Positions 1 through 64,000 of a stretch of DNA of 64,000 bases are shown here, one piece after another (the first letter of the stretch is position 1; the number at the start of each line of letters is the position of its first letter). The DNA comes from Paracyclopina nana (lineage: Eukaryota; Arthropoda; Copepoda; Cyclopoida; Cyclopettidae). The translations under genes were made by a program, and so were the position numbers. The stretch covers positions 4,422,001 through 4,486,000 of the forward strand of contig JAGUCH010000006.1 in the NCBI GenBank assembly GCA_019096065.1. The letters run 5' to 3'. The notes beneath the pieces are model-generated. The model did not search any database. It saw nothing but the letters and a program-made list of their open reading frames with translations, and was not told where the DNA came from.

Positions 1-1636
1 GCATATATCAATTTTTTTGTTCTCTGAAACTACTATGGAGCAAAGAAGCTGGAAAATGATGATGTCGCTTTAAAATGTGAAGTAACCATGATTTGATTTG
101 TGACTGATGTATTAAATAACCATGAAATTTATTCATTTTGAATCTATGAAATAACTTTTTTTCAAGTCATGAAACTACCATGCAAAATACAATAATTTTA
201 GTAGTTTTTCAGTTACTAAAAATGTTCAGAGATGGCGCTGTCATCTTAGCATTACATCTTTGATTGAAACATATTACACAAATCCATTCACATGTACTAT
301 TAATTGGAAAACTCAATTGAGAGTATCCTATGAAGCCAATTCCTCAACTGTTCTAATGCTATCAATTTATCTTTTATTACAAAAAAACAAGTAAACACAA
401 AAAATGTTCAATAGGCTTATTGGTTGCCAAAATTGATGTAAGCTCATTATTTGATTATTATTCTTAAATTAAACAGGCCAAGTTTAATCTGAACTATATC
501 ATAACATGTGATGTCATTGACATAGATATTTTGGATTAAGACTGAAGATGAGATCAGGTACATACATTTGTGCTGATAGGCCAATATTTATGAGGAATAT
601 CCCTTGACTCAATATTCAAGCTTGAGGTCACAATTCCAAATTTTGAAATGTGAAATGACTGTTGATCTTAATTCTTTAAGTTATGCTTGCATGGTTGTTT
701 AACACTTTGGTTACAATTTGTATCACATCTACATCACAGATCGGATCAGACAGAAATTTTTGGCCGGACTGTACCCTGAAATAACCATGAGAACAGATAA
801 ATAACAGTACCAATTTTAATAGTTGTTTAAGAGTACAGTAACATAACGTCTTAACAGTTGTTTACCCTTCTATGTCATAGAAGGCTTTTGAAATGTAAGC
901 GTCACATGAACCTAATGTAAACAGTAACATCACATTTTTGCTTTCGCGACCCTTCTGTTCTGTGACACAAATGTGACTGAACTTAACAATTCCGGTGGGG
1001 ATACCATTCTCTTATGACTCTAATGTCATAATTATTGCCGTTATTTTATAAGGTGAGTAGAGCCTTTTAAAAATTACTTCATTCATACAGGTCCCAAGGG
1101 AGGAAGGTTTTTTGGCTGATACTAATCTTACATTATGGTCAAGTAAACTCATGCATAGGAAATGCACGGAGACAGCACTAGACCATTTTCGTGTTGAAGG
1201 CCCATAAATCTGAGATTCTTGCACAAAAACTGCAACTCTTAGCATGCCTGTCCTTGCTTCTTTCCACGAGAAGAAAAAAAGATGAAAAAAGTGTGGTAAC
1301 ATCCAAGTCTGGATGCTCACCATCAGGCAAGAAGAATTGCCACGTTCGGCCTGTCACAGTTTGTCTAACATCGTGAATCGATTTGATTTTTTTGGTGCCT
1401 TTTGTCAGAGTACAACAAAACTAAGAAGTCTTGATGCGCAGCACAAAGTTGGCTGTTTTTGCAATTTTGCAGAAATAATGCGCTCATTTTAGCACAACAT
1501 TCGACCTTCAAACAAAGATCCTTTTCGTTAACAAAAGGCAGACTTTTGTACTCCAGGAGGAGATCAAGATAAAATGTAGTGCCTAGCCACACAAAAATGC
1601 TACATTTCTGTCAGCATGTGGATTGTACTGTTCAAG
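1..1636. other. Gene-free AT-rich DNA
   Basis: No convincing exon was found on either strand; open frames are short and resemble nothing known. The only motif noted is an AGATGGCGCTG word at 230-240, which resembles an invertebrate CTCF core. Confidence 0.5.
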
Positions 1637-2240
1637 TTCGAATCCGCAAAATATCGAAAGGTAAAAGTTCGAAAAGTGAAATTTCGATCCGCAAAACTTC
1701 GATAGGTAAAACTTCGAAGAGCAAAAAAATCTTGGAACTGATTTGTAAAATATTTTCAACACAATAAAAAAAATTAAGTTCATCTATACAGAGCCTCCTA
1801 CCAACAGTGGATTAAATAGTTTTAAATAATTAAAACTATTTAATAAACTTATAATAATTAAATAATTTTTCATAATTAGTTTTATGAGGTGTTCACCTAT
1901 GCCTCATTTCCTTAAAATATTACGGCATCCTTAAATGAAGTGCCTAACTTTTTGTACTTCTGATTAATCAAAACACTTCAAACTCATGTGACCAAAAGAG
2001 GTGGAAAAAGTAATTTACTTAAAGCTATCAAGAGTGAGTAAAAATGATCAGTACTAAAATAGGAGGCTTAAGTAAAACATAATTTTACGGAAGGAAAAAA
2101 TTTCCTTTATAGACACAGCATTAGTAGAAGTTGCAACAATGATCGAATTTTTGCGGATTGGAACTTTGCCTTTCGAACTTTAAACTTATCGAACTTATGC
2201 GGATTCGAACTTTAACCTGTCGAACTTTTGCGGATTCGAA
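1637..2240. mobile_element. MITE-like element with subterminal TTCGAA/GCGGAT repeats
   Basis: The left end begins TTCGAATCCGCAAAA and the right end is its reverse complement (TTTTGCGGATTCGAA). Inside each end, short units built from TTCGA, ATCCGCAAAA and AAAGTTCGAA recur several times, inward-facing on both sides. A 14-bp stem with a 4-nt loop lies at 1812-1843. No transposase ORF is present, so it is inferred to be non-autonomous. The exact ends and target duplication are uncertain. Confidence 0.6.
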
Positions 2241-5200
2241 GCTGAACAGATATACCAGCATGTGCTATATTTCCAGTTGTTCAAACTACACATGTAAGTC
2301 ATAATTTGTGCGTCCACGACAATTATGATTATTAAGCCTTTCTCAATCAATGCAAAATAGGCATACGATTTGATTGATTCGTATGAGAATGTTTCGTGAT
2401 TGGAGCCAGTTCGTTTTTGCCTGTGCACTTTTTTTCTCTGCTTCGCATGAATTATTTATCGTATCCGAAAATGTGGAAGGCTGCCGTAGTCGTAAGGAAG
2501 GGTTGTAGGTTGTTAAAAATTCAGCATTCTCATGAGACTTCATTTGATCAGTCAATCGCGAGCAAGGAGCTTCTTTCCACTCGTTCTATGAGTATGGCTG
2601 AAGTCGAGCTTGCGCTTTTCACAGTAATATGAAAGCACACACATACGCCATCTAGCGGCGCAACGCCAAAGTGCGCGCCAGCCATCACCACGCGCTCATT
2701 TCGCAGAATTCAGACTGGAAAAATACTGTATACATGACGATTCGTTTCGGATTTCTTTTGGTAAGGAAGACAAATGATTATCGTGACAGTGGCTGGAAAA
2801 AGAGCTTCAGACCTACAACATCTCGCACGCAGCACTGTGGCATTTACGGTCAAAATCACTGTATACATTTCTGCGGCAAACTTTCAAGCGTAGCATTGTA
2901 TACGCAAATAAAGCCCATGTTTTACATGTGTTTTTGCTGCTTTGGGGGCTTATCCCCCTCTGTGGCCCTTGATCAATTGACATTGAGCACAATTTTCCGC
3001 GCATCGAGTTCAACTACCTTGGTTGATTCGTAAAAGGGTTTTCATTGAGAGAGACCAACAATTTGCATGTCGTCTAGACACCAAACCACCACGAGTGAAC
3101 AGATGGACCAATGCATCCATTTTTGTTGAACTTTTGCACCTTGTCATCTATTAACTTTATACCATGGTATACCAAGCATTCCTAAGCCTGGCCGTGTGTA
3201 ATTTTTCTTCCAGAAATAATTGCCTTAATTTGCACTGAAGCCATAGTACAGCAAATAAACTTTTTCAGTCGTGAAGAGAGCAGATAAATTATTCTGCATT
3301 TTTTCTGGAAAAAACGCTTTTACGAAAAACTCGTTTGGCAACAACTGGGATCAGAATTAAAATTCTGCTGTAAATGGCATACTGATGAGGCATACTATGT
3401 TTCGTAAAGCAAACATTTCATTTATCGTTGCATGTAATCTGTAATATGCTAAAGTACTTCCAGAGCGAGGTAGAGGAATAGGTAATGCGTGAATTTTGAC
3501 GCGCGTATGAAAAAACTGAAGGCAATGCCCTCAAATTCGTGTTACTGAACAGGTAAGAAGAAGTCAGTTACCTCTCAGCAACAGCACTGTAGGCTGACGC
3601 CCACAAAAAAGGCCAAGATGACACAAAAAAGTGGCTGAAAACGGGTTTGGTACTGTACTTGCTTTGTTGTGTTGCCTGTTGAGCGCGCATTTAATGATGA
3701 ACTTTTTCTGGCGTTTTTTGTACTAATAATTCCAAGTCAAAAGCCCTAATCCCACTGTGGGGGACAAGCATGCACAGTATGCATGCAATGAAATATGCGA
3801 AAAGAGCCTGAACAACACGTTAAATCAGCTCATTATCTCTACGTTACGTAACGAAAGAATTGAGTTCACATTCTTTCAGTCTGTTGCATTCTCACAGTGC
3901 AATTGCCCACTAAATATGATTTTTGTTGGCACTTGGCCATCTAGGCCATCAAAAAGCAGCATAAATATATTCAGATTAAGCCGATAAACCTAATTTATTA
4001 TGGTCAACTTCAAGAAACGGCTAAATTATTTATATTGAGGATTGGACATTTATAATTCAAGATTGGCTCAAAATTATATGGCAGTCAATAGTAAAACACC
4101 TAATTTTTAAATCAGGCATGCGTATATTCTATAGTCGGTTATTTGAGGTAAAATGTAGCTTCCTTTTAAACTACGTAGCTGGCAGGGCAATCTTCCATTT
4201 ATGTTTAATGGCATTTGTACATAATTTACACAAATAGGATTTAGATTATGATGCATGTGGCTTTAAGTAAAAAACATTGAAACCTAAGTAACTTACGTCT
4301 CGTATAGCCAAAATTGCCATCATCGATCACTATTTCTCGTGATCCCTTATTCATTGGCTCTGTAATATTTTTTAAGGCTCGAATGGCTCAAATGTACAGT
4401 GACAATTATGCTAATTATGCCAGAAATGTCGGATGCATACCCTGCTAATTAACTTAATTGAACCTCGACACATTTTGATGCAATTAGAGAATTGCCGAAC
4501 CTAACTCATAAGAAAACTATTCTATATGCCTCATTGCAATGTACTATTTTATTTTGTACTTTATTCTGATCTTGTAAAGCTTCCTTATGCAGTTAAAAAG
4601 CCTCAGCTACTGAAGTAGGCACTTAAGGCTTTCTCTCTTAAGCTGCCCTTAACATGAAGTCAATCCCAATCGTCTCTAGGGAAGCTATGTGAAGAAAAGG
4701 AGAACTTTTGCAAGTGCATCAAGAAATTCTACAAAATCCTGCGTATGGCTGGAAAGCACAGAAAATCCCGATTATTTTCTAATTGAGGAAAAATGAATGA
4801 TTGATTGAAGTAACGGTCCCCATTTGGCTACTCCGATAATAATAATGAAAAAGAAGGTACGATGAAAATTCTACGTCATAAATGCGCAGTTGATGTGGCC
4901 TCTTCTTGTGTACGGAGTGGCCTCATTGACTTAGTCGTACCGGCCGGCCTCGCATATAGGCCTCACAATTCCCGGCAAGCTTTGCGCAAACACACTGGGC
5001 CGAGGCAATGGATGCTGCAACGAGAGCATGAATTACATAGAGGGAGAGAGAAATAACGGCAATTAAGGCGACAGACAGCCTTGATTAATTGAATATCCGG
5101 AATCGGTGGGAATTTGAATATTCACTGAGTTTCCGGATTTGCAGTCAAAGTTGTACTGCAAAATCCGTAATTGTATACAATCTCATATTAAAAGTATGAC

Positions 5201-5889
5201 AAGTGTTGAAAACTATTGCGTAATATGTTCTATAAAAATTAAATTATAAAAGCGTGAAGAATTGAAAGAAAAAGATGTGTTTATGAGGCAACATAAAAAA
5301 TTCCAGCTCTGTTTACTTTTTATAAAGGTGCAATATTCAAAGCGGCAAAGTTGAGAAGCTATAGCTGAATTTTGCTAGTTTTTGAGTCAACTGTTGTTGT
5401 GGTGAAGGCGAGTCAACTTTAGGTTAAAAATTAGTCCGGTGCCAAGGTTTGGGTAGCACCGTTATCTAGTGAATTGTCATGCTCTGTGAAGAGTGCACGA
5501 AGAATGTAAATCGAGTTTTCTTGTAGGTATGGAGGCCCAGTGTGAATTTCAGGAGTGAGTGGCCTCTGTAGAAGCGACGAGGGCGCTTGTCCGGTCTGCA
5601 CGCACGCACACTATATACTATAAGAGTGTACATATCGTGGAATAAAACGTCCTTGTTGCTGGGCCAGATTGATGTGGCGCCAGAGGCCTCAGTGGAGGAT
5701 TCTCTGTGACACAAGCACCCAGCAAATATGCCCATGTGAATGGGCCTTTTTAGGGGCCCCTCAACCTGGCCGAACTTGACCCAAAGATCCAGTTATATGC
5801 TACATAGGGGCACAGTGCGTTTCGCCTGTCTGCGCGTTACACTAGTAGTAGAAGCTCTCCGCCGTCACAGTAAAGAGAGCAAGAGAGAA
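2241..5889. other. Gene-free intergenic DNA upstream of PIM-like kinase 1
   Basis: Only short open frames without recognisable domains. CGCCATCTAG at 2646-2655 is a CTCF-like word on the minus strand. The promoter of the downstream kinase should lie toward the right end, but no clear TATA or initiator could be assigned. Confidence 0.4.
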
Positions 5890-5920
5890 GGACGAGAGTA
5901 AAGTTGCTTTACTCTCGTCC
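5890..5920. promoter_or_regulatory. Perfect 14-bp hairpin upstream of PIM-like kinase 1
   Basis: GGACGAGAGTAAAG, a TTG loop, then the exact reverse complement. It lies about 225 bp before the proposed start codon, in the probable 5' UTR or promoter. If transcribed it would form a stable hairpin that could affect translation. Function is inferred only. Confidence 0.55.
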
Positions 5921-6145
5921 CATTGAGCAAAACACCGGCTTGACAGAAATCCAACAGTTGCAGAGCGGAACAAGAGCAGCCAAGATGTTGTTGCAGCAGT
6001 CCAGAAAACAGCGTCGCAACCTCGGCTTTTAACACGAGGCCAGGGCTGACTGACCTGACCTCAACGATTGGAGAGACATTGAGCTGTTGTTGTGCTACCA
6101 CTAAAATCTATTTTTTCCTATACACACGTACATCATATATATAAT

Positions 6146-6389
6146 ATGTCAAGCAACGTCACAGTGAACTGCAGTAGTCCTACGACAAGTACGACGACGA
6201 GTAGTAGGCCTTTGGAGGCTCCCTCTTGGCCCTCCTCCGAGGGCTCGTCCTTGTCGTCCTCGCATTCGAGCATGTCAACGCCCTCAGAAGGGGCCACGCC
6301 CCCGAATAATGCACCGACGTCACTGCCACCCTTCAGTTTGCCACCTTACTTCCCACAAAAGGAGAGCCCGAACAATGCAAACTTTCACG
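6146..6389 (+). CDS. PIM-like kinase 1, exon 1
   Basis: Ser/Thr/Pro-rich N-terminus beginning MSSNVTV. The exon ends at TTTCACG before GTGAGC, with one base left over. That base joins the next exon to make a Gly codon. Confidence 0.7.
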
Positions 6390-9300
6390 GTGAGCCACTA
6401 AAAATCCTACAATATATATAACATATTACTAGCGAAGCACGCACTTGTGTACCTCATGTACCGAGAGTGGGGAAAAATGAATGGCCTTCATTGTTATTTT
6501 TTTGGCGATTTTTTCAGGCATTCCTGCAGCCTCGCCATCTACGTCCTCGTCAGTAGATCAGCTGTCTAACTTCATCTATCCGGTTATTCAAGGGATGCAA
6601 CAGTTGTCCTCGCCCCATCATCCGCAGACCTCCGTTGCTACGACTGCAGCAGTTGCAGCCTCCGCAAATTCCTACAACCAATTCGAACTTCCAATGTATC
6701 ATCATCATCACCACTCACCTTACACTCAGCAGTCGCCGGTGCTCAATCACGACCACGCCCCCATTTCCATGATTCTGCCGCCCATGCAGCAGCAGCATCA
6801 CCACCAGCCAGGAATTTCACAATCACTCCCACCGACATTTGCACATCCCCCGCCACACCCGCCGCCACATCCCTTTCACCATCAATTCCACTATCACCAG
6901 CATCATCCCCAGCAACGGCCGTTTCACCAGCAGCAAGTGAGAAGCTACCAAGATCAGGATTTCTCAAGGCTTCCACCTGTTCCGCCCCAAATTGCGCAGG
7001 GCCCGCCGCCCAACCCTAACCAGCAACAACATCCAGGGGGGGATGTGTTCGAGAGGAAATACCAGGTGGGCTCAGTGCTGGGCAAGGGTGGCTTCGGTGT
7101 CGTCTACGCGGGCAGACGTAACAGTGACGGCCTTCAAGTTGCTCTCAAACACGTGTCAAAGGCCAAAATCACAGAGTACGGTCAGGTATGTTGATGTTGC
7201 TAACGACGCAATTGCGAAAAGTCGCTGTTTAAGGTCACCCTGCATTGCTGAAGGGAAACTCGTTTCCATACAAGCTCTCGACGGCGGAATACAGCGCAAA
7301 GGTCACTCAAATAGAGCTCTAGCAGTGCTGTTGATAAGTCCTGTCATTGCACAATAAGCAGCAGTCATTCATTCTGGCGAAAATGATGCTGATGATGATA
7401 CAGCTGAAATTCTCAATTCTTGTTCCAGATCAATGGAAGGCTGGTGCCTTTGGAGGTCGTCCTACTCAAAAAGGTCTACGGGTGTCCTCGAGTGGTCAAG
7501 ATTCTCGACTGCTTTGAGCGCTACGACTCCTTCATCATTGTAATGGAAAGGCCGCAGCCGTGCAAGGACTTGTTCGACTTCATCACCGAGAAGGGCATGC
7601 TTGATGAGCAGCTGGCAAGGAACTTTTTCCGCCAAGTCGTCGAAACGGTTCTGGCTTGCCACCGCCTGGGCGTCATGCACAGGGACATCAAGGATGAAAA
7701 CCTCCTGGTTGACCTCCAAACTCTCGAGCTCAAGCTCATCGATTTCGGCTCTGGCGCCTTCATTCGAGACGGGGCCTACCGAGATTTTGATGGTAAGTGA
7801 AATCAATATAATTTTTTTGCGTTCAGAGCCTTCAATGACACTTTTGGATGCTTTTTGGGCTTGAAAAAAGGCCCGCCAGGTTTTCTGAGCTAAATCACTC
7901 AGTTGAGCCTTGCAGTCGTTTCCCACATAAATATTTAGCTGCGAAAGGGGTGTAACGTCCTCAAAATAGTTGTGGGCGGGGCTTAGTCTGCATGCTGCTG
8001 GCTTTCGTATCTCACATGCGTTCTTGGCAACAACCAGTTTGGGAAAGAAAGGCCGACGTTGCGCGAAGGCTTGCAGAAGAAGAAGAAGGCTTCAGTCTAG
8101 TTGTACAAGCAAGGTCGAGAATTCCGCTGAGTCACTGGCCCACTTGGCCTTGGAGCCAACATCACAGAAAGAAAGCTACCGAAAGCAGCTTTTCTTTCGG
8201 AGGATATGTGTAATAATGCTCATGCGATATTTTCATCTTCTTTTGACTAATGCACTGCACAAATGCACCATGTTGTCTAGCTCTGCGCGGGTGTACTGCT
8301 CAATGCTCATGCAGTTATTTGTTTTACGTAAGCTAGATGCGCGTGGTATGTGCCAGCAGCAGTTTCTAACAACCAGAGACTTTCTCTTTTTTTGGCCGTA
8401 GACAAACTTCCATTGATTGCTTGTGAGGGCTTCAGCAATTAGCAAAAAACAGTAGAGAAATCGTTCCAACGCTGATTCATTGGGAATCTGAGAGCAAAGA
8501 GACAAACAATTTTTTCCCCTTTCTTTGCTTGTCTGACGTACTCAGAAGCTGCTTTGCTTTTGGGTATTTTTCTTCAACTGACATCACTTTTGGAAAAATG
8601 CATTCGAGATAGCCTTGTACTGCATTTGTAGCCTACAACCGAGATTAATTTCCGTCCCGCACCTCGATTAGGAGCGAGACTTGTTAAGTGAAAGCAACTT
8701 GACAAAACAATTCTTGCGCATGAATCCTTTTCATAAGTATGAGCTGACGTCAGCGCAAACACTTGTCAATACATACTACGTATTTATTGGGCCGTTTTTT
8801 ATAAGGAAATTCTGTGGAATGTTTACACTGCTGTGCTAGCTGTATGGCTGTAGAAGTGCGACGTACGCTTCTCAAGTAGTATTGAAGGCGAGGAAAACTG
8901 CGCAGTATTTCCTGAAAGGGCCTACGCCGCTATGACACAATATGTTTGCTTACTCAAAGAGAAGACCTTGAAAATTGTGCAAACTTACTTCCTAAGCGAG
9001 GTACAAACATGAGATGTTGTACATCTAGGAAAACGAGCTCAATATAACCAGTTTTACTGCTGCTTAGAGCATACACTTATGTTTGCCTTTTTTCGAGCCA
9101 ATAATGCTCGTTTCAGGGTTTAACTAACTACCTGAGTTGTCTCAATACTCTCATAGGCCCTGTTCACCTGCGATAATATCAACAAAATAACGCACGATAT
9201 TATGCTGATATTTGCAAATATCCGGTATTTGTAAAATGTTTTTTTAGATTTTGACTTCGGAATCGGTCTATTGGTACCAAAAGCCATCCTACACCAATAT

Positions 9301-12300
9301 AAAAATTTTCAGTTTCTTTGTATTTCTCTTCGATATTTTGCCAAAATATCAGTCATAATAAGCAGATGAACAGGCCCATAGTTATGATTAGACTCTGTAC
9401 TACCACAAAATATGCCATATGTGACACGTGTCGTCCAAAAAAATAACTTCATTGCTTACGTCAGTGCAACCAGAAAGCATACTAGTGGTATTGGAAGTTA
9501 ATTAAGATCAAGCAACTACTATACAGCTGTCAGCTCTATTATTAAAGCCAAATTTAGTATGTGTACTCTGTTGTCTTCCATTCATCATTGCGCCTTGACA
9601 AGGAAAAAGCAAGGATTCTCACATAAATAACCTAAGCTTCAAAGGCTTTCACTTTCACGCCACGAAATTATCATGCTAAAATAAAGCTGGTACGTTTGAA
9701 AAACCTACCAGCGTACTTATACAAGAGTCTGTAGCACGTGTATGGCTCCTTTAAGTGAAAGTACAATTAAGAAATGTTAAGTGGATGATATGGGAGAGGC
9801 TTAAAAACTGAAAGCTCCTTAGCTAAAAGCTGCTTTCCTCTTTAGCCATGCTATCTTTCATTAAGGGTTATCATCGCCTTTTCTGGGAAATCACCCTGGA
9901 ATGGACTGATTAATAATTTCCTGCCAGGTAGCCCAGCCCGGCGATGCAAATCTGGAGTAATCAGTTGCAATTAATCCAAGAGTGGATCCGGAGCACGCCA
10001 AAACCGGATAGGGGTCTCTTTTAGAAAAGCTAAGAAAATGCATTGGAAAGTGCATTTTTTCGCTCTCCGAAGTGCACCAAAGTGCATTCCTCCTCCCAGC
10101 CAGTTGCTAGCTCTATAACAGAAGAACCGTGGTGAGGCCTTTCTCCTTCTACTCGAAATTACGTCGTAGTAGACTGGTTTCCAACACCCAGCAGCGGTAG
10201 TCTGGCTACCAGATGCTATGCAAGTTGTATAGGATTATGACGTAGTATCAAGGATGTCTGGAATTACTCGTGCTACTAGGTAGGCTAATCACGAAAGGTC
10301 CACTTATGTAAACATTCAGTCTTGCGTAGATGACATCATTTCGTAAGCTCCATATACATGAAGGCTGTAGCCGCTATTAACTCTTGATTTTCCTCATTAC
10401 GAGTAAAATCTTGAATGAATGGGGAAACTTTTATTAACTGTTTTTATTAACAGATGTTCATGCTGTTTGGCATTCATGATCTTGTGGAGCTAAGTACACG
10501 AGTTCTTTCATGCATTGAGGTCTAGTTTTCCTTATCAATAATACAAGCTCGGCAATTAGGCTTGTTTGTTCAATCGTATATGGTACAATGGTACATACTA
10601 CACTGGATGATGCTGTTACCTAGAAGGAACCATGTTTTTTGCATATTGATACTTCTTCTCCTGCTCTTTTTGTCACTTTCCTTGGGTATTTCCTTCCCTG
10701 TCTTTGTGCTCCAGGAAATAGGTTTCTGCCATGCATATAAGTTGTTCTATAGGTGTGTTGTCGTGATTTTCTCCACCAAAAATGCACCTCTCTTCCCCTG
10801 ATTTTCGACAACACTTGGGTTATTGCCATTTTTAATGCTAGATCGTTTATTTGATCAGATGAGGTGCACCTCGTCAATCTCCAGGGAATCCCATTGAGTC
10901 CCTCCTGGTAGCCTGAAACTTTCATAAAAGGAGCCTGAAAGTCGACCTTGTCCCCAGTTTGCTACTTAACAAGATAAGCTGAGATTACTTCAGAGTGCAA
11001 AAGTTACTCGATGCGATGCCTAGGCTCATATTCCTGCGTAGTGTAGTAGTAACAGGGGTACATATATAATAGCAGTGCGAATTTTTTCTCGCACTTTGGT
11101 GCAAAATTGAGGCCGTTTTCAAGAGAGCTGGTGTACACGTACAGCACATCCAAGTACTCTGCATTCCTCACGGTTGGCTCAGGACAAAAGGCCACTTTTT
11201 ATCCCATTCTGGTTTGCAAATACGACAATGATATTGCGGGAAATACAGTTGCAGTTGCCGCATAAGAACTAATGCGAGCTTTGAGAGGTCTCTTTGTCCC
11301 AGAGTGCAGCCTTCTCCTCGCCCTCGACTGTCTAGACAGTTAGCTGTCCTACTTTTGCACGCATGCCTTTAAAGACGGCCTCCGGCGGCCGCATCGCAAT
11401 TTTTGCAGGAAAAAAACCAGATTTGGCTTTCTACGCACATATCCAGAAACCAAGATCATCATGACGAGGCGCCAAATAACTTTGGTGCCATTTCCCCGGC
11501 ACCACCACGGCTAGATGCCTAACTTTTTGTGGCGGAAAATTGTGCTGCATTATTGTTGCCGCTTTGTTGCTAAAGCTAGCTCCTTTTTCCATTTCCAAAA
11601 TGAGATCCGGAAATTCACTTGTTGTTTTGTAACGCTTGATTCCAAGCTTACATGGTTTTTTGAAAGGCTCTAAGGAGTTTGCTAAAAGGCTTTTAATTTA
11701 AACCTTGAATGGTGGTACGTACACAGTGGTCGTTTGATTCGTATCGCGGCTGGTGTGCAATAAGAGTTGATTGTGTTACAAATTACACCTTGCCGAAAAT
11801 CGAGCAAACAGAGCCGTAAGTGGACTGCAATTTTTCATAAAGTTCAATCCCATTATCCACATTTTGAAGGCCTGCTTTTTTAGTTGTTGCTGATTGAAGC
11901 GCGTGACATTTATAAATACCACAACGTGCTTTTAAAAAAAGTTTTTTCACGAGTGTCTCAAGGCTGTAGTAGTGCTTCTTTGCAAAACTGCAACGTGGAA
12001 AGGCCGGCCCGTAATCCCTTGAAAGGCCACAGACTTTAGCTGCGCGCACTCGCGAAAACGACGTCAGCAGCGACTGCCATACCTTTGAACCCTTTCCTTC
12101 TGATATGTAGCATGCTACGTACTTTATTGAATACAAGCGTGATACTTCACCATTTGTAATTGCGGAGGTGAAGAGAAAAATTGCCGAGCTGTCAGGAGTC
12201 TAGTTTTTTATAATTAAGCTTTTGGCAAAATGGCGTCGAGGCCTTCTAGCTGCTTTCACTTTTCACAATGTGTACCAGGCTGTCCTCACGTAAAAGCTGT

Positions 12301-15300
12301 GAAAGTACATGTCGATCGGAGAAGGATGACTATTTATTCTGGTTTTTTTTTGTTTGCGAGGAATCTGTAGAAGCAGTCTGGCCTTGAGACAAGAGTATAC
12401 ACCTCTTCGGGTCACTGGCCTTCTTCAGTTTTGCAAGAAGGCTGCCTCGGCGGCCGTGCAAAGAAGTTTGGCTGCGCGGTGGCGGCGGCGACAACGCGAA
12501 AAAGAGAAAGCTCATCTCACTCTCTATAAAATGGGCGGATGTTGCTGCTAGCAAATGTGGCTTAGTCTTTCGCAAGTTTTGCATAGTCACGCTATTTAAA
12601 TAGCTCATAACATAAAACGTATTTAAATAGCAGCTATTTAAATACATCCAGAGGCTATTTAAATACATTTTATGCTATGAGCTATTTAAATAGCGTGACT
12701 ATGCAAAACTTGCGAAAGACTAAGCCTGTGTCTGATATCGATCCGAAGGCAAATTGGCCTTTTGGCCCCTCCAAAAGAGGTTAGCTTTGAATTCTGACGG
12801 CTTTCTCGCTCTCCGTTTGCTGAATCAGCATTGCGACAGCACTCCTCTGGTGGGAAAAAGGCCAAAAGGGCCACGTTAAGCTGCGGTTGGCAACAGCTTC
12901 TTCTTCCAAGCTTTCTCGCCATGGTTTTGCAGCTTAAGATTTGGGTCTGCTCAAAGGAAAATAACTAATACGCAAAAGTGCTGCTGCTGCTTTCTTCTGC
13001 GAGTAGAATAGAGCAGACACTTTCCAAACAATCCCATGTTTGTAGAAAGACCTCGTTCTTATTTGCAAAGGTGTTTTCGCAAACACGTGCTGCACAGCCT
13101 TCATCTTTGGCTGCTTTAACAATCATTTTGCCTCCTTCTTATTTTCTGCTGTAAGAAGGCCAGAAAGATATGTGGTCAAAAGATTGAGCTATTCAATCGT
13201 TGGAATGCAGTAGAAATTCTATCCTTTGTCCTCAATCGGCCATGAAACGGTCATTTAACTTTTTCTAATTATGAGCGCGTTTCCAAGCGCGCTGATCTTC
13301 ACTTTTTTGCCCCATTTTTTGTTGAATTTTTCTTTTACATAACCTTTTTTGCAGCTTGGACGTGTACATAGCTCCTTTGAACACATCAACTGTAGATATT
13401 AGGTACAACAGAGGTGCTGGTTTTTGCTTTCTACGCGACTTCTGAAGAAAAAATTGATTTTTTTTTCTTCCCACGAATGTCCTAATTACATAATGCTCAG
13501 AATGCCATGAAACATTTTGCAGGAGTTTTTTAATGTGTACACGGAGCTAATTAATTGCCCAAGTAAGCGTTCGAACCTGGCAAATCCTTAATAGATCTGG
13601 TGCATTTTCTTTGCAAAAAGGGATGAAAAGGAATTTCTGAGCTTGCCAATTTTGATGCAGTTAATTCACTTTAAAGCATCAACATCAAAAAGTTATTTTC
13701 CCTTCCCACTTCAACAGTCCTTAAGCCTAGCAGTAGTTGTGTTTCAATTGTTTTTAGCTGTGAATTCTTCTCAGAGAGCTGGAAAAAACTGGCTGTTTAG
13801 TGAGCAGATTAATTAGTTCTTTCCAAGCCTCATAATCAATTCACGTAGCCTTGAACGTAGCCTCAAACAAACATGATACTCTTTGTGCAAAATAATTTCC
13901 TTATCATGCTTTTGAGAGAGGGAGTGAATAATGCACGCGCTGCTAGACATGCGAAAACGAAAAGAGGCTGAGCTGGAATATTTACGATTGCATTCAATAG
14001 AGGTGCCCGCTATGGTGCTGGGCGTTTGATATTAAACTTATCTAAACCTGCGCGGAGTTCAATGGCCCTTGCCTTGAAGCATCTCCATCTTCAGGTAGAT
14101 TCAACTAGCTTAGCAAAAAGTGCAGGTTTTTCATTTTTACCCTGCCAACCAACCAAATCTACATAGATTGGTACCTACGAATTCTCCTAACTAGTTCATT
14201 CTACTTCTTTAATGGTTTCTTTCTTTGAAATGGAAAGGCTCAGTCGGTTAGTCGGAGGCAGTTTGAAATGTTTGAGAGCTGAGTGCATTCAGGCTCATTC
14301 TTGGCAGCAGACCACCGATTTAGAGGTCGCCAGTCTCGGCCGCCATATTGGAGAAATCGGCACACAACTGCGACACACAATTTCTTTTGCTCCTTTTCTG
14401 TGTTTGTACTCCAGTCATGTTCGTTGAGTACAACATGGTATTCGTACTCTAGACAAATAAGTAAGGGCAATTTAAATTCCAAGAATACATTATTTGCAGC
14501 AGAACGAAGCGGTCAGGATTTCGCACTCTATCCCTGCAGAAACATTTACTTAAGTCCTCTTCATGGGTCTACCCTAAAGGATATAGTAGATGCAAGTGCT
14601 ACTTTCAGTTGGCTCTAGCAGCCTCAAAAGCAATTTAGTTCGTTTTGTGCATAAGGCCTAGGGTTGTAGCTGGAGTACTAGCCGCACGAAGAAGTGCACA
14701 CATTTTACGACTTTCTGTCAAATCATAAACTGCTCTAAGCAAAGCAGTCGTTGCAGTCTGCTTGGATACAAAAATGTATCGAATACGGCTGAGAGCAATT
14801 CTGCTCCCTTGGGATTTTGAATGACAACTTTCGTTTCTCGTGCTTCTTGATGAATCTACTGCAAAAGTGTAGATGTTGTATACGTAACAGTTTAAGTTGG
14901 GCTTTCTCTTCTCCGCACCGTCGAAGCTGCTGTTGCCAAGGACATGGACCTCTGTCTGCTCTGCTGTCTTACTAAGGCCGAGGCTGCTGCTAGCTAGCCT
15001 TGTGGCCTTTAACGTGCGTAAAAGCTCTCTCTCTTTCTCTTCGCAGAGCAGACATCCTGCTGCGTAGTAGGCTTCTCTCTAGAAACAACTGCTGCCTTAT
15101 GGTACTTCTCTTGCCATACTGGAGAGAGTGAATGGGGCCCCATGGCCTTTACTCTGTGAGTACGGTCGCAGTACTTGCATGGATGGATGGGTGGCCTCGA
15201 GTCAATGAACCCCAATCTTACGCAGTCCAGCATTTTTCGATATTGCGCCACAAATGCGAAGCCAGCTTCAGACTTGGACCGATATATCCGCGTACCCAGT

Positions 15301-16134
15301 TAGCTCCAGTTTATCCGCTTTTCATGTTTACCTGACGCAACACTAATAATACGCAGATGATGAGGTGCCTGCTTTCAAGGCCACAAGGCTCATTCTCTGA
15401 AGTGCAGTATGAAACACACTTTTCAAATTAAATTCTGGGCCTGGATTTGAGCTACAAAAAGCTACTAAGCGAGGCGAACTCGACAAAAGAGAAGTGCTAG
15501 AGTAGCTCTCTTGACGAATTTCTCGTTTGTTTTTTCCTTAAAAAGAGAAAGCTTGTTAAAGCATGAATGGTCGCGCACAAATTGGGCCTCTGTGAATTAA
15601 GCTTTTCCTTCCATTCTTCTAGGCACGAGAGTGTACGCTCCACCCGAATGGGTTCGCTTCCATAGATATTATGGCCCTACAGCCACAGTCTGGAGCCTTG
15701 GGATCTTGCTCTACGATATGGTCTGTGGAGATATCCCCTTTGAGACCGACGAGGAGATCTGCAGCGCAAACATCAACTTCAGAACGCGAGTGTCAGCTGA
15801 TTGCAGAGATTTGATTCAGAGCTGTCTGAATCATGTTCCATCTGGCAGAATCCCACTGGAAGAGATCTTAAACCACCCCTGGATGACAGCCTCAGAATTG
15901 ACCTCAGGCCCCAGCACGCCCATGTCGCCCATCTCAGCTGCACCACCTGCGCCCCCCATTCAGAGGTCAATGGCTCATGCCAGGAGCAATTTACTGGGGC
16001 CAGGCTCAGACTTGGCCCCACTCAATCAGCTGATGCAACAACAGCCACGTGGCGGAGGCTCCGGAGACTCCAACACTCAGAGGGAATATTCCTTTATTGA
16101 CTCATCGTTCGCATCCTCATTTGCTTCGAGATAG
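6146..16134 (+). CDS. PIM-family serine/threonine kinase 1 (4 coding exons)
   Basis: Proposed exons are 6146-6389, 6518-7185, 7429-7792 and 15623-16134, with GT-AG introns and matching phases (1, 0, 1), giving about 595 aa. The N-terminal ~300 residues are low-complexity Ser/Pro then His/Gln-rich. The kinase domain has the glycine loop GKGGFG, the VALKHV lysine, the catalytic HRDIKDEN, the DFG and PPEW. Phrases such as [15 protein letters not shown], LIDFGSGA and [18 protein letters not shown] identify the PIM family: constitutively active kinases that lack a regulatory domain and usually act in the cytoplasm and nucleus. The start is the first ATG in the exon-1 frame; upstream codons are open but lack ATG. 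An AATAAA at 16552 could serve polyadenylation. The His/Gln-rich extension is absent from vertebrate PIMs. A further 5' exon cannot be excluded. Confidence 0.88.
6518..7185 (+). CDS. PIM-like kinase 1, exon 2 (His/Gln-rich linker and ATP loop)
   Basis: Follows a TTTTTTCAG acceptor. It encodes long His, Gln and Pro runs and then the start of the kinase N-lobe ([21 protein letters not shown]). It ends CAG before GTATGT in phase 0. Confidence 0.85.
7429..7792 (+). CDS. PIM-like kinase 1, exon 3 (catalytic loop)
   Basis: Follows a TTGTTCCAG acceptor. It carries the hinge (VMERPQP), HRDIKDEN and LIDFGSGA, and ends in phase 1 before GTAAGT. Its 364-nt length equals the matching exon of the second PIM gene. 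Confidence 0.92.
9156..9377. mobile_element. 222-bp MITE, copy A
   Basis: Terminal inverted repeats GGCCCTGTTCACCTGC and GCAGATGAACAGGCCC, flanked by ATA on both sides. No coding capacity. The interior aligns end to end with an inverted copy of identical length at 20499-20720. The 3-bp duplication and GGCCCTGTT ends resemble PIF/Harbinger-type MITEs; this class assignment is inferred. Confidence 0.85.
12559..12726. repeat. Long foldback inverted repeat (73-bp arms)
   Basis: Arms 12559-12631 and 12654-12726 are near-perfect inverted copies (about two mismatches seen) around a 22-nt centre. The palindromic word ATTTAAAT recurs five times across arms and centre. It lies inside intron 3 of PIM-like kinase 1. 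It may be a foldback-type MITE, or a source of double-stranded RNA if transcribed. Confidence 0.88.
15623..16134 (+). CDS. PIM-like kinase 1, exon 4 (C-lobe and tail)
   Basis: Begins after TTCTTCTAG and restores a Gly codon with exon 3. It encodes TRVYAPPEW, the [18 protein letters not shown] helix and the NHPWM end of the kinase domain, then a short Ser/Pro tail ending ASSFASR before TAG. Confidence 0.92.
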
Positions 16135-19100
16135 AGAAGCCCAGCTTGCTAATTTGCCATGCTATTATTACTTTTCGACAATTGCTGCTTCGATACAGTA
16201 TGCTGCTATCCTTGTTTTATTGACCCCTCCCCTCTAGACGAAAAAGTGTCATTTTTAAACATTTCTTTACTATTTGTCTCATGAGATGATGCTGCGAAAT
16301 CCCAAAGAGCATGAGTGTTGTCTTATTCTGTGATCGCAAAATTCTTGAGGGAGAAATGGATCAAGAGAGATTTCGAATGATATGCCCAATTAATCGAAGT
16401 GTGTTCAGTGCTCGCGCGTTCATAAAAATGCTACTATTTACTACATTTATGATGAGAAATTGACCTGACACAAAATGAAAGATGAACAAGCTGCTCCGAA
16501 AAGGGCAAAATATCCCCCCTAACAAAGTAGCAAAAAAGATCTCAAAAAATCAATAAAAATGCTTGATGAGAGCTGCGCAATTCGAACGCTGATATGTATC
16601 CACTTATGAACGGTTTTTAATTTGAGATCTCAAATTACGACTCTCAAGTTCCTTCTCTAAAATTAAGAGCATCTATAAATATATATTACTATTACTATAC
16701 TTATTCCCGCCAAAAATAATACATCGATCCTCTTTAGCAACAACAACTACTTTTTGTCGCTAGATGGCGCGACCTTAAAGAAAGCCCTGATGATGTTACG
16801 AAATTGGCCTCGATCCCTCCCTCAACTTCCCCACCATTTCGACAAAACTCAGAATCATGGCACGATTTTTCAATACTGCTGACAATTAAAATACGTAATA
16901 TCGCTCCTCATACTCTATCATATAAGAAGATTTTAAAATTGCATTTTCCACTCCATCATATTACAAACACAATTAATGATTCACTTCACTTTTCAACTTT
17001 AAAATTGAAAATCGAAAATAATATTCCTTTGCTAAAAAAAGAAAAGAAAAAGAAACATCCACATCCTGAAACAAATCCTGGTGATCTTCACCCACTTATT
17101 CTTTCCAGTCCCAAACAAATGCCGAAACTGCTAGAAACTAAACCAAGATGGAGAGCACACGTCGTAACCACATCTTGTCATATTACATATTATTCTAATT
17201 GTTTTGAAAAATTGCTTCTTCTATGATAAAATATTATATACGAAAAAAGTCCTCAATAAACGACGGAGACACGTTACATTCCACGTGAGTTTTTTTCGTA
17301 TGAAGAGAAGCTTCACATTCCAAGGTATAGGTGGCGCTGCAGCTCCATGCAGATTTTTGCGTCGTGCCCTACGCACAACTCCAAGCGCCACCTAACGGCG
17401 AAAAGGCGAAGCTAAATTAGAGCGCAAATTTATAATGGAAGGATGTGCATCACCACATCATATGTGATGAAATTGACGAAAAGTGCATCAGCCACATTTC
17501 CCAGCTGCATTCACCCAAAAGGAAAGTCAATGTATTCTTCCATACACATTTCAACGGACAGCTCGTTTTGAAAAACGATCAAGCAAACGCTGTTCATCAT
17601 TCATTTATTTTTTGAGAACTGTCATGCAGCATTTTCGGACAATTGATTTTACACTTGTTTTTCTTTTTTGACGTTTCAACACCAGTTTAGCAAGTATAGC
17701 TTTCACAACATGTTACATTGCTTTGCTTCTACGTACGAAAGCAGCAGAACCACCTACTCTATAACGCTAGTTTTTTGTTGGTGCGGCCTTCAAACGATAT
17801 TTTTTGTCCAGATGTAAAAAGTGACCTCGCTTCGGCCTTTTTTGCGCAAGTGAGATAAGAATCCTCAAACAGCTACTGCAGCTCTGCTGCTTACTTAAAC
17901 TAGCACCACGGTGATGTTTTTTTCATCCTCGCCTTCGTTCACTTGGGATATGATTTTTTGTGAGAATCTCTAATTAATTGGGATTTTGTGGCGCGTGATG
18001 CGCGTCTCCTTGTTAAGTCATATCGTGATAATGAGCTCCTAATGAGAAAATACTAATCGGGTTTTTTTACATTGAAGAATATTTTCGTTCACTAGTCTGC
18101 ATGATGAGGAAAATCCTGGCAAAAAGTTGTGACCCAGTTTTCTACCCTGGAGAGCATACAAATACAGTGTTTAGGTGTTGCTTTCCCATCACAGCTTTTT
18201 TAGGTGGTACTTTTTTCCAGCCTCAATCTTCAGGTAAACAACGAAGCTAGATGCTTGGTTGTAGGGCTTTTCTACTATCTTTCCACTTTTGCCTCGGTAC
18301 CAGCGTGTACCAACATAATTTGATCAACTTTTTGTGTTTCTCTCCATACATAGACACTGCTACTGCCATTGCTAAATGTTTCATTGAGTCTGGCGATAGA
18401 AGTAGGCTTTTACCTCGACAAAAACTGTGGTATTGTATATAGCTTGTTAAAAATAAATACACATACCTAAAGGAAATAATGGTAAACTTGATTCCACCAG
18501 AGAAAAGTGAATATCAACTTCTTTACACCCATCTAAAAGGAAGTCAATAGTCTATTAGTGACAAGAAGAGCCAAAAATACCCTCTTTTGTAAAGTGCTTT
18601 CGGAATGAAGAAGTCGGGACAAAAAACTTTGCGAGATCTAATGTCAAAAATGCACTTTTCCTCTTCCATTTCTGGCTACAAAATGCATCACCCTATTGGG
18701 AGTGGAGAGTCAGTGGAATTATTTATTTGAACATTGGACCCGTGAGAGAGCTTTCTTCCTTTTTTACTTCTGTGGATATGTGCCTTTTTTGTGAAAAAAT
18801 GCACAACGACGCCATATCTTGACGAAACATCTAGTTGCCAAGCGATGTTTTGGTTCGCATGCACTCATCGTCGTCGTAGTAATCGTAGTAAAAGTCCTAC
18901 TATACTACGCAGTTGCTTCTTCGATCCATTCGCTGCTTTCTCCAACTTGAGTGAGGAGAGTCCCTTCAAATATGGCGATCCAGTCACTACGCATTTGCCA
19001 TACCAAGAATGACTAAAAATAAGCATATCATACTACGACGTTGAATCATAAGCATATAGTTTCAATTGGCATTATCAGCTTTTTATGACCGTTTTACAAT

Positions 19101-20498
19101 ACCACTGCGTCCAAATGCAGCAGACGACTGATACCTATAATTTTGCAATGCTTAATATTGCAAGCAATTATTACATGTAAGCAATTACAAGCCAAATGGC
19201 CTATCATTGTTTATCGTTTAAGTTTAACCCTTTATTGCTCTATTACGCGCTATTAGCCATGACGTGCTCAATATTGATTTCAAAGCTTGAAGTAATTTGC
19301 GGGGAAAAAAGCACTTGGTTCAAGTATCTTTAATGACAAATAATTTTGACCAATGATTCTCAAGTTGTGCAAGAGAGGGTCACAATTTTCGAGCCACAGA
19401 GATGTCTACTCAGACCAGGGAGAAAGCATGCATGGCATGGTTGCAGGATTGCCGAGCAGCATGAGCAGCTGGTGTTTCAGTGGGATCCTGCTTTTGGTCC
19501 CTTAGTGCAAAGCTTGGAGGAGGAAAGCAAAAGTAGGCCATCGATTTCTTCTAGTTTCTTTCCCTTCATGTAGCATACTAGTTCAGTGGGGTAGTAGGGG
19601 CAACCCCCATACTAAATAAGAAAGCTAGCTCGCAGTAGCTTTCACTTATGGCTTATTCTATTGCAGCGATCAATGCAGTTGTTATGTGGGTCAAATGGTT
19701 ATGAGAGATCAATGTTTTCCATCAATTGACTGTGCCTTATGACCCACACCCAGCTGCTGCTGCTCCCATGGAAAGATCATTATCATTAGTGATGTTGCCT
19801 TCATGTTTCACCCAATTGAGATCCTCTACAATATGTGCTTTGCATCGATATTATTGAAAATATTATGCTGGCCTGCTGTCATGCACCAGATGTGAAAGGG
19901 ACGCTAGTTAATGATGCAAAAGAAAGCCTGTTAGAAAAAGTGAGATTTGTTCGCAAAAGCTCTCAATTTGCTAAAAAGAAGCGATGTGCTTCAATGGAAA
20001 ATTCTTGTTTTGGATCACGAAAAACTGCTCGTACAGGCAACCTAAAAATTCAAGTATCATCAAAAATACAGTATTATTTATGTAGCTTTGAGCCTATTTC
20101 AATATTGACTTTTATTGTCGCATATCTTGACTAAAATAGACTGTGCAGAAATAAACAAGTGCTTGATGACGAGCTGAAAGCTCAATTCGTAAATAAATGG
20201 TTCTCAGTTCATAGTTGCCCAAAGTTGTCATCATGCACGCTTTTGGATTGGTGCATTTCTTTAGGAACGGAAGATGAACAGTATCCGTAGTGTAAGTGGT
20301 TTGTACTGCGTATTTCTGGACAATTCTCATCCTCTTCTTCGGGTCGAACGCTGATTCATCATTCCTTAGTATTAGCAACATATGTACGTGGTTGCCAATG
20401 TCCTTAATCAAGCTTTCTATTCCATTTTCTAGGACGAAAGCATCGATATTTTTCAGAACTGCATAAGTAAATCGACTTTTTTTCTATTAAAAAGTTTA
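16135..20498. other. Gene-poor DNA downstream of PIM-like kinase 1
   Basis: 3' UTR sequence, then DNA without convincing exons. CTCF-like words occur at 16761-16770 and as an inverted pair at 17328-17338 and 17384-17394. The 140-codon frame at 16804-17226 has Lys/His/Pro-biased composition and no family resemblance. Confidence 0.45.
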
Positions 20499-20720
20499 GG
20501 GCCTGTTCACCTGCCTATTATGGCCGTTATTTTGGCAAAATATTGGAGAGAAATACTGAAAAACTGAGAATTTTTATATTGGTGTAGGATGGCTTTTGGT
20601 ACCAATATACCGATTCCGAAGTCAAAATCTGAAAAATGATTTTACAAATACCACATATTTGCAAATTTCATCATAATAGCGCGTGTTATTTTGCTGATAA
20701 TAATGCAGGTGAACAGGGCC
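20499..20720. mobile_element. 222-bp MITE, copy B (inverted relative to copy A)
   Basis: Terminal repeats GGGCCTGTTCACCTGC and GCAGGTGAACAGGGCC, flanked by TTA on both sides. Its reverse complement matches copy A at 9156-9377 along the whole length with scattered substitutions, so the two are separate insertions of one family. Confidence 0.87.
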
Positions 20721-23700
20721 TTAATCATTTTTATCGTTTGATCAGGGATAGTGTAAACTTGTTGATCACTACTAATGATATGACAAATATCTAAAAAGGT
20801 CCATAACATTTTTGATTGCTTTTACGTGAAGCATTTTTTGTAGCCTTTTGCTTTTTCGCCAGAAATCGGCGCAAGTACAACGAAAAAAAAGCATTAGTAG
20901 CTGGCAATCATAACAACTAATCTCTAATTACAGTTTTGCAATAAATGCATGACAGAGCAATTTTCCTCTTCACTTGGCTTTTTCCCCAACAAGTTCTAAG
21001 TCAGGAAAATAACGTGTTACACGCGTGTCAAGCAAAAAAAATGAAAAGTTTGAATTCATTGGAAAGTTTGAGAGAATTTTCCCAATACCGCAAACTAATC
21101 CTTTTGCCGACAAAAAAGCCGTTTTGGGATAGTTTTTCATTGATCAACCGCACGGCAGGCAAAAAACTTCCCATGCTTGACATAGTAGCTAAACTATAGA
21201 GAGATCAATCCTCAGAGCCCTCAACGAAAAATGAAAGCACCAAGCAGCTGCTTTTTTCGCAACGTAAACACATCCCTACACAAGCTCTAATAATCTATAT
21301 TTGTACAAGCTGGGTGAGTTTTTGTGGGCGTATCTGGACTTTGCTGAGCAAACAATACAGCTTTCACTTTTCCCTCATCTCATACATAGCATAGTGGCGC
21401 ATGTAAGCTTTCTGTGAGAAAAAATGACGAATTGCTCTTAAATTGAGCAATGGGGTGTGTCACGCACTTCAAAGTTTTGAAATCGTAAGTCAATATTTAA
21501 CTACACTTCAACGTCAATTTATAGAAAGGTGCAGCAGTAAAATGGGGGGAGTGCTTTTATGCATTTGATAAATAAGTGTCTTAAGGAGAAAGCATGATTG
21601 AAAAACGCACTCCTTTAAAAGTGAAGCCAATTTGCTCCTAAACTTTTTCAGCTGGAGAAAAAATAAACTCAAGGTCAGCTTGTTGCAAATGCAAATGATG
21701 CATATATTGCCAGCTTGAGACTGCTTTCGCATTCATTTTTTATTTAGAAAGCAAAAACTTGCTAGCTTACTTTTCATGGATGGTTGACTCCAATAATGAT
21801 GATTAATCTTTATATTTACTTTTGGCCAATTTTTGGTCATTGGGAATTTCCCTGGCAATATTTTCCCTCAGCTACCTTTCTCTCGCAGTGGTAGCCTCTC
21901 TTTTTTCTGACAGGTAATTACACCCTAGAAGATTTCGTGCAAAAGTGCATTGGAATGTCCAAGACAGAAAATCAATGCTGACTTTTTACAGCTATGATAG
22001 AAAGCCGCAAACCAGCAATATTATTATTACTACTATTAGAAAATTATTGCTGCCTCTGATCGATTGCAGCTCAATTCCCTAGAATACACTTTTACAGTCA
22101 CAGCTGCTTTTATTTAGTTTGCGTATCAGCAAGACAAGATAAACGACAATCGAATCGAAAATTGGCATTTTCCTTCCGTATGTCTGTGGATAAAGCAGTG
22201 CATAAAATAGTAGTGGCCATTGAAGGGCAGTACATTCATGAGCCTATTTTCTGTGCAGAATGTCATCGATGAATGTTGTTCTCGTTTGGCTGAAATGTCA
22301 CTTCTATCTTTTATGGCCATTCCAAAGACCTTTTAAAGGATAGATTCATGAACATTCATTCATTACACTATCCGCTAAATTTAAACGTAAGCGTGTCTTT
22401 TTGAAGATGATTGAAAACTCATGGCTTACACATCACAGAAAGAATGAGCAATTGACGAGCAAAAACTCTTTTTTTATGCTCTGTAAGCGACAAAAAAAAA
22501 TTCTCACAATGTACATCCATAAATGTAGAATCTCACGAAAAGCCTTTTTTCTATTAGCTATAAAGTGATTTTCGTTCAAAAAAGCCCTGAAGCAAATCTC
22601 CTTATTTGCGTTATGAAGTGCAAATTGGCCTGGTAATTTAGCCATAAAACTTGCACAGAAGAAAAATGCATGTGTTGCACATAAGTGCTCATTTTTTTCG
22701 TTCTTGTAATTGCGAAAAAACAGGACCATCTTGCGATTATCCAAGTTTTTTCCTTCTCGCAGCATAGATTATTCTGAAAGAGTCTATTCTGGAGTTGGAT
22801 CATAAAGCAAGGTAAGAAAAAAATTGGCACAAACAACACTTAAGCCGAATGACTATGGCAATTCTTTTGAGAGAGTATGATTAATGCCACCTTGGCATAT
22901 AATTTGGTCCGTAAGTGCAAATTGGCAATCAGGGCGCCATCTTGAGTTGCATTTCCTCTTCACAACTGTGCACCCTAAACAGCTATATAGCAATGAAGAT
23001 CAATCAATGCTTGTTTGACCCTGAACTATCGCCAAAGGAAAGCTACCCTGGCTACTATGAGTTGTCGTGATTACATTAATAATATTTTTTCTTGTTCATA
23101 ATAGATGGATTGTTCACCGCGTGGCTTTCTAAACAAGGAAATCACTGCACAACTGCGCAATAACTTATCAGAAAAAGGTCCTTATCTGGCTAAATGTAGT
23201 TTGTTAATACGGGCAAATCGGAAAAAATCCTGTTTGCTCTTGATATGTATCAGAATACATACGAAATACATCTGTGCGATAGTCAGGTTTTTTCGCTGTA
23301 GAGTTTGTGAAGTTTCTTGAAGCTTCTCATTTCAAGGTCTTCTATACAGAAGAATATTTCTCTCGTGATCCTATTGAGCTGCTTGCAGAATTTGGCCAGT
23401 CGTTTTTTTAACTGAATGAACGCGACCCCAAAAGTTAGTGCTTAGTCATCGTACCTTCTCGTGAGCTTTCTCTTTTCAAAAGTCTGATGATTGAATGGGT
23501 CTCTCACGTATCAATTTTCACAGGAGCAAACATTTCAAAGGCCTAGCTAACAAGCAGAAGCATGAAAGGCAACGTTTCAAGGCTCAGCTGATGTGTCATC
23601 CATAAAGTACATTGTGAAATGCACTCGCGTACTATAATAAGTATCCGCCTATCGATCTCCCATAAATGCTATGAATTCATGAATGCAACGCGCGCGTCTT

Positions 23701-25730
23701 CTATTATGTATCAAATGAAAGTACGAAACGGAACTCACACCACCAGGGGAAAAAGATAAATGATGCATGGGGAAAACCGACAGCCACTTTTGGCTTTTTC
23801 AGCCGGCACTGTAAAAACTACTCAGTACCTGCATTCTTGGAAGTAATCAGTTGGTTTTTGTCGGTGTGCCAGCAGTAAAAATTCTGCCTAGTGACGCAAA
23901 ATTGCAGCAAGTTTTAGCCATTGCATTTGCACATGCAAAACCCAGCTGCAGTGCGAAAGAACAAAGAACATATGCATGCATTTCAAGAGATGCACTTCTC
24001 ACACTAACCACGTAACTTATATGTAGTAGTACCCGGACACCGCTACAGCCTAACATGCTAATAAAAGTGGTACGCTTTTTTAATTCTTTCTCAAAAGGAA
24101 TGCATGCGTGGGAGTTGTGGGTCTTCTATTTTGCGCGCAGGCCCTGACATTAATTTAGATGATCTGACTCAAAAATTGCAGTTGTTGCAGTGCAAAGGCT
24201 TTTAGGTGTGCATGCACCTACTTTAGGATGCACTTAACCGATGCATTGCTCCGCGAGGACAGCCATGATGATAATGTTGATGATAAAAGCTTCAAAAATC
24301 CCACAGCCATTGCAATAAGGATAAAAATCGATGGCTTCAAGTGCGTGCCACGAGTATGTGATTTTCCCATAGTGAGGCACTCAAAGTTGCTCGTTGGCAT
24401 CGAGTTGCATTTCGTAAGTCGTAACGATCAAGGACGCTCAAGTACAAAGTTATTGTAAGATGATGTAGCAGCAACATGTTTCGGTTTCTTGGCGGCTGCG
24501 AGGATTTCGGGTCATGCCATTATTCGGCTGTGTATTCCATTTGGGAGCAGAGCTCGCTTTGGAAAGGGATCAATTGGCCTAAACAGAGGCTTTTCGAGCA
24601 CTCAATCTAATCTCGTGTGAGAGACGTAATTTGATTGAACCGCACAACTGACGTCGTCGTTCGTGCTCGTCAACTTTTTTGCGCAAATTGCTCCCCAAAA
24701 GCATCCTCGTGTTTCGCCGTGCTTTGCTATATGTGTGTGCAGCTTGACTCGTGTCTGCGCGTGCCACTTTAGCGTTGAATTTCCGTATAGCACGGGATGG
24801 CACTAAAAAGCACCTACAGTGCAGTGCTTCAACTAGAATTTCCTGGAATCTCTTTTATAACTCGTAGGCAATTAAAAGCAGGATTTCTAGCGAAACAGCA
24901 ACGACGCATGAATTTGAAAACAATGTGCGCGACAAAGGGAAGAAAAACGCGTCGAGTTCTGAAAAGATCGGGTCACGAAGATTGCGGCTGTACTTTAGGG
25001 TTTACCCTTAATGCGAATGCATTCATTTGATTTGCAATCCTTTTTATGATTCATCGCGCTGCTAGAACGAGCCTCGCGTTCGTTCCAGGAACTGCGATGG
25101 GATAAAAGAGGCTTGAATGCATTGTGAAAACAAGACTGAAATTGCGTCGCAGTTCATGAATGTAACAACGTACATGGTAAACACGAACTGCGGCACGGCC
25201 GGCAGCGAGATTTACATCTGGCCCTTCTATGCTGACTGCGCTGGTTGCCGGTGGTAACAACGCCATCTTACGGCCTTGAAAACTTTCCAGAAAGTTCCAG
25301 GAACAGAATTGGCTGAGCAGGATTGGGGATGATTCTCATCAAGAATGCGGCTCTCTTAGCTAATAGCTATGCTGAGCAACTTGCCATGATTGAACCTTTG
25401 AGCGGATTTAAAATCCGCTGATCATTGCTGGCCTCAATTGCGCACTATCAAGGAGTTGACACAGTTAATCATGAAAAGTCTTCAGGTGCGTAGCATTGTT
25501 ACAAAGCAGTTTGCTCTGGCTTCCTGACCTAATTTCTGCGCATTTAACTCAGCGCTCTGTTGGCCTCGTCATCGCGAGGAAAAATGAATTGCGTCATCTT
25601 CTGGGCCCCTCGCAAAGTTCACCTTTAGAACACAGACGAAGGATTTTTAAAAATTAAAGGGCCATCATTAAATGGCTCCATGAGCTGCCTGGGTTTTTTG
25701 CATGCCCGATCCGGCTTACATAAGCCCGTA
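20721..25730. other. Gene-poor intergenic DNA
   Basis: No supported gene. From about 24500 to 25270 the DNA is richer in CpG. A 71-codon minus-strand ORF at 25051-25266 starts in an AAGATGGCG context, but nothing about its protein is recognised. Confidence 0.4.
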
Positions 25731-25734
25731 ACAT
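25731..25734. repeat. Target-site duplication (ACAT), left copy
   Basis: ACAT directly abuts the left LTR and recurs immediately outside the right LTR. A 4-bp duplication fits BEL/Pao integration. Confidence 0.85.
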
Positions 25735-26290
25735 TGTCGTGGCCCGCAATCTCCTGGAAAGTTGCCCTCAAAAATGTTGGTGGGGATCGCTATGCGAACG
25801 GATTTTAGCAATGCTAAACAACCAAGGCTAGTCAAAGTCAAGACAAGAGGAATGGAAGCAAGCTAGTGGATGGATTGAGCAATGCTCTAATCCAAAACCA
25901 TGACAAGTATGACTTATCAAAGCTCAAGCAACAAGTGACATGTAAATCATAAGCATAGAATAAATAAGCAATAAATTCAACTAAAGCAATGCTTCAAGAT
26001 GAATCCAGAGAGAATACACAGGTTATAACTTAATAGAGATGAGATGCAAAGGTTAAAGATGATTGGTAGTATAGGCAAACACAAAATAAATCCAAAATGG
26101 CAGAATCAGATTGACAAAAACAGGACTTCTATATTCTTTGGGGTTTTTGAGCACAGTGACGAAAATGGCGGTACAATGGCGGATTCTCAATAACAGCACG
26201 GAGATGAGATCGGGCAAGCCAGCAGCGCAGCGTAGCGTGGTCAGGCAGCGAGCGTGCGTGCGCAATGCGCACACTGGGCGGAACAAAACA
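25735..26290 (-). repeat. 3' LTR of the BEL/Pao element
   Basis: 556 bp, starting TGTCGTGG and ending AAAACA in the written strand; matched base for base by eye to the other LTR. Contains five GC-N3-GC inverted repeats at 25787, 25804, 25877, 25984 and 26258. Also contains two ATGGCGG words (26165 and 26176 region) that resemble YY1 sites. Confidence 0.95.
25871..25894. repeat. Extended LTR hairpin around a GC-AAT-GC core
   Basis: TGGATTGAGC pairs with GCTC, one bulged T, then AATCCA, across an AAT loop: ten base pairs with one bulge. It is the longest stem in the LTR and recurs in the right LTR at 39116-39139. Confidence 0.75.
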
Positions 26291-26294
26291 GCTG

Positions 26295-26303
26295 TCCCCC
26301 CTT
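26295..26303 (-). other. Polypurine tract
   Basis: In element sense, AAGGGGGGA lies four bases before the 3' LTR. This is where the primer for plus-strand DNA synthesis is expected. It is short but correctly placed. Confidence 0.65.
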
Positions 26304-26334
26304 GGAGACCGTAGAGGCCGTGGCGAGGCTGGCC

Positions 26335-29300
26335 TTAAGGCCAACTCGTAGTAAAGGCCACGCATCGGTTCTCCAAGACATAAGTAGTGGTGTTGTTGTC
26401 CTGGATCATCCTGTTGAAAGGCACCAAAGCTAGGCGATCACCTTGCCTAGCCAGATGAAGGCCAATTCCCTCGTGGAGCCTGAACAAGTCCAGGTGCAAG
26501 ATGCTGCACAACGCTGTCTCTTCCAAGAGCTGCAAGTATGGCTTCTTGGTCTCTGATGGCTTGTGGTGGATGGCAAGATGGCCGAGCTCTGCGCACAAGG
26601 TGCACCTCTTCAGGAGGTCCTCGCATACAAACACAGTATGTGTGCGAGGTGAGCCGCATTGCGGATTGATGCAGAGCACGGGGCCTGCATTGCAGCCATC
26701 CTTCAAGTGATCAAAGGATCCACAACGCTTGCAATAGTGGGGCGCATTGCGTCCACCTTTAAAGATGACATCCATCACATCAGACCACGTCAGCTTGCCC
26801 GGAGCCTTCCTTACAATTGACATAAAGGCCAAGGCGAGCTCCTTTGAGACCAAATGCAGATCAATGGCATAAGACTTCCCCTTCTTGAAGTAAGTCCTGG
26901 TGGCAGTCACACTGTTGATGGCACTCGATTCGCACTCGAGCAGCCACATCCACTCGGCAAAGACGCCATCCTCGCAATGCGAGGATGCTGGGTTGGGCTC
27001 GACCTTGTTGAAGGGCCTCAAGTTGTCGTCAGTCTTCTTGAGTTGCCCAGGGGCCTTGAGGTTGCGGATGCGATCCATGGCAAAATGGGCATGGCGCAAT
27101 GCGTCAACTTTGTGCCCAAAATTGTGCCTGAGGAGGCCGCGAGCCGTGAGCGTGAAGATCGCTCCAAAGGTCAGGGCGTGGTTCATCCAGACAAACATTT
27201 GCTGCTTGGCAGTCCACGTCCCTGGCGGCTTGCTGAGGTCATCCTCTTCTCTGAGGTATTCGAACCTCTTTTGGCTCCCCTGCGGGTTGACATGAATGTC
27301 GCTTCGGCGCTTGGCGCTCCGCTGCACAGGCACACCTTCAGTTCCAAGCCTCTCCGCGAGATAAGTCACATTTGACTTCATCTCAGCTGCTTTGACACCA
27401 GCTTGCGGGAAGAGGATGAGGCTGATGGTGTTGATATCGCATTTTGCCCTGATGTCAAGTCCCAACATGGCGTATCGCTTCTCTTGATCCATATTGAAGC
27501 CAGCAACCCGCATTGCGGGGTGCTCCAGCAAGTCAATGATGTCCTTCGGAATCTTCGCCCCCTTGAACACTCCATTGCCTCCTTCGCCACCATAGTTGCT
27601 GTGGATGATGAGCAACGTGCTCCGGCTGCCCACAGCTAACACAGTGTAGCAACCGTCAGTGGGCTTGCCCTTGACTGCCATGCCAGCCTGAACTAGCGCA
27701 GGGAGAGTCCAGCTGTACATGTGGCTGGAGAGGATGCGGTAATGGTGGGCCTCCCTAAAATAGCCTAGCCTCTCCAGCTTGTCCTTCACAGCAGTCCACT
27801 GTTCATCACCCTCCAGCAAAACAACATTTCTTCTAGCCCCTTCCAATCTGCAATCCCATGGGCCCTCGCGCATCTTGATGTGCTTGAGCACATCCTCCAA
27901 GAAGTAGGCCGAGTAGCACAACTCACCATCTTTTCCGCGGAGCTGAGCATCCAGGGGAGCCTCCTCAAACCGTCTGAGGACGCACTCGATGAGGCTGCAG
28001 GGGGCTTCGTCCTCACCGTCGAGCAATGCTCTAACCCGTGGGCATGGAGGGGCCACATACTCATTGCTCACTGCAGGTGATGGGCGAACAGCAGGGGTGT
28101 GCGGGACTGACTCCCGCAATGCGGAAGCCAGCAGGTCAGGGTTGGCAAATGGGTCTGCCAGGGTGGAAATGGTGGCATCCAGGTTGAAGTGGTACCAATA
28201 TCGCTGTACCCATTCTGGAATCTTCTCGGCATCGGTGGGGAGGGGCAGAGCGAGGACTTGTTGGAGGCATTGATCTTCTCCCGGGGGCGTGGCACCAAAC
28301 ATGCCCAATGTGAGGGCCCTTGCAAAGGCCTTGCGTGCTTCCCATGCTTGGGAGGCGCGTTCCAGGTCACTTCCAGTGAGGGGGGCTCTTCTTAGAGGAT
28401 TGATCCTTGGGTTGGCAAAAATGCACTCCAGCTCATAGTCATCATACACCTGGATGAGGTTGGGGTGGCACGTTGACATGATGACAAGTGGACATTTTCC
28501 ACGGCTGAAAGCACCAATGCGTGTGCTATCCTGCTTGGAGGCCAAGGCTGCTGCAGCCGCTCGCTCAGCCTCAGAACGAGGCTCATCGGGGTCACGGGGT
28601 CCATAAGTGAGCGAGTTGCCCAAGAAAGCAATGCCAGGATCACAATAATGGCGGAGGAGGACGTCACCCTTCAAATTCGCGGCCTCGTCCTCAAACAAAA
28701 CCTCTCTGGCGTTGAGAGAGTCGCACAGGACTCGAATGTGGGGGGCGAGCAATGCTCGTCGCTCCACAAACTTGCATGGCAAGGTGAGCCCTGTAAGAAA
28801 GGACAACAAATTATTACTTGAGTTGTTGGACGGGTTGTCATCAATGCTGCCATAGCTGCCGCTCTGGAACGCAAACTCGAGAACAAACCGATCTTCCTCC
28901 TCAGTGACTGGATTCAGCTCCAGCCTTGGTGGAGTTGAGTTGGGCCTCCCTAACCTTGAGTGGATTGGCACACGGTTGCTGCTGCTGCGCGAGACTCTTG
29001 ATGAAGCATCTGCTCTCAATGGTCTTGAAATGCGCCCTGAAGATGCCCTTGAGCTTGAGCCAGAAGAGCGTGACGCATGGCGTCTGCGTGAGCTTTCTCG
29101 ATGATCAGAATTGGTGCGATCTCGACGGCGACTTCGATGATCATCATCCGGCGCAGTTATTCGAGTTCTTGTTCTTGACGGAGGTGGGGGTGGTGGCGGC
29201 CTCATGATGACACTATTGAGCTTACGAGGTGGTGATGGAGAGGATGAATCTCCTTCGCGATCATCAGTACCATCCATGGGTGAGTCTTTCGAACTTGTGG

Positions 29301-29844
29301 CCGGCGGTGGAACAGAGAGGTCTTTTATTGAGTTCAAATCCAGCATAGGAACGTCTTGCTTATTTCCGCGAGGTGGAGCTGATGACGATGAACGACTCGA
29401 GGGAGAAAACTCGGCCATCAGCTGCTCATACTCCTGTTCGTATTCTTGCTGATTCACAGAGATGTGATCTTCACCATCGACCGAGTCCAGAACACTATGG
29501 GAGACACTCTGGACGCTTGGCGGTCCCCCCGTTGGGGATGATAGAAGAAGGTGGTCATTGACATTTTGATCACACTCCATGGGTTCTTCGTCATTCTTGC
29601 TTTCAGCAGCAACGGCAGCACGAGTAGCAATGCTAAACTCATTATTACCTGTAGTAGCAATGCTACGAGATGTTGATGCGAGGTCCATGAGGCTATCGTA
29701 CTCCGACAGATTGATGACGACATTTTCTTTGGGCTGCTCGGGTGGAACCTCTGGTGGGGCATCTGTAGGTTGGAGTGGAGGCCGAGCTATAGCTTCGACC
29801 TCCTGCACTGTTTCGTCGAGGATATTTGTCACGATGTCACTCAT
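26335..29844 (-). CDS. Retrotransposon ORF2: zinc-knuckle protein with exonuclease-like region
   Basis: 1169 aa, starting at an ATG 361 nt after the gag-pol stop and ending 44 nt before the 3' LTR. Residues 1-200 are acidic and Ser/Pro-rich; a proline run near 218 precedes an Arg/Ser-rich stretch (about 235-300). Residues ~700-860 resemble a DEDD 3'-5' exonuclease pattern (strands, PKDIIDLLEHPAMRVAGFNMD near 770-786, then AKCDINT near 800), but the usual DxE motif is not seen, so it may be inactive. At C1038 a CX2CX4HX4C knuckle (CKRCGSFDHLKDGC) begins, followed by further Cys/His pairs to ~1091. No signal peptide or membrane segment is visible, so it is not an obvious envelope protein. It may bind element RNA; function is unknown. 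Confidence 0.85.
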   Translation of the reverse strand: MSDIVTNILDETVQEVEAIARPPLQPTDAPPEVPPEQPKENVVINLSEYDSLMDLASTSRSIATTGNNEFSIATRAAVAAESKNDEEPMECDQNVNDHLLLSSPTGGPPSVQSVSHSVLDSVDGEDHISVNQQEYEQEYEQLMAEFSPSSRSSSSAPPRGNKQDVPMLDLNSIKDLSVPPPATSSKDSPMDGTDDREGDSSSPSPPRKLNSVIMRPPPPPPPSRTRTRITAPDDDHRSRRRDRTNSDHRESSRRRHASRSSGSSSRASSGRISRPLRADASSRVSRSSSNRVPIHSRLGRPNSTPPRLELNPVTEEEDRFVLEFAFQSGSYGSIDDNPSNNSSNNLLSFLTGLTLPCKFVERRALLAPHIRVLCDSLNAREVLFEDEAANLKGDVLLRHYCDPGIAFLGNSLTYGPRDPDEPRSEAERAAAAALASKQDSTRIGAFSRGKCPLVIMSTCHPNLIQVYDDYELECIFANPRINPLRRAPLTGSDLERASQAWEARKAFARALTLGMFGATPPGEDQCLQQVLALPLPTDAEKIPEWVQRYWYHFNLDATISTLADPFANPDLLASALRESVPHTPAVRPSPAVSNEYVAPPCPRVRALLDGEDEAPCSLIECVLRRFEEAPLDAQLRGKDGELCYSAYFLEDVLKHIKMREGPWDCRLEGARRNVVLLEGDEQWTAVKDKLERLGYFREAHHYRILSSHMYSWTLPALVQAGMAVKGKPTDGCYTVLAVGSRSTLLIIHSNYGGEGGNGVFKGAKIPKDIIDLLEHPAMRVAGFNMDQEKRYAMLGLDIRAKCDINTISLILFPQAGVKAAEMKSNVTYLAERLGTEGVPVQRSAKRRSDIHVNPQGSQKRFEYLREEDDLSKPPGTWTAKQQMFVWMNHALTFGAIFTLTARGLLRHNFGHKVDALRHAHFAMDRIRNLKAPGQLKKTDDNLRPFNKVEPNPASSHCEDGVFAEWMWLLECESSAINSVTATRTYFKKGKSYAIDLHLVSKELALAFMSIVRKAPGKLTWSDVMDVIFKGGRNAPHYCKRCGSFDHLKDGCNAGPVLCINPQCGSPRTHTVFVCEDLLKRCTLCAELGHLAIHHKPSETKKPYLQLLEETALCSILHLDLFRLHEGIGLHLARQGDRLALVPFNRMIQDNNTTTYVLENRCVAFTTSWP
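26967..26987. repeat. Longest internal GC-N3-GC inverted repeat (9-bp stem)
   Basis: CATCCTCGC and GCGAGGATG flank an AAT loop inside the ORF2 coding sequence. It is a perfect stem and the longest uninterrupted member of the dispersed family. Confidence 0.85.
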
Positions 29845-30205
29845 TTTAACAATTTTCAGACACAGTTATTTTCACGGCTCCGGAATATCACGTCGGAGGA
29901 AAAGGAAACGATTCAGCTGACAAAACTAGTTGAGCTCATGGTAAAACTATGAGAAGGGCAGCTGTGCATTGCACTGCCGGGCCGACATGGCTAACCATGA
30001 CGCAGCATTGCTGCGCAAGATTTTTGTCATCTCACGCAACCTTCCTAGCACGGACTTTTTTGCGATTTTTACACGAGAGAGCAATGAGAGCAATGCTCCA
30101 ATAATAATACGAATCGTAAATGGAAACAGAAATAGAATGTTTTGAGCATGGCTCAATAAAATGCGCATTGCGCTGACTAGAAATTTTGTTGGCATAAGTG
30201 ATTAC
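29845..30205 (-). promoter_or_regulatory. Pol-ORF2 spacer packed with hairpins
   Basis: 361 nt containing stem-3-nt-loop repeats at 29964-29974, 30001-30015, 30088-30098, 30142-30156 and 30163-30173, with a related TCGCA-CAG-TGCGA at 30221-30233 just inside gag-pol. A possible splice acceptor (TTTTGTCAG in element sense) precedes ORF2. It may control subgenomic expression of ORF2; this is inference. Confidence 0.55.
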
Positions 30206-33200
30206 TCACAGATTTCCTTTTCGCACAGTGCGATTGGAGAGAATTGGTAGTCCAGACTCTTCTTCACTGGCATTCATCTTTCTGATGCAAAACAGACTAT
30301 TTTGATAACGATCCAAATTTTGGGAGTCCATTTCTCCAATGCGATCAAGGAAATCAAGGTTAGGAACAGCGGGATCTTCTCCTGGCTTGTTGTAGACAAC
30401 AAATTCATCAAAATCACGGAACACAGCCAGTGGGATCAGATATTGAGTTGATTTTTCATAATAAACAGGCTCATGTTCTCCAGGGGGTACCATCTTGACA
30501 ACTGCACGACGACATTCCCCATCTTGGTCACGAATAGCCTTGTGGATGATTCCAAGTGGCCAATAATACCTTTTGTGGAAGTGAGGCTTCTCCAGCACAG
30601 CCACAACATCGCCATGCGACAAGGTTTTCCGATGGTGCTGCCAAATGGGCATTTTCCTGATGTGTTCCACCAGCTCTTGTGACCAAAAATCCCATAAAGA
30701 CTGCAATGCAGTTTCGATGACTTTGTATCGTTGTTCCAGAGTTGCCAAGGTGGTTGGATCGATCACTGGAACTACGTCACCTGGAGGGCCACGAGTCAGA
30801 AAATGATTTGGCGTGAGAAAATGCCCTTCCACTTCGCCAATTGGCCTTCCATTGATGAAGCCTTCCGCCTTAATGACAGCATATCGAAAGTCTTCAATTT
30901 GCGTGGATTTTCTCCCAAATTCTCGATAAAGAGCTTTCTTGAATATCTTTATAGCTGCCTCTCCAAGTCCATTGAAGTTGGGTGAAAGCGGAGGAGAAAG
31001 CGTCCAATTGACCACTCCTGCTTGCCCAGCAAATTGCCGCAATGAGTCCCAGTCAACCACTTTGAGCTTTTCAATCATTTCTTGGTAGTTGGGGTTGACA
31101 CGAATATCTTCTCTGACTCCAAGAAAATTGCTGCCATTGTCACTACGTAGGGTGTGCGGGCAACCTCGACGAGCAATAAACATTTCCAGAGCTCGCATGA
31201 GCGAGGCTGAGGTCATATCGTAGAGCTCTTCACAATGAATGGCCTTAGAATGCATGCAGATGAAAACCACGACATACATCTTGTATTCAGAGCGATTGAA
31301 TTGAGTCATGAATGGCCCACACATGTCAAATGAGGTGTACCTAAATGGCAGAAATTCTGTCAGTGGCACAGCATGTGGAGGCAGCAGGCCCATGTGAGGT
31401 GGCAATGCCACGAGTCGGTGTCTTGCACACATCGCGCAATTGTTGAGGATGTCCGTCATGATCCTCTTTCCTCCTGGGATGCAATATTTCAGTTGAGCTT
31501 CACTCAGGTATCTGAGCCTTCCAAGTCCATGGCCAAGTTTCTTATGGTAGTCTTCCAGGATGAGTCTTCGCCCTTCTCCAGGAACAATCAATTGCCTTCG
31601 GCCTATCCACTGGACTGGTGAAGAATCGAGACGGCCTTTTGTTCTGAGCTCGCCATGCGAGTAAAGAACAGGATCAAGCTTGGCTAACCTGCTGCCTCTT
31701 GGCCAGATTTGGTACTTGAAGAAGTGGTCGAGCTCTTTGCCATAAGCCTCCTGCTGCAGCCAGACAGCAATGGTGCTTTCACAGAAAGAGAACTCCTCGG
31801 CACTGATCTCACCTTCAGGAGCTACATCTGAGCAATAATTGAAAGTGAAAGCCCAACGACGTGCATAGCACAAGGCGCGCACTGCGCGAATCCAAGAGTT
31901 GAGTTTTGAGAGGTCGACATGACATGGGTTAAAACGCATATAATGCCACATGGCTCTTGTTGCAGCAGAAGCTTTGAGGTGACTTGGAACGTGATAACCA
32001 CCCAATTTTTCAAATTGCGCGATCAAGACCGTTTTCTTTATTATTTTCTTGGTCTTCCTATCACCCTTGCCAGTGCGCTCGTACTTTTCCAGGGCCGCTC
32101 TTTCATCATCAGTGATGTTGGGGTCCCAGCGTGGAAACCTGGAATCTGGTCCTCTCAAGAACCTTGGTCCATGTATCCATAAGTCCGAGTCAGCAAGCTC
32201 AGCAATGCTGTAGCCTCGCGAAACTAAATCCGCAGGATTCTGCTTTCCTGGTACGTGATGCCAACGATGGTTGATGGTCTTCTCCACAATGGCAGTCACT
32301 CTTCTTCCAACCCACTTTTTCCAGTGACAAGCGGGTTTACTGATCCAAGTTAAGGTGCACTGCGAATCTGTCCACAAATGAACCTCATCCACCCTGGATA
32401 AGGCTCCAAGAATATCTTCGCACAATTCAGCACCAATAACACAGCCTTCGAGCTCCATTTCAGGCATTGAACGAGTTGCAGAAATGGTGGCCACTTTCAT
32501 TCGCGATGCGAGCAGAGTGCAGTCATAAGTGCCATCATCAAATTCTGCACGAATGTACGCACATGCGCCTTTTGCTAGCTCGCTAGCGTCAGAAAAGATG
32601 TGCAATGAGAGCTTCTTGGCAGGCCTAGAGCGCATGGCGCGAGGAATGCGAAAAACTTCAACTCTACTGACTTCATTAACATATTCAGCCCAATCTTTCA
32701 GGATTTTGTCCACCTCATGAGACTCAAGCATCTCCAAGGCTGTATCCCAGTCAATGTCATAAACAGTCTTGAGCACATTGACACGCTGAATAAGGAGGCG
32801 TCCGCGAACAATCAGTGGAGACAAAAGGCCAAGAGGATCAAATAGCCGTGGTACAAATTGACACATCAAAGGTAGAGTTACCGGCGCATTGCGCATAAAC
32901 TCAGTACAAGGAGGTTGAAACACAATTTGATCACCCTCACAGTCAATGTACATACCTAAGGCCTTGGTGATGTCAGCATTCTCAGAAGACACAATGAATC
33001 CTTTCAGTCTATGATCTTCCTCGATGTCCTCCAGAACTTGGTCAGCATTGCTGCCCCATTTTCTGAAAGGCATACCTCCTTTCTCTCCTAAGTCCAAAAT
33101 TTGTCTCACAGTTTCACGTCCTTCTTCAATATTTTCGACCGAAGCAAATACATCATCTACATAGAGTGCAGTATCGAGAACTTTGAACCCCAGTGGATGA

Positions 33201-36200
33201 CTTTCTTGATATTTGGAGATGTGGTGTTTGACTGCAAAACTTGCCATGCAAGGTGCACTTGTGGTGCCAAACACAACAGAGCTTGCTTCATAATGAACAC
33301 CATTCCAAACAAAGCGATGATATTTTCGTGAGTCAGGGTCGAGCTTGAATCGTAAGAACATCTTGCTGATGTCCGTGACAATGATAATAGGTTTTTCGCG
33401 GGCTCCAATCAGAATGTCAAACACGTCCTTCTGAAGCTTTGGTCCTGGTAACAGGGCGTCGTTGAGGCTTTTTCCATTATGTTGACGTGATCCATCGAAA
33501 ACTACCCTCACGGGCATTGAAGGCTTGTCCCGACGCTCAACAAGAAGCCAATCGAGGTAATAACCATCATTTATGTCATCTATTTCAGGATCAAGCTCGC
33601 GAATAAATCCAAGTTCCAGCCAGTCCTTGAGTTCTTGAGTGGCCTTTTCGTAGGTGGGAAGATCGAACAACTTCAGCCTTCTTTCCACGGCAGCAGTGGA
33701 CTTCATAACCGCAATGCGGTTGCAGCTGAAGCTTGGTTCATCAGGACGCCACATGGGACTCATTTGATACTCATGATTGTCGAGTTGAGTGATGGTTTTG
33801 GTGAGAATATCAAGGGCGCGCTTGTCATTGACACTAAGCATTGCTTGTGGTTGATGGGTGACAGGAAAATCAGACTCCCAGAGAGCTTTCAGCAGCTCTG
33901 AGGGCGGGGGAATATCTTTTCCGAAACAATTATCGCATGGCGGAGGATCGCTTGGTGGCAAATCCGGATTGGCATTGTTGTCGGGCAACCCCACCATACC
34001 CATCATAACCCCGAAATGAGAAGCACCTCTCACCTGATCAGGGGTGTAGTACGTGATCACCCTTCCCAATTGACAGTCGTAAACATAAGGCTCTCCATCT
34101 TGCTTGTGGACAATTCTCTCAGGCATGATGAGATTGTAGTAGTCAATACCAATCAGTAGCTCTGGGCAAGGAGGCGTGGCATACGTGGGCAGGCTTAGGT
34201 TCTTCAGGTACTCAAACTTCTTCTTCAGTCGGGACAGCGGTGGAACGGACACAGATGAAGGCATATTTTCGATGGTGTGCAAACCGAGCAGATGATCTTG
34301 GCCTCCTTCAGTGGGCTTTACCAGGATGGAGACTGCATTACTGACCACATTTACAGTGGTGGCGATCATCTTAAGAACTTGATCATCAGATACTCCTTCC
34401 AGTCCCAATCGCTTGGCGAGTGAGGCTGACACCAAGGAAAGCTGAGCACCAGTGTCAAGGAAGGCATTCACCTTGATGTATTTCCCTGGTGCTTTTGGAT
34501 TGGCAACAAGGACTGGTACCACACAAAAACTGAGTAGCTCTCGATTGGTGGTTGGCCTCGATGATGCGCCATGCGCACTGTCGGTACTGGTGCTGGCCAC
34601 ACTCTTCACATTTGATGGTGGTTCAGCTCCAAGGGAAGTTCCAGGTTTTGAGAGCTTGGCATGAAGAATGGCAGGATCACTTTCCACAATGCTCATATAA
34701 GGATAAGGTCCAAGCGGAAATGACAACTCTTTTTTCACAAGTTGACTTTCAATGGAGCTTCCAGGATCCTTGAAGTTGCGAGGTTCATCATCGCCTCCAT
34801 CATCATCAGAATCCAGAAGTTGGCTCTGACCATCTTCAGCATGGCTGAGTGGTAGAGAGGTGAAATGCAGGTTGGGAGTCAGAGGCTTCTTTTCTTCATT
34901 CAGCTCCTCCTTGAGTGGATCCATGTGATCACCTGGCATTTGATTCACCCTGGCTGCAAGATTCATTTGGCTAATAACCTGAGTGAGGGATGCCACAGCC
35001 TTTTCCAGATTGGCATTGCCAGAGGGAGCTGACACAGGATCACCGCGTGGCGGTGGCTGAGGTGCGGTCGCATCTGCCTTGAAGGGATCCTTTTGGCCTT
35101 CATCACTCTTGTCCTTGTGATCCCAGGCACCATGAAGTCTAGTATGATGGCTTTCCGATTGACATTTGTCACACTTCCAATTGCGGATGCACTCTTTGGT
35201 AGTGTGAACACCTGCCATGCAGCGTAAACATGCCTTGAATTTGAAACATTTTACTGCTTGACCGCGAGGAGACATTGCCAAGATGCTTGGACAATTATAG
35301 AACCGGTGCTCTGATGAGCCGCATTCAGGACATTTGGCAAAATATCGTTGATCAGTTTTGGTCACCGTGAGAACAATAAAGGAGTCGCCACCGCTTTGCG
35401 GTACGAGCATGTCCTCAACATCGTCACCTTCCTGGCAAGGTAACTGCTCCTCTGATTGCAGTTCTTGTCTCACATGAAAATTGTGCACCGGTTCAGATTG
35501 CAAATAAGATGGAAACGGAGATTGCGCTTCATATTGATTCACTGCGACCTTAGCACGCGGTCGCGTTGCGACTGCTCCAGGGTTTGCTATGGCATGCGAC
35601 CTCAGGATGCTCAGCCGTCTGTTGCACCACTGATCAAACAAGTTGCTAGTCATGTAGGTGGTGGTTCCATCTCCACGTGAGCTGAGATACCTGTCGAGAT
35701 CATCTCGCGTTGCGAGCGTCATAGGCAGAGTTCGAAATATGTAAGAGTCATGAAGATCCATAGGCACATTCAGTCCTGGATGACCCCAATTGCTGCGGAC
35801 ATGCCTGTAGATGTTGGATACCAAGATTTTGGCAGCCATGACGCTCGATGAGCTCTGGAAATCCAAGGGTGCCATATTGGTCATCTTCTGAATGAGGCAG
35901 TCCATCTGCAGCTTCGGGCAGCCATAGTCATTTTGGAGGACTTCCAAGCAGTAGAGGTAGCTCTCCTCAGTCTGAGGTTGGCTGGCTACAAAGTCTCCAG
36001 CTGGTCCTCCACGAGTCAAGTCCATCAGCCTGTTGAATTTCTCAGGCCAGGAGCTGGCCGGATTCTCGTGCACCAGAGCCTTGAACTGATCACGAAAGGT
36101 GACAAAACTGGAAATATCCTCACCCGTAAATCTTGCAAGATTGACTGCGGGTAGCTTTGCTCCAAAACGGGCAGCTAGGCTTGGGTGATTGTTGATCAAA

Positions 36201-38920
36201 TCTTGGTACAGGTGCGGTGCCATGTAAGTTCCAAAACCAGGAATTGTTGGTAGGTTGGGTGGAGGTCCCCCCATTGGAGGATGATTCAATGGCTGCCGAG
36301 CATAATTAGGCTGTGAACCTTGTTGAGGCTGACCTTGAAAATATGCGCCTTGCGCAGGAGGGGCTTGAAAGGGCACGCCTTGCGTGGGTGGAACTTGAGC
36401 ATAACCTTGATTGATTGGTTGGCTCCAACTCCATGAAGGCTGAGGTTGAGGCAGCTCTGGCGGGTTCCACATCGATGAAGGCTGAGCATTGCTCACCTGT
36501 GCACGGATTTGTCCACTGGTCTGAGGGAGATGCTGCATGGCAGCTAAGCCTGAGGCTGGTCCCCCATATTGAGGTTGGGCGAGGAACCGCTGAGGCTGCT
36601 GCATCATCGTGTGCACATCAGGCCTGACTGGTGGAGCAGGATGTCCAGCAAGGGAAGGCTGAACCTGATTGGAGATGATGGTTGCGCCATGCGCAGAGGT
36701 TGTGTGAGTGACGGCCGCAAGTCTTTGTGGTCGTGGTTGGCCCCAAGAATCCATCTGACTTGGCCTCGAATTTCCCATCCAGGGTGGTGGAGGCTGACTG
36801 TAAACAGGATTGATGGTTTGACTGACCTGAGGTGGCGCATGGCGCCTGTAAACATTTCCTTCAACTTGGCCTCTCGGTGGTGGTGGAGCACTGTAATTGT
36901 TGGCTGCCATGGGGTGAGAAGGCCTGGTAGAATTGGTGGCAGGACCTAGAGGTTGATGAGGTTCCATTCCTCTGATGTCATTTCTCGGTGGTGGCTGCAG
37001 AGTTCCATCCTCAATGGATCTCCTCTGACCTTCGCGCAAGTCACTGTAGATGCGCTGGCCATATATTGACAGTTGCTCATCGTGACGAGGTATTTCTCCT
37101 CCTGCCGAGATGTAAGCAGCCTTGGCCTCTTCATACTTGTTCAGAGCTCTGGTGAACTGATCCAAGGCAGAACTCCATTCAGCTCCAGACAGATCATCAT
37201 CTAGCTGCTCGCGGGCCTCAGTCTGAGCATGTCGGAAAAATGTTGCACAGCCACCATATTGAAGGGCCAAATCAATCAGCTGCTTGGTGTTCATGGTGGG
37301 TGCGCTGACAGCTGGGTTGCTCGAGGTGGAAGTTGCGATGCGGAGTTCGCGCTGCGACTGACCGTCAACATTGGTGTTGAGCGTGGGAGCGACGGGACGT
37401 TGCTCAGCTATCAAAGTGCCAGGCCTTACTTGCAGCTGTTGATTCAACCAATCAGCTATCTCACGCTGTGACACCTGCTCAGCAGTGAGATCATAAGTTG
37501 TCCCAGCAGCTGTCGCCACACGACAGCCTCCTGTGGCCTCATTGACCTCCACACGAGCTAAGCTGCCAACTTCATCGGTGCCAGAATTCAAGTTGCTCGG
37601 TTCCTGCCTTGCAGAGGTTGCAACAACTTGATCGCCATGCGATTCGCCGCTCTGCGGCCTTCGGAAAGGCCGATATTCTCCAGTTTCGGTGATCACTCTC
37701 AGAATCTCATCGGCAGCGTAAAGCAATGCTTGACACTGGCTGTAGATCTTGGCATACTCATCTTTGAGAGATTTTGACGGCTGAACTTGTGCTTGCTCAA
37801 CCGACGCATTGTACAAAGCAATCAGACGATCACACTCTCTTATGTAATACCTCAAGTGTTGACGAATTTCCGTGGCATCAGACTTTTTGATGGGAGTTTG
37901 GCCTCCTTGGAGGACTTCACGATACCTCCTGAGGAAGGGCTTGATCACTGCAAACAGCTGTTGCATTGACTCGGTGTGCTTCAGAGCATCATTTTCAGCC
38001 TCTTTCATTTTTTCCAATTGTCTCGGCGTCTTCTTCGCGGAGGTTGGCCTGGATTTTGTTCCAGTGGGGCGATATTCACCAGCGCTAGTATTTTCACCAG
38101 CAGTAGACTTCTTGCTGCTTCTTCCAGATCTTTTCTTCCTGCTGCCGTCGGGCATGGAAGCTCCACGAGAATGCATGGCAGAGGTAGTTGATGCCACAGA
38201 TCGATTGTCATCATCATGAGAAGCACGGGTAGAACCTTGATTAGGCCTGATAGTGGTGTCGTCTTCAACAGGCTCATGATCCGGTTGATTGGTTGCGACA
38301 TGCATTCCACTTGATGGCCCAGGAGTTGAATGCTGCAGTTGATGACCAGGTGGAAATGGTGTCATCATTCCAGCTCCACCGCTTGGCGGTGGATAAGGTG
38401 GCACCAATTGATGCGGAGGAGGTCCAGAAGGTCCACCTTGAGCCCCACCAGGCAAAGCCTGATTCACATTTTGGGGTGGGAGCATTGCTCCAGATCCTCC
38501 TTGACGATCAGGCATTGGAGTGTTCATGAGGAATGACTGATTGGTGGTGTCACCCCTGGTTGTAGTTGGCGTGCGTTGCATCATGCTGCTTGTGCTGAAA
38601 GACAAACGCCTGCGGATTTCAATGACAACCTCCTCACTCCTAGGAGTTGCGACAGGATCAGATAGGCTTCCAACAAGAGGTGTTTCTAAGACAGCAATGA
38701 CACCCTCATCGGCCTCAGGATTATCCTGTGTTCTCTGCAGCAATGCTGCTTGCTCATTAGCTTGTGAATTACGTTGACGTTGCTTCCTCAAGGCCTCGTG
38801 GTAAGGAGAAATCTCAAGATTGATGTCCCCTAGCTCCTCGGTGCTGAGGTAAGGTTTTTGGCCCTGATTCCTCTTGCTTTTCCGGGTCGGGTTTTTGGGT
38901 GACTTTCCCTTCTTCGGCAT
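30206..38920 (-). CDS. BEL/Pao Gag-Pol polyprotein (2904 aa, single frame)
   Basis: Starts MPKKGKSPKN at an ATG 59 nt after the 5' LTR. Residues ~1-900: basic N-terminus, then Pro/Gln-rich. ~918-1080: DUF1759-like Gag core (NLARFTGED). C1197 onward: three zinc knuckles (CPECGSSEHRFYNC, CLRCMAGVHTTKEC and a CX2CX4HX4H). Protease motif DTGA at 1489. RT with YVDD at 1920-1923. RNase H with D2111 in FSDAS, later TDSQ and NPADLVSRG. Integrase with an HHCC zinc region, D2532, D2594 and E2654. The C-terminus resembles DUF5641. All catalytic positions checked are present and there is no frameshift between gag and pol. Gag and Pol are presumably released by the element's own aspartic protease, which raises the question of how Gag is made in excess. 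Confidence 0.96.
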   Translation of the reverse strand: MPKKGKSPKNPTRKSKRNQGQKPYLSTEELGDINLEISPYHEALRKQRQRNSQANEQAALLQRTQDNPEADEGVIAVLETPLVGSLSDPVATPRSEEVVIEIRRRLSFSTSSMMQRTPTTTRGDTTNQSFLMNTPMPDRQGGSGAMLPPQNVNQALPGGAQGGPSGPPPHQLVPPYPPPSGGAGMMTPFPPGHQLQHSTPGPSSGMHVATNQPDHEPVEDDTTIRPNQGSTRASHDDDNRSVASTTSAMHSRGASMPDGSRKKRSGRSSKKSTAGENTSAGEYRPTGTKSRPTSAKKTPRQLEKMKEAENDALKHTESMQQLFAVIKPFLRRYREVLQGGQTPIKKSDATEIRQHLRYYIRECDRLIALYNASVEQAQVQPSKSLKDEYAKIYSQCQALLYAADEILRVITETGEYRPFRRPQSGESHGDQVVATSARQEPSNLNSGTDEVGSLARVEVNEATGGCRVATAAGTTYDLTAEQVSQREIADWLNQQLQVRPGTLIAEQRPVAPTLNTNVDGQSQRELRIATSTSSNPAVSAPTMNTKQLIDLALQYGGCATFFRHAQTEAREQLDDDLSGAEWSSALDQFTRALNKYEEAKAAYISAGGEIPRHDEQLSIYGQRIYSDLREGQRRSIEDGTLQPPPRNDIRGMEPHQPLGPATNSTRPSHPMAANNYSAPPPPRGQVEGNVYRRHAPPQVSQTINPVYSQPPPPWMGNSRPSQMDSWGQPRPQRLAAVTHTTSAHGATIISNQVQPSLAGHPAPPVRPDVHTMMQQPQRFLAQPQYGGPASGLAAMQHLPQTSGQIRAQVSNAQPSSMWNPPELPQPQPSWSWSQPINQGYAQVPPTQGVPFQAPPAQGAYFQGQPQQGSQPNYARQPLNHPPMGGPPPNLPTIPGFGTYMAPHLYQDLINNHPSLAARFGAKLPAVNLARFTGEDISSFVTFRDQFKALVHENPASSWPEKFNRLMDLTRGGPAGDFVASQPQTEESYLYCLEVLQNDYGCPKLQMDCLIQKMTNMAPLDFQSSSSVMAAKILVSNIYRHVRSNWGHPGLNVPMDLHDSYIFRTLPMTLATRDDLDRYLSSRGDGTTTYMTSNLFDQWCNRRLSILRSHAIANPGAVATRPRAKVAVNQYEAQSPFPSYLQSEPVHNFHVRQELQSEEQLPCQEGDDVEDMLVPQSGGDSFIVLTVTKTDQRYFAKCPECGSSEHRFYNCPSILAMSPRGQAVKCFKFKACLRCMAGVHTTKECIRNWKCDKCQSESHHTRLHGAWDHKDKSDEGQKDPFKADATAPQPPPRGDPVSAPSGNANLEKAVASLTQVISQMNLAARVNQMPGDHMDPLKEELNEEKKPLTPNLHFTSLPLSHAEDGQSQLLDSDDDGGDDEPRNFKDPGSSIESQLVKKELSFPLGPYPYMSIVESDPAILHAKLSKPGTSLGAEPPSNVKSVASTSTDSAHGASSRPTTNRELLSFCVVPVLVANPKAPGKYIKVNAFLDTGAQLSLVSASLAKRLGLEGVSDDQVLKMIATTVNVVSNAVSILVKPTEGGQDHLLGLHTIENMPSSVSVPPLSRLKKKFEYLKNLSLPTYATPPCPELLIGIDYYNLIMPERIVHKQDGEPYVYDCQLGRVITYYTPDQVRGASHFGVMMGMVGLPDNNANPDLPPSDPPPCDNCFGKDIPPPSELLKALWESDFPVTHQPQAMLSVNDKRALDILTKTITQLDNHEYQMSPMWRPDEPSFSCNRIAVMKSTAAVERRLKLFDLPTYEKATQELKDWLELGFIRELDPEIDDINDGYYLDWLLVERRDKPSMPVRVVFDGSRQHNGKSLNDALLPGPKLQKDVFDILIGAREKPIIIVTDISKMFLRFKLDPDSRKYHRFVWNGVHYEASSVVFGTTSAPCMASFAVKHHISKYQESHPLGFKVLDTALYVDDVFASVENIEEGRETVRQILDLGEKGGMPFRKWGSNADQVLEDIEEDHRLKGFIVSSENADITKALGMYIDCEGDQIVFQPPCTEFMRNAPVTLPLMCQFVPRLFDPLGLLSPLIVRGRLLIQRVNVLKTVYDIDWDTALEMLESHEVDKILKDWAEYVNEVSRVEVFRIPRAMRSRPAKKLSLHIFSDASELAKGACAYIRAEFDDGTYDCTLLASRMKVATISATRSMPEMELEGCVIGAELCEDILGALSRVDEVHLWTDSQCTLTWISKPACHWKKWVGRRVTAIVEKTINHRWHHVPGKQNPADLVSRGYSIAELADSDLWIHGPRFLRGPDSRFPRWDPNITDDERAALEKYERTGKGDRKTKKIIKKTVLIAQFEKLGGYHVPSHLKASAATRAMWHYMRFNPCHVDLSKLNSWIRAVRALCYARRWAFTFNYCSDVAPEGEISAEEFSFCESTIAVWLQQEAYGKELDHFFKYQIWPRGSRLAKLDPVLYSHGELRTKGRLDSSPVQWIGRRQLIVPGEGRRLILEDYHKKLGHGLGRLRYLSEAQLKYCIPGGKRIMTDILNNCAMCARHRLVALPPHMGLLPPHAVPLTEFLPFRYTSFDMCGPFMTQFNRSEYKMYVVVFICMHSKAIHCEELYDMTSASLMRALEMFIARRGCPHTLRSDNGSNFLGVREDIRVNPNYQEMIEKLKVVDWDSLRQFAGQAGVVNWTLSPPLSPNFNGLGEAAIKIFKKALYREFGRKSTQIEDFRYAVIKAEGFINGRPIGEVEGHFLTPNHFLTRGPPGDVVPVIDPTTLATLEQRYKVIETALQSLWDFWSQELVEHIRKMPIWQHHRKTLSHGDVVAVLEKPHFHKRYYWPLGIIHKAIRDQDGECRRAVVKMVPPGEHEPVYYEKSTQYLIPLAVFRDFDEFVVYNKPGEDPAVPNLDFLDRIGEMDSQNLDRYQNSLFCIRKMNASEEESGLPILSNRTVRKGNL
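38375..38393. repeat. GC-N3-GC inverted repeat with 8-bp stem in gag
   Basis: TCCACCGC-TTG-GCGGTGGA. A perfect stem with a TTG loop, so it shares geometry but not sequence with the AAT-loop copies. Confidence 0.85.
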
Positions 38921-38958
38921 GAGAAATTGGGTTCAATTAATCTAGGGTGGGGTTAACG

Positions 38959-38976
38959 GCCCCACGTTGGGCGCCA
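38959..38976 (-). other. Primer binding site for tRNA-Lys(CUU)
   Basis: In element sense TGGCGCCCAACGTGGGGC begins 3 nt after the 5' LTR. It equals the 18-nt site known in retroviruses that use tRNA-Lys1,2. It should prime minus-strand DNA synthesis. Confidence 0.93.
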
Positions 38977-38979
38977 AGT

Positions 38980-39535
38980 TGTCGTGGCCCGCAATCTCCT
39001 GGAAAGTTGCCCTCAAAAATGTTGGTGGGGATCGCTATGCGAACGGATTTTAGCAATGCTAAACAACCAAGGCTAGTCAAAGTCAAGACAAGAGGAATGG
39101 AAGCAAGCTAGTGGATGGATTGAGCAATGCTCTAATCCAAAACCATGACAAGTATGACTTATCAAAGCTCAAGCAACAAGTGACATGTAAATCATAAGCA
39201 TAGAATAAATAAGCAATAAATTCAACTAAAGCAATGCTTCAAGATGAATCCAGAGAGAATACACAGGTTATAACTTAATAGAGATGAGATGCAAAGGTTA
39301 AAGATGATTGGTAGTATAGGCAAACACAAAATAAATCCAAAATGGCAGAATCAGATTGACAAAAACAGGACTTCTATATTCTTTGGGGTTTTTGAGCACA
39401 GTGACGAAAATGGCGGTACAATGGCGGATTCTCAATAACAGCACGGAGATGAGATCGGGCAAGCCAGCAGCGCAGCGTAGCGTGGTCAGGCAGCGAGCGT
39501 GCGTGCGCAATGCGCACACTGGGCGGAACAAAACA
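38980..39535 (-). repeat. 5' LTR of the BEL/Pao element
   Basis: Same length and, as far as reading shows, the same sequence as the other LTR, implying insertion too recent for substitutions to build up. It should hold the promoter, directing transcription leftward into gag-pol. No convincing TATA box was seen. Confidence 0.95.
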
Positions 39536-39539
39536 ACAT
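39536..39539. repeat. Target-site duplication (ACAT), right copy
   Basis: Matches the four bases before the left LTR. Host DNA resumes here; a CTCF-like word (CTAGTGGCGCCCTCTG) lies 46 bp further on at 39585-39600. Confidence 0.85.
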
Positions 39540-42500
39540 GTTTTATAAAAGATTGAAAAAAGTAGGGTGAGGCGGGACCGGGCTCTAGTGGCGCCCTCTG
39601 ACGAGCCGCAGATGAAGTTTTGGCGCGCAGATTTCCTCATTTGAATTGGAGGTGCGCGTGCTGAGTTGCGCCGAGGAAACTTTCACCTAGAGAATCCGCT
39701 CCACTGACATTTGCAAGTTTCGCGCACTTTTAGCCGCTGCAAGCTGAGCTACAAAACAATGAATGAAAATGTGCTGCGGCCAGCAGTTGTAGCAATATTC
39801 GCAACCGCCGCATAATTAAGGCGTTGGCAATCCTTGCTCATTTTTGAGACGTTCAGTTTTCTCTTCCATTTGTGCAGCTTTCGTTAAAACTACAAATATA
39901 AAAGCGTTTCAAACTTTAGTAGCACTAATTGGATGGCTTTCAGAGCTAGCATGCATGCATCTCGTGCATCCAGTCACTAAGGGGGAATTTCCGAATGGCA
40001 GTTGCACTTTCTACCCCGATTTTCACAATTGAATCCTCTCGCAGCCCCCACGAATTTAGCGGCACTGAAGGAGGCTTTTTAAGGCTGAAGCCAGCATGTA
40101 TCTCGCTGCGTCTTGCAGTGAGCATTGCAAAATTCACAATGCATACAGGGATAACTGCATTTTTCCGGCCTGTTTTCCCGCAGCAGAAGTTCTCTTCTCT
40201 TGGCTTTTATTGCTTAACCTTGAATCAAGTTATTGATTAGGGTTGTTCAGAGCCTCAGATATGCTGCTGCTGCTGATGTCGTTGTGCACTTTTTTGCTGC
40301 GGATGCAATCCTGCTGCTGAAACAAAATCTCCGCTTTTTGTAATGGAAACTAAGAGCCCAAGAAATTGGCTGTTGCCAACTCCACTTGCATCGAGGGAAG
40401 CTTTTCCACCTTGAACCAGCAATAGCAAAAAGACGAAAGATAACTAAGGGGGAAAGTAGTTTATTATTGCGAGAACGAGAGATCCTATAATAATAATAAT
40501 AAGCGTGTACTGCGACTGTCAATTTCGGAAAGAAGGCAGGAAACAGGTCTTATTGTCACGCTTTTGTATTGGCTGCCACAATAACTGTTGCCCTTGACAG
40601 GGTTTCATTGGAATGTAACATTAACTGCTACTATTAATTGATGTTTTTGACCTGCGAGCATGCTAAAAGCTGGAATTGACAACGCCCATCGAGCAGTATT
40701 ACAGTTGAGCAAAGCAACCACAAAAAGTGTCCTTGCAATATCCAAATATTCATGTGAAAAAGCCTTTCCCAAAAATGCTTAGGTGTGTTATATATGCAAA
40801 AAAAATCGTGCTGTTCCGCACAAAGCTCCACTTGCAGCATAGGCGTAAAAATTATAGGGCAAGAAATGACTGGCAAAAAATGTGCTCTGTAGTAGAAATA
40901 CCAGAAATCTCCAACCTAGCTGAAAACACGGATGTAGTACGAAGCACAAAATACAATAGCACAGAGAGGAAAAACCAAAGGTAACTGTTGATTCTCAATT
41001 GCCATCATTTTGTGGCACATTCCACGAGGTTTTTTGCTTCGCCACTATGGACACACCCCTTAATAAAATGTAGCACCACTTTGTTTCATTTTCAAAGTCA
41101 CAAATCCCTCATCAACGCATGCATGGATTTTATGCCCAATGGCTTCCATTCATATTCGTACATGCCACATAACCCTTAGCTAAAAATGCCAATAGGCAAC
41201 GCCTGCTTGACGTAGATGACGAAAAAATAACCCTAAGCCAGAGAATATTAATAACATTCCCCGCTTTTGGGCTCAACCCAAAGATTGAGCATTCCCACGG
41301 CAATAATAGCACACATATATGTACTTAGAAGTTGGGATGATGCAAGAATGTCAGTTTTTTAAACGGCAAACTCTGTATGGCTATTTGTTGCTGGGGGCTT
41401 GTTCAGCTGGGATTGGAATGTAGAAAAATTGCAAAAGTGCACAACCTTGTTTTTCTCAGGCCTCCATAGCTGCAAAAGGCCTTGAAAATACGTAGGAGAA
41501 GCAATAAATGTGTCTAGACCAAATTATGTTCATGATGATGACGGTGAGAAAAGTGAAAGCTACAACGCAATTGTAGTGCAACCAGAGTTCCGAGAAAACT
41601 CGTCATGATCTCTTATGAAGAGGATGATGACGTTGCCACAGTGAGAATTGAGGCCACACAAATGTTGAAATGATTCAGGATTTATGATCAAGCTCAAATA
41701 CGGCCTAGTTATATCCAGACACGATTTGACGATATTCATTTTACGTTAATTTGGAGCCACGTTGCCACTTGCAGCATTTCAGATTTTCAGTTTTGGTCGG
41801 TTTTATTCTGCTTATTACCTCATATTGTGTTCGAGCTATTAATGGCAATAATGTTGGTGGTGATGGCGTTGCTGTGTCATCGCAAAATTGCTATTTTTCA
41901 GGCCTATAATAAAGGTACCACCTCTTCTAGCCAGTTTGCCACAATCATCCACAATAAACTTGGGAAAGTGACGTACGTTGTTTTAGGATAGCTCGACTCA
42001 TTTTGCAATTAGATTATGAGTTCATGACTCAGCACGAGCAAAAAGCTGGCATGGAAAGTTGGCATAAAATACTATAGTATTTTGGCATCTAATTGTGTGC
42101 AATTTCAAAAATGCCAGCTATAGCATTGCAGCATGAGACGCATTTGAAGAAAAGGAGGTTTTCAAAGCCTAATCAGGCATGAAATGTGATAATTCCAGGG
42201 GAAAGAGGGCAAAGCTGCATCTAGGCCAACAACACTTGCAAAAAACCTTTTATGTATAGCTGAGTAGTATAAGTGCAATTACTAAATAGCACAAATATCA
42301 GGTTTCCGAGAATTCAGATATCCAGCTGTTTCCTTGCTCTTTTCAAAATTGTAAGATTGTCCGTGAAAAACTGCACTTGCTTGCACTTGCAAAAATGAGA
42401 CGTTTTAAGAGGCCGCAGCTAGCTAGAAAAAAGACTTGTGTCATGATACACTTGAAAATAGTGATGCTGCATTAATTTAGCAGCAACTTTATTGCTGATT

Positions 42501-42950
42501 AGGCCAGAAAGGAGGTTAAGGCACTTTTCACTGCTGAGCACGCATTGCCGACTCATTCGTCTCACTGCCACAATTTTCACTTGAAAGTTTCACCATCAAA
42601 AGGCCAAATGCCTTTTCTCAATCTTCAATTTCATTCATAATTCATCCAGATATGAAAGAAGGCATCATCAAATACGTCAAGATGGAAAACTTGCTCCCAA
42701 GATCAGTGCTATTTTGAAATAGCGCATTCAAGTTCATAAAAATACCATATTCTCTGCATGCATTTCTTGTAAAAGCCAGTTTATTTTGCCGTAAACCATT
42801 TCCGGAAGCGCGATATGCGAAAGATAGGGAAAAAAGGAGCACGCATAATTCAGCCACACAAATTGCGGATGCTTTTCCAGCATACGTTAAGTAAAATCAA
42901 AATAAGTCTATTTGAAAAAAACAGAATTAAAGTTACTCACAATACCATAG
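39540..42950. other. Gene-poor DNA right of the retrotransposon
   Basis: Only short unrecognised open frames and AT-rich simple sequence. No exon with plausible splice sites and domain content was found. Confidence 0.45.
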
Positions 42951-43097
42951 TGGCTCATTATCTTCCGCGTCTTTGATCGTAGCATGGTTGCGGTTGTTAT
43001 CGGTTCTTATTTACTGACGAGGTTGCGATGTCAGTAAATAAGAAGCGATAACAACCGTAACCAAGTCACGATCAAAGACGCGGAAGATAATGAGCCA
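42951..43097. repeat. Long hairpin with 68-nt arms
   Basis: Arms 42951-43018 and 43030-43097 are near-perfect inverted copies around an 11-nt loop. Each arm begins or ends with TGGCTCATTATCTTCCGCG or its complement. No coding capacity. Probably a foldback MITE; if transcribed it would give a long double-stranded stem. Confidence 0.9.
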
Positions 43098-43110
43098 GTA
43101 TATACATATT

Positions 43111-43264
43111 AGCCCGATTCCAACAAGGAAAATCAGCATAGCCAGGAGACGTAACTTGACTTATTAGCATAGTCACTACTGCTAGCTCGCGCGCTCAGCT
43201 CGACCTGACTTAACTGGTTTACCGCACTATACAATATGCTGATATCCCGTGTTGGAACCGGGCT
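43111..43264. mobile_element. 154-bp MITE with 30-bp imperfect terminal inverted repeats
   Basis: The left end AGCCCGATTCCAACA and right end TGTTGGAACCGGGCT are inverted copies with a few mismatches, continuing inward to CAGCATA/TATGCTG. ATT flanks both sides; a TA duplication is an equally possible reading. No ORF. Confidence 0.75.
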
Positions 43265-43281
43265 ATTGCAATGAGTGACGC

Positions 43282-43319
43282 CTAGTTCAACTCAATACTA
43301 TAGTATTGAGTTGAACTAG
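43282..43319. repeat. Perfect 38-bp palindrome
   Basis: CTAGTTCAACTCAATACTA followed directly by its exact reverse complement, with no loop. The hexamer AGTGAC appears on both sides, at 43274-43279 and overlapping the right end (43318-43323), and may be a target duplication. Confidence 0.9.
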
Positions 43320-45194
43320 TGACACCTCTAGATTTCATTCATCTGCTCGTAATAGTGTACTACTTTTCCCATGAGTTAAACTCAAAATCAAATTCAAATC
43401 AGTCCAAATATCCAGCTGCTTTAAAATTACTTTTTTGCTTACATATGTATTTACGATGTACGCTATTTGTAGAAGAAGACGAGTCGCTGTATCGAAGCTT
43501 TCATGCTCACAAGAATACTTCAGGCTTTTTGCTGAGCTGCAATTACATCACACGGCTTTTTACAGAGGAATTTCAAATGGGAGCAATGAAGCGGACACAA
43601 AAGTGGCCAATTCTTAAATAGAAACTCTCTCTGATTCGGAGTATTATACGACTCCAAATTTATTCCAACTTGGAGGTTCTTAACATAATTTGGCCTTGTT
43701 ATGCTACGCATACTATCTTTACTGTTTTCTACTATCCAGCTTCTTGCGCTCGCGTTTTTTCACGAGCTACGAAAAAATGACACAAGAATCCAGAAAAACG
43801 AGATATGCTGTGCTTCTTGTTTGATATTTTGTAGCTGTAATTGTCCCCTTCCATGGGCCATTATGTGCCATTATTAAATTCAGTAGAAAGCATTGGGGGC
43901 ACATTTTGGAATCTTATTAGAGCCCATTTCGTATTAATTAAAGCTTTCTAAAACGGGGAAAAGCTTCTAGCGCCCATAACTTACGCAGTACATTGGGCAT
44001 ATAAGAGCGCCGTACAAGTCTATACATAGTAGATGTATTGAGGAAAAACGGCGAACTGGCGTGCTATCATTAGGACTTGAATTAGAAAGCGGAGGCGGAA
44101 ATGTGCTGCTTCCATCATTGTTGTTGAGATACCACAAGATTTTCCGCGTAATTTATGGTTTCGGTCCATTTCGGAGCCGTCAATAGTCTGTCAAGTCGAA
44201 TAAAGTCTTCCGAAATAGATGACTCCGCCGCGCACATCGTAGTGTTAATGTACAAGAACCATTTGGCAAACTTTGGGAGTGTACGCCGCATAGAACGGTC
44301 GTGTAGAAAATTAGAGCCACAAAAAATTTAACCCTCGCGAATTGTTTGATAACTCAAGGGGAAGAAGACATTAAAACGAGTTGAAAGCTTCATTCAAGCA
44401 GGACTGACAATAATTAATGTCGGACGGAAAAGTCCCTAAGGAAGACTCGCCATGCTGCTCATGCAGTAATTATGAATGAGGCTTTCCCGAGTCAAAGGGA
44501 GATAAAAAGTTTTTCTAAGAATTGAATAGAAGTCATTTTCTCTGAACTGAAGCAAATCAGCGACCCAAAATTGAATTGAAAAGGCCCTCACGGTTTTCTC
44601 CTCTTGAGGCCTACATTAGTCGTAATTACACGAGCTTTCACTCATAATCACGCGTTCTCACGGTTTGTTAGTCAACATTTATGAGGCGGTATATACTATG
44701 CAGTAGGTGGGATTCGATAATTGTAGCTACAGCTGAGCTTGCCCGGTAAATAATACGGATCGAGCTTTGCCTCATTAAGCAAACATCGTTTAATGCATCT
44801 TTAATGATGTGAAATGCTTTCACTTATCATTGATGAATAGTTGTAGTGTATCGACCAAAAATGGTGATAATCCCAAGGGTTGGGCATAATTAATTCAAGC
44901 TATATATGCATATAAAGAGCTTGCCAAACGCATGATAAGCAAGAATCGATGGCATTTCCCATAAATAGAGTTAGCCATCAAAAAATGGCCAAAATACGCC
45001 ATCTTGGCCAAATAAAGTTGTAAAAAAGGGCGAATAGAGTCGAAAGCAGTTTGCATTCAGGATGGAGACTCGAAAAGCTTGATGACGTGTTTCTCATCCA
45101 AACTGAATTAATTAATGAATGGGGAAGAGTGAATTATGAATTCAGCGAGGCTTTTAAAACTCCACTAATGAGTACTGTCAAAGGTTGGTCATTA
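43320..45194. other. Gene-poor intergenic DNA
   Basis: AT-rich with no supported gene. Short open frames such as 43319-43621 lack family resemblance. Confidence 0.4.
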
Positions 45195-45610
45195 CAGGCC
45201 TGGATCAGCTGGTCCTGATTGCAGCGCAATTTCGGTTATAATTTCAGCTGCTGTTTGTAATTGCGCTGCAATTTAAGTGGATCAGCTACTACAGATAATT
45301 GCAGTGCAATTTCGGCGAGCAAAGCAGCGGCGGAACTTAAAGAGTAAAGTCAACCAAACCTTTGCAATTTAAGTTGGCCTATTTTTTGTTCTTATTTGTC
45401 ATAACAGAGGCTGTTTTTGATATTTTAAGCTCTAATGATCCCAATTTTGAATTTTGGTCTTAAAGTTTTACTTTAAACCCGCTAAAGAAGTAATTTTTGC
45501 ACATAGCAAAAATTGGATTACAATTACCAGCTGATCGCTGTTATGTTGACAATTGCATCGCAATTACGGCGCTCAAAATTGCGGTGAAATAACCAGCTGA
45601 TCCAGGCCTG
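45195..45610. mobile_element. 416-bp MITE with 19-bp perfect terminal inverted repeats
   Basis: The left end CAGGCCTGGATCAGCTGGT (45195-45213) is exactly complemented at 45592-45610, and TA lies on both sides. Inside are four short inverted repeats of the form (A)ATTGC-N3-GCAAT(T) at 45218-45230, 45259-45273, 45297-45311 and 45551-45565. It has no transposase. A TA duplication suggests Tc1/mariner-type mobilisation; the class is inferred. Confidence 0.87.
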
Positions 45611-45612
45611 TA

Positions 45613-48600
45613 GTCTCGTAGTCGGATGTAGCAAATGAATGTACTCTCTGCCAAGCACATGACAAGCAATGATCGCGAGGGGTGTGAACCATTTCCACCA
45701 TTAGCTCCATGGTAATTAATAAATAATAACGTCCATTTCGCCCTAAATCTTCTCTCAACGTTCGTGGATCCAGGAAGCATTAGCTGAGAATTGTATAGTT
45801 CTTTGGGGCAGTGGGGCAAAGCAAGCAACTTTCACAAACAACTGCTATGCTAAGCTTCATGGGGAGGGAGAGCAGGGGAAAATTGCAGCTGCAAATCCAT
45901 CTCTATAGACTCTAATCATCTTCAAGCTTCGAGGGAGATTCGATCTAGATAAATAAGGAGAAGCTCACGCGCGTCATTCAGATAAATCAGAGCATCTGGT
46001 TTGAATTTATGTTAGCAATGTGCTATTGCTGCTGCAACGAAGCCATGTTTCTTCATTTGAGATGTGTCACATTATAACAAGATGGCCGAGCTCATCTGCA
46101 GCACTTTTTACTGCTGCGCTGGCGGCCAAAAAAGTGAAGTAGTTGATGATGTTGTGCGGCTCAAAAGCCACTAGAAAACGTGACATAACCCTTAGCTTCT
46201 TGCAACAAGGGAGCTTGAGTGTGAATCTTCTCACATATGTCAAGCACACGTAGGTTAACAACATTGCAAAAAAAGGGAGCAGATGACAAGGGCTCTTTAT
46301 GCTGTGTTTACAACTTGCTAGCTAGCTAGGGGTGTTGTTGGCAACAACAGCAGCTTGGATACTGCAAAGAAAGCTGCTGTTTGATGCACATGGGACCTTT
46401 GTAAAGTGAGGACATTCATGAAAACCGCAAGCATATCTGCATTTCCTAAAAAACTGCGCGTTTCATTGTCTTGAAAGATCCCTTTTTCCCTGTAGCATCC
46501 CCACAGTGCACTTTTTTTCACCAGCAGCAGCAGATCGAACAGACATTTCGCAACCCCTAAACGACTGAAAGCAGGGAAAAGTGTGTCAATGCTGAGCTAC
46601 GTGCGCGTATGTATAGTAGTAGTAAGTACTATATACGGGGGGAAAAAGTTGACATTTGGCGGAAGCACTCTTCATTTTCTGTAAATAAACAGAGAAAAGT
46701 CAAAACTTTCAAGCTAGCGCGACTTCGGTATACAATGAGTGCTAGCTTTCAGATCAACTGCATTCTGTGCAGTTTTCAGCCTCGAGCAGCTCAAAACTTT
46801 AGCTCTGCTAGCTGCACTGATGATGATTGCCCGAATGAAGTTGGAGAATGCATTTTATACATAGTAGTAGTATTTATTGTTTGCAACTTTCCCCAATGCA
46901 CCGCGCTGCAGCTGCAGAAGCAGGCTCTCTTTTGGTCAATTTTTGGTATGTGCTATATGGAACACATCTTGTGCAATCGTAGCATATTTGTTTCCTGCCA
47001 GGGACGTGTGTCATTTTCGATCTAATCAGATCGGATGATGCAGTTTTTCCTTTATGTGTCAAAGCATAATGCATGCTAGACCAAATATAGAAAGACAGCC
47101 AGTCATGCTAAAATTAGAGAGAGCCAAATTTGCTACACGGATTAGATAACATTTGACCTAGATAATAATAGTGTTTGGTGAAAGGCAGGTGTAAATCTGC
47201 AGAAAAAGCTGGCGTTTTTCGCGTAATATGTGTATCTTTAGCAATTTTCGATACAAGCTCAGTGAAACAGTGAAAAATTCATTCCGATTGAAAAGATGCT
47301 TCTGAAGGCTGCGCAGCATTTTCCACTCTGTTCTTCTCTTTTTTTTTAATTGTTCATTCCTATGGACAGCAAACATGCGAGACTTCATCATTAGTGTGGA
47401 GGACGTGCAAGGCATTTTCTGCACATTTTTGCATGACCAATTGTCATCTGAGCCAAAGGAAGGGCAATCTTAATTCCATTTTCGCGTGGTTTTTGGCACT
47501 TAGCTCACTTCAGGGATGAGGGTGACACCTTGCACAGCAGAAACCAAGTTTAATAATGGAATGGAAATTGAGGCCAAGCAAAGTTTCGCTTATTTGCAGA
47601 GGAGGTCTTTTGTTGCAGAATGTAGGCCGGCGAAAAGTGAGCGTGCAGTAACTGAGCTACGTAGCGCGGTGGTTGCTGTTTCGTACGAAAATGTGCATTT
47701 AAGTGCAATAAATGCATTTCACATTCAGTATGGAGGATTTGATGCATACGTTTGCAACGAACGCACAACAGCAGCAAATAGAGTGGGGTGTGGCCTCTAA
47801 TTCCCCACCCCGTAGAATTCATTCATTCTCATTCACGTCAGATAAGTTTGGAAAATTGATGGATTGGAAACGCGGAGTTGACAGCATTTTGCAACTTTTG
47901 GAAAGGCGCATTATGCACATAAAAAATTATCACTAGGTTTCTGGATAGCAACTAGGGAGTTATTCAACTAATCCTGGTGACCTTTCTTGAGACAATTTCA
48001 TTAGATTTTCTTGGGAGGGAATCCAATCAAATTATGTTGCATGATAGAAGAAATTCCGGCTTAATACTCAAGTAAGAGGCGTAGTTTAGGCCCTATTTGA
48101 TGGAGTCAGTTGAGAGCTTTCTGTCAATTAATTTGCTTTAGCAGCGAAGATTAGCAAAGATCAGCAGTAGAAGCTTTCTTTGATTATGTTTTGACTGCGC
48201 TCTAAGAAGTAGTTCATGGTCAATTGTCTCGGTCTTGCTTGGCCTTGATGGAGAGTGGTAGCAACTCGCAGAGACTCTCGTTTAGCTATGGCCTTTATGC
48301 TCTCCTTAATGATAGGTTTAAAGGCCATCACCAGAGGCTTTGCCAACTCCTCATGCCCCTTTAGTGTGACCAACCTCCATTTCTCGTATTTTAAAGAGAG
48401 AGCCTAGAATTAGAATTGTTAAAGCTTTTGCAGGCACATTTGCTGCGAAGAAACTATGCGCAATAAGTGCATTTTTAGCATTTCGGTACATAATGTGAAG
48501 CAACTATTTTGATCACAAAAGATGAATTGGTGTTCAAGTGGCATTTTGCTGGAACACTTTTATGCATCCCAGAGGGCTGCAGCAAAATGTGGCATTTTTA

Positions 48601-51600
48601 CAACAAAGGCGTACACAACGTACCGTTGGGCTTCAATCAAAAAGTCAATTTGAATATTTGAAGCCTTTGTGCTCGACATTGAAACTCAGGCATGTATTGT
48701 AGACCGCAGCAGTTAATTGAGTTGCTTGCAAAAGCCATATAAATCTACTACTTCCCCAATAAATGGTCATTATTACGCTTCCATTCAAGCCCTTTTTCCA
48801 CCGAAACTGCATTTGCCTTTGAAGCTAGATGCGTACGCGCGTTTACCATAACCTGTCTTAATTGAACCTGTTCGCACCGGCTTCAAACAAATACACGTTC
48901 GTTTTTAAAAGTGCACAGAGCTGTAACGCGGAAAAAGGCCCATAACCCATAAAACATAAGCTATTTATGGAGCACGAAGGCATTTATCAACCAGAACAAG
49001 ATAGGAAATTAAGGAGTATTCTGAGAAGAGGTTGCATCATGCAGATGCATCCCGACCAGGTTAAATTCCGAGCCATTTTTCCCCTTAAAAGTCCTACAAT
49101 CTGGTAGAAATGCATGGGTGGCCACGTGGTGGTCCATCCAAGGTACATAGCATCCACAGCAACGCAAGTTGTTGCCCTTTTTGAGGGGATTGCCCTCTTG
49201 TTTTGCCCAAGGTCGATTTGCTTCCTTCTGCAAAGATCAAGTTTCCAAGGCCCGACCGGCTCCTTTACTGCTTGGCAGAACTGCGCAGTTCGCGATGAAA
49301 TTGTTTCCAAGTGCGCGCGCGCGTAACCCCGGCGCCATTTTGAAATGACGCAATGCCACAGGAATGCGTCATTCTCGTACGCATGGTTGTGCGGCCTTCA
49401 ACCCGGCTTCCAAGTTTCATAAATTCCAGCCATGCGCACTCCGCGCGCGTACGCACATGTATATACCGCTTTTTTCAAAGGGCATGTGCACCAGCACTGG
49501 CGAGCGATCTGCTACGACCTTTTTGGTTTGACATTCGCTCGGTTATTCTCCTTTTTCAACCAGGACCTTCAGGCTCGCATCCTTCAGCTGGCGCGACGAC
49601 GCGCACTAGCAAGCTACTTATACACAAACCCACTTGTTAGCATTTGCTACTGCGAGCAAAAATGCCGTTTCGATGACATTTCGCCAGAAATAGCAATTAG
49701 CTTTCTACTGCGCTTTTTTACCTTCCTCAAGACTCGAGGATTGTTGGCGAGAGGCCTTGAAAATGTTAATGCAAGTTGCTTCGTGACAAAGATCTAGTAT
49801 ACTAGTATAGTCAAGATTTGGCCAATTCCGAGGAGACTACCTCACATATGCATATGTATACATATATATGTATTTATGTAGCTATTAGGCTCCACTCAGT
49901 TCTTTGGCTAAAAAATAGGAGGCCAAAAAGAGCAGTCCAGGTTACTCCGCATCACCTTATTACTATCGAGATCTTGTGATCTTTGGCTGCATCGCCAACT
50001 AATGAAGTGAAATTGACGTGTGTCTCAGCCCAGAAGATTTGGTGACAAGATAGCATTTGAGCAAGCAGTGGTAACTGCTTCGAGTGCATCTGTTCGACCT
50101 TATTTTCCGCGTGGGTGTGTTTTTCTCCCCCTCTCCTCCAGATGCTCCTTCAAGTTTTGGCACATGCCAAAGAAAAGTTTGCGTTATTCTAACAAAAAGA
50201 TCTTTATTCAACATCATCATTCATCGTAGAAGGTGGTTGACACACAAAATATGGGGGGACGACACTTGTCTTCTTTTGTCTTTCTGAAGCTGCATTTTCC
50301 GGCAATTGGCAGCCATGGCATGTGTTACGTAATCAGCACACGGTGGCACACGTGTTTCATTTTTCTGCTGCAGAATGATGAGCACTGAATAAATGTTGTT
50401 TTCGTCGTTTATTTTTAGGGCCAAAAGTTAACCAAAAACCAAGGAATAGCATAATAATAATGATTGGGGTGACAATTTTAGTATTGTATGTAGTAAAAAT
50501 GACAAACGAGACAGGATTAAAACATAGAAGCAGCAGTTGGGGAGTAAAATCATGTAGTGGTTGGTGGTGGCACGAACATCAATACAATTACAGCAGGGGA
50601 ACTGGAGAAGCTTCAGGAACTATTTTCATTGTCATTTTTTGACTTATTTTGACTTATTTAGTTTTATGTACACATTACAGCACATTTTCATGTAGTAGTA
50701 ATATTTACACCAGGCCTGTGTCTGTGTGTGTCTTTGAAGGATATATGCAAAAATGTTCAATTATTACTTTAGATTTCAGGGTTGCTGTTGGAGAGAGCGA
50801 TCTTAAAAATAATCAGGAGAAGTTGTGTATAGGAGACAAATTAAGGTACTAATTTTTGGTACAGCTCATCAAAGTATTTTCTTTTTAATTTGGGGAGGGC
50901 CAGACGGGGACTCATCACAACTAAGGATGCTTGAGAAGAAAAAGAAATTTCCCACCTCATACATATTTATTGGTTCAGCAGATGACGAGTGATATGTTGC
51001 GAGGAAAAAAGGGAAAAATCGTGAGCCAAAAGCTTTGTATTTACACATACTATATTGAATGGTGGTAGTTGACTAGATTTAACCGTTGCAGAACTAAGTT
51101 TAACTAATATTCTTATTATTAACCTTATCATCATTGTTTGTTTCTCCTAATTGTTCTCAGCTGTTTGCTTCCAATTTATGCTATTTATCAATTTAGTTGC
51201 GTAAAAACAGAATAATTATGGATTCCTAATTTAGAATTTGCTATTAAAAGAATCACAGAGAAGTGGGCTTGTCCATTTGAAAAAGAGTTAATATAGAAAT
51301 GATTTTGTGGGGAACCGGTTATTTTGTAGCATTATTATTATGTCAAGAGCTCTCGTGGTCGTCAAAATTTTTTCTTCCTTTCTTATGCACAATCAAGGAG
51401 AGCCGTAGCAGATCTTCTCAGAATTATTTATGTATGGCTGTTGTCTTCACATCGTCGTCATTGGTTGACTTGGTGCTCGTCATTTTGGCAGTGATTGGAT
51501 TCATCATTGAAGATCTCGTCGTCATCTTCACATTTTATCGTCATACGAAGTCAAGTAGGATGAAGAACTTGTTGTGGGAAAGTACACCAGGCTGAACGAA

Positions 51601-51665
51601 TTGCGCGCGTTAATTGCCGCAGCTTCAGAGCTGCGCAATTTGTCATTTAGGCAAATTCACGAATG
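45613..51665. other. Gene-poor DNA with a CpG-richer stretch
   Basis: Mostly AT-rich without recognised exons. Near 49300-49650 the base composition shifts to CpG-rich around a 121-codon ORF. The right end holds the 3' UTR of PIM-like kinase 2. Confidence 0.4.
49432..49797 (+). CDS. Possible small hypothetical protein (121 aa)
   Basis: Begins at a true ATG and has an Arg/Leu/Phe-rich sequence with GC-rich third positions through its first two-thirds, unlike the AT-rich surroundings. No domain is recognised and no splice partner was identified. It may be a real exon, or a chance frame in a CpG-rich patch. Confidence 0.2.
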   Translation: MRTPRAYAHVYTAFFKGHVHQHWRAICYDLFGLTFARLFSFFNQDLQARILQLARRRALASYLYTNPLVSICYCEQKCRFDDISPEIAISFLLRFFTFLKTRGLLARGLENVNASCFVTKI

Positions 51666-52390
51666 TCACAGAGTACTGTAGTTGCTGCACGAGGCCGCCG
51701 CCGCAGAGGCCATCAAGCCCATACTTGAGGCGGAAGAGGTGGAAGAGTCTCCACTGCAATTTCCGCTGTCACTGCTCTCCATGGGCTCAACTTTGACGTT
51801 ACACGACACTTGCGCCTGCTGCTGCTGCTGCTGTTGCTGCAGATTATGCAGATGTTGCTGTTGTAGTAGGCGGTGATGCGGACCGGCCTTCATGGAAGGC
51901 CTCGGCAAGAATGGGGGCGGAATATTGGTTTGCGAGGATGCGGGATGGTGGCCTCGATGGCTTGCGACCGCGCTACTGCTGCAGTTTGAGGACGCCGATC
52001 CACAATGGCTGCTGCCCACACTGTTGAGGCTCTGACCTCCGAGGCTGACCTTTCTGGGGATGGGCATTGTGCTGCCAGCGGCAGCAGAGGCTGCCCCCAG
52101 TGGGGCGACCACAGCCTCCGGCCTCAGAAGCCAAGGGTGCTTCAGAATGGCCTCAAGGGTCGGCCTCCGATCCGCCGCAATTTGCAAGCATTTGCGAATA
52201 AGGTCCTGGCATTCGGTCGACAGCCTCGTGCGGAAGCGGAGGTCGGCTCTGCAGATTTGCTCGTCGGTCTCAAAGGGGATGTCGCCACAGACCATGTCAA
52301 ACAGGAGGATACCGAGGCTCCACACGGTGGCCTCTTCGCCGTTGTAGTGGCTATGGCGGATCCACTCGGGAGGAGCATAAACACGCGTGC
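51666..52390 (-). CDS. PIM-like kinase 2, last exon (C-lobe and Gln/Ser tail)
   Basis: Follows a TGTTTTTCAG acceptor. It encodes TRVYAPPEW through KHPWL and then the tail containing the CAG-encoded Gln run, ending SNYSTL before TGA. Confidence 0.92.
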
Positions 52391-55300
52391 CTGAAAAACA
52401 GCAAAAAACGATCATCATTAGAGCTTCTCTCGAAATGTCAAGCATGTGTAGCTGACGGACAAGTCTCTCCATTTGCCTGGGCTTTACAGCTGGCGAAATG
52501 CGAGGCGTTTTCCTTATGGCCCAAGTAAAAGGTTGACATATTTCATCAATAGCTCAGAGAAAGAAAATTGAAAAGGTCGGCCGCCGCGCCGCGAAAAGCA
52601 CATAGGTAAGTTGAGCGAGACGTGCGTGCAGCTTGCTGCAATCTTGCATTTTTGGCACGGACCCTCGTCTGGGATGAGTGGGCCTGCCTTCGTCCACTGG
52701 GCCTACGGTGAAAAAAGTAGGCCTGCCTTCAAAATAGTAGCCTTTGTCAATTGTGTGTGCCAGAAACGGCCTGAGTCATCTCCAGACGAGGGAGCTCTTT
52801 TTAGCTGCCTGATTTGCAGATGACTCGCGAACTCAAGCTGAGTCGGCCAAGGTCTGCAGCACACACACACACCAATAGAAAACCAAGAGAAAGTAGAACA
52901 ACCTACAACTGATACAAGGAAAGTTGTTGAGAAAAAGCAACAATTGTCTGCTTTTTGTCTGATGCAGGATGAAAAATGGCCCTTCAGTTGACACTCCAAA
53001 TTTTGCAGATGAATTGTCTTTCGAATGTATGCATCTAGGTTGGGGAAGGTTTTCCCCCGAAAAAAAGCAGCTAGAGGGTGAGTATAGTGCTTTTAGCGAG
53101 TCAAAAATGTTGCCTTGTCAAAGGTGAAAAATGAAAAACACTTTTGAAGCTCGAGTATTATCTTAAAAGCACCTCTGGACGATTAGCAAATTTTAGAAAA
53201 ATCAAGGCTGAGTCTTTTTTTCGGGGTGGGGGACGAGGCTTGAAAGAAATCGTTAGTTTATGGAATTACGAGCATTCATCACGCCACCTTTTGCCATTCA
53301 GGCTATGACAAACCTTCCTTTTGTACTCTGCGGACAGCAAGGCCATTTTTGAGCCTTTTTTGACCACCGCTACAAAGGCGCAAACAATGTCAACAATGCA
53401 GCTCGAGATAATTCAATGTGGAAAACGACAACAATAAAGAAGAGGCAAATTCCCGTTAAATTGAGGATATTATTTAGCCAGACGGACGAGACAGACGTCG
53501 CGCGAGTATAATAATAATCTACGCACCAGCTTTAGCTGTATAAGTAGATACTACGTACGTCGTCGTGCCAATGTACGAATTCGTCCTTGTAGAATTTTTG
53601 AATGGCAGGCCCTGCCTTATGCCACAACGTACGCAGCACGCTGAGCTCAGCTATGTAGCTACAGGTGAAAAAAGTGATGCCATGCACCGCGAAGATCTTC
53701 GCACTACTCCGCGCGTACTCCGCGCCAAGACCGGCAAGCAAACCTGTGGAAAGTTCACTTTCTCGTCTGGTATGTAGGCCATGGCCTCCAAAAGGTGAAA
53801 TCTGAATATCAGAAGATGAGCACAACTTTCTGCAAGGTGGAATCGCACGAAAAAAGGCTCCTTGCGTGCTTGGCTAGGTAGGGGAAAAGTGAAAGGCAAA
53901 AGCTGCGCGGCGTCAACGTTCAAGGCCAAGCTGGCTTGGCCTTTCCAAACGAGGGCAGGATTGATAGAGAAATAAAAGAACCTTAGTGGCCTGGCCTAAT
54001 TTGTACATAGAGCCTTTCTTGTTGCAATTACGTATATGCAGAAGATACCATCTCCTACGCTAAATTGATTATTGCAATATAAGAAGCAATGACGTAGTGA
54101 GGTGACGGAAAAGGGTGGCCTTCTTGCGAAAGCAAAGGCTTTCTCCAAGCTTTCTCTGATCTTGTGTCGTCTTGAGGGGGTCCACGAGGGACTCGTTGCT
54201 GTTGCGAGGGGAGAGAGCAAAAAACAGCTGCTACAGCAGAAGAAGAAGAAGAAGCGTCAAGGTCAGCTGAGCGTTTGGGTTCCTTGCCCTGTTCCAAGGT
54301 TGTTGGCCTTCTCGAGCTAGAGCAACGACGCTGCAGATGCCGGGAGTCTAGCTTAGCAGCAGAGGAACGAAGGCCGGAACGCCTTGCTATGCTAGGCGAT
54401 ATAAGCACCTGTCCCAATACGGAAAAATGCTGTAGCAGCTGGTCAAGAAGATGTAGCAAATATTTTGGCAGGAGCATATCAAACCAAATCCTATATCACA
54501 TAATCCCTACCGCTTGTCAAAGAGTTGAATGCCGAAGGACGCAGAGAGCAAATAATATTTGGTGATTTGGTTGGCTTGCGCTAAACTGCGTCAAAGTTAT
54601 TTACCCGCTTGTTTTCCTCCATTCTTTCACGTAGCAGTTCACAAACGTGGGAGATTGTCAGTAGTGCTAGGTGCCAAAGTTACATAAGCTAGAGACAACA
54701 TTAATTAAAGCATGCTTTCATCAAAATGAATGGCCATGCACTCAAGCCAACCAATAGTGTATTTATAAAATGGCAGAAAATAGCGCTTCAATTTCATCTG
54801 CGTCAGCCAGCTAAAGCCAAGTGCTATAAAAAGAACTAAGGCGCAATTTTAGTTTAGTATCTGACTTTGTCATCTAGTGCAGCAGCATAAAAAGCTCCTG
54901 TTGCAGTTGCCGAGTTCAAATTCGGGTTAGTATGTCAACGCGCGCCCCCTGTCACGACAATCGGCTAAATGCTAATGACAACTTCGACAAATTGCCACAG
55001 TTCAAACACCATTTTCTGAGACACACACATGCCACGCGATTTCAGTTGCCTTAGCAACATGGGCAATGTGGGCAGCGACTCGCTCTCGCTCTAAAAAAAT
55101 GCAACGTAGCACGTTATTCCAATTCCTGGTTGCTACATAAATCTGTCGACCCACGTGCAATGATAGAAGCGTACTCAAAAACTGGATGGTAACGGTAAGA
55201 GAGGCCTTGAAAGGTAAACGTTCCAAAAGCGTCGGCCTTGAACGCTAACCATGCATCTACATAAAATGACGTAATTTTGCGAGCTTACCGTCAAAATCTA

Positions 55301-56474
55301 TGTAGTCCGTGGCTTTGATGTAGGCTCCTGAGCCGAAATCGATCAGCTTGAGGTCGAGAGTCCGGAGGTCGACGAGGAGGTTTTCATCCTTAATGTCTCT
55401 GTGGATGACTCCCTTGCGGTGGCAAGCAATCACCGTTTCCACGACTTGGCGGAAAAAGTTCCTGGCGAGCTGCTCTTCGAGCATGCCCTTTTCGGTGATG
55501 TAGTCGAACAAGTCTTTGCAAGGCTCCGGTCTCTCCATGACGATGATGAAGGAGTCGTGTCGCTCAAAGCAGTCGATCAACTTCACCACCCCGGGGGTCC
55601 CGGAGACGATGTTCATCAGGCACACTTCCAGAGGGACGCGCTCACCGCTCACCTGAAATGTTGAACATTTTGCTACAATACTGAGAGCAATTGCAGTACG
55701 AGGGCATCATTAAGATTTTCCAAGACATTCCAGCTTATGCTTAAGCACGAGGCATAGTTTGAATTGCTGGAACGACAAAGTCGTCTCTTTTCAAATCTCA
55801 CGTGGCCTTTAGCTTCGCTAACAAAGCCTGGCCGTAGGGGGGTCACTTTTCCCTGCTGGCCTCTTGGTGAAAGCGTCTGTCAAAAGTGCTCGTGATTGAC
55901 AACTTGACTACATCGTGGACTGGCCTTCGAGGTCTACTGCTGATGTACGTACGCTAGCCGATTAAGCAACAACGAACCTGTCCCCAATCCTTGATTTTGG
56001 CCTTGGCGATGTGTTTGATGGCCACTTGAAGGCCATCGCGGTTTCGCACACCGGCATAGACTATGCCGAAGCCGCCTTTGCCCAAAACGTGGCCCACCTT
56101 GTAGGCTTTTTCGAAAGGCTCCCGAGGAATGGAGCTGGTGGTCGGAACGGCACCAGAAGAGCTGCTGCTGCCGGCTGTGGGCACGATGACCACGCCTGCA
56201 AAAAAGGAATCGATCACGATGCGTCAAACGGAGCGTAAACAACGCGGCGCTGCACCATTACATAAATCCACCGCCACGACGAGACTCTTTCAGGAGGAAA
56301 AGTCATGCGCGGCGCATATATGAGAGCGGTGAAAGTTTGCTAACCTTGGCACTCGTTGGTGACTTTGATGTTGTTGAATGGATCCATGATGGAATGATTG
56401 ACGCTATAGTTGTTGTTGTTGATGTTGTTGTTGCACCGGTGAAAATTGTGGAGCACTTGGCGCAAATTCTCCAT
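51666..56474 (-). CDS. PIM-family serine/threonine kinase 2 (4 coding exons)
   Basis: Proposed exons are 56474-56345, 56195-55978, 55652-55289 and 52390-51666, phases 1, 0, 1, giving about 478 aa. The N-terminus is short and Asn-rich. The kinase domain has [23 protein letters not shown] and PPEW, with the PIM signature [18 protein letters not shown]. The ~150-residue C-terminal tail is Ser-rich with a Gln run encoded by CAG repeats. The start is the first ATG after a strong CCCCCTCAG acceptor at 56488, so an upstream noncoding exon is likely. It shares both intron positions and phases of the kinase domain with PIM-like kinase 1 and faces it tail-to-tail, so the two are probably an inverted local duplication. 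Low-complexity sequence is N-terminal in one paralogue and C-terminal in the other. Confidence 0.88.
55289..55652 (-). CDS. PIM-like kinase 2, catalytic-loop exon
   Basis: 364 nt, the same length and phase as its counterpart in kinase 1. Carries [15 protein letters not shown] and LIDFGSGA. Bounded by ATTTCAG and GTAAGC. Confidence 0.93.
55978..56195 (-). CDS. PIM-like kinase 2, ATP-loop exon
   Basis: Follows a TTTTTTGCAG acceptor. Encodes a Ser-rich linker, [16 protein letters not shown] and VAIKHI, ending WGQ before GTTCGT in phase 0. It lacks the His/Gln expansion seen in kinase 1. Confidence 0.9.
56345..56474 (-). CDS. PIM-like kinase 2, first coding exon
   Basis: Starts MENLRQVL and contains an Asn run encoded by AAC/AAT. 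It ends GCCAAG before GTTAGC in phase 1, matching the following exon. The acceptor 13 nt upstream of the ATG supports this as the first coding exon. Confidence 0.65.
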
Positions 56475-56487
56475 AGCACGGGGGATG

Positions 56488-58936
56488 CTGAGGGGGCAAA
56501 AAATGGGAGTGAAAATCACAAATGTCAAAATGAATAAAGCTGGCTTTTCAGCAACAATAGCGCATAAGTGGCCCAATTACATAAGAAATAAGAATGAAGC
56601 AGGAGCCAATAAAATAAGAGTAATTATGAGCAAATCTTACCTTTAATTTGATGTGATTTGATGGGCTAGCTAATATTGAACTAGGTTTGTGTGCAGCACA
56701 GACAAACACTTTCCTCTCTTTTGCTAAAAGTTTCAGTTGTTAATTCGCACTAAGGTCCTTTGCAGATTAGCTTGGAACTGCACACAAAATGATGATGTCT
56801 CGTCAAAGCGAGGTCGAAGGCTGCACTGTTCTCCATGATTCGGTTGTGGAATGCAATTGGCAACTAAGTAGTAGAAAAAAGAGAGATCGACGCGCGGATC
56901 TCTACGGCTTGGCTCGTGAAGTAGAACTGTCAAATGTGGCCGGCTTCGCCGACGTACACGGCGTCAAGAACGGATGAGCGAGCGCGCTCGCGTCAAATGA
57001 CGTCGTAGAGTTTGGCCCAGTGGCCTCGCAACTATTATTCTACTAGCACAGTGGCGCATGCGTGTGAGTGCATCCCACCCCACTACACACGAAAAACATA
57101 CGAACGGCTGTTATGTAAAAAGCAGGGCAAAATGGCCACAATTGCGAGCCCACAGGGACACGTAAAAGAGCTCCTGTCAGCTTTAAAGGCCTTTTAACTG
57201 CGTCGTGGTGGAAATGCTCTTGCTTGGAGGGAAAAGGCTGAAATGTGGGTGAATGTCAGAGACGACCGACGGCATGGGCGCGTTTGACACACTTTCCATG
57301 AATTGCTTGGCAGAGACGCATTTCCACTGTAGCTTGCTTGCAGAGGAGTGAGTGGGTGGGTGGATGGGTGGATGCCAAGTGCTTCACCTTACTAACACGT
57401 TACCTGCTACTACTGCTGGACTACATGCACTCTATGATGCGTAATACATGCAATACATAGAGGGATTGAACGCAATTCTTAACTAAAGCAAAATGTTAAG
57501 AAGCCATTATTTAAGATTAATTTTTGCACTTGGGAAAATTTGCAAATGTATTCAGATTACTATGAAATGTGCTATCAGTATTTTAAACAGTATGTGTCAT
57601 TCGTAAAGTGCAACGGCTCTACGGTGCTCCCATTCATCCAATTGCAGTCGATTATTAATAAATCAATAATACAACGTTTTGCGAATAAGATGATGCAGCA
57701 TGACGTGTAGGTTTTTTCTCACAAGAATTGTTTATTTTATGACATTGCCGTGAGATTCATTAAACTTGTCGGTGCGCATTAAGGCGAGTGACGTAATATT
57801 TATCGAAATGTTCAAGGTTACACCGAAGAAGAGTCGTTGACTTTGTGTCATGTTTCACTTTTAGGGCTAGCCTTGCTATATTAGGAAATTCTGGTCAGTT
57901 CAGTTACTCTTTCTTTTTTAGTGTTCGTTTTCCCGAAAAGGCCACAATAATGTCAGCACAGCAGTGAAAATGCCTTATGCATACAAATATATACCACTCC
58001 ATCAAAGTACTGCTTGCATATTTGCATGCGGCCTTAAGAGTACTTTGTGTGAATATGATTGTGCTTCACCTCTTTCCCCCAAATTACAAGAAAGTCCTCA
58101 TGTACTCAAGTGCGGAAACGCAATATTTTCAGAAACCACATTTTCCTTTTCTCTTGAGGCGCAAAAAAACATGAGCACCTTAAAATAGCATACATGTTTT
58201 ATGCGGAGAAAATGAAGCTATGAAATATGACCTCAAGTAGCTAAAAGGTGACTTCTAGTCTTGACGTAAGGCTGCTTCAAGTCAGGCACCAACTGTAAAG
58301 GGCTACTTAAAACGCTACTTAAGAAAACTTCGTTGAATAGGATTTCGCACCTGCTGATAATGATCGAGTAGCTTTTTCTAATTTAAACATAGCTATAACA
58401 ATGTTGCCTAAATTAATATTTCATAATATTAGAGCTCGAATCTAAAAGCCATTCAGCCGAACACTTGTGTTGGCTAATTTCAATGCAGTTATTTTATTGT
58501 TGCGCCTAACAAGCAAGCACAGCCCGTTAATTGCAACGAAAGCTAATTATTGATCGAGGAAAATGCATTTTTATACACTTGATTCATTCTCCCTTTGATT
58601 GTGCGGGGAAAGCGAAATCAGCTTTAATCCAGTTCTTATCTTGCAATAAAACAGCATTCATTTTTAACGGCTGTCACTTGTAATGATACAACATTAGAGA
58701 TTGTATGCTTTTTTCCTATCCTCAAGCTGTGAAAATAGTGGCCGGACAAATCCTGTTATCACCATGTTCAAAGCATTGTATACTAGCTTACACATATGCA
58801 GCAGCAATAAAGTATCGTTCATGAGAGTAATTAAACTAAATTATCATAGGCCAGTTCAGTGGATCAATCAAACGCAGGTTTATTCTGAATCGATGCGAAT
58901 GGGTCCCAAATTAGCCAAAAAAAGGGGGTAAGGCAA
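56488..58936. other. Intergenic DNA upstream of PIM-like kinase 2
   Basis: Probably contains its promoter and a 5' noncoding exon, not located. A short GGTG/GATG simple repeat lies near 57349-57374. No supported gene. Confidence 0.4.
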
Positions 58937-60601
58937 TCAATGGAAAAACTCTTCATACAAATCGTTAATACCGCACATTTTGCCCAAGTAAAGTTCTAGC
59001 GCATTGTGTTGAAGCTGCTCGTGAACAACCAATGCGGAGCGCGTATTAAACTTTTGCTCGCATCCACTTTGAGAACATTCATAGCTAATAGTACTACTAC
59101 TTGCCTTTGAATAGTGGGGAATTAGGCAATCCATGTAATGGTTCACGGCCAAGTGGAGCATAATTTCGGCCTTCGTCTTGAAGCTGACACCCCCGACGGA
59201 GCAACGAAGGCACTTATACCTGAAAAAGAAAAGTTGAAGCCTTCAGTGTCAAAAGAAGTCTTTATGACCTCCTCGTATACTTTTGCTATAAGCAACTCTA
59301 AACTTTCAAGTCATAGAAAGTTTAAGCAATGAGGAGAACAGCAGGAACATAGCTAGCGAAAAACTTTGAGAGCAGCCAGCATAGCAATTTTATGTAGACA
59401 CACACACTGTAACTTGAAGAAGTAAGTTGACCCCAAAAAAGTAGAAGGAGTATATGGTAATTTGAAGTTGACTGTCACGGAGCACTGAGAAAGAAAGGGA
59501 GGAAATAGCGGCTCGCAAACTCTTTGCGACACATTCTGCTCTCCGAGGAATTTTGATTTTCTCCAGAATGGGAGAAAAAAGTGTCTGGTAGCCGCAAAGT
59601 GGACACATGTCCATTTCTTGTGTGCGGCGCAAGATTTGCAAGATGTAGGCCGAATGGTATCTCTTACACTGAAATGAGATTACGAGATTTTTTACCGAGA
59701 GAGCAAATCCGGATATTACTTTCACTAATAGCCTCAACTAGCAAGCTGCTTTGTCATATGATCGATTTAAGAAATATAATTAAGATGCGACCTACTTAAT
59801 CTGATTTCTTCCGGAATGAGATTTGTCCACTTGCAATGGCATGTAATCAGCTGGCTCAAGTTTCATCTCAGTCACTTTGGCCATCAAATTTTCATGCGAA
59901 AAGTTACGATCACTCGTCGCCACTAAATCAAGCAGGTATAAACCAAGGTGATTGTTCAAGATGTGATGATTGACCTCAATCTTGTCAGGGACACCATCTT
60001 CACAGTCAAATAAGTCACATAGTGGGCAACACCAGAGCCTGAACATATCTGCCAAGATATGTTGAATAATGTATTCACACGCGCTTCTGGATTCAAAATG
60101 CTTTTCTCGAATGTAATTCAGCCATTTTGTGGCCTTCTTCTCCGTGACCACGACAGGAGGCTTTGCTACTGGCTGCACAGCATTGGCTTTCTCATCCGGA
60201 TTCGCAAGATTGGAGATGTACTTCAATTGGCGAATGTAACGGGAAACATGAATAACTTTGACATCATCATTGAAGGAGACCTTCTTCTTCTTCTTGCTCG
60301 AATTGACAGCCTCTCCAATTGCTGCATTTGCACCAATAACCGTTTTGAGGGCATTTTTGAAAGAGGCATCTTCATTTTTTCTCTTTTTCACAACTCTGAC
60401 GACTCGTTTTTCAGGGAGATTTCCGAAAATATCGAAGGTTTTCAGCGTCTTTTTTGTTTCGTCCAACCGAGAAATTGTTGCAGGAATTTGTAAACGTTCT
60501 TTGAAAGTCTCCTCCTTAATGAGCAATTCATCCACAATCACAATGCAGGGCTTGATCTTGAATTTGTGGCGATAATAATGCATCTTTTTTCCTATCGCCA
60601 T
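58937..60601 (-). CDS. C2H2 zinc-finger protein with a PP1-docking-like motif (2 exons)
   Basis: Model: 60601-59796 joined to 59219-58937 (AA|GTAGGT donor, TTTTTCAG acceptor, phase 2), about 362 aa. The joined codon restores Lys before YKCLRC. The N-terminal half is basic; near residues 107-115 a lysine run leads into KVSFNDD, which fits the RVxF motif that binds protein phosphatase 1. The C-terminal third has three Cys2-His2 fingers: CPLC...HHILNNH near 200, CLRC...HLAVNH at the exon junction, and a classical CX4CX12HX4H near the end. The family is not recognised. It likely binds nucleic acid in the nucleus. The start ATG has an AAAATGGCG context. The donor is weak, so the splice model needs transcript evidence; without splicing the frame ends at 59792. 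Confidence 0.65.
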
Positions 60602-60947
60602 TTTGCACGCGGGTATTACGCGTTCGCGTACAAAATTGATGTAAACAAAAAACTAGTTGAGATGCGCGCATGATCGCGTTAGCTCAATTCGCGCAACCTC
60701 ACATTATTCCATGCAAGATTCCACGATAATTTTAGCCTTCACTTGGCAACAGACGGGCAAAATTGTCACTTATGATCGATAGCCGATCCTATGCGTGTAC
60801 GTTTCTGTAAAAGTGTGACATCTAGCTGGCATTTCTATGCAAAAAAGCTTCCTTGCTTTGATGCATGGCCATTGTTTGAAACAGATGCAAGGCTAGCAAT
60901 AAATAATCTACTATAGAAGTGTGTAAACAGAAAGCCTTGTAAAATGC

Positions 60948-62261
<1,314 letters not shown>

Positions 62262-62400
62262 CTACTGCTGTAGCAATCCACGAAACTTCAATGGAATCTA
62301 GGCCATTCTGGCATGATGTCTGGCTGTTGTGCAATGGCAAAGTTTGATCAATATTGAAGAAAGTGAGCTCGGAAAATTAGAAAGCCGACCCGAGCGAGGT

Positions 62401-62447
62401 GATAAAATTGGACGAGACTTTGTGAGTCTCACGGGTATAATTTTATC
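62401..62447. repeat. Nested inverted repeat between BRCA1-like and TTLL1
   Basis: GATAAAATT (62401-62409) pairs with AATTTTATC (62439-62447). Within it GAGACT (62414-62419) pairs with AGTCTC (62425-62430) across a 5-nt loop. It lies in the 285-bp gap between the two genes and could act at the RNA level in transcript processing. Confidence 0.55.
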
Positions 62448-62522
62448 TTGATGACTGTTATATATGAGATACAAAATGTTGTATACGATTTTATGAAGGG
62501 GCCACGCAAGCATCGATATCAA

Positions 62523-64000
62523 TCAATTTAAATAGTAGCCTGCCTTGACCAACTCGTCTGATGATGCCTCGTGCATTAAGTATGCAGTAAATGGTTGGAT
62601 GGAGAAAGCGCTTAACGAATCCAGAATCCAATCAAAGTTCACTGTTACCAACTTGAACGTCTTGAAATTTCGCAGTGATTCCGCAGAGACACCCTGAGAG
62701 GAATCCTCATCAACAACAATCACACCTTTCAGTTTAAAAGACATGGAGTGAATGGATCTTGTTAACTTGGCTCCTTCAGACTTCAAGAAAAATTGCAAAT
62801 CTTCTTTACCCATACGACCAAATGAGCCACTCAAATAAATTTCATAGTCTTGGAATAGCTTTGCATTCACACTTCTGGTTCTTGAACGCATTGGCCCCGG
62901 TTCATGGTTAACATCCAAAGCCTCAAAGGGATAGGGGCTGATCAGTTCGTTTTGAGCAAGACATTCCTTAATCCACTTCATGCCTACGACCATTTTCTGC
63001 TTGACAATGGCCAAAAAGAATTTAAGCGTTCGGTCAGCACACATATTCTCATTATGGTTAGCAACTAGATGAGTGACCTTATCATCTACCAAGTTTTGGA
63101 CTTTCAAATTGAATCTCTTAACGAGCTCATTGAAAGCTTCTTTATCTCGTCCACTGATCCCTGAGCAAACCAAGACCATCGTTTTTCTCTCCTCGTCAGA
63201 CACCACACTAGTAGCCTTGGAAAATTCATTTTTCCCTAGCTGGTTTTGCTTTTTTGGCTTTTGAGGAGTGCTTGCAAACATGTCATCATCACTTTCCTCT
63301 ATTTGCGTGGGATTGGAGCATTGAGTTGTGCTGTTCTGCGAAGCTTGCAACATGGCATCCGGAGAATACCTGCCAACAATAAGTGACCCGTGAAGATCTA
63401 TGTTTCGACCCTTACCCGCTGAAACTTGGCTATTAGGCAGCAGAGAATCAAATTCATCTTCGTCCACTAACTGTCGTCGAAGCCTCTTTTTTTCAATTGG
63501 CTCTTCAGTTGTATTGGGAAAGAGACAAGCTTCTTTATCGCGACTAGAAAAACTAGATCGTATTTCATCATCACCGACCAGGATCGAGCTACACTGTGAT
63601 GTTGGCGCATTTGCTTCGATTATGTTGAGAATTTCATGCGATTCTTGTTCATCAAAACGTCGGAGATTTCGAGAATTTTTGTTTGTATCCATAGATGGAT
63701 GCCTCGCTTTTTTTGAAGGTCCTGGTTCATCGTCAACCAGTCGCCGACGCTTATTAGTAAGCCTACTATAGTCGACTGACGAGGCTAATTTTGAGGGCCT
63801 ATTGTCTTCAAGGTGAGCCTGGAATGGCCTTTCAGAAATATCTTCTTTAAGACCATACTCATCTGAGGAGAAACTATCGTGGGTTACCGGACAAAGACTG
63901 CCTTTCAAAAGAAACGGAACCAACTTTCGACTTTCCTTCTTTACACTTAATCTGCCACGCATCACGAAGGAGAATGGCTTAGACGCTTTTTGAGTATCGG
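62523..64000 (-). CDS. BRCA1-like tandem-BRCT protein (3' part, truncated by window)
   Basis: One open frame runs from the right edge to TAA-type stop at 62523; the first ATG is at 63962 but codons upstream remain open to the edge, so the start is probably outside. The first ~250 residues are polar, Ser/Asp-rich, with basic KRRR patches, typical of the disordered middle of BRCA1. Two BRCT repeats follow (about 255-345 and 365-470 from that ATG): KTMVLVCSGISG, CADRTLKFFLAIV, GPMRSRTRS linker, KLFQDYEIYLSGSFG and VNFDWILDS. The CxRTLKxFL helix and the arrangement of the last repeat match BRCA1 better than BARD1. BRCA1 works in a ubiquitin ligase for homologous-recombination repair; tandem BRCTs bind phosphoserine peptides. 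The RING end is not in view. Confidence 0.85.
   Translation of the reverse strand, partial: DTQKASKPFSFVMRGRLSVKKESRKLVPFLLKGSLCPVTHDSFSSDEYGLKEDISERPFQAHLEDNRPSKLASSVDYSRLTNKRRRLVDDEPGPSKKARHPSMDTNKNSRNLRRFDEQESHEILNIIEANAPTSQCSSILVGDDEIRSSFSSRDKEACLFPNTTEEPIEKKRLRRQLVDEDEFDSLLPNSQVSAGKGRNIDLHGSLIVGRYSPDAMLQASQNSTTQCSNPTQIEESDDDMFASTPQKPKKQNQLGKNEFSKATSVVSDEERKTMVLVCSGISGRDKEAFNELVKRFNLKVQNLVDDKVTHLVANHNENMCADRTLKFFLAIVKQKMVVGMKWIKECLAQNELISPYPFEALDVNHEPGPMRSRTRSVNAKLFQDYEIYLSGSFGRMGKEDLQFFLKSEGAKLTRSIHSMSFKLKGVIVVDEDSSQGVSAESLRNFKTFKLVTVNFDWILDSLSAFSIQPFTAYLMHEASSDELVKAGYYLN

What the first reader, a model, noticed from the sequence alone, without database searches (positions are those of the whole stretch)
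25735..39535. Dispersed family of covarying GC-N3-GC hairpins throughout a retrotransposon
Seen by reading: five repeats per LTR and about 50 internal ones share the form stem-GC-NNN-GC-stem', with stems of 4-9 bp. Positions of many first bases: 26654, 26685, 26967, 27307, 27507, 28021, 28114, 28746, 29072, 29625, 29654, 29964, 30001, 30088, 30142, 30163, 30609, 30700, 31399, 31650, 31876, 32200, 32501, 32630, 32884, 33043, 33240, 33707, 33836, 34409, 34565, 34836, 35011, 35041, 35212, 35390, 35560, 35704, 36344, 36374, 36483, 36683, 36834, 37347, 37631, 37646, 37721, 38375, 38479, 38737. Loops vary (AAT, ATT, CAT, ATG, TTG, CTT, GTT and others). Outer stem bases differ in every copy yet stay complementary, the covariation expected of a paired structure. 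With random bases at 50% GC, stems of at least 4 bp with this core should occur about once per 4096 positions, or roughly 3 in 13.8 kb. They fall in different codon phases, so no shared peptide explains them. Possible roles: RNA packaging or dimerisation, translation control, a DNA binding site, or remnants of a self-spreading micro-repeat.
Basis: partly seen in the sequence, partly recalled or inferred. Interest (0 to 1): 0.93.

Follow-up and report, generated by a model that had tools for sequence, protein, structure and literature searches.

The report
Dispersed three-base-loop hairpins in a retrotransposon
A very long retrotransposon carries about sixty tiny hairpins of one design (a variable short stem capped by GC-three bases-GC) spread through its genes and ends, far more than chance allows, and relatives keep or re-invent them, so something probably reads them as a label on the element's RNA.

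Summary
The element is a 13.8-kb BEL/Pao LTR retrotransposon (minus strand, 25735-39535). It has 69 GC-N3-GC hairpins with stems of at least 4 bp; 50 of 50 listed positions check out. Codon-preserving shuffles give about 3 in ORF1 (40 observed) and 2 in ORF2 (13 observed). Other cores, other loop lengths, the 50-kb flanks and two small Gypsy samples show no such excess; 16 of 20 sibling loci of the same genome do. Close relatives keep hairpins at the same sites with some compensatory changes; distant ones have the same design at other sites; they arise by substitution, not insertion. One related subclade lacks them. Loops differ between lineages and are strand-biased (clearly in one clade, weakly in this element), which argues for a signal on one strand, probably the transcript. 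Best explanation: dispersed RNA hairpins read by an element-specific RNA-binding protein, most likely Gag, for packaging or self-recognition.

The parts
25735..39535 (-). BEL/Pao-type LTR retrotransposon, 13.8 kb
   Evidence: LTR pair, 4-bp duplication, RT, Peptidase_A17, integrase parts, DUF5641
38980..39535 (-). 5' LTR (556 bp, identical to the other); five hairpins, GC..GC cores at 39034-39040, 39053-39059, 39124-39130, 39231-39237, 39507-39513
25735..26290 (-). 3' LTR with the same five hairpins, cores at 25789-25795, 25808-25814, 25879-25885, 25986-25992, 26262-26268
25731..25734 (.). target-site duplication ACAT (other copy 39536-39539)
   Evidence: read
30206..38920 (-). ORF1, 2904 aa gag-pol; 40 hairpins inside
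35132..35332 (-). three zinc-knuckle motifs in the Gag part (CCHC, CCHC, CCHH), candidate RNA-binding part
   Evidence: motif scan; function inferred
26335..29844 (-). ORF2, 1169 aa, orphan; 13 hairpins inside; C-terminal zinc-knuckle-like array at 26563-26733
29964..30175 (-). densest hairpin stretch: six hairpins (two overlapping) in the gap between ORF1 and ORF2
32632..32638 (-). GC..GC core of a hairpin kept in 7 of 7 aligned relatives
32202..32208 (-). core of a hairpin kept in 7 of 7 aligned relatives
30703..30709 (-). core of a hairpin kept in 7 of 7 aligned relatives
33838..33844 (-). core of a hairpin kept in 4 of 7 relatives, with three different paired stems among the copies (AA..TT here, GA..TC, TTA..TAA)

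Best explanation
The hairpins are cis-acting signals on the element's transcript: about 60 short stem-loops, each a variable stem of two to three pairs topped by a G-C and a C-G pair and a three-base loop, kept and re-created by selection on the whole set more than on single sites. A protein that recognises the capped three-base loop and not the stem sequence reads them; the most likely reader is the element's own zinc-knuckle Gag (or the ORF2 protein with a similar array), which would coat and select the long RNA for packaging into particles. Lineage-specific loops would let each lineage pick its own RNA. Shown here: the excess, the single core and loop length, conservation between close copies with some compensation, gain by substitution, lineage-specific loops, strand bias in relatives. 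Inferred: that the acting strand is RNA, that a protein reads it, that the protein is Gag, that the outcome is packaging.
For: Excess over 200 synonymous shuffles each in 7 of 10 ORF1 frames tested (those with long open frames out of 21 copies held): 40, 40, 38, 33, 24, 16, 22 against means of 2.3-3.5; the 3 others, all of one subclade, have 5, 5 and 2. GC-N3-GC is the first or second hairpin class in 16 of 20 sibling 10-kb loci in an unbiased count of all cores and loops 1-9. Same-site retention: 38 of 41, 21 of 36, 8 of 26, 19 of 22, 18 of 23, 10 of 18 and 8 of 14 alignable hairpins in seven pairs of copies. Over 171 site comparisons outer pairs changed on both sides to another Watson-Crick pair 13 times against 49 one-sided changes; control 135 against 2432 (odds ratio 4.8, p 2.5e-5; comparisons share copies and are not independent). 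Two-sided changes over 29 of 40 ORF1 sites in up to eight copies: 11, shuffles mean 5.0, max 10 of 500. Core bases kept 0.88 at hairpins against 0.75-0.76 in controls. Sense-strand loops in clade 2: CAG 33 to CTG 3, CAT 12 to ATG 0, CAA 10 to TTG 0 (p against trinucleotide background 1e-5, 7e-5, 0.019); clade 1 with the window: ATT 93 to AAT 56 (p 0.0013). Density is highest where no protein is encoded: 6 in the 361-nt gap and 5 per 556-bp LTR, against 40 in 8.7 kb and 13 in 3.5 kb. Gag carries three zinc knuckles.
Against: No protein-RNA binding or RNA data. One-sided changes give G-U 10 and A-C 11, so wobble pairs are not kept better than A-C mismatches at aligned sites; a count over all near-hairpins leans to G-U (58 to 45, expected 20 to 25), but the hairpin-poor subclade leans the same way (11 to 9, expected 6.0 to 7.4). 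In the window element alone loop strand bias is weak (ATT 17 to AAT 12, CAT 7 to ATG 7). Closing pairs are predicted to form with mean probability 0.48-0.66 on the sense strand, against 0.38-0.58 antisense and 0.53-0.72 as cDNA. The hairpin-poor subclade has Gag knuckles almost like those of hairpin-rich relatives, so the knuckles alone do not predict the hairpins. At greater distance the core bases of hairpin sites are kept no better than background (0.42-0.74 against 0.59-0.71). Over aligned sites the Watson-Crick fraction barely exceeds shuffles (0.557 against 0.542, sd 0.009).
Confidence: 0.48

Rival explanations
1. The hairpins are docking sites for a host RNA-binding protein that recognises three-base-loop hairpins by shape (as the TRIM-NHL protein LIN41 does), used for export, stability, translation or localisation of the long RNA rather than for packaging.
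For: LIN41 binds stem-loops with exactly three loop bases and tolerates changed stems; broken stems lose and compensated stems regain binding (passages of PMC5908797). The element's hairpins have the same architecture.
Against: LIN41 prefers a U-A closing pair, with C-G much weaker; here the closing pair is C-G. Loops differ between element lineages of one genome, and flanking DNA and two 3-kb Gypsy samples show no excess, which fits an element-specific reader better than one host reader.
Confidence: 0.24
2. The hairpins act as single-stranded DNA in the minus-strand cDNA during reverse transcription or import.
For: Strand bias is equally met by the cDNA strand; predicted closing-pair probability is higher with cDNA than with sense RNA in 5 of 7 copies; G-U pairs are not clearly favoured.
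Against: No known need for about 60 dispersed cDNA hairpins (recalled knowledge); near-hairpins lean to sense-strand G-U (with the caveat given).
Confidence: 0.1
3. Double-stranded DNA sites for an element-coded protein, for example an anti-silencing factor with lineage-specific dispersed motifs.
For: Lineage-specific motifs inside one genome; GCA-W-TGC and GCC-W-GGC are odd DNA palindromes; in this element the two loop orientations are nearly balanced.
Against: Orientation bias of the loops in relatives; stems vary while staying paired, which a direct DNA reader does not need.
Confidence: 0.06
4. A mutational process or a tiny mobile repeat makes palindromes.
For: Dispersed, many copies, different sites in distant relatives.
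Against: 146 of 148 alignable cells show no gap (132 of 280 cells were dropped as not alignable); one core and one loop length stand out; the core is conserved above background between close copies.
Confidence: 0.04
5. Chance, base composition or coding constraint.
For: None found.
Against: Synonymous and Markov controls.
Confidence: 0.01

Closest known systems
Dispersed packaging signals of RNA-packaging viruses (human parechovirus 1, MS2, hepatitis B pregenome)
   Same: Tens of short stem-loops scattered along the genome, variable stems, shared loop motif, conserved across relatives; 45 parechovirus sequences have 76-96 GxU stem-loops for 60 contacts (passages of PMC5431903; passages of PMC6281560; hepatitis B from the abstract start of PMC7612645)
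   Different: The parechovirus paper says such sites cannot be found by a simple search for a repeating motif; here a fixed two-pair cap and exact loop length are visible from sequence alone, in an LTR retrotransposon, with no binding data
LIN41/TRIM71 response element (NHL-domain reader)
   Same: Exactly three loop bases, changeable stem, compensatory mutations restore binding (passages of PMC5908797)
   Different: Closing pair U-A there, C-G here; purine at loop position III there, mostly U in clade 1 here and mostly purine in clade 2; sites in host UTRs there, about 60 along one element here
Ty1 and Ty3 encapsidation signals
   Same: LTR retrotransposon RNA with cis-acting sequences needed for packaging and transposition
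   Different: Cis sequences sit at the RNA ends; up to 5 kb of Ty1 interior can be deleted and Ty3 nt 429-4979 are dispensable (passage of PMC4974528); here the candidate signals fill the interior
VANC anti-silencing motifs of VANDAL DNA transposons (recalled, not looked up)
   Same: Dispersed, lineage-specific motifs
   Different: Double-stranded DNA motif of a DNA transposon, no covarying stem

Membership tests
BEL/Pao LTR retrotransposon | paired LTRs with short target-site duplication | tested here: met
   identical 556-bp LTRs and ACAT on both sides
BEL/Pao LTR retrotransposon | Pao-type Peptidase_A17 region with RT, integrase and DUF5641 | tested here: met
   Pfam E 9e-34 (A17), 3.8e-8 (RT), 6.8e-10 (DUF5641), all over cut-off; integrase core 32.5 bits just under its cut-off 32.6; aspartyl protease matches under their cut-offs
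BEL/Pao LTR retrotransposon | closest relatives are BEL/Pao proteins | tested here: met
   84 relatives of a 1000-aa piece among 7994 scored candidates, best 35% identity, most with the A17 domain
Dispersed packaging signals | many stem-loops with a shared recognition motif along the genome | tested here: met
Dispersed packaging signals | conserved across relatives with variable stems | tested here: met
   close relatives yes; distant relatives share the design but few sites
Dispersed packaging signals | bound by coat or Gag protein; mutation harms assembly | not testable with these tools
   needs binding and assembly assays
LIN41 response element | exactly three loop bases | tested here: met
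   only loop length 3 enriched
LIN41 response element | U-A closing pair | tested here: not met
   cores ending in T are not enriched; closing pair is C-G
LIN41 response element | purine at loop position III | tested here: inconclusive
   clade 2 mostly G or A, clade 1 and this element mostly U
Self-spreading micro-repeat | presence or absence as an insertion | tested here: not met
   146 of 148 alignable cells without gap
Known Rfam RNA family | match at gathering score | tested here: not met
   0 matches in the window

The most novel reading that the evidence does not exclude
Each lineage of this retrotransposon family writes a self-identity code of tens of hairpins along its RNA, with a loop alphabet of its own (AUU/AAU, CAU/AUG, CAG/CAA), read by its own protein so that only its own RNA is packaged; the code turns over site by site while its density is held, and one subclade has none. 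That would be a dispersed, evolving recognition code in LTR retrotransposons; the searches named in Tried and rejected listed no report of one.
Probability: 0.33. Interest if true: 0.92.

Novelty: new variant of a known kind. Interest (0 to 1): 0.82.

Why it matters
How retroelement Gag proteins choose their own RNA is an open question, and dispersed packaging signals are hard to see in sequence. Here the signal in ORF1 stands about 13-fold above a codon-preserving control, has a sharp consensus, has natural lineage variants with different loops, and has a related subclade without it. That makes the idea directly testable with short RNAs and purified protein fragments.

Tried and rejected
Coding or composition artefact: rejected by synonymous and Markov controls. 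Insertional micro-repeat: rejected. Symmetric DNA site: disfavoured by strand bias in relatives. Kissing between complementary AAU and AUU loops: considered; does not extend to clade 2, where CAG far exceeds CTG. Regular spacing: gaps look near-random (CV 0.74-0.90 in six copies). Another hairpin class replacing the motif in the poor subclade (L023, L025-L027): none stood out clearly over loops 1-16 (best z 4.1 among all classes). Remnants of lost hairpins in that subclade: none seen; clades 1 and 2 share almost no sites (1 of 10, 0 of 3, 1 of 8, 1 of 10, 0 of 4), so gain or loss cannot be polarised. The RT tree leaves the deep forks open (21 of 25 rows had a usable piece; L020, L023, L047, L048 did not). 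ORF2 identity: no Pfam, NCBIfam, PDB or protein-database relative at the thresholds used; I suspected an exonuclease-like domain by eye and no call supported it; a single-sequence fold of residues 600-1100 was useless (mean pLDDT 32). Relatives in viral contigs: none. Host identity was not established.

Papers: seven answered searches on this theme showed no report of such hairpins in an LTR retrotransposon in the rows listed (1 of 1, 20 of 42, 15 of 55, 7 of 7, 12 of 76, 12 of 20, 10 of 46); only open-licence papers are held. An eighth was for LIN41. Seen: passages of PMC5908797, PMC6281560, PMC5431903 and PMC4974528; abstract and outline of PMC11381356; listings with abstract starts for the rest.
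Full report
What the element is. On the minus strand at 25735-39535 lies an LTR retrotransposon with two identical 556-bp LTRs and ACAT on both outer sides. ORF1 (38920..30206, 2904 aa) has reverse transcriptase, Peptidase_A17, integrase zinc-binding and DUF5641 domains over their cut-offs and aspartyl-protease and integrase-core matches just under theirs, that is BEL/Pao; its Gag part has three zinc knuckles. ORF2 (29844..26335, 1169 aa) has no relative found outside this genome but is present in siblings (48-75% identity over the long matches, 32-42% in the N-terminal part) and ends with a knuckle-like array. A 1000-aa piece of ORF1 has 84 relatives of at most 35% identity among 7994 scored candidates; the named ones are mostly insects, with other arthropods, nematodes (Trichinella, Panagrellus) and a cnidarian. 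In this genome 150 A17 matches of 243 candidates and 150 Gypsy-type RNase H matches of 429 candidates were scored.

The hairpins are real. With core GC and loop 3 there are 69 stems of 4 bp or more; the next core has 14. All 50 of 50 listed positions are confirmed. Of 126 GCNNNGC cores 55% carry two more pairs, against 0-13% for other cores, and no other loop length from 0 to 12 is enriched. ORF1 has 40 against a synonymous-shuffle mean of 3.06 (max 8 of 500), ORF2 13 against 1.98 (max 6). The flanks are close to expectation: 9 against 6.7 and 12 against 7.6. Outside the ORFs the density is higher: six in the 361-nt gap and five per LTR, as expected if coding limits where they fit.

Relatives. 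Twenty sibling 10-kb stretches were fetched. Sixteen show the same class in first or second place of an unbiased count, with 22-48 per 10 kb; four (L023, L025-L027) have 3-8. Among ten ORF1 frames tested, chosen for long open frames out of 21 copies held, seven exceed every one of 200 synonymous shuffles and three, all of the poor subclade, do not. A further BEL/Pao sample, L046, has 11 in 3 kb; a distant BEL/Pao sample, L045, has 0; two Gypsy samples have 1 and 0 in 3 kb each. L025-L027 form one supported group in the RT tree; L023 is placed with them by DNA identity only (79-81%).

Conservation, compensation and turnover. In seven pairs of copies at 58-83% identity over aligned columns, the hairpin is at the same place in 38 of 41, 21 of 36, 8 of 26, 19 of 22, 18 of 23, 10 of 18 and 8 of 14 alignable cases. 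Outer pairs are unchanged in 270 of 342 against 3407 of 6222 in controls, and two-sided changes that keep pairing are over-represented (13 to 49 one-sided, against 135 to 2432). Forty ORF1 sites and seven relatives gave 280 cells, of which 132 were dropped as not alignable; of the 148 left, 65 keep the hairpin and 146 have no gap. A shuffle test over 29 sites with at least three copies finds 11 two-sided changes against a mean of 5.0 and a maximum of 10 in 500, while the overall paired fraction is only slightly above shuffles; relatedness is not controlled there. Between the two clades almost no site is shared, and at that depth hairpin cores are kept no better than other GC, yet both clades have the same cap: the design is held while the sites move. 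A sibling LTR (L036) aligns with this LTR over two blocks only, and those blocks and the far end hold its four hairpins.

Strand. If the sites were read in double-stranded DNA, loop and reverse-complement loop should be equally frequent. In relatives they are not: clade 2 CAG 33 to CTG 3, CAT 12 to ATG 0, CAA 10 to TTG 0; clade 1 with the window ATT 93 to AAT 56, CAT 23 to 12, CAA 7 to 0, but AAG 9 to 5 and AAC 4 to 2 no different from background. Copies share sites, so the p-values are optimistic, and clade 2 cores without stems are also biased in small numbers (CAG 10 to 2, CAT 6 to 0, CAA 3 to 2). In the window element alone the bias is weak: ATT 17 to AAT 12, CAT 7 to ATG 7, CAA 4 to 0, AAG 3 to 0. 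Wobble gives a mixed answer: 10 G-U to 11 A-C at aligned sites, 58 to 45 against an expected 20 to 25 over near-hairpins, with a like lean in the hairpin-poor subclade. So one strand probably acts; RNA is the likelier, ssDNA is not excluded.

How it most likely works. A set of about 60 short hairpins with interchangeable stems, a fixed cap and a lineage-specific loop is what a multivalent shape-reading RNA-binding protein would select. Dispersed packaging signals of RNA viruses are thought to work that way (passages of PMC6281560, PMC5431903), and LIN41 shows that a protein can read three-base-loop hairpins with changed stems (passages of PMC5908797), though with a U-A closing pair that is not met here. 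Known yeast LTR retrotransposon signals lie at the RNA ends (passage of PMC4974528). I place packaging or self-recognition by Gag at about one half, a host reader at about one quarter. A point against Gag knuckles as the sole reader is that the hairpin-poor subclade has very similar knuckles.

Limits. 

Noticed in passing
26335-29844 (-): ORF2, 1169 aa: orphan protein found in siblings (48-75% identity over long matches), with an Arg/Ser-rich N-terminal part and a C-terminal zinc-knuckle-like array resembling the one in Gag; its position is that of env, but envelope features were not searched for.
   Followed up: partly
L023, L025, L026, L027: A BEL/Pao group (78-81% DNA identity within it) without hairpin excess although three of the four have an open ORF1 frame of 3039-3052 aa in the fetched stretch: a natural control.
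   Followed up: partly
L021, L022, L024, L028, L046: These copies use mainly the loops CAG/CAA/CAU; L021 and L022 also show 13 CC-N3-GG hairpins where about 3 are expected.
   Followed up: no
25735-26290 and 38980-39535: The LTRs are identical, so the insertion is recent on a mutational time scale.
   Followed up: no
39540-64000: The right flank shows 21 GC-N4-GC hairpins where about 8 are expected; they are spread out and show no evident common loop.
   Followed up: partly
38940-38980 (-): Primer-binding-site-like stretch right after the 5' LTR; the matching tRNA was not identified.
   Followed up: no
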